Shown here one piece after another: positions 1 through 20,385 of a stretch of DNA of 20,385 bases (position 1 is its first letter; every line of letters begins with the position of its first letter). Both the position numbers and the translations under genes were made by a program. This stretch comes from a virus. The stretch lies in IMG/VR virus record IMGVR_UViG_3300011113_000735, positions 1 through 20,385 of that record, one strand, 5' to 3'. Below the pieces are notes generated by a model. It worked only from the letters and a program-made list of their open reading frames with translations. It had not been told where the DNA came from and did not search any database.

Positions 1-21
1 TACACTAATCTCAGTTGCCAT
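1..21 (-). CDS. N-terminal start of a gene running off the left edge
   Basis: An ATG at 21-19 opens a frame reading M-A-T-E-I-S-V before the window ends. It lies one base after the stop of the 51-aa gene upstream, which is the spacing seen throughout this operon, and no stop occurs before the edge. Seven codons are too few to say anything about function. Confidence 0.4.
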
Positions 22-22
22 G

Positions 23-178
23 TCAAAATAAATTTAAAAAATCTGGGTTAATATTTTTTGCTTTTAATTTATTAAGTTTTTCGTCGTTCTCCAACATTTT
101 TGTAGCTAACTTTTCAAGATGTTTTTCTTTTTGTTTGTCGTAGTCTTTGACTATTTTATTGTGTTTTTTCTTTTTCAT
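23..178 (-). CDS. Small lysine-rich charged protein, 51 aa
   Basis: An ATG at 178-176 starts a 51-codon frame ending in TGA at 25-23. The product opens with MKKKKHNKIVKDYDKQKEKH, continues with a mixed Lys/Glu/Leu stretch to about residue 43, and ends in a hydrophobic NPDFLNLF tail. Most of it looks like one amphipathic helix, perhaps a short coiled coil. The gene fills the gap between the HNH-like gene (stop at 193) and the next start at 21, leaving 14 bases and 1 base of spacing, as expected for a real gene in this packed operon. Function is not recognised. A DNA- or protein-binding accessory role is only suggested by the charge. Confidence 0.6.
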   Translation of the reverse strand: MKKKKHNKIVKDYDKQKEKHLEKLATKMLENDEKLNKLKAKNINPDFLNLF

Positions 179-192
179 CTCGCTTATAAATA

Positions 193-846
193 TTATTTTT
201 TTCTAGAAACTAGAGAATATGGGTCATCATCAACTTTTCCATCCCATAAACCTAATTCTTTTAAGCGCTTTTGTTGATAGTCGTCTAATTGAAAATCTAC
301 CATTTCAGTCGTTTTATAAATCATTTGGTGACCTTCTAATGACTCCATATCACGTTCAGTAAACACGTTTCCTAAGCGCAAAAAATAGCAATTATAGCAC
401 GATAATTGACAGTTTCCATCCCTATAATTGTGTTTGTTGCTATCTTTAAAGAACATGATGAGAGGTATTTTACCATCTGCTTCTCGTTTTTCATCAAACC
501 CACACCAATAACATTGTTCAATTAAATATCCACCTTCAACCAACTTGAATTTCAGTTTGTCTGGAGAAAATGAAGATGGGTCTTCTCTACCGTTAACAAT
601 ATCCTCAATTGCAGGCATTTTTTTCCCAAATGGAGAATTGCTCATAAATTTTGGAATACCTTTACCTGATTGGTTTTTATGTAGGTCAAACAAGGATATG
701 CCTGTAGCTTCATCCTTATAAGCTTTCATAAATGGTTTGAGGTGCTGGTAAGAGCAATTTAAATAACGAGCAGCTGCTTTAACCGAGCGAGTTTGTTTCA
801 TTGCTCGTAAACAATCCTCTTTTGATATCGGTTTTGGGTGGGCCAT
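193..846 (-). CDS. Degenerate HNH-like zinc protein with N-terminal helix-turn-helix
   Basis: The 217-aa product has two visible parts. Residues about 18-43 (RSVKAAARYLNCSYQHLKPF) look like a helix-turn-helix of the kind that replaces or precedes the DNA-binding arm in phage HNH enzymes. Residues about 108-160 hold two CxxC pairs (C112/C115 and C150/C153) around D135-S-N-K-H-N-Y-R, matching the back half of the HNH finger (D-G-N-x-x-N followed by L-x-x-C-x-x-C-H). The first HNH histidine is not present (IMFFKDSN) and the final CxxCH is CxxCY, so nuclease activity is doubtful. The C-terminal 40 residues are charged and unassigned. The gene follows the zinc-finger gene by one base. It could be a former homing-type nuclease kept as a DNA-binding protein. 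Confidence 0.75.
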   Translation of the reverse strand: MAHPKPISKEDCLRAMKQTRSVKAAARYLNCSYQHLKPFMKAYKDEATGISLFDLHKNQSGKGIPKFMSNSPFGKKMPAIEDIVNGREDPSSFSPDKLKFKLVEGGYLIEQCYWCGFDEKREADGKIPLIMFFKDSNKHNYRDGNCQLSCYNCYFLRLGNVFTERDMESLEGHQMIYKTTEMVDFQLDDYQQKRLKELGLWDGKVDDDPYSLVSRKK

Positions 847-847
847 G

Positions 848-1162
848 TTATAGATCTTCTAAACCATCCATTAAAGTGGTATCCCAATCAGCTAAATCGT
901 CTTCATCTGAATTCATTTCTGATTTGTCTAAAACTTCAAATGTAGGTTGTTGTTTGTTTAATTTTTCAAATTGATCATATTCTTCTGGGTCCATGATAAT
1001 CATGTCTGTCCATGTATGATCTTTTTCTCCAAACATCATTGGTACTCCTCGTTTTGCTCCTGTTGTTGAACAATCAACACAAGTTTTTGTGTTTGGCAAT
1101 GCTTTAACCCTTAGTGGGTTAATTTCTTGTTGGCATTTAATGCATATTCTACTTTCCATCAT
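848..1162 (-). CDS. DksA/TraR-type zinc-finger protein, 104 aa
   Basis: Residues 7-30 contain C7-x2-C10 and C27-x2-C30 with a short spacer, followed by a basic patch. This is the C4 zinc finger of the DksA/TraR family, and the 'INPLRVKALPNTKTC' stretch fits it well. The coiled-coil part of DksA is absent. The rest is an acidic tail (residues about 75-104) rich in Asp and Glu. Family knowledge suggests a small regulator touching host RNA polymerase, but many phages carry this finger with no known role. Two Met codons stand at the start (1162 and 1159); either is possible. The gene overlaps the upstream gene by 11-14 bases. Confidence 0.75.
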   Translation of the reverse strand: MMESRICIKCQQEINPLRVKALPNTKTCVDCSTTGAKRGVPMMFGEKDHTWTDMIIMDPEEYDQFEKLNKQQPTFEVLDKSEMNSDEDDLADWDTTLMDGLEDL

Positions 1163-1535
1163 ATCGTTTTAAAAATTTCCACAGCTGTTGAGCTGTTTTC
1201 AAAATGTGTTTTTCATCATTTTCATCCATTAGTGGATACACTCCACCATCAGGAGTTAAACTATCAAATACCCACCATAGAATAATTTCAGTTTTTATTT
1301 CACCATAATGTTTCTGCAATAACATTTTAATGGATATATAAAATGGGTTATCGTATTTGTCAGCACGTATTCCTATAGTACTTAATACTGCACCTACAGC
1401 TTCAATTTGACATAATTTTTCCATCAGTTCTGTAAAAAATACTTCTTCTTTTTTCTTTACAGATTTAGGGCTTTCCTCTACTTTAGAGTTAGCGCCAAAT
1501 AAATCACTTAGATTTTTGAATTTTTCTTCGCTCAT
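1149..1535 (-). CDS. Unrecognised phage protein, 128-135 aa
   Basis: The longest frame starts at 1556 (MFLKLKN). The second Met at 1535 gives MSEEKFKNLSDLFGANSK, reads more like a usual phage N-terminus and halves the overlap with the upstream gene, so I prefer it; no ribosome-binding sequence decides the matter. Residues 15-35 are Lys/Ser/Glu-rich and probably disordered. The remainder (FFTELMEKLCQIEAVGAVLS onward) looks like a compact helical domain, with a WWVFDSL core and a C-terminal QLWKFLKRYDGK. No catalytic motif is visible and the family is not recognised. It overlaps the genes on both sides, which points to translational coupling. Confidence 0.75.
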   Translation of the reverse strand: MSEEKFKNLSDLFGANSKVEESPKSVKKKEEVFFTELMEKLCQIEAVGAVLSTIGIRADKYDNPFYISIKMLLQKHYGEIKTEIILWWVFDSLTPDGGVYPLMDENDEKHILKTAQQLWKFLKRYDGK

Positions 1536-1689
1536 ATTCTTTAATTTCAAAAACATTTAAAAAATCTTCTATATTCATTTGTTTGATATGGGATGCTATT
1601 AAAATAGCATCTTCCAAGTTGATTGCTTCAAGTTTACCTTGTGGTTCTTGAGTTGAATCTAATTTGTTATAGTATACGTATAGTTTCAT
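1504..1689 (-). CDS. Small conserved-looking phage protein, 61 aa
   Basis: The 61-aa product begins MKLYVYYNKLDSTQEPQGKL, a beta-hairpin-like start, followed by NLEDAILIASHIKQMNIEDF, an amphipathic helix, and a basic tail. I do not recognise a named family; the pattern resembles small orphan proteins of T4-like phages. Its ATG at 1689 stands one base after the stop of the RmlB-like gene, and its 3' end overlaps the next gene by about 30 bases, so it is likely translated from the same transcript. Confidence 0.7.
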   Translation of the reverse strand: MKLYVYYNKLDSTQEPQGKLEAINLEDAILIASHIKQMNIEDFLNVFEIKEYERRKIQKSK

Positions 1690-1690
1690 A

Positions 1691-2587
1691 TTAGATATTA
1701 TTTGATAGCCACTCTTTAAATTTTACTGTTTGAATTTTACCTAATTCACTTTTAAATTTACTACAATCCAAAGCATATTTTCTATCGTGACCTAGTCTAT
1801 CTTCTACATATTTAAAATTTACTTCTTTTCCCAAAAGATCACTAATTATTTTTAATATTTCAACATTTTGATATCTTTCTCCAGTCCCAATATTGTAAAT
1901 TTCTTTTACTTTATCAGACATAAGCAATTTGTAAATAGCTACTGCATTATCATCTGCATGTATCCATTCTCTAACTTGCTTACCATCTCCATAAACAGGT
2001 ACTTCTAATCCGTTTTTGATTGAATGGATAATTTTTGGAACAAATTTTTCATTATGTTGGTTTTCGCCATAATTGTTACATGTACGAGTAATTAAGTATG
2101 GAAAATTATATGTTCTCCCAGCTGCTATTACTAATAAATCTGAAGCGGTTTTTGTAGCTGAGTAATATGAGCTAGCTTCTAATGGGGTTTCTTCATTTGA
2201 TTCATCTCTATTTTCTCTATCGCCATAAACTTCATCTGTTGAAATGTGTAAAAACTTTTTTAAGTTAGGGTTTTTACGAGCTACTTCTATCATGTTGTAA
2301 GTACCTTCAACATTTGATCTAACAAACGGTAAACCGTTTTTGATTGAATTATCAACATGAGATTCAGCAGCAAAATGAACTATATAGTCATATTCACCTA
2401 AATCTTCAGCAGTTATATCACAAATATCTTTTTCAATAATTGGAGTTGGTTGTTTTATATTATTTTTATTTGCTGCATAAGTTAATTTATCTACTATCAA
2501 TACTTCATGGTCTGTATTTTCGTTTAAATAATTTATAAAATGTGAACCTATAAATCCTAATCCTCCTGTTACTACTATTTTACTCAT
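1691..2587 (-). CDS. rfbB: dTDP-glucose 4,6-dehydratase (RmlB-like)
   Basis: This short-chain dehydrogenase/reductase converts dTDP-glucose to dTDP-4-keto-6-deoxyglucose in the cytoplasm, the branch point to rhamnose and to many amino-deoxy sugars. The NAD-binding GGLGFIGSH (8-16) is intact, as are AAESHVD (73-79) and T117-D118-E119 in STDEVYG, which carry the RmlB catalytic residues. So are Y142-x3-K146, TRTCNNYGENQ, and the substrate-binding DGKQVREWIHADD and DRLGHDRKYALD stretches. At 298 aa it is shorter than bacterial RmlB (about 340-360), with the losses in loops rather than motifs. Its ATG overlaps the stop of the upstream glycosyltransferase (ATGA). RmlA, RmlC and RmlD are not in the window. 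The aminotransferase and acetyltransferase at 9.6-10.8 kb could use its product. An enzyme for a different nucleotide-linked hexose is possible but less likely. Confidence 0.9.
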   Translation of the reverse strand: MSKIVVTGGLGFIGSHFINYLNENTDHEVLIVDKLTYAANKNNIKQPTPIIEKDICDITAEDLGEYDYIVHFAAESHVDNSIKNGLPFVRSNVEGTYNMIEVARKNPNLKKFLHISTDEVYGDRENRDESNEETPLEASSYYSATKTASDLLVIAAGRTYNFPYLITRTCNNYGENQHNEKFVPKIIHSIKNGLEVPVYGDGKQVREWIHADDNAVAIYKLLMSDKVKEIYNIGTGERYQNVEILKIISDLLGKEVNFKYVEDRLGHDRKYALDCSKFKSELGKIQTVKFKEWLSNNI

Positions 2588-3756
2588 ATTTTAATTAGAT
2601 TATTTTGATATTCTTCCATATGACTTATTACAACTTTAAATATGTCAATTTCAAATTCTCCTTCTTCACCACTTTCTTTTATAATACTAGGTATTTGATT
2701 TAATAATTGAAAATTTTGTTGGTTAAGTTGATTTGCATCAAATTCAATAACTATGTCATTTTCCCATTCTGGGGTGTTGTTTGCTAAGGTAAATACTCGT
2801 TTTGTTAAATCAAATGAGGTGTTTTCTTGTTCTCTGTCAATGTAAATATCAACTACATCTTGAATTTCAATATAAATTCGATCACACCAAGGTTCTAATA
2901 CCCCTAATAATTGCCCAGGACAATTTTTAACTACATACGCAACATTATATTTTGGTGAAACAATTGGTTCCATTAATGCAGTATGATTTACGTTTGAACC
3001 CCATTTACGAATAAATTCTAAGGTTGAACGATCCATGTCTGCTTTCCACTTTGCATGTCGTTCTGGGTCACCATCAAAACTTCCTGCTCCTCTACCTGTT
3101 AAATGATAAACTAATGAGTTCCAAGGTTGAATAAATTTATATCCAGCTAAGTGCATTCGGTTAAATACATCAGAATCTTCTCTGCATGAGTGTAAAATTG
3201 GGTCATGTCCACCTAATGCTATAAAATCTTCTTTATACATCATCCAAGGAGCAAATATACCATAAGTTACTTTATCATCTTCAAGGTGTTCCTCTACATA
3301 TTGATTAAATTCTTCTTTTTTAAATTCCTCAGGCCACATTCCAAAATCAAGTAAGATTTTTTCTCCATTATTTGGATGCAAAGGTGGTTCAACACGAGTT
3401 GCACACACTACTGTTTGTGGTTTAAGGTGTTGAAATGCCTTTAAATCAGCATCTTTACCTAACATCATATCAGCATGAAATATCATGAAGATATCTGTAG
3501 TGGAATGTTCAATACAATAATCATATGCTTTACCAATACCAAATAGACTTTCACCTAAATTTGGATTAACAAAATATTTTAAACTATACTCGTCTTTTAC
3601 TTGTTCTAACCATTCAACAGTTCCATCTTCATCTGAATCAACAAATACTATAATTTCATGGTCGTTTCGAGATGCATTTTCTCGAATTGAGGGAATACAA
3701 GTTTTAAGGTAGCGTAAATTTGATTTACTAGGGATGCAAAATGTTATTTTTTTCAT
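2584..3756 (-). CDS. GT2-like glycosyltransferase with C-terminal extension
   Basis: The product is 390 aa if started at the ATG at 3756, which overlaps the GmhA stop as ATGA; the longer frame from 3789 adds 11 residues inside GmhA and is not preferred. The N-terminal half is a GT-A fold: ITFCIPSKSNLRYLKTCIPS strand-helix start, FVDSDEDGT, and HADM (94-97) in the position of the metal-binding DxD. Next come CREDSDVF (191-198), typical of the acceptor/catalytic Asp region, and LVYHLTGRGAG. Residues about 260-390 form an acidic extension with no motif I know. It probably adds one sugar to a growing glycan; donor and acceptor are unknown. The region from LVYH to KWG resembles the same part of the glycosyltransferase at 11.6-12.4 kb, suggesting an old duplication. 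Confidence 0.85.
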   Translation of the reverse strand: MKKITFCIPSKSNLRYLKTCIPSIRENASRNDHEIIVFVDSDEDGTVEWLEQVKDEYSLKYFVNPNLGESLFGIGKAYDYCIEHSTTDIFMIFHADMMLGKDADLKAFQHLKPQTVVCATRVEPPLHPNNGEKILLDFGMWPEEFKKEEFNQYVEEHLEDDKVTYGIFAPWMMYKEDFIALGGHDPILHSCREDSDVFNRMHLAGYKFIQPWNSLVYHLTGRGAGSFDGDPERHAKWKADMDRSTLEFIRKWGSNVNHTALMEPIVSPKYNVAYVVKNCPGQLLGVLEPWCDRIYIEIQDVVDIYIDREQENTSFDLTKRVFTLANNTPEWENDIVIEFDANQLNQQNFQLLNQIPSIIKESGEEGEFEIDIFKVVISHMEEYQNNLIKI

Positions 3757-4253
3757 ATTACTGAGTGGAGGATTAATTCGTGAAGGCATTCTACTATGCC
3801 ATAATCTTGACTATTTACCCAAAAATGGAGTTGGGATTTTGATTCATAATTATTTTTTAATTTGTTATTTTCATTAAATCCTGATAAGGTTATTATGGAT
3901 ATTCCGTTGGTTACACAATATTCTGCCACATTAAGAATATTTTTAGAATTACCTGAGGAGGATATTAGGATAACTAAAGTTTTAGGATTAGAGAAGTGTT
4001 TTATAAATTCAGTATAAGCATTTTCCCACCCATAGTCATTAGCATAACAACTTAAACGGGCTGAATCTCCAAAGCAAATAGCTGTTTTTTTTAATGCTTT
4101 AGTATAATCCTCAGCTAAATGACAACTAATAGCGTTACTACCTCCATTACCTAAAATTATAATATCTTGAAAACTATCAATAATTTGTTTTAAATGGTTT
4201 AATTTGTTTTGATCTAATTCTTCAAAACATTTTTTATATTCTTTAATATTCAT
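3753..4253 (-). CDS. gmhA: Phosphoheptose isomerase (GmhA-like, SIS domain)
   Basis: GmhA converts sedoheptulose 7-phosphate to D-glycero-D-manno-heptose 7-phosphate, the first step of activated heptose synthesis. The 166-aa protein has the SIS-domain phosphate loop GNGGSNA (35-41) followed by E48, and the second loop SSSGNS (98-103). The C-terminal helix carries E155, H158 and H163 (YGIVECLHELILHSVI), which matches the E-x2-H pattern of GmhA metal and active sites. It is somewhat shorter than the usual 190 aa, ending right after that helix. It overlaps hddA upstream by 11 bases and the glycosyltransferase downstream by 4 bases. The pairing with an HddA-like kinase strengthens the call. Confidence 0.85.
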   Translation of the reverse strand: MNIKEYKKCFEELDQNKLNHLKQIIDSFQDIIILGNGGSNAISCHLAEDYTKALKKTAICFGDSARLSCYANDYGWENAYTEFIKHFSNPKTLVILISSSGNSKNILNVAEYCVTNGISIITLSGFNENNKLKNNYESKSQLHFWVNSQDYGIVECLHELILHSVI

Positions 4254-5202
4254 ATAAGTTTATGGTTTTTAACCCATGTTCTGAAATATGGATTTGTTGA
4301 GAATTATTATATGAAGAAGAAATATAATTTCCTAATCCTTTTTGAGTAAAAATAAGAAAATAACCTCCATTGCCTGCACCTAATAATTTATGGGATAATA
4401 TATGTTTATCGGAAGCTATTTTTTTGTCTAGTTCAACTAAATTCAAATTTTCACATATATAAGGAGATGTTTGTTTTTTATTTTCCCAAGTACGAGAAAT
4501 TACAGAATTAAAACTATTAATATCATTCTGTTGAATTGCTATTTCAAGATCTTTTACATCCTCAAGCAATGTAACTGATTTAGTAACATCTATACTTTTT
4601 AGGATATCTGTTGAACTTCTTAATACCCCAGTGTATATCAGATACATATCCATCTGGTTAAATATATTAGTGCTTAAGTATCTAATTTCAGGATCTTGGG
4701 TCTGATAAAATTTAATTTTTTTTAATCCGCCCATGCTACCATAAAAATCTTGTTGGCCAACTAAAGGATTAAAAGTTTTTTCTATTTTTTCTGCTAATTT
4801 ACAAATTTCAAATTCTGTAATACAATCGTTACGAAGTGCATATATTGATTTAATTAAAGCTAACAAATATGCTGAGGAAGATGCTAATCCAGAACCTGCT
4901 GAAAATACATCAGAGGTCATAAAGCAATTAAGATGCTCAACATTAAGGTGTTTAAAACAGTTACGAATTAATTCATTTTCAATTTGATCAATATTATTTA
5001 CTGATTCTCTTTTAGAATAATTAATAATATATTTTTTGTCTAATGAAGTGGCTCCAAATATATCTTGATGTAATGTAATATATGTGTGTAAATTTGAAGC
5101 AAAACTAATTACAGACCCAGTTCCATATTTTTCTAAAAATTTAGGATGATCAGTTGAACCTCCAACTAAAGATATTCTTAAAGGACATGCTGTTACTATC
5201 AT
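4243..5202 (-). CDS. hddA: D-glycero-D-manno-heptose 7-phosphate kinase (HddA-like GHMP kinase)
   Basis: The 319-aa protein has the three GHMP-kinase signatures: PLRISLVGGSTD (7-18), the ATP-binding AGSGLASSSA (102-111) and LLGAGNGGYF (273-282). GQQDFYGSMGG (149-159) supplies the usual active-site Asp (D152). HddA phosphorylates heptose 7-phosphate at C1 to the alpha-1,7-bisphosphate on the route to GDP-heptose. The neighbouring gmhA-like gene supplies the substrate, which is the main reason to prefer HddA over galactokinase- or fucokinase-like relatives. The later enzymes GmhB and HddC are not in the window. The ATG is coupled by ATGA to the upstream glycosyltransferase. Base composition here is extremely AT-rich. 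Confidence 0.85.
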   Translation of the reverse strand: MIVTACPLRISLVGGSTDHPKFLEKYGTGSVISFASNLHTYITLHQDIFGATSLDKKYIINYSKRESVNNIDQIENELIRNCFKHLNVEHLNCFMTSDVFSAGSGLASSSAYLLALIKSIYALRNDCITEFEICKLAEKIEKTFNPLVGQQDFYGSMGGLKKIKFYQTQDPEIRYLSTNIFNQMDMYLIYTGVLRSSTDILKSIDVTKSVTLLEDVKDLEIAIQQNDINSFNSVISRTWENKKQTSPYICENLNLVELDKKIASDKHILSHKLLGAGNGGYFLIFTQKGLGNYISSSYNNSQQIHISEHGLKTINLYEY

Positions 5203-6065
5203 AATAATTTTCTTAAGCTATTAGATGCAACTACTCTCATACTTTGATCAAACTTATTAAACTTTTCATAAGATTCTTTATCTCTAGTGTGGTTAGTTCG
5301 TTTTTTAGGATGGCCTGTATTATGACCTTTTAAATAATATGATATATTATATAATGGGATTTTTTTAATTTCACAATACATAAAGAAATATGAATCTTCT
5401 CCACACATATGTAATTCAGGATCAATAAAAGGAGTAGGCATTTTTGGACTAAGGCATACTAAAGCTCCATCTCCTTTATAATATGATGATTGTTTAATTT
5501 CATGCATGTTCTCAAATGATTCATTAAATATATTTAATTCATTTAAAGATAATGTTCCTTCTCCAGTAACAAATTTATTGTTAATTGCGCGAACTTGTTC
5601 TAAACTAAGATTCTGAAAAGCTTCATGTTCTGTTTGAGTCCATGATTCATCCCACATTTTCTTTTGTTTAATAGTAACAATAAACGGATAATTTTGTGCA
5701 GATGCAAATATGCTTTCAATATACCCAAAATATGTAATGGGAACTAAACAGTCCGATTCCCCCCAAACTGTAATGTTGTCAGGGTCGTAACATTCTCTTC
5801 TCCAATCTCCTACATTATAAAATGTATCTTCATTAGTTTTCCATGTTATTTCAGATTGCTTAACTAAATCATCTTCTAGTAATTCAATAAACATATCATC
5901 AATACTTTTATTAATTGGAGTATCAAAATGAGTTTGTTTATTAAAACATAATTTAATTTTAACTGGTAGATTTGTGTATTTTAGGGCTTCTTTAATAGAT
6001 TGAATAGTTTCTAATGCCATCTCAGTTTCAAACCATGTAACATGCATTTGATATAATATATACAT
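5199..6065 (-). CDS. Putative GT-A-type glycosyltransferase, 288 aa
   Basis: The product starts MYILYQMHVTWFETEM and has the architecture of GT-A enzymes. An N-terminal strand-helix unit ends in E103-S-D (WGESDCLVP), in place of the DxD metal site. A middle region follows, then C221-G-E-D (HMCGEDSYFF) where GT2 enzymes keep the acceptor-side Asp. A tail with YLKGHNTGHPKKR resembles the HxxG-type end of related enzymes. The nucleotide-sugar donor cannot be read. The ATG overlaps the stop of the FkbM gene by one base (TAATG). The fold assignment is by motif order only and overall similarity to known families is weak. Confidence 0.7.
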   Translation of the reverse strand: MYILYQMHVTWFETEMALETIQSIKEALKYTNLPVKIKLCFNKQTHFDTPINKSIDDMFIELLEDDLVKQSEITWKTNEDTFYNVGDWRRECYDPDNITVWGESDCLVPITYFGYIESIFASAQNYPFIVTIKQKKMWDESWTQTEHEAFQNLSLEQVRAINNKFVTGEGTLSLNELNIFNESFENMHEIKQSSYYKGDGALVCLSPKMPTPFIDPELHMCGEDSYFFMYCEIKKIPLYNISYYLKGHNTGHPKKRTNHTRDKESYEKFNKFDQSMRVVASNSLRKLL

Positions 6066-6754
6066 TATTCACAAATTAAAAGGTAATTATCATCAATATC
6101 TTGCATTGCTATTTTATATCCAAACTCATTGATTAAAAACTGAGTTCCGCTATTTTCTCTATCTTTACTATATATGAAATCTTCAACCCATATTATAGGT
6201 TTATTTATTTTGATTAATTCATATGCACCTTTAAACACCGATAACTCATGGTTTTCTACGTCTATTTTGATAAAACTAATATTTTCAAAATTAAAGATAT
6301 CTAATGGTTGGGTAATTGTATAAATTTTTGGTAAAGAACTAATATGGGTCCCACACATAGTATCTTCACCTTCATTGTCCCCATAATATTTTGCTAATCT
6401 ACTGCAGCCTGGGCTTGGGGCAAAATGTACAAATTCTACTAATTCCATTGCTTCCCCAACACAACATGATATTGGAGTAATATTATTAATAGTCATTACA
6501 TTAGTTGCTAATTTTGAATAATTAAATGGATTACCTTCTATAGAAAAAATTGGTCTTTCTGGGTAATAGTAATTGAACATTACTGAATGATTACCAATAT
6601 TAGCTCCAATATCTAGAAATGTACCTTGATTAGGGATCAATGATTTAAATTTAATAAAAATATCTTCTTCATAAAATTCGCCTCGTCGGATATGATCTGA
6701 TGGGGTGTCTCCTTCATGGTATAAACTGGTGAATACGGATGTTTTATTGCTCAT
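6065..6754 (-). CDS. FkbM-family SAM-dependent methyltransferase
   Basis: This class I methyltransferase is of the FkbM (Methyltransf_21) type, which O-methylates sugars or other small groups. The SAM-binding motif I is LDIGANIGNH (47-56), with acidic E73 after the second strand (SIEGNPFN), and FIKIDVENHELSVFKG (161-176) is the family hallmark. The 229-aa length is normal. Set between glycosyltransferases, it most likely methylates a sugar in the glycan made by this operon, often a terminal capping step. The start at 6754 is two bases after the fucosyltransferase stop. A cluster of cysteines (97, 98, 117, 134) is unusual but not on known catalytic positions. Confidence 0.88.
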   Translation of the reverse strand: MSNKTSVFTSLYHEGDTPSDHIRRGEFYEEDIFIKFKSLIPNQGTFLDIGANIGNHSVMFNYYYPERPIFSIEGNPFNYSKLATNVMTINNITPISCCVGEAMELVEFVHFAPSPGCSRLAKYYGDNEGEDTMCGTHISSLPKIYTITQPLDIFNFENISFIKIDVENHELSVFKGAYELIKINKPIIWVEDFIYSKDRENSGTQFLINEFGYKIAMQDIDDNYLLICE

Positions 6755-6756
6755 AA

Positions 6757-7566
6757 TTAATTAAACATATTTGGGGTTAAATGATAATCGTGTGAAACTA
6801 TGGTATGATTTTGAATTATCCAATCTTTATAATATAATCCTTTAGTATCTATATTAGCATTACTTGGTCCAAACCATGGGTTAGGGGTAACTATAATTCC
6901 ATTATTTTGGTTTAAATATGCTCCCCACCACGCAAATGTACTATTAGATAGTATTAGGTGTTTCATTTTACTCATTAAAAATAATTGAGTTCCAATAGAA
7001 TCTTGAACATAATTTACCTCAGGACCAAAAACAGATTTACACCATTCTAAATCATCTGAAAAGATAAATACTTGATCAATGTTGTTTTGAAAATGGGTAT
7101 TAAGGACTTCTTGGTAATATGGGATATCTAATACACAGTGGTTATGTTGTAACATTAAATAGTCACCACGTCTAACACTAATTCCTAAACTATTTTTAGA
7201 TATGTTATATTTAGATAATGATTGTGTAACATCATCTGAAGGGGTAAAATATTCAGTTAATAAAAGTTCTTTTACATCTTCAAAATATTCCCATGATTGA
7301 AAAAAACCACTTATTTTTAAATTATCTTTTGGCTCAATATCACAGTATTCAAAAGACTTTTCATTATGTTCAAATTCAGCAGTGAATTCTCCTCTATTAA
7401 ATGAATATTTAAACATACTTAAATCTACAGAAATATCACCTCTATGCCCAGCATGAGTAAATTCAGGTAAAATAAAATCTACATTTAACTTTTTAGATAA
7501 AGATATTAAAGTTGCTATTTGGAATAAATTGTTTCCTAAACGACCATGAAAATTACATGCTATCAT
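6757..7566 (-). CDS. GT11 family alpha-1,2-fucosyltransferase-like
   Basis: The 269-aa protein shows the family-11 signatures: G8-R-L-G-N-N-L-F-Q at the N-terminus, VRRGDY (131-136) for GDP-fucose binding, and the C-terminal LSNSTFAWWGAYLN (206-219). Length is near the usual 280-300. Known members add L-fucose from GDP-fucose to galactose in O-antigens and human-type glycans. The family motif HxRRGDY reads SxRRGDY here, so the conserved His is Ser130, which may alter activity or donor choice. It sits between the FkbM and the TylF/MycE-like methyltransferase genes and is ATGA-coupled to the latter. No GDP-fucose synthesis genes are present, so the donor would come from the host or elsewhere in the genome. 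Confidence 0.88.
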   Translation of the reverse strand: MIACNFHGRLGNNLFQIATLISLSKKLNVDFILPEFTHAGHRGDISVDLSMFKYSFNRGEFTAEFEHNEKSFEYCDIEPKDNLKISGFFQSWEYFEDVKELLLTEYFTPSDDVTQSLSKYNISKNSLGISVRRGDYLMLQHNHCVLDIPYYQEVLNTHFQNNIDQVFIFSDDLEWCKSVFGPEVNYVQDSIGTQLFLMSKMKHLILSNSTFAWWGAYLNQNNGIIVTPNPWFGPSNANIDTKGLYYKDWIIQNHTIVSHDYHLTPNMFN

Positions 7567-8207
7567 AAACTATTTTCTTTTTTAGATATTACTAATATGC
7601 TTTTATAAAAATGAATATAATCTACGTTTCTTTCATAGTAATCTAAATACTGGCCATTTATTTCTTTATACCCACAAAAACTTTTTCCATTTAAGTTTAT
7701 TGAATCTGCTAAATTTTTAAAATAATTCATTCCTGTAATATGGTAATCATCCCATACACTTTGAGGTCTATAAGAAGTATGCATATCTTCTACAAAATAT
7801 AGACCACCAGGAGTTAACCGAGGAAATAGGGTTTCAAAAGATACAATTTGTTGCTTCCAAGAATGTCCTCCATCATCTAAAATTACTTCAAAATGACCAT
7901 ATTGATTAAAGACATCATTTAAAAACTTTTTATCGGTTTGATCCCCAATATGAATATCAATTCTTTCTTCTTCATATTGTTTACATCTAGGGTCAATATC
8001 TAAAGCAACAATATTTGCTTTAGGAAAGTATTCTTTCCACATTTTAACAGATGCTCCATCAAACACCCCAATTTCTAGCAAATTAAATTCTATATCTCTA
8101 TATTGTTCCAAATATAAACTATACCTATCAGTATACATGTGCCCATCTGGGGCTTTATCTGTTTTGTATTTGGTAGCTAATTCATTTAATGTCATAATTT
8201 TCTCCAT
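7563..8207 (-). CDS. Class I methyltransferase, TylF/MycE (macrocin O-methyltransferase)-like
   Basis: The protein contains LLEIGVFDGAS (43-53) as SAM motif I, D70 in VALDIDP, DDGGHSW (111-117) and GGLYFVEDMHTSY (134-146). This is the pattern of metal-dependent sugar O-methyltransferases such as TylF and MycE and of related CmcI-type proteins. The opening TDKAPDGHMYTDRYSLYLEQ is also typical. Two starts are possible: 8207 (214 aa) or Met5 at 8195, the latter preceded by GGAG seven bases upstream, one of the few Shine-Dalgarno-like strings here, though it may be chance. Likely substrate is a deoxysugar in the glycan. It overlaps the upstream glycosyltransferase and is ATGA-coupled to the fucosyltransferase. 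Confidence 0.85.
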   Translation of the reverse strand: MEKIMTLNELATKYKTDKAPDGHMYTDRYSLYLEQYRDIEFNLLEIGVFDGASVKMWKEYFPKANIVALDIDPRCKQYEEERIDIHIGDQTDKKFLNDVFNQYGHFEVILDDGGHSWKQQIVSFETLFPRLTPGGLYFVEDMHTSYRPQSVWDDYHITGMNYFKNLADSINLNGKSFCGYKEINGQYLDYYERNVDYIHFYKSILVISKKENSL

Positions 8208-8907
8208 ATTGTCTTAAGTTTAAATATAATGAATTAAGTTCAGATTTCCAAAAATACTGATGCATATTTTGATCTGCTTTTTGGCAAAATTCACTTACTC
8301 CGATATCGATTTTATTTTCTTTAAATGTTAAAGAATTCATATGAGCTATAGTATTTGTATCAGATACTATAGTATTTAATCCTTCTTGCTCTGAAATACA
8401 CCCAGCATAAAAATCTAATCCCCATCCATAAACCAATTCGTCAGGGAAGTGTTTAATTTTTTCTAGAATATCTCGTCTGAGTAAAGGGCACTGAAAGTCA
8501 ATCCATTTTACTTTACGTAAACCTTTCCCCCAATTCCACATTTGTTTCCAATGACATTGTTCCATTGAAGCATTTATAACTGATGGGGAATAAACAGCAG
8601 CATCTGATTCTTTTGCTTCACGTAATGAAGTAGTTAAGAATGAAGGGCCGTGAAATACCAAATCATTGTTTAAAAAGTATAAATAGTCATGGTCTGTTGA
8701 AAGAAAATAATCTAGAACAACATTAAAACCACCTCCAAAAAATATATTTTCTTCTAATTGGTGTGTTGTTGATTGAGCTAAAGATTCTTTTGAACCATTG
8801 TCTACTACCATTAATTCACATTGTGAAAATAATGGGTCTCGTTTTAATTGGTTTACTAAATTATCTGTCCATTGAGGAAGATTGTGATTAAGTGTTGCTA
8901 TTAACAT
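8182..8907 (-). CDS. GT2-like glycosyltransferase, 241 aa
   Basis: The short GT-A protein starts directly with the first nucleotide-binding strand (MLIATLNHNLPQWTDNL). It continues with VVDNGS (34-39), the glycine-rich FFGGGFN that resembles rhamnosyltransferase-type GT2 enzymes, and NNDLVF (80-85) as the DxD equivalent. The C-terminal half has DFQCPLLRRDIL and WGLDFYAG, the latter placing an Asp where GT2 enzymes have their catalytic base. At 241 aa it is a minimal enzyme with no membrane segment, so it is likely soluble. It abuts the next upstream gene with no spacing. Donor unknown. Confidence 0.85.
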   Translation of the reverse strand: MLIATLNHNLPQWTDNLVNQLKRDPLFSQCELMVVDNGSKESLAQSTTHQLEENIFFGGGFNVVLDYFLSTDHDYLYFLNNDLVFHGPSFLTTSLREAKESDAAVYSPSVINASMEQCHWKQMWNWGKGLRKVKWIDFQCPLLRRDILEKIKHFPDELVYGWGLDFYAGCISEQEGLNTIVSDTNTIAHMNSLTFKENKIDIGVSEFCQKADQNMHQYFWKSELNSLYLNLRQYGENYDIK

Positions 8908-9597
8908 TTATATTAAGTTATTTATCTGTTTCCAATTAATTGTAGGTGATATTAATCCTTCCATACAATGTGTTGATAATCCTGGGATTGGGGTTAGTAC
9001 AAATCTATTTTTATTAGAGGTTAAATATAAAAATTTATTATGATCTCCAGATATAGTAGTATGTTCATTGTAATCTTCTTCAAACATTTGTTTTGAAATA
9101 ACAAAACTTCCACAAGTGCTAGGAGTCGTTCTCCAGTGATGAGTACTTGAAACAAATATTTTTGAAACTAAATCATCATACATTGGTAAAAAATACTTGT
9201 CATTATGATCATATAAAGAAATATAATTTAATCCTTGAAATGTTGAAAATAATTCAGTTATTTTTTCTACCCAATTTTCAACATGCAAATAATCATTTTC
9301 TAAAAAATATATTAAATCTTTTTCTTCAATTAAAGTTTCTTTAGCTATTTTCCAAGTTTCCCAAAAAGATATTTGATCTGATTTTGCATCTATAGTATGT
9401 AAAGTATATTTATCTTGGTATTTTTTTACAAAATTATTTTCAATGTTTCCATCCATTATTAAATGGAGATCAACATTTTTACCTTCTATAGTATTAAGAA
9501 GATTTATAAAACACTTTTCAAAATCAAACCATTCTGGACGATTTTTATAATCAGAACCTTCTATATTATAGTGTCTATAAAATATATGAATTTTCAT
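8908..9597 (-). CDS. Putative GT-A-type glycosyltransferase, 229 aa
   Basis: The N-terminus (MKIHIFYRHYNIEGSDYKNR) and the order of elements suggest a GT-A fold. HLIMDGNIENN occupies the second strand, YFLENDYLH (97-105) the acidic metal-binding turn, TPSTCGSFVISK the acceptor loop and SGDHNKF a possible catalytic Asp. I do not recognise a specific CAZy family and the call rests on motif order plus position among glycosyltransferases. The stop abuts the next gene downstream and its start abuts the acetyltransferase stop. Two plus-strand frames over this gene are shadows created by its high AT content. Confidence 0.7.
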   Translation of the reverse strand: MKIHIFYRHYNIEGSDYKNRPEWFDFEKCFINLLNTIEGKNVDLHLIMDGNIENNFVKKYQDKYTLHTIDAKSDQISFWETWKIAKETLIEEKDLIYFLENDYLHVENWVEKITELFSTFQGLNYISLYDHNDKYFLPMYDDLVSKIFVSSTHHWRTTPSTCGSFVISKQMFEEDYNEHTTISGDHNKFLYLTSNKNRFVLTPIPGLSTHCMEGLISPTINWKQINNLI

Positions 9598-10176
9598 TTA
9601 AATTATTTTTTTAGCAGGAGTACCAACATATACCCCAGTTTCGTTAATATCTTTAACAACACATGAGTTCATTCCAATAGTAGATGAACTATGAACACTT
9701 AATTTTTCTTTAATTGATGAATTAGTACCTACATAAACACAATCATATATTGTTACATTACCTGATACTATAGCTCCTGGCATAGCGCTGAAATAATCTC
9801 CTATTATTGTATCATGTCCTATGTGGTTTGCTCTGTTAAGTAGGGTATGTTTACCTAATTTAATATTTGTGGTTAAAATACTATATGCACCAATAAAACT
9901 ACCTTCTCCAATTTCAATATTGTCATCTAGGATTAGGGCTGTTGGATGAATATAGGTAAAATAAATAGTTTCTTTAGGTAACTTTTGAACAACATCAAAC
10001 CTACTCTTACTATCCCCGATGGCCACCATCATATAGTGAGTGGTAGGATTAAATTCAGATATTGGTTTGGCTACATCATTAGTATACTCATCGTCAACAT
10101 AAAATTCAACTTTTTCTCCTATTTGAGCTGCTACCTCTCTAGCATGGCCTCCATAACCATATAAAGCTAATTTCAT
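9598..10176 (-). CDS. PglD/NeuD-type sugar O- or N-acetyltransferase
   Basis: The 192-aa protein has the two-part PglD design. An N-terminal Rossmann-like half has GYGGHAREV (7-15) and binds the nucleotide sugar. From about residue 77 (HPTA) onward runs a left-handed beta-helix of hexapeptide repeats with N117-H-I-G-H121-D, the conserved histidine that acts as general base. The end GVYVGTPAKKI is the family C-terminus. Such enzymes acetylate UDP-4-amino sugars (PglD), dTDP-4-amino sugars or sialic acids (NeuD). It is ATGA-coupled to the aminotransferase gene before it, so N-acetylation of the amino sugar made there is the most economical reading. Confidence 0.87.
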   Translation of the reverse strand: MKLALYGYGGHAREVAAQIGEKVEFYVDDEYTNDVAKPISEFNPTTHYMMVAIGDSKSRFDVVQKLPKETIYFTYIHPTALILDDNIEIGEGSFIGAYSILTTNIKLGKHTLLNRANHIGHDTIIGDYFSAMPGAIVSGNVTIYDCVYVGTNSSIKEKLSVHSSSTIGMNSCVVKDINETGVYVGTPAKKII

Positions 10177-10814
10177 GACCTATTTGCTTTTGTATAAACT
10201 TCAAACTTAGATAGGTCTGGGTATGGGAGTTCTAAATCTTCATTGTGTTTAGGGGTTCCATCTACATTATAAAATTGATTCATAAGAAGTAACCCACGAG
10301 TAGCTAATTCGGGCATCATATAAAAATTCCATCCCAACATGTCAAAATGATCATCGTGGTAAGAACATTCACGTCTTCCACTATATCTTGCCCTTTTAAA
10401 CCAAAGATAAGCTTCATAATTATCAGTTAAAATAGCTCCACCTTTAGATAATTTAAAATGTTTGTATGGACCAGTAAACGAAATGCACATATGAGTTCCT
10501 GGCTTGTACATATCAGCTGTAAAGCATAAAGCTGAATCCCAAATGTTGGTGGGTTCAAGTTGGTATGCTCCTTTTAATGTTTTTCCTTTAACAGATTTAA
10601 ATTTAACTTTTGCCCCAGCATGGATTATTTCACATGGAACAGATGGATAAGTACGAGATGGTATTGTAATTTCTTCACCACATACCTTTTCATACATTAA
10701 AGCTAAAAATAGAGCATTTGATTGATTGTCTACTGTTATTACATAAGGAGCTCCTGTATAGTCTGAGAGTGCTTTTTCAAAATCTTCTGTTATTTTATAA
10801 ATTCCGTTAGCCAT
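10173..10814 (-). CDS. Truncated-looking DegT/DnrJ/EryC1 (sugar aminotransferase) family protein
   Basis: The fold and motifs are those of PLP-dependent sugar aminotransferases. A Gly/Asn-rich substrate region (TVDNQSNALFLAL, 28-40) leads to Asp93 in IWDSAL, the PLP-ring aspartate. S112-F-T-G-P-Y-K118 follows, with the lysine seven residues before GGAILTD as in the family. Then comes LGWNFYMMPELA, matching the LGxNxRMxxLxA segment. At 213 aa it is little more than half the normal 370-400. The whole C-terminal small domain is missing, and the next gene starts in an ATGA overlap, so no frameshifted remainder exists. It may be an active minimal enzyme, need a partner, or be non-catalytic. A 4-keto-6-deoxy sugar, such as the RmlB product, is the likely substrate. 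Confidence 0.78.
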   Translation of the reverse strand: MANGIYKITEDFEKALSDYTGAPYVITVDNQSNALFLALMYEKVCGEEITIPSRTYPSVPCEIIHAGAKVKFKSVKGKTLKGAYQLEPTNIWDSALCFTADMYKPGTHMCISFTGPYKHFKLSKGGAILTDNYEAYLWFKRARYSGRRECSYHDDHFDMLGWNFYMMPELATRGLLLMNQFYNVDGTPKHNEDLELPYPDLSKFEVYTKANRS

Positions 10815-10817
10815 ATA

Positions 10818-11552
10818 TTAAAGATTATATTTGTTTTTTACAGTTTTAAATGTATAATCATTTATAAAGGTTTTCCCGTTAAATGGTCTGCTAAATTCTT
10901 CTTCAACTAAAGATTTCCAATCCCCTCTATCTCCAGCATGCCCCCAATTACTTACTTTGTTTAACATTTGTTCTTTAGTACGTACCCATGAATAGTGATC
11001 TATAACAGGATTATTAATATCAGTATAGTGTTGTTTAGGGGAGCATCTAAAATAAATTTCTCTCCCTCCAGGTTCAAGATGTAATTGTTTTGCTATACTA
11101 GCTCGAGTCATAACAGTATTATATTCAGGGCCTGATTGGTATATGGGTTCTCTCCAGTACCAATATCCTGCTATTTTTATACAATCATGGTTTAGGTATT
11201 CTTTTGATTGAATCCATTTGGTGAATTTATCAACATCAACTATTTCATCAATATCAATATATAATATATACTCACATTCATTTGATATTTCTTGAGTAAC
11301 TAAATATCTTCCCATTGCTTCCCAATACCATGGAGATTCATTAGGATGCCAATCAATGTTGTAAAAGTTAACTAAATTATTGTTTTTAAAACTATTTATA
11401 CTTTTATTAAGTAATTCATGATTTTCTTCATCGCCATTCCACATATGAGAATATGTAACAACATGACATCGTATATTACATTTAATTAAGTTTGATATAC
11501 AAGTATCAAAAAATCTATAATCATTTGTAGAGTATAATATAACTGCTTCCAT
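10818..11552 (-). CDS. GT-A-type glycosyltransferase, 244 aa
   Basis: The protein opens MEAVILYSTNDYRFFDTCIS and has a clear DxD-type metal site, YILYIDIDEIVD (95-106), after a helix with Trp/Tyr residues (SPWYWEAMGRYL). Later come WYWREPIYQSG and DHYSWVRTKEQM. The general pattern recalls the GT92/GT17-like and WcaA-like proteins that act on surface polysaccharides, but I cannot name the subfamily. There is no signal peptide or membrane helix. Its ATG overlaps the upstream stop by one base (TAATG), and it leaves three bases to the aminotransferase downstream. Confidence 0.8.
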   Translation of the reverse strand: MEAVILYSTNDYRFFDTCISNLIKCNIRCHVVTYSHMWNGDEENHELLNKSINSFKNNNLVNFYNIDWHPNESPWYWEAMGRYLVTQEISNECEYILYIDIDEIVDVDKFTKWIQSKEYLNHDCIKIAGYWYWREPIYQSGPEYNTVMTRASIAKQLHLEPGGREIYFRCSPKQHYTDINNPVIDHYSWVRTKEQMLNKVSNWGHAGDRGDWKSLVEEEFSRPFNGKTFINDYTFKTVKNKYNL

Positions 11553-12409
11553 TAATTTATTCCTTTTATCATTTCATACTCATCAAATATAGGCATTTTT
11601 CCCCATTTTTCCAACCACTTTTTTGCATTTTCAGCTTCTGCTTTTCTTTGACGTTCTGAAGAGTGTCCATTATTTTCTTCTAATCTGTGGCTTCCTCTAG
11701 CTCCAAAATGCCATACTAAAGAAGAAGTAGGTAGTATAAATCTTACTCCGTGTTGAAGCATTCGTAAAAATAAGTCCATGTCATCCCAACTTGTTGGAGC
11801 AAACCGTGGATCATTTCCCCCTACTTCATCCCAAACAGATTTTTTAACTAAACCAGATACACCTTCACCTTTTGGAATTTCAATATCTTTGTTTATTCTA
11901 ATAAAATCTTCAGCCCATGCCTCAAAGTAATCAGCGTCAAAATCATGATAGTATGCTCCAAACATATTAGGAGGGACAATTACAGTACCTGGTCTTTGGG
12001 ATGGGTTATTAAACATGTTTGGTTCTACACGATGTGAATTTACCCAAAGTTTTTCATTTGAGTATTTTTCATGTATATCCATTAGTGCTTTATCCCAGTT
12101 TTTAGTTACATAAAAATCTGAATGTAAAAACATAATGTATTCTGTTTTAACATGTTCAGCACATATATTCATTCCACCTCCAATACCTCTAACTTGAACA
12201 TTCTCAGGTTCAACAAGCAAAGTTAAATTATATTTGTAACTATTTTCAAATAACCATTCATTTGTCCCATCAGTACAATTTTCAGCATGTATTATAAACG
12301 GAGCATCTTTATAATAGCTATTTTTTCTAACAGATTTAATAGCTAATTTAAGATAAGGAAGGTTATTGTATGTTGAAATACAAAATGTTAAAGGGTTAGA
12401 TTGTATCAT
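11552..12409 (-). CDS. GT2-like glycosyltransferase, 285 aa
   Basis: I choose the ATG at 12409 (MIQSNPLTFCISTYNNLPYL). The longer frame from 12463 adds 18 residues that lie wholly inside the preceding gene and do not look like a GT2 start. Visible features are the ISTYNN opening strand, FLHSDF (95-99) as the DxD site, EGVSGLVKK, WDDMDLFLRM (208-217) with the catalytic-type acidic cluster, and LVWHFGARGS (231-240). The end KKWLEKWG matches the 2.6-3.8 kb glycosyltransferase (RKWG after LVYHLTGRGAG), which marks the two as paralogues. Donor and acceptor are unknown. Confidence 0.86.
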   Translation of the reverse strand: MIQSNPLTFCISTYNNLPYLKLAIKSVRKNSYYKDAPFIIHAENCTDGTNEWLFENSYKYNLTLLVEPENVQVRGIGGGMNICAEHVKTEYIMFLHSDFYVTKNWDKALMDIHEKYSNEKLWVNSHRVEPNMFNNPSQRPGTVIVPPNMFGAYYHDFDADYFEAWAEDFIRINKDIEIPKGEGVSGLVKKSVWDEVGGNDPRFAPTSWDDMDLFLRMLQHGVRFILPTSSLVWHFGARGSHRLEENNGHSSERQRKAEAENAKKWLEKWGKMPIFDEYEMIKGIN

Positions 12410-13019
12410 ATAAATTATTTTGTTTTTCTTGTCGTTCAATTGTTTTTGGATGATATAAAGCAAAATCTTCTACATCTGGTATAGATGTGTATGTTTTAAA
12501 TCCATATAGACGCTCGTGTACTTTATTTACCCATACAATTTCCGGCTTGTTCTTCCAAATACGCCATTGATAATCAGGCCAGTTAACCCAACCAGCATCG
12601 TTTACTCTCCATCCCCATTTTGCAATGTGTTCGGGAGTTAAACCTTCTACTGTGTTTACTCGAGGAACTAGAAAAACATCAATTTCATCATTTTCTTCTA
12701 ATACATCAGGTAAAACATCAATCAGATTTTCGTTTGGAATTTCATCTGCATCAATTTGGAAAATATAATCGCCATTACAAAAACTGGTTAATTTGTTTTT
12801 CCAGTCTGCAAAGTGGCGATCAAATTTTCCTTTATGCCATGAAAACTCTCCATTTATGGAGTGGGTGCGAAGAAAATTCTCCACTTCGGGGTCACCATTT
12901 GCTTCATCAAATAAAATCACTATGTTGTCTTGTACACGTTTGTGTTGAAGCAAAAAGTTCACTAAACGTTGAATTTCAATAAATTCGTTACAGACTGTGA
13001 TTGCATAACTAATTTTCAT
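12396..13019 (-). CDS. GT2-like glycosyltransferase (WaaE-like), 207 aa
   Basis: MKISYAITVCNEFIEIQRLV is a standard GT2 first strand. FDEANGDP follows, then the characteristic KFDRHFADWKN and FQIDADEIP (87-95), the DxD site. WPDYQWRIWKN and NKVHERL near residues 150-175 resemble WaaE-type enzymes, which transfer glucose or a related sugar to lipopolysaccharide core. The protein is short and soluble-looking. It starts six bases after the stop of the 154-aa gene and its stop overlaps the next start by 14 bases. The acceptor need not be lipopolysaccharide in a phage setting. Confidence 0.85.
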   Translation of the reverse strand: MKISYAITVCNEFIEIQRLVNFLLQHKRVQDNIVILFDEANGDPEVENFLRTHSINGEFSWHKGKFDRHFADWKNKLTSFCNGDYIFQIDADEIPNENLIDVLPDVLEENDEIDVFLVPRVNTVEGLTPEHIAKWGWRVNDAGWVNWPDYQWRIWKNKPEIVWVNKVHERLYGFKTYTSIPDVEDFALYHPKTIERQEKQNNLYDTI

Positions 13020-13025
13020 AAATCT

Positions 13026-13490
13026 CTATTCAGGTAATATTCCAATATAAGAAAGGGCTTCAATATAATCACGCTCTTTAAACATTTTCATGTTTTTCAT
13101 ATCCATCTTATATTTCATAAATTCTCCTGGTTTACCTGGGATAGGGTGTTTTTCTCTGTCTTCTTCAGGGATTTCAATTGCTTTAACAGCAGCCCATCCC
13201 CAACTTGAAATATCTGGGCCATTTGCAAATATCATACCTTGTTCTTGGTTGTTGATAGTATTTGGAAGCCAAATTAAACCTGTTTCAGGATCGGTCCAAG
13301 CTAAATCCTTGTACAATTCAGGTAACGTTTCCATTTGTTGTTTATAAAACTCATGGTCTTCGGTCATAAACGAGTTTGTCCAAAATCCACAAGATAAACT
13401 CATGTAATTGTATACTTCAGGGGCAACTTGTACTTTATAGCACAAGTCACCTCCTGATTTGGGGCAGTTAATTATTTCTTCGTGTTGCAT
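13026..13490 (-). CDS. Unrecognised 154-aa protein embedded in the glycan island
   Basis: The protein is not recognised. It starts MQHEEIINCPKSGGDLCYKV, with C9-P and C17, and has one more Cys at 34 (LSCGFWTNSFM), which might bind a metal. The middle contains AWTDPETGLIWLPNTINNQEQGM and DISSWGWAAVKAIEIPEEDREKHP, which read like beta-rich surfaces. The C-terminus is charged and Met-rich (KMDMKNMKMFKERD). It sits between a GT4 gene (TAATG overlap) and a GT2 gene (six-base gap), so it is co-transcribed with glycosyltransferases but need not act on glycans. A zinc-binding accessory or a conserved phage orphan are the two options I would weigh. Confidence 0.75.
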   Translation of the reverse strand: MQHEEIINCPKSGGDLCYKVQVAPEVYNYMSLSCGFWTNSFMTEDHEFYKQQMETLPELYKDLAWTDPETGLIWLPNTINNQEQGMIFANGPDISSWGWAAVKAIEIPEEDREKHPIPGKPGEFMKYKMDMKNMKMFKERDYIEALSYIGILPE

Positions 13491-14782
13491 TAGGCTTCTA
13501 CTTTTTTAAGTTTTGGTAATTCAATTTTTTTCAACTTGGGTAATTGCAATTGAACCTGTTTTGGAAACTCAGGTATTTTATTTTCAAATAATTTACCTAA
13601 TTTTTCTTTCATTGCTTCAAATGAAAATTTGTTACGTGATTGAAAACCTTGTCGTTTTGCTTTTTCAGCATATCCTTTATAGTTTTCAAATACATCTCTT
13701 AAATAGCTTCCTACATGACCTGTATCTACACTAAACCACTCTGCTTCTTGCATCAACATATTGTTTGCTGCTGAAGGATGTACTTTAGTCATTTGGCCTG
13801 GTAAAAGTGTAACAAATTCAGGATTTAAATAGTCAACATGACCACTCCAATTTGTTGTAATAATCGGTTTGTTTACAAGTGAAAATTCAAGTAATGGACG
13901 ACCAAAACCTTCTCCTTTAGTTAAATTAACCATTGCTTTAACTTTAGGATGATTATAAATTTCGTTCATTTCAACATCAGTAAATTCACCATGTAACAAA
14001 TAAATGTTTGGTAGGTTAGTTGATTTTACTGTTGCTTTAATAGCTTTAATACGTTTGATTAATTCATCTCTATCCATGTAAGAAGATCCTACAGTAGATG
14101 TTTTTAAAATCAAAGCAGGTTTTTTAGATTTATTTTTAAACGTTTCATAAAACGCTTTTACTAGCAATCCTACATTTTTTCTATCTTCACCTAAATTACC
14201 TTGCATCCAATGCCCTACAAACAAATAAGCAAATTCTTCTTTTACATTAGATAAATTAAATGTTGATTTTACTGGTTTATAGGTTTCAATATTGGCACCT
14301 TCAAAAATTACTTCACTATCACCTTTCCATTCAATAACTCCTACTGTTTGGTTTGTTTGTTGATCTCGTTTTTCAAATTTACTTTCTTTAAGTACTTTAA
14401 TAGTATGTTCAGAAGAACCTAAAATCAAATTCATACGACCACAACCTTCAATCCATTCAGCTGGTGCTACTGTTGTTTCAATTCCAGCTGTACATCCAAT
14501 GTTGTATTTTCCTACTGGTTGGAATTCATTTGGAACTGTAATTTGCATCCAAATTTCAGGTTGTGATGGTAATTGGGGTTGGTTTAATAAATGTTTTGCT
14601 AAAAATTCCCATTCTGGATTGTTTTTGATAAATCCAAATGGGGTGCTTCCCCATCGTTGAGGTAAGATTTTTACATCATATTTATCTAGTTCAATAATCG
14701 CTTTAACGATATCGCGAGAACGTGCTCCATATCCTGAATATGTGTCAATGGGGCAACTTATTACAAATACTGGTTTACTCAT
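13490..14782 (-). CDS. GT4-family (GT-B fold) glycosyltransferase, 430 aa
   Basis: The N-terminal Rossmann domain begins PVFVISCPIDTYSGYGARSR, with the glycine-rich acceptor loop. The C-terminal domain contains LFVGHWMQGN, a strand-turn with R201-K-N, and the donor-binding E291-GFGRPLL-E299 (E-x7-E) followed by NKPIITTNWSGH, the GT4 hallmark. The last 20 residues repeat a basic LPKLKK(I/V)E unit, also visible as an imperfect DNA repeat. The basic tail could help membrane or nucleic-acid association. The start at 14782 lies six bases after the preceding stop, with no Shine-Dalgarno. A retaining transferase on a sugar nucleotide is expected; the sugar is unknown. Confidence 0.9.
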   Translation of the reverse strand: MSKPVFVISCPIDTYSGYGARSRDIVKAIIELDKYDVKILPQRWGSTPFGFIKNNPEWEFLAKHLLNQPQLPSQPEIWMQITVPNEFQPVGKYNIGCTAGIETTVAPAEWIEGCGRMNLILGSSEHTIKVLKESKFEKRDQQTNQTVGVIEWKGDSEVIFEGANIETYKPVKSTFNLSNVKEEFAYLFVGHWMQGNLGEDRKNVGLLVKAFYETFKNKSKKPALILKTSTVGSSYMDRDELIKRIKAIKATVKSTNLPNIYLLHGEFTDVEMNEIYNHPKVKAMVNLTKGEGFGRPLLEFSLVNKPIITTNWSGHVDYLNPEFVTLLPGQMTKVHPSAANNMLMQEAEWFSVDTGHVGSYLRDVFENYKGYAEKAKRQGFQSRNKFSFEAMKEKLGKLFENKIPEFPKQVQLQLPKLKKIELPKLKKVEA

Positions 14783-14788
14783 GGTTTC

Positions 14789-16228
14789 TTAATATACAAA
14801 TTCGTGATCAATTGTGTCTTCTTTAATTTCATTAACGTTGATTAGCTCATATTTTTCTCGCGGAATCCACGTGTCAAATAATTTATCTATCGCGTGAATT
14901 GCTCTAACCCCCATATGCTCTGCTGTTAATCCTGCTTCATTTACAGCCCAATGTCTTCCTACTTTACCAAGATCTTTTCTTGTTTCTCTACCTAGAGCAT
15001 ACACTTCAGAAATTCGTGCTGCTGCATCTTCAGCATTACATCTGTCATCCCAAATATAAGGTGTTTTAGGTGAACCTTGAATTGATCGGTTTGTTGGATA
15101 AACCGGAAACGCCCATGAACCATGGTTTTTGTAACGGCCAGTGTGGTTTGAAGGAATTTTAGGAGTTGGTGTAAACCAATTTCCATATTCATCTTCAAAA
15201 CGCATTTGATCTTGCATTCCACCTGTTACGTTTGCTATAATTACAGTTCCTGCTAAAATTGCTTCTGTTAACGACAATCCCCAACCTTCATTTGATGTCA
15301 ATAAAATTTGAGCATCTGCAATGTTATAAAGTTGGTTTAACTGTTTGTTGTCTAACTTGTTTGTTGAAAAATAAATTGCTTTAGGATATTTTGAAAACAA
15401 TACTTTTCTAACTGCTTCTAAATCTGTTCCATGTTCGCTTACAATTTCGGTGTGCATTATCATAGCACATTTATCTGCTTTTTCTTTTGGCAGCGTATCT
15501 AAAAATAACCTAAAAGCTAACATTGTATCCGGAATTTGCTTACGTCTAATGTTTCTTGAATTAAAAAACACTACAAAATCCTTTTCATCGTTTCCAAAAA
15601 TTTGATTTTTAAATTCTTTAAGTTCTTTTAATTCACCCTCTTTTTCAATCGGATAATACATTTCATGGTTTAATCCATGAGGAACATAGTGAATCACTTT
15701 GTTTTTAGCTTTTTCACCTAAAACAAGCTCATTAATTAATTTTGTTTGTTTTGAAATTGCTAACAATGCATCACACGACTCGTAAAATGCTTTATTGTAC
15801 AACGGTGCCGGATAATCATCCCAGATGTTCAAATAAATGATTGGCATTTCTTGTCTAATCTCATTTTCAATCATAAACAACCATTCAAAATACCTTGGAT
15901 CGGTAATTAACATGATTGCATCTGGTTTTTCAATTTGAATCAACTGGCGGATTAAATCTGGGTTTCCATAACCGTCAACAGGATATAGAAAAACAGAAGC
16001 ATCTGTCAAACCTGTGTTTGTATTAGTGTCGGTGGAAATATCAAATCGTTTTCCTTTTTCGGGGTGATTTATTGCTCCCGCAATGTTAACCCAATTGAAA
16101 TGTTGGGCTGTGTTTAAAACTAATTCGCGTGCTACTGTTGCTACACCGGAGTGTACTCGAATGTCATCACAAATTAGCATGATTTTTTTCCGCTCATTCT
16201 GCGGTAGATACTTAAAACTTGAATTCAT
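14789..16228 (-). CDS. GT4-family (GT-B fold) glycosyltransferase, 479 aa
   Basis: This is the first gene of the glycan operon. IMLICDDIRVHSGVATVARE (16-35) is the GT-B first strand and acceptor loop. LAISKQT and VPHGLNHEMYYP follow as in GT4 enzymes, and FFNSRNIRRKQ gives the Arg/Lys phosphate contacts. E314-GWGLSLT-E322 is the donor-binding E-x7-E motif, followed by GTVIIANVTGGMQD. The length is greater than usual because of a Trp/Tyr-rich insert (about 350-400). The ATG at 16228 is preceded by an A/T-rich leader without Shine-Dalgarno. A candidate TAnnTTTG element stands 29-36 bases upstream. Confidence 0.9.
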   Translation of the reverse strand: MNSSFKYLPQNERKKIMLICDDIRVHSGVATVARELVLNTAQHFNWVNIAGAINHPEKGKRFDISTDTNTNTGLTDASVFLYPVDGYGNPDLIRQLIQIEKPDAIMLITDPRYFEWLFMIENEIRQEMPIIYLNIWDDYPAPLYNKAFYESCDALLAISKQTKLINELVLGEKAKNKVIHYVPHGLNHEMYYPIEKEGELKELKEFKNQIFGNDEKDFVVFFNSRNIRRKQIPDTMLAFRLFLDTLPKEKADKCAMIMHTEIVSEHGTDLEAVRKVLFSKYPKAIYFSTNKLDNKQLNQLYNIADAQILLTSNEGWGLSLTEAILAGTVIIANVTGGMQDQMRFEDEYGNWFTPTPKIPSNHTGRYKNHGSWAFPVYPTNRSIQGSPKTPYIWDDRCNAEDAAARISEVYALGRETRKDLGKVGRHWAVNEAGLTAEHMGVRAIHAIDKLFDTWIPREKYELINVNEIKEDTIDHEFVY

Positions 16229-16256
16229 GTAACTTTATTTATTTTGGTTTAATGTA

Positions 16257-16264
16257 CAAATTTA
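16257..16264 (-). promoter_or_regulatory. Possible Bacteroidetes-type -7 element
   Basis: On the minus strand this reads TAAATTTG, matching the TAnnTTTG -7 box of Bacteroidetes vegetative promoters, and it lies just ahead of the first glycan gene. No TTG or TTTG stands at the expected 17-23 base distance upstream, and the element overlaps the stop of the ribbon-helix-helix gene, so chance is likely. It is listed because it is the only such box I found in an intergenic position before an operon-like block. Confidence 0.2.
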
Positions 16265-16459
16265 TTCTTCGCTTTCAAAGCTTAGATTATTATGGTTGTG
16301 GATTTGTTTTCTAAAGTTTTCATCTGTTAAATAAAGGTGAACTGCTCGTTCACTTAGTTTTTGAAAAGAAAATTTACGTTTAATACACTCTACTTTAAAT
16401 TGTTCAAACAGATCTTTGTCTAGTTTGACGCTTGTTAACTGTTGATTTTTATCACTCAT
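16262..16459 (-). CDS. Arc/MetJ-type ribbon-helix-helix protein, 65 aa
   Basis: The order is a short polar start, a strand (LTSVKLD, 8-14), helix 1 (KDLFEQFKVECIKRKF) and helix 2 (SFQKLSERAVHLYLTD), then an acidic tail. This is the ribbon-helix-helix fold, in which paired strands from a dimer enter the DNA major groove. Family members are small repressors, often of their own gene. The 43-base gap before it contains short palindromes that could be its site. It lies between the nuclease and the glycan operon and may control one of them. The tail also recalls antitoxins, but no toxin partner is present. Confidence 0.75.
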   Translation of the reverse strand: MSDKNQQLTSVKLDKDLFEQFKVECIKRKFSFQKLSERAVHLYLTDENFRKQIHNHNNLSFESEE

Positions 16460-16481
16460 ATGTTTTTAATTTAATATTATC

Positions 16482-16503
16482 GTATATACATATGGTAGTA
16501 TAT
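16482..16503 (-). promoter_or_regulatory. Palindromic candidate operator upstream of the ribbon-helix-helix gene
   Basis: The short gap contains GTATATAC (16482-16489) directly followed by CATATG (16489-16494) and then TAGTATA (16497-16503). Adjacent small palindromes are the kind of site bound by Arc- and MetJ-like dimers. The minus strand also has GATAAT nearby as a possible -10 box, without a convincing -35. The sequence is very A/T-rich, so such palindromes occur easily. Confidence 0.25.
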
Positions 16504-17438
16504 TAGTAGGTCGCAGAACATAAATGAGTCTTGTGAAATGGACACCACTTGCAATTATCATTTACTTTTGGTTGATGTTCAACTTGTTTAAAACCGTTTC
16601 GATCAAACGCCTGTTCTATAAATTCTTCAATTGATTTCGTTACTTTATTCAATTTTACTTTACCCGAAGCCGGTTTGTACCATTGTACACGTTTGATTGT
16701 AAATTGTTCGCTTTCAAATATTTTGCGTTTTACAATCATAAATTCTACCTCTACATTTTCTATTGGTACGTTGTATAGTTCCGAATAGTATTTTTTGTAT
16801 AAGATAAGTTGAAATTGTTTTTGTTCGTTTGATTTTTCTTTTTTACTCCAACCTTGTCTGCTTGTTTTGATGTCTATGATTTTAAATGTATTGGTTGGTT
16901 CGTGGTATAGAACAACATCTAAAAACCCTTGAAACATTATGTTTTGTAGTTTTGGATTTGGAGTCAATATAAGAGGTACTTCACATCCAACTAAATACCA
17001 TCCTCGTTTGCTAAAGTGTTTACCTCTTTCTTTTGCTATTTCTCTTATGATTTCTACTCCATCGTCATAGAATTCTCTAAGTTCGTCTGGGGTAACAAAG
17101 TGTTGGTTGTTGTTTGCTTGATATTGTTTTTTGTATTCTTCACGGAGTTTTTCTTCGAGCATTTCAGCTGTGTTAATGCGGTCTGCTTCTGCTCCGCTTT
17201 GTTCGTACATTACTGTAAGATAATGTTGGAGTACTTCATGTAGTGCAGTTCCAAAAACAGTGTGAATTGAAGAAGTAAATTGTTTGTGACCTTCTCTATA
17301 TTGTAGTGACCATTTTTTAGGGCACTCATTGAACATAGACATTTGGGAATATGAAATAGACTTTTGTGTTGCGTAGTCTATTTGTGGTAAAACTTTAGTT
17401 TTTATTTCCTTTAATATGGAAGGTAACTTTTTTTTCAT
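16503..17438 (-). CDS. Cas4/RecB-type PD-(D/E)XK nuclease with Fe-S cysteines
   Basis: The 311-aa protein has the full PD-(D/E)XK set for the RecB/Cas4 branch. These are H67 in GTALHEVL, E153 in GCEVPL, D174 in GFLDVVLY, D189-x-K191 in IIDIKTS, and QFQLILY (208-214). C39 (NECPKKW) pairs with C296, C299 and C307 (CKWCPF..HLC), the spacing of a 4Fe-4S cluster as in Cas4 and AddB. Cas4-like phage enzymes act as 5'-to-3' exonucleases or in recombination. No Cas1, Cas2 or repeat array is present, so a CRISPR role is not suggested. The ATG is only 13 bases past the T-run of a strong terminator, so its transcription must rely on readthrough or a promoter overlapping the hairpin region. Confidence 0.88.
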   Translation of the reverse strand: MKKKLPSILKEIKTKVLPQIDYATQKSISYSQMSMFNECPKKWSLQYREGHKQFTSSIHTVFGTALHEVLQHYLTVMYEQSGAEADRINTAEMLEEKLREEYKKQYQANNNQHFVTPDELREFYDDGVEIIREIAKERGKHFSKRGWYLVGCEVPLILTPNPKLQNIMFQGFLDVVLYHEPTNTFKIIDIKTSRQGWSKKEKSNEQKQFQLILYKKYYSELYNVPIENVEVEFMIVKRKIFESEQFTIKRVQWYKPASGKVKLNKVTKSIEEFIEQAFDRNGFKQVEHQPKVNDNCKWCPFHKTHLCSATY

Positions 17439-17450
17439 TACCTAAAGATA

Positions 17451-17477
17451 AAAAAAAGCTTGCGGTTAGGCAAGCTC
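17451..17477 (-). terminator. Intrinsic terminator
   Basis: On the minus strand AGCTTGC, a six-base loop and GCAAGCT form a perfect 7-bp stem, followed at once by seven T residues (17457-17451). It lies downstream of the 38-aa gene and 13 bases before the nuclease ATG, and would end transcripts from the replication module. The plus strand also has eight T residues, but after a 6-base gap. Confidence 0.75.
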
Positions 17478-17493
17478 TTCTGTTTTTTTTGAA

Positions 17494-17539
17494 AATGTTT
17501 TTGGTTGCGATTAAAACATTCTCTTGCTATAACTAGCAA
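17494..17539 (-). other. Two consecutive hairpins next to the terminator
   Basis: AATGTTTT (17494-17501) and AAAACATT (17513-17520) are perfect 8-bp arms with an 11-base loop. TTGCTA (17524-17529) and TAGCAA (17534-17539) form a 6-bp stem with a four-base loop. Together with the terminator they make three hairpins in about 85 bases of non-coding DNA. They could form a structured 3' end, a processing site or a small RNA. The first stem is weak, being mostly A/T. Confidence 0.4.
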
Positions 17540-17545
17540 ACGGTC

Positions 17546-17662
17546 CTAAGCCGTCTTTTTATATTCGTTTAGAATCTTCTCGTTGTGTTCAATCACTTTA
17601 AGACGCTTTACTAAATTGCCTCTATTGCGTTTTGGTTTCCCTTCTTTTCTTGCTTTAGCCAT
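17546..17662 (-). CDS. Small basic protein, 38 aa
   Basis: The ATG at 17662-17660 opens a 38-codon frame ending in TAG at 17548-17546. The product begins MAKARKEGKPKRNRGNLVKR and continues LKVIEHNEKILNEYKKTA. The first 20 residues are strongly positive and disordered-looking, as in nucleic-acid-binding peptides; the rest should form an amphipathic helix. It starts six bases after the stop of the 118-aa gene and fills most of what would otherwise be a 230-base gap. The leader TAAAATAGA is like those of neighbouring genes. It is probably a real gene, with function unknown; an RNA- or DNA-binding role is a guess from charge. Confidence 0.65.
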   Translation of the reverse strand: MAKARKEGKPKRNRGNLVKRLKVIEHNEKILNEYKKTA

Positions 17663-17668
17663 TCTATT

Positions 17669-18025
17669 TTATTTAAAAAGTGACCCTTGTCCGTAGCATT
17701 TCTTTTTACCTCTAAACATGTCTAGCTCATCTGTGGTTAAACCATAAGAAGCTTCATTGTTTGGGTTTGATGTGGGCCAGTCTGTGTCAAATAGTATTGA
17801 TTGGATATTGCTTCGTTGTTTTGTAAGGGTAAGTTTATCTCCTACTTTTACATCTTCATACCCTCTTGGAATGCATCCTTCTTCTTCAGGTGTGTATTCT
17901 ACAGTAAAACTATCACCAACTGTTAAATCATAGTTTTCTCCATATTTTTCATCTAATTTAGCTTTATATTCACTTTCTGTGATTATGCCAGCTAACATTT
18001 GCATACGAAGTTGTTCTTGTGTCAT
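17669..18025 (-). CDS. 118-aa protein with SHOCT-like N-terminal motif
   Basis: Residues 5-26 carry LRMQMLAGIITESEYKAKL, which follows the SHOCT pattern (L-x2-L-x2-G-x-ITExEYxxK), normally found at protein C-termini but here at the very start. The same module begins the 295-aa protein at 18.3-19.2 kb. The rest (about 30-90) is a beta-rich, acidic stretch with GDSFTVEYTPEE and KVGDKLTLTKQ, perhaps a small barrel. A basic end (RGKKKCYGQGSLFK) follows. The leader AAATAAAATAAA before ATG has no Shine-Dalgarno. The role is unknown; the module may be a docking or localisation tag. Confidence 0.75.
   Translation of the reverse strand: MTQEQLRMQMLAGIITESEYKAKLDEKYGENYDLTVGDSFTVEYTPEEEGCIPRGYEDVKVGDKLTLTKQRSNIQSILFDTDWPTSNPNNEASYGLTTDELDMFRGKKKCYGQGSLFK
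17961..18025 (-). repeat. Imperfect direct repeat, copy 1
   Basis: These 65 bases, coding for the first 21 residues of the 118-aa protein, match 19090-19154, the start of the 295-aa protein, at most positions and without gaps. The encoded SHOCT-like motif is shared. This suggests duplication or exchange of a 5' module between genes. Confidence 0.7.
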
Positions 18026-18031
18026 TTTATT

Positions 18032-18265
18032 TTATTTGATAATTCCAGCTCGTATTTGGAGCATTTTAATTTCTTCAATGTCTTCAGGGGAACCAACAAT
18101 CATGTTGTAGTCTTTCATTGTTAACGTTTTTCCTGAAAGTGCTAAACCGATTGCATTTTCTGACACGTTGTGTAAGTCCATGTCGGTTTGAGCATCTTCT
18201 CTAGCATATTCGAGTAAACGAATAAATAGAGGAACGTCTAATGTGATTGTGTCTCTTTGGTTCAT
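18032..18265 (-). CDS. Small acidic phage protein, 77 aa
   Basis: The product reads MNQRDTITLDVPLFIRLLEY followed by AREDAQTDMDLHNVSENAIG and a C-terminal helix. DVPLFIRLLEYARED is a compact amphipathic helix, and TLTMKDYNMIVGSPEDIEEI looks like a second helical unit. No catalytic or metal motif is visible and the family is not recognised by me. It sits between the two SHOCT-motif proteins, one base after the larger one and six bases before the smaller one, so the three may function together, perhaps as virion or assembly components. Confidence 0.7.
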   Translation of the reverse strand: MNQRDTITLDVPLFIRLLEYAREDAQTDMDLHNVSENAIGLALSGKTLTMKDYNMIVGSPEDIEEIKMLQIRAGIIK

Positions 18266-18266
18266 T

Positions 18267-19154
18267 TTAGTAGTTGGTTGGTTCTTCTACTTCTTTGCCT
18301 TCTTCTAAAGTATTCATGAATGCTCTAGCTTCATCTTCGTCTGTAAATACTTTTTCTTTATCTCCGTCCATTCCTCTCCAAGAAACAATCCAAAAACGAC
18401 CTTCTGGGGTAAGAGAAGCAATTTCATTGTGGCCTAAATTACCTTCTTCTACTTCTTCTTCGTATACTTGAGCAGCATCTGTTTCTTCATGTGATGGTGC
18501 TTCAGGCATATCATCTTCCATTTCATTTAAGCTATATTTTTGACTTAAGAAATATTCAAAAGCATCTTCGTAATCTGCTTTAGCGCGAGATGGGATTTGG
18601 TTGATAGCTCCAATTCCAACAATTCCTCCTGCAACGTAGTGTTCGTTAAGTGAATCTTTTTCATCTAATTCTTCAGAAACATTTGCTTTAGGATCAACCT
18701 TAAGTTTAATAATTAAACCATTAGGATTAGATTGATAATGTTTTTCAAGAAATGGAAAGTCATGAATAATATCATTTTGTAGTTTTTCCATTACTTGTGG
18801 GTTAGTTTTATTTCGGTTACCTGAAATGGTTAATAGACCATCAGCTGCTAAACTAGATGAAGCTCCAGTTCCTCCAGCACCTTGAACTTGAATGGCAAAA
18901 TCATGGTTCATTCTATCTCCAATATTTTTCCCATCTACCATTAAATAAGGAGTGAATCCGTTTTTCTTAATGTAAGAATAAATCTTCATAGCAGCATTTT
19001 TTAACTGTAAAGATCCACCTTTTTGAGGTTCTGCTATTTTAGGAGCATTAGGGTTATCAAATGCACCCTCAGCCAGTTTTTCAACTTTTTCTTTATATTG
19101 ACTTTCAGTGATTACACCTGAAAGCATTTGCATACGTAATGTTTCTTTATCCAT
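18267..19154 (-). CDS. 295-aa protein with SHOCT-like N-terminal motif and acidic linker
   Basis: Residues 5-27 (TLRMQMLSGVITESQYKEKV) repeat the module of the 118-aa protein. Residues about 50-155 form a mixed domain with KIYSYIKKNGFTPYLMVDGK and a Gly/Ser-rich loop (GAGGTGASSSLAADG). Residues 172-205 include AGGIVGIGAINQIPSR and DYEDAFEYFLSQKY. Residues about 211-242 are an acidic linker. A C-terminal domain (RFWIVSWRGMDGDKEKVF...EDEARAFMNT) looks like a small alpha/beta unit. No enzyme motif is visible. The multidomain layout with a tag-like start fits a virion-associated or injected protein better than an enzyme, but this is inference. The leader before ATG is A/T-rich without Shine-Dalgarno. 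Confidence 0.75.
   Translation of the reverse strand: MDKETLRMQMLSGVITESQYKEKVEKLAEGAFDNPNAPKIAEPQKGGSLQLKNAAMKIYSYIKKNGFTPYLMVDGKNIGDRMNHDFAIQVQGAGGTGASSSLAADGLLTISGNRNKTNPQVMEKLQNDIIHDFPFLEKHYQSNPNGLIIKLKVDPKANVSEELDEKDSLNEHYVAGGIVGIGAINQIPSRAKADYEDAFEYFLSQKYSLNEMEDDMPEAPSHEETDAAQVYEEEVEEGNLGHNEIASLTPEGRFWIVSWRGMDGDKEKVFTDEDEARAFMNTLEEGKEVEEPTNY
19090..19154 (-). repeat. Imperfect direct repeat, copy 2
   Basis: Partner of 17961-18025: the same length and register, encoding the SHOCT-like start of the 295-aa protein. Most differences fall at third codon positions, so the peptide has been kept under selection. Confidence 0.7.
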
Positions 19155-19176
19155 TTTTAGTATTTTATTATAAATA

Positions 19177-19428
19177 TTATAGACCTTTGGTCTCTACGAT
19201 TTTTTTCAATTTTTCTAAATATAAAATCGCATCCATGTGTTCTTGTTTAGCGTGTTCAATCCACTCTAAAACGCTTAAATCTTCACGGTCTAAATCAACT
19301 CCATATTTTGTTTTGCCAAATGTGGCTCTTGAAACAAACTGGTCAATAACTGAATCAACAACTGAGTCAGTTTGAGGTATAATTCTACAGTCTTTAAGGA
19401 ATGTTCTTTGAGAATTGTCGTCGTCCAT
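19177..19428 (-). CDS. Possible MazG/DUF5664-like small protein, 83 aa
   Basis: The helical core is FVSRATFGKTKYGVDLDRED followed by LSVLEWIEHAKQEHMDAILY. The pattern K-Y-G, then L-x-W-x-x-H-A-x-x-E-x-x-D-A-x-x-Y-L, is that of small phage proteins often grouped with DUF5664 and, more distantly, with MazG-type nucleotide pyrophosphohydrolases. The full E-E-x-x-D metal motif is not present, so activity is uncertain. It lies next to the clamp-loader-like gene and shares a one-base TAATG overlap with it, in line with a nucleotide-pool or replication role. The family call is tentative. Confidence 0.5.
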   Translation of the reverse strand: MDDDNSQRTFLKDCRIIPQTDSVVDSVIDQFVSRATFGKTKYGVDLDREDLSVLEWIEHAKQEHMDAILYLEKLKKIVETKGL

Positions 19429-19856
19429 TACTTTAATAGTTTTTCTACTTCTTTATCATCTACGCCCATTTTGTATAAAACTTGTCTTACACCATGTTCA
19501 CGTAAAATGTCAATGTATTCTTCAGCTTCGCCTAAACTGCATTCAAAATGTTTTGCTACGTACTCTACCAAAGTAGCAGGCTGTCTCTTTGTTCTTGACT
19601 TAACGTACTTCAAGAACGTTTTAGTTTTTGGAATCATCTCTCTATAAATTAAATATGTTTGTTGTTTGTTCTCGTATGGTAGAGTTTGAACAAAATTAGC
19701 TAATTCAACATAATTTATATTCATAGATACATATCGATGTATCATGTAAGAGTTCCATTTCTCCCATGATTCTTCCGAAATATTTTCAATAGGAGTTTTA
19801 TAGAGGGTGATTTCATTTAACCACCCCCATAAATCTTTTATCTGCTTCTTAGACAC
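19428..19856 (-). CDS. Probable clamp-loader small subunit (T4 gp62-like)
   Basis: The 142-aa protein begins at a GTG (19856), which overlaps the preceding stop; the next Met is residue 38, too far in. DLWGWLNEITLYK, then YMIHRYVSMNINYVELANFV and ENKQQTYLIYREMIPKTKTF, follow the order seen in gp62 of T4-like phages. There an N-terminal helix is followed by 'F.V...LS...' and 'Y.......P.....kW' segments. A C-terminal helical unit (SLGEAEEYIDILREHGVRQV) resembles the gp62 tail. gp62 joins four gp44 ATPases to load the sliding clamp gp45. The C-terminal gp44-like fragment at the right edge supports this. Sequence similarity is faint; a helical phage orphan is the alternative. Confidence 0.6.
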   Translation of the reverse strand: MSKKQIKDLWGWLNEITLYKTPIENISEESWEKWNSYMIHRYVSMNINYVELANFVQTLPYENKQQTYLIYREMIPKTKTFLKYVKSRTKRQPATLVEYVAKHFECSLGEAEEYIDILREHGVRQVLYKMGVDDKEVEKLLK

Positions 19857-20094
19857 TTAAAATAATATCTTTATATTCATCACGAAGATCTGGTGGGAGT
19901 GAATCAGGTAAGATTTTTTTACTTTCCATGTCATAAAAAACTGGGATAGGGATTAGCTGGTCTTCTTCGGCTCCAACTAAAAATTTAGAAATTTTACGGA
20001 CAATGATTGCTTGTCCAAATAAATGACCTCCATCAAAGCCAGTTACAGCTGTTGTGTTTTTGAAGTCAATGTTCAACCTTGGTTGTTCTTGCAT
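19849..20094 (-). CDS. Unrecognised 81-aa protein in the replication module
   Basis: The product begins MQEQPRLNIDFKNTTAVTGF and contains DGGHLFGQAIIVRKISKFL, then a Pro-rich IPIPVFYDMESKKILPDSLP segment and an acidic end. It looks like a small beta-rich domain. I do not recognise a family and see no catalytic residues. It is placed between the membrane protein and the gp62-like gene, and its 3' end overlaps the latter by eight bases, so co-translation is likely. Confidence 0.7.
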   Translation of the reverse strand: MQEQPRLNIDFKNTTAVTGFDGGHLFGQAIIVRKISKFLVGAEEDQLIPIPVFYDMESKKILPDSLPPDLRDEYKDIILSV

Positions 20095-20095
20095 T

Positions 20096-20308
20096 TTATT
20101 TGTTTTTATTGGTTACTTTTTCTTTTCTATATTCTATAAAGTCATGGATAAACCCTGCTGCCACAATTATGTTCATCCCAAATGACATTAGTATTTCATG
20201 CAAATCAGCATAAACAGATGTCATCAGGTGGATATGTCCAACTGTCCAAAAAGGTATGGCTAAATTTTGAGATACCCACGAAAGAGTGTACTTTAGGAAA
20301 TGTTTCAT
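20096..20308 (-). CDS. Small probable membrane protein, 70 aa
   Basis: The sequence has two hydrophobic stretches, about residues 8-30 (TLSWVSQNLAIPFWTVGHIH) and 39-58 (ILMSFGMNIIVAAGFIHDFI), separated by DLHE. A basic tail (YRKEKVTNKNK) would stay in the cytoplasm. No signal-peptide cleavage site or known family is evident. The ATG overlaps the stop of the preceding gene as ATGA, so the protein is coupled to a clamp-loader-like gene despite being membrane-bound. Its role is unknown; it could be a phage membrane orphan inserted into the replication module. Confidence 0.65.
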   Translation of the reverse strand: MKHFLKYTLSWVSQNLAIPFWTVGHIHLMTSVYADLHEILMSFGMNIIVAAGFIHDFIEYRKEKVTNKNK

Positions 20309-20385
20309 ATAACTTCTATAATCTTTGCAATTGCAGACATTACGTTAATTTCTTTGTCAATTCGAAAATTTGCTTGATAGAGGTG
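20305..20385 (-). CDS. C-terminal fragment, probable clamp-loader ATPase (gp44-like)
   Basis: The frame is open from the right edge to a TGA at 20307-20305, giving 26 codons: HLYQANFRIDKEINVMSAIA followed by KIIEVI. The pattern Y-Q-x-x-F-x-x-D-x-E-I-N-x-x-x-x-x-A-x-I resembles the last helix of T4-type gp44, and the gp62-like gene nearby fits that. Only the end is visible, so the function is inferred mainly from context. Confidence 0.55.
   Translation of the reverse strand, partial: HLYQANFRIDKEINVMSAIAKIIEVI

Follow-up and report, generated by a model that had tools for sequence, protein, structure and literature searches.

Comparison of ~80 viral loci revealed that a glycan-gene island of T4-like phages combines a fixed beginning with a hypervariable remainder, and this combination is what the present comparison newly contributes. 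The fixed block reads exonuclease, Arc-like gene, GT4a, GT4b, U154 and GT2a; island content downstream of it is hypervariable. In pairs of loci with 85–95% identical GT4b proteins, 36 of 632 cargo genes (6%) were common at ≥50% identity, vs. 482 of 799 upstream genes (60%) in the same GT4b band. Hundreds of related viruses open their islands with these four start genes (GT4a to GT2a) and exchange the remainder almost without restriction, a pattern that suggests a sugar coat particular to each virus, probably carried on proteins of its own particle.

The window, i.e. the whole stretch of 20,385 nt analysed here, is a 20 kb fragment of its own genome, whose structural genes lie outside the fragment. 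The first-pass annotation had described 18 consecutive, mostly coupled minus-strand genes within a T4-like phage genome, and both parts of this description held. All 18 ORFs (1691–16228) were recovered, comprising glycosyltransferases, two methyltransferases and sugar-nucleotide enzymes, and their junctions measure −37 to +6 bases, so that the operon-like packing is genuine (Table 1). The neighbourhood of the island is one of replication genes, and its flanks comprise phage genes for the clamp-loader protein gp62, an exonuclease, a DksA-like protein and an HNH protein. The same order recurs in Flavobacterium phage vB_FspM_immuto (immuto; Immutovirus), whose genome carries gp20, gp23 and the tail sheath; together with gp62 in the window, this synteny places the virus among T4-like (Immutovirus-like) phages. 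A bacterial contig or misassembly, named beforehand as one of the findings that would overturn the annotation, was ruled out by the phage genes on both sides and by the repetition of the gene order in independent records. Megablast of positions 1–12000 against cultured phages returned no match.

Table 1. Genes of the island and its conserved flanks, from upstream to downstream on the minus strand (window coordinates).
Feature	Coordinates	Strand	Evidence
PD-(D/E)XK exonuclease (EXO), conserved upstream neighbour	16503..17438	-	PF12705 1.8e-24, phrog_69; 81/83 loci
Arc-like (ribbon-helix-helix) small protein, probable regulator	16262..16459	-	weak phrog_3180/582 matches; 75 loci
GT4a, GT-B glycosyltransferase, first island gene	14789..16228	-	PF00534 2e-10; phrog_2170
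GT4b, GT-B glycosyltransferase	13490..14782	-	phrog_2170 2.3e-17; PF13692 weak
U154, conserved, without recognisable function	13026..13490	-	confident predicted fold, no significant PDB match
GT2a, last conserved glycosyltransferase	12396..13019	-	PF00535 5.4e-5; 68 loci
GT2b glycosyltransferase, first gene of variable cargo	11552..12409	-	PF00535 1.3e-12
Putative glycosyltransferase	10818..11552	-	DIDE motif only; families unmatched even at E 10
Mini-DegT sugar aminotransferase, 213 aa	10173..10814	-	PF01041 2.8e-14, residues 7-80
NeuD/PglD/VioB-type sugar N-acetyltransferase	9598..10176	-	TIGR03570 1.9e-46
U229, predicted GT-A fold glycosyltransferase	8908..9597	-	structure comparison; no family (Pfam) match
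GT2-like glycosyltransferase	8182..8907	-	PF00535 1.5e-4, slightly below cut-off
Methyltransferase (Methyltransf_24)	7563..8207	-	PF13578 7.2e-6
GT11 (fucosyltransferase family)	6757..7566	-	PF01531 1.7e-27
FkbM methyltransferase	6065..6754	-	PF05050 1.1e-13; TIGR01444 above cut-off
Putative glycosyltransferase	5199..6065	-	ESD + GED motifs only; no family match at E 10
GHMP kinase, HddA-like (heptose-7-phosphate kinase)	4243..5202	-	NF049969 8e-23; PDB 4n3o 8e-19
SIS-domain isomerase, GmhA-like	3753..4253	-	TIGR00441 2.2e-17; PDB phosphoheptose isomerases
GT2 glycosyltransferase, 401 aa	2584..3789	-	PF00535 1.8e-12
RmlB-like dTDP-glucose 4,6-dehydratase	1691..2587	-	TIGR01181 6.7e-98; PDB 2hun 4e-70
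Conserved downstream flank bounding the island: w1504, w1149, DksA-like, HNH	193..1689	-	

Upstream of the island, a terminator scan identified a strong terminator-like stem (17481–17452) preceding the exonuclease gene, and a conserved AT-rich element lies ahead of the Arc-like gene, which is the first of the conserved small genes that precede the glycan operon. The T4 late-promoter consensus TATAAATA had 4 matches vs. 4.9 expected, so that late promoters of the T4 type are not enriched in the island. The Bacteroidota motif TAnnTTTG occurred upstream of GT4a in 20 of 72 loci vs. 2.7 expected; as it is not general among the loci, which are moreover related to each other, we claim no promoter on this basis.

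GT4b relatives are encoded on at least 590 viral contig stretches, and U154 adjoined GT4b in 85 of 85 loci. A search of 84,980 species genomes found GT4a on only five contigs, each of which also encoded GT4b and U154, and all three contigs ≥150 kb chosen by their capsid gene, not by sugar genes, carried GT4a and U154. The best PDB profile match of GT4a was the chlorovirus enzyme B736L (3oy2, 2.8e-10), a likeness that reflects generic GT4 homology. U154 is no recognisable glycosyltransferase. Its comparison with solved structures gave nothing significant (best sequence E 0.31; best Foldseek E 0.62; VIA Z ≤4.2), and its one match in a viral library was an uncharacterised phage protein.

Among the 18 genes, the count of ten glycosyltransferases given initially was slightly optimistic. 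Eight are supported, seven by Pfam (two GT4, four GT2, one GT11) and U229 by structure prediction, which gave a GT-A fold (Foldseek E 1e-7; VIA-align Z 16.4, 3.0 Å over 189 residues), and two are plausible candidates recognised by DxD/ED-type motifs. For GT2b, a start at the ATG at 12409 is more likely than one at the TTG at 12463. The two methyltransferases were borne out as FkbM and Methyltransf_24 proteins. Enzymes of both proposed precursor pathways were found as well (RmlB, mini-DegT and the NeuD/PglD/VioB-type acetyltransferase; GmhA-like and HddA-like proteins), but both pathways are partial. The mini-DegT protein lacks its family's C-terminal domain, and the same short form occurs in 10 loci. 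RmlA, GmhB, HddC and GDP-fucose synthesis are absent from the island, so that host nucleotide sugars would be needed; in three other loci, no GmhB or HddC was recognised beside the HddA-like gene, judging by gene order and sequence starts. With sugar activation incomplete and polymerase, carrier-initiating transferase and flippase all missing, the earlier statement that the island encodes everything for assembly of a long heteroglycan was too strong. What stands is a multi-enzyme glycan operon on a phage, unlike the one or two DNA glucosyltransferases of T4.

Phage 'LPS' clusters are usually explained as tools for altering the host surface. In the islands compared here, hydrophobic proteins numbered one in 760, encoded in a single locus by the gene that directly adjoins the flank, whereas the same script detected Wzx and Wzy in E. 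coli. Likewise, neither the initiating phosphoglycosyltransferase family PF02397 nor the flippase family PF01943 was found in 11 large phage records, with positive controls. Given this lack of membrane proteins, phosphoglycosyltransferase (PGT) and Wzx, an O-antigen-style exported product is disfavoured. Taken together, the lack of any means of export, the invariance of a start module specific to phages and the free exchange of outer enzymes point instead to self-decoration of the phage.

We regard the chances as about even that the island constitutes a cytoplasmic pathway glycosylating a soluble protein of the phage, the inner part of the glycan being conserved and the outer part variable; acceptor, order of sugars and function are what we infer from the genes. 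GT4a, GT4b, U154 and GT2a would build a common inner oligosaccharide on a soluble, phage-encoded acceptor, U154 itself being acceptor, adaptor or enzyme partner. The cargo (GT2 enzymes, GT-A enzyme, GT11 and methyltransferases) would add and cap a strain-specific outer part and also supply enzymes for an acetamido-dideoxyhexose and a heptose, with host dTDP-glucose, GDP-fucose and heptose intermediates feeding the pathway. Selection on surface recognition, whether by the receptor or defences of the host, by grazers or by rival phages, may keep the outer part variable. Of the acceptors suggested at the outset, elimination leaves a virion protein as the best-supported one, most likely a tail fibre or head decoration; an S/T-rich tail spike of immuto is a candidate. 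Host surface and phage DNA, the other two, are weighed below.

Against a virion-protein acceptor stand the location of the island amid replication genes and a count of T4-type late promoters no higher than expected. The absence of membrane proteins is also compatible with a host-surface product, as lipid A-core glycosyltransferases are likewise soluble. During infection, the phage enzymes might work at the inner leaflet, where they would extend or remodel host lipid A-core or a different lipid-linked glycan, rely on host exporters and so block superinfection. Such a role was proposed for pelagimyophages (PMC7029224) as well as cyanophages and jumbo phages (PMC7824862), both sources proposing host lipopolysaccharide O-chain as the cluster product. 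Soluble GT4 and GT2 enzymes are able to act on lipid A-core, and the replication-gene neighbourhood of the island also speaks for this reading. However, initiating transferase and flippase are missing, the constancy and phage specificity of the start module, which brings a partner protein of its own, suggest that the acceptor belongs to the phage, and exclusion has no obvious need of hypervariable outer parts. We give this host-surface reading a fair probability, albeit a lower one than that of phage-protein glycosylation.

It is improbable that the island makes a free or carrier-bound sugar compound (a secondary metabolite or signalling molecule) or is largely drifting stuffer DNA, an idea raised for cyanophage clusters (PMC3037559). 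The mini-DegT protein and the missing pathway steps could mean erosion, but frames are open throughout, the start module is strictly conserved and near-complete relatives carry one island apiece. T4-like phages glycosylate their DNA, other phages possess multi-enzyme hypermodification clusters and immuto is annotated with a deazaguanine pathway modifying its DNA, yet phage DNA is disfavoured as acceptor and a complex hypermodification very improbable, as a ThyA-family enzyme (the hydroxymethylase candidate) was absent from 7 of 11 records, among them four that measure 155–166 kb, and a C5-cytosine methylase from 11 of 12, the window itself representing just 20 kb of its genome, and pathway length and variability are unlike known DNA sugars.

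Were self-decoration true, phage particles would bear serotype-like glycans, which would affect how they bind receptors and how hosts, grazers or immune systems recognise them, and the islands would offer a rich supply of glycosyltransferases. Immuto, the closest cultured relative (host Flavobacterium sp. LMO8), makes the idea testable in culture and has an equivalent island in the equivalent place (49172–59988). A literature search found no published description of this island. Its flanks and order match the window: exonuclease, small gene, two GT4 genes, a U154 homologue, GT2, variable genes, mini-DegT, PglD-like, epimerase, GT2, DksA-like and HNH. Its middle genes differ, including a full-length aminotransferase and other transferases, and, unlike in the window, no gene of this island carries a GT11, GmhA or HddA annotation.

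The nearest known kind of system is the cyanophage 'LPS' cluster, a resemblance already noted at first pass, along with its different genes. Like these clusters, the island is a contiguous run of genes for glycosyltransferases and nucleotide-sugar enzymes, carried by a phage of the T4-like type. The cluster of cyanophage P-SSM2 (193428–205500) comprises ~15 soluble epimerases, glycosyltransferases and methyltransferases and no membrane protein, as in the window, and includes a homologue of the GT11 protein (28% identity). Unlike the window, it contains a 2OG oxygenase and adjoins hli genes, and tblastn found no relatives of GT4b or U154 in Prochlorococcus or Synechococcus cyanophages.

Mycobacteriophages of the Che8 type have only a few glycosyltransferases compared with the multi-enzyme island, and we know of no sugar-precursor enzymes or hypervariable island in them. 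PMC11256854, citing Freeman 2023, describes their glycosyltransferases as phage-encoded and the glycans as residing on capsid proteins. In chloroviruses and mimiviruses, virion glycosylation depends on virus-encoded glycosyltransferases and sugar-nucleotide enzymes, partly on host nucleotide sugars, and yields a conserved core glycan with virus-specific outer sugars, including methylated sugars and, in mimivirus, a viosamine-type sugar (PMC9614988). These are unrelated viruses of eukaryotic hosts, and the acceptor is known there (the chlorovirus capsid protein), whereas here it is deduced from genes; judged by its enzyme genes, the island would fit a chlorovirus-like layout of conserved inner and virus-specific outer glycan, although conserved genes do not amount to a glycan structure.

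Bacterial Wzx/Wzy O-antigen loci resemble the island in their conserved ends and hypervariable glycosyltransferase and sugar genes, but the island, without PGT (PF02397), flippase (PF01943) or membrane proteins, is not an O-antigen or capsule locus of this type. The likeness would be one of analogy. Tentatively, and with somewhat less confidence than for the pathway itself, we propose that a widespread group of T4-like phages possesses its own protein glycosylation, in which a GT4a–GT4b–U154–GT2a start and exchangeable cassettes would generate virion-glycan 'serotypes' much as O-antigen loci do, albeit in the cytoplasm and without a lipid carrier.

In the window, a 20,385-base virus record that has no larger parent and covers a fragment of its genome, 18 minus-strand ORFs occupy the island with junctions of −37 to +6 bases, bearing out the 18 consecutive genes of the first-pass annotation. 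Pfam backed seven glycosyltransferases, an RmlB-like dehydratase, a DegT aminotransferase fragment, a PglD-type acetyltransferase, a GHMP kinase, a SIS isomerase and, as already claimed, two methyltransferases (FkbM and Methyltransf_24). NCBIfam and PDB comparison narrowed these to dTDP-glucose 4,6-dehydratase (6.7e-98), a NeuD/PglB/VioB-type acetyltransferase (1.9e-46), an HddA-like kinase (8e-23) and a GmhA-like isomerase (2e-17), with matches falling under the curated cut-offs of the NCBIfam models. The earlier count of ten glycosyltransferases is supported for the seven and for a protein that lacks a family match and is a GT-A enzyme by predicted structure; two further ones, recognised by motifs alone, are putative. 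Likewise, several steps of the "two precursor pathways" are encoded, but both are incomplete: RmlA, GmhB and HddC are absent from the island, as is GDP-fucose synthesis, a GT11 enzyme being nonetheless present. The DegT protein, a putative aminotransferase, is a 213-residue form retaining the DSA and lysine/GGAI regions and missing the C-terminal domain of the ~370-aa family; ten loci had such short forms (195–217 aa), and in eight of the ten a PglD-like gene is present as well.

Features discussed, with positions
Feature	Sequence	Position
Island (minus strand)	window	1691-16228
GT-A protein (predicted)	window	8908-9597
DegT short form	window	10173-10814
U154	window	13026-13490
AT-rich element (CATATGTATATACG / TATATATTTATATAC)	window	16460-16502
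Motif-sharing proteins	window	17669-18025; 18267-19154
gp101 tail spike	immuto (L084)	L084:25824-28985
"LPS" cluster	P-SSM2 (L262)	193428-205500 (L262:28429-40501)

Phage genes flank the island (clamp-loader gp62, a PD-(D/E)XK exonuclease, an Arc-like protein, a DksA-like zinc finger and an HNH endonuclease) and its order recurs in the cultured Flavobacterium phage immuto, confirming the proposed phage location. Both run exonuclease, small gene, GT4, GT4, U154, GT2, variable genes, mini-DegT, PglD-like, epimerase, GT2, DksA-like and HNH; immuto also has gp20, gp23 and the genes for tail sheath and tube, all of T4 type. A reduced, related island occurs in Microcystis phage Mel-JY01. The phage block also turns up in five contigs (L255, L256, L257, L258, L259) from assemblies whose labels are Woesearchaeota, Pelagibacter, Flavobacteriaceae and uncultured bacteria; binning has probably placed phage contigs in these bacterial or archaeal assemblies. 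The gap that separates the exonuclease stop codon from the Arc-like gene contains a conserved AT-rich element, possibly the operator of the Arc-like gene, kept in the matching gap of ~70 loci. The N-terminal motif LRMQML(A/S)G(I/V)ITES(E/Q)YK is common to two adjacent proteins that form one family cluster, of which several loci have two or more copies.

GT4b relatives are encoded by at least 590 viral-contig stretches; among the best 80, environmental contigs of uncertain completeness and including near-duplicates, nearly all sufficiently long loci shared the exonuclease, Arc-like, GT4a, GT4b, U154, GT2a block. Downstream of GT2a, up to the w1504, w1149, DksA and HNH genes bounding the island, gene content turned over almost completely. 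For GT4b 85–95% identical, 36/632 cargo genes (6%) and 482/799 upstream genes (60%) were matched, i.e. at least 50% identical anywhere in the other locus. Most of the cargo serves glycan synthesis: GT2, epimerases, GDP-mannose dehydratase, RmlD, NeuB, DegT, FkbM and other methyltransferases.

GT4b adjoined U154 in 85/85 loci (five genome-assembly contigs and 80 from U154 scans, the latter being closest matches, with remoter homologues possible elsewhere). No test applied to U154 pointed to a transferase; its confidently predicted fold (mean pLDDT 92) had no significant match among solved structures and a single one among viral models, an uncharacterised phage protein. Among genomes of 84,980 species, the GT4a profile occurred in only five contigs, and as all are metagenome-assembled and each holds GT4a, GT4b and U154, the module looks phage-specific. 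Contigs chosen by capsid rather than sugar genes carried GT4a in 5/9 cases, and both GT4a and U154 in all three of at least 150 kb. The best solved relative of GT4a is a chlorovirus glycosyltransferase, a resemblance reflecting generic GT4 homology.

Two acceptors remain, a soluble protein of the phage and the host's lipid A-core reached from the inner leaflet. We prefer the former, since a fixed and apparently phage-specific initiation module is combined with a variable outer part, as in chlorovirus capsid glycans; lipid A-core is the less likely of the two. GT4a-GT4b-U154-GT2a would initiate the glycan and exchangeable enzymes vary its outer part. As for DNA, ThyA-family enzymes were missing from 7/11 phage records (four of these 155–166 kb) and C5-cytosine methylases from 11/12; the usual acceptor bases therefore seem out of reach of such phages by these routes. 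A Wzx/Wzy-type exported polysaccharide is unlikely, since a simple hydropathy scan (E. coli K-12 control: Wzx nine segments, Wzy six) predicted membrane segments in 1/760 island proteins 100 or more residues long, encoded by the final gene ahead of the flank in one locus, and the PF02397 initiating transferase and PF01943 flippase families were found in 0/11 large phage records (positive controls included a Bacteroides). For phage protein, the S/T-rich SASYATTASY-type repeats of the immuto tail spike (52% S+T over 60 residues) are candidates.

Our literature search found no paper on the present island. Mycobacteriophage Che8 is reported to have a glycosylated capsid (cited in PMC11256854). Chlorovirus capsid glycans combine a conserved core with virus-specific outer sugars (PMC9614988), a pattern into which the island's fixed start and variable outer enzymes would fit, as judged from its genes; acceptor, sugar order and function are what we infer. 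Nearest in kind are the cyanophage "LPS" clusters, to which the first-pass annotation had likened the island; they have been explained as modifying the host surface or, possibly, as stuffer DNA (PMC3037559, PMC7824862, PMC7029224). The same scan predicts no membrane protein in the cluster of cyanophage P-SSM2 either, and epimerase and GT11-type homologues are common to it and the island; the present argument may therefore extend to this classic cluster, whose usual host-surface reading merits an equal re-test.
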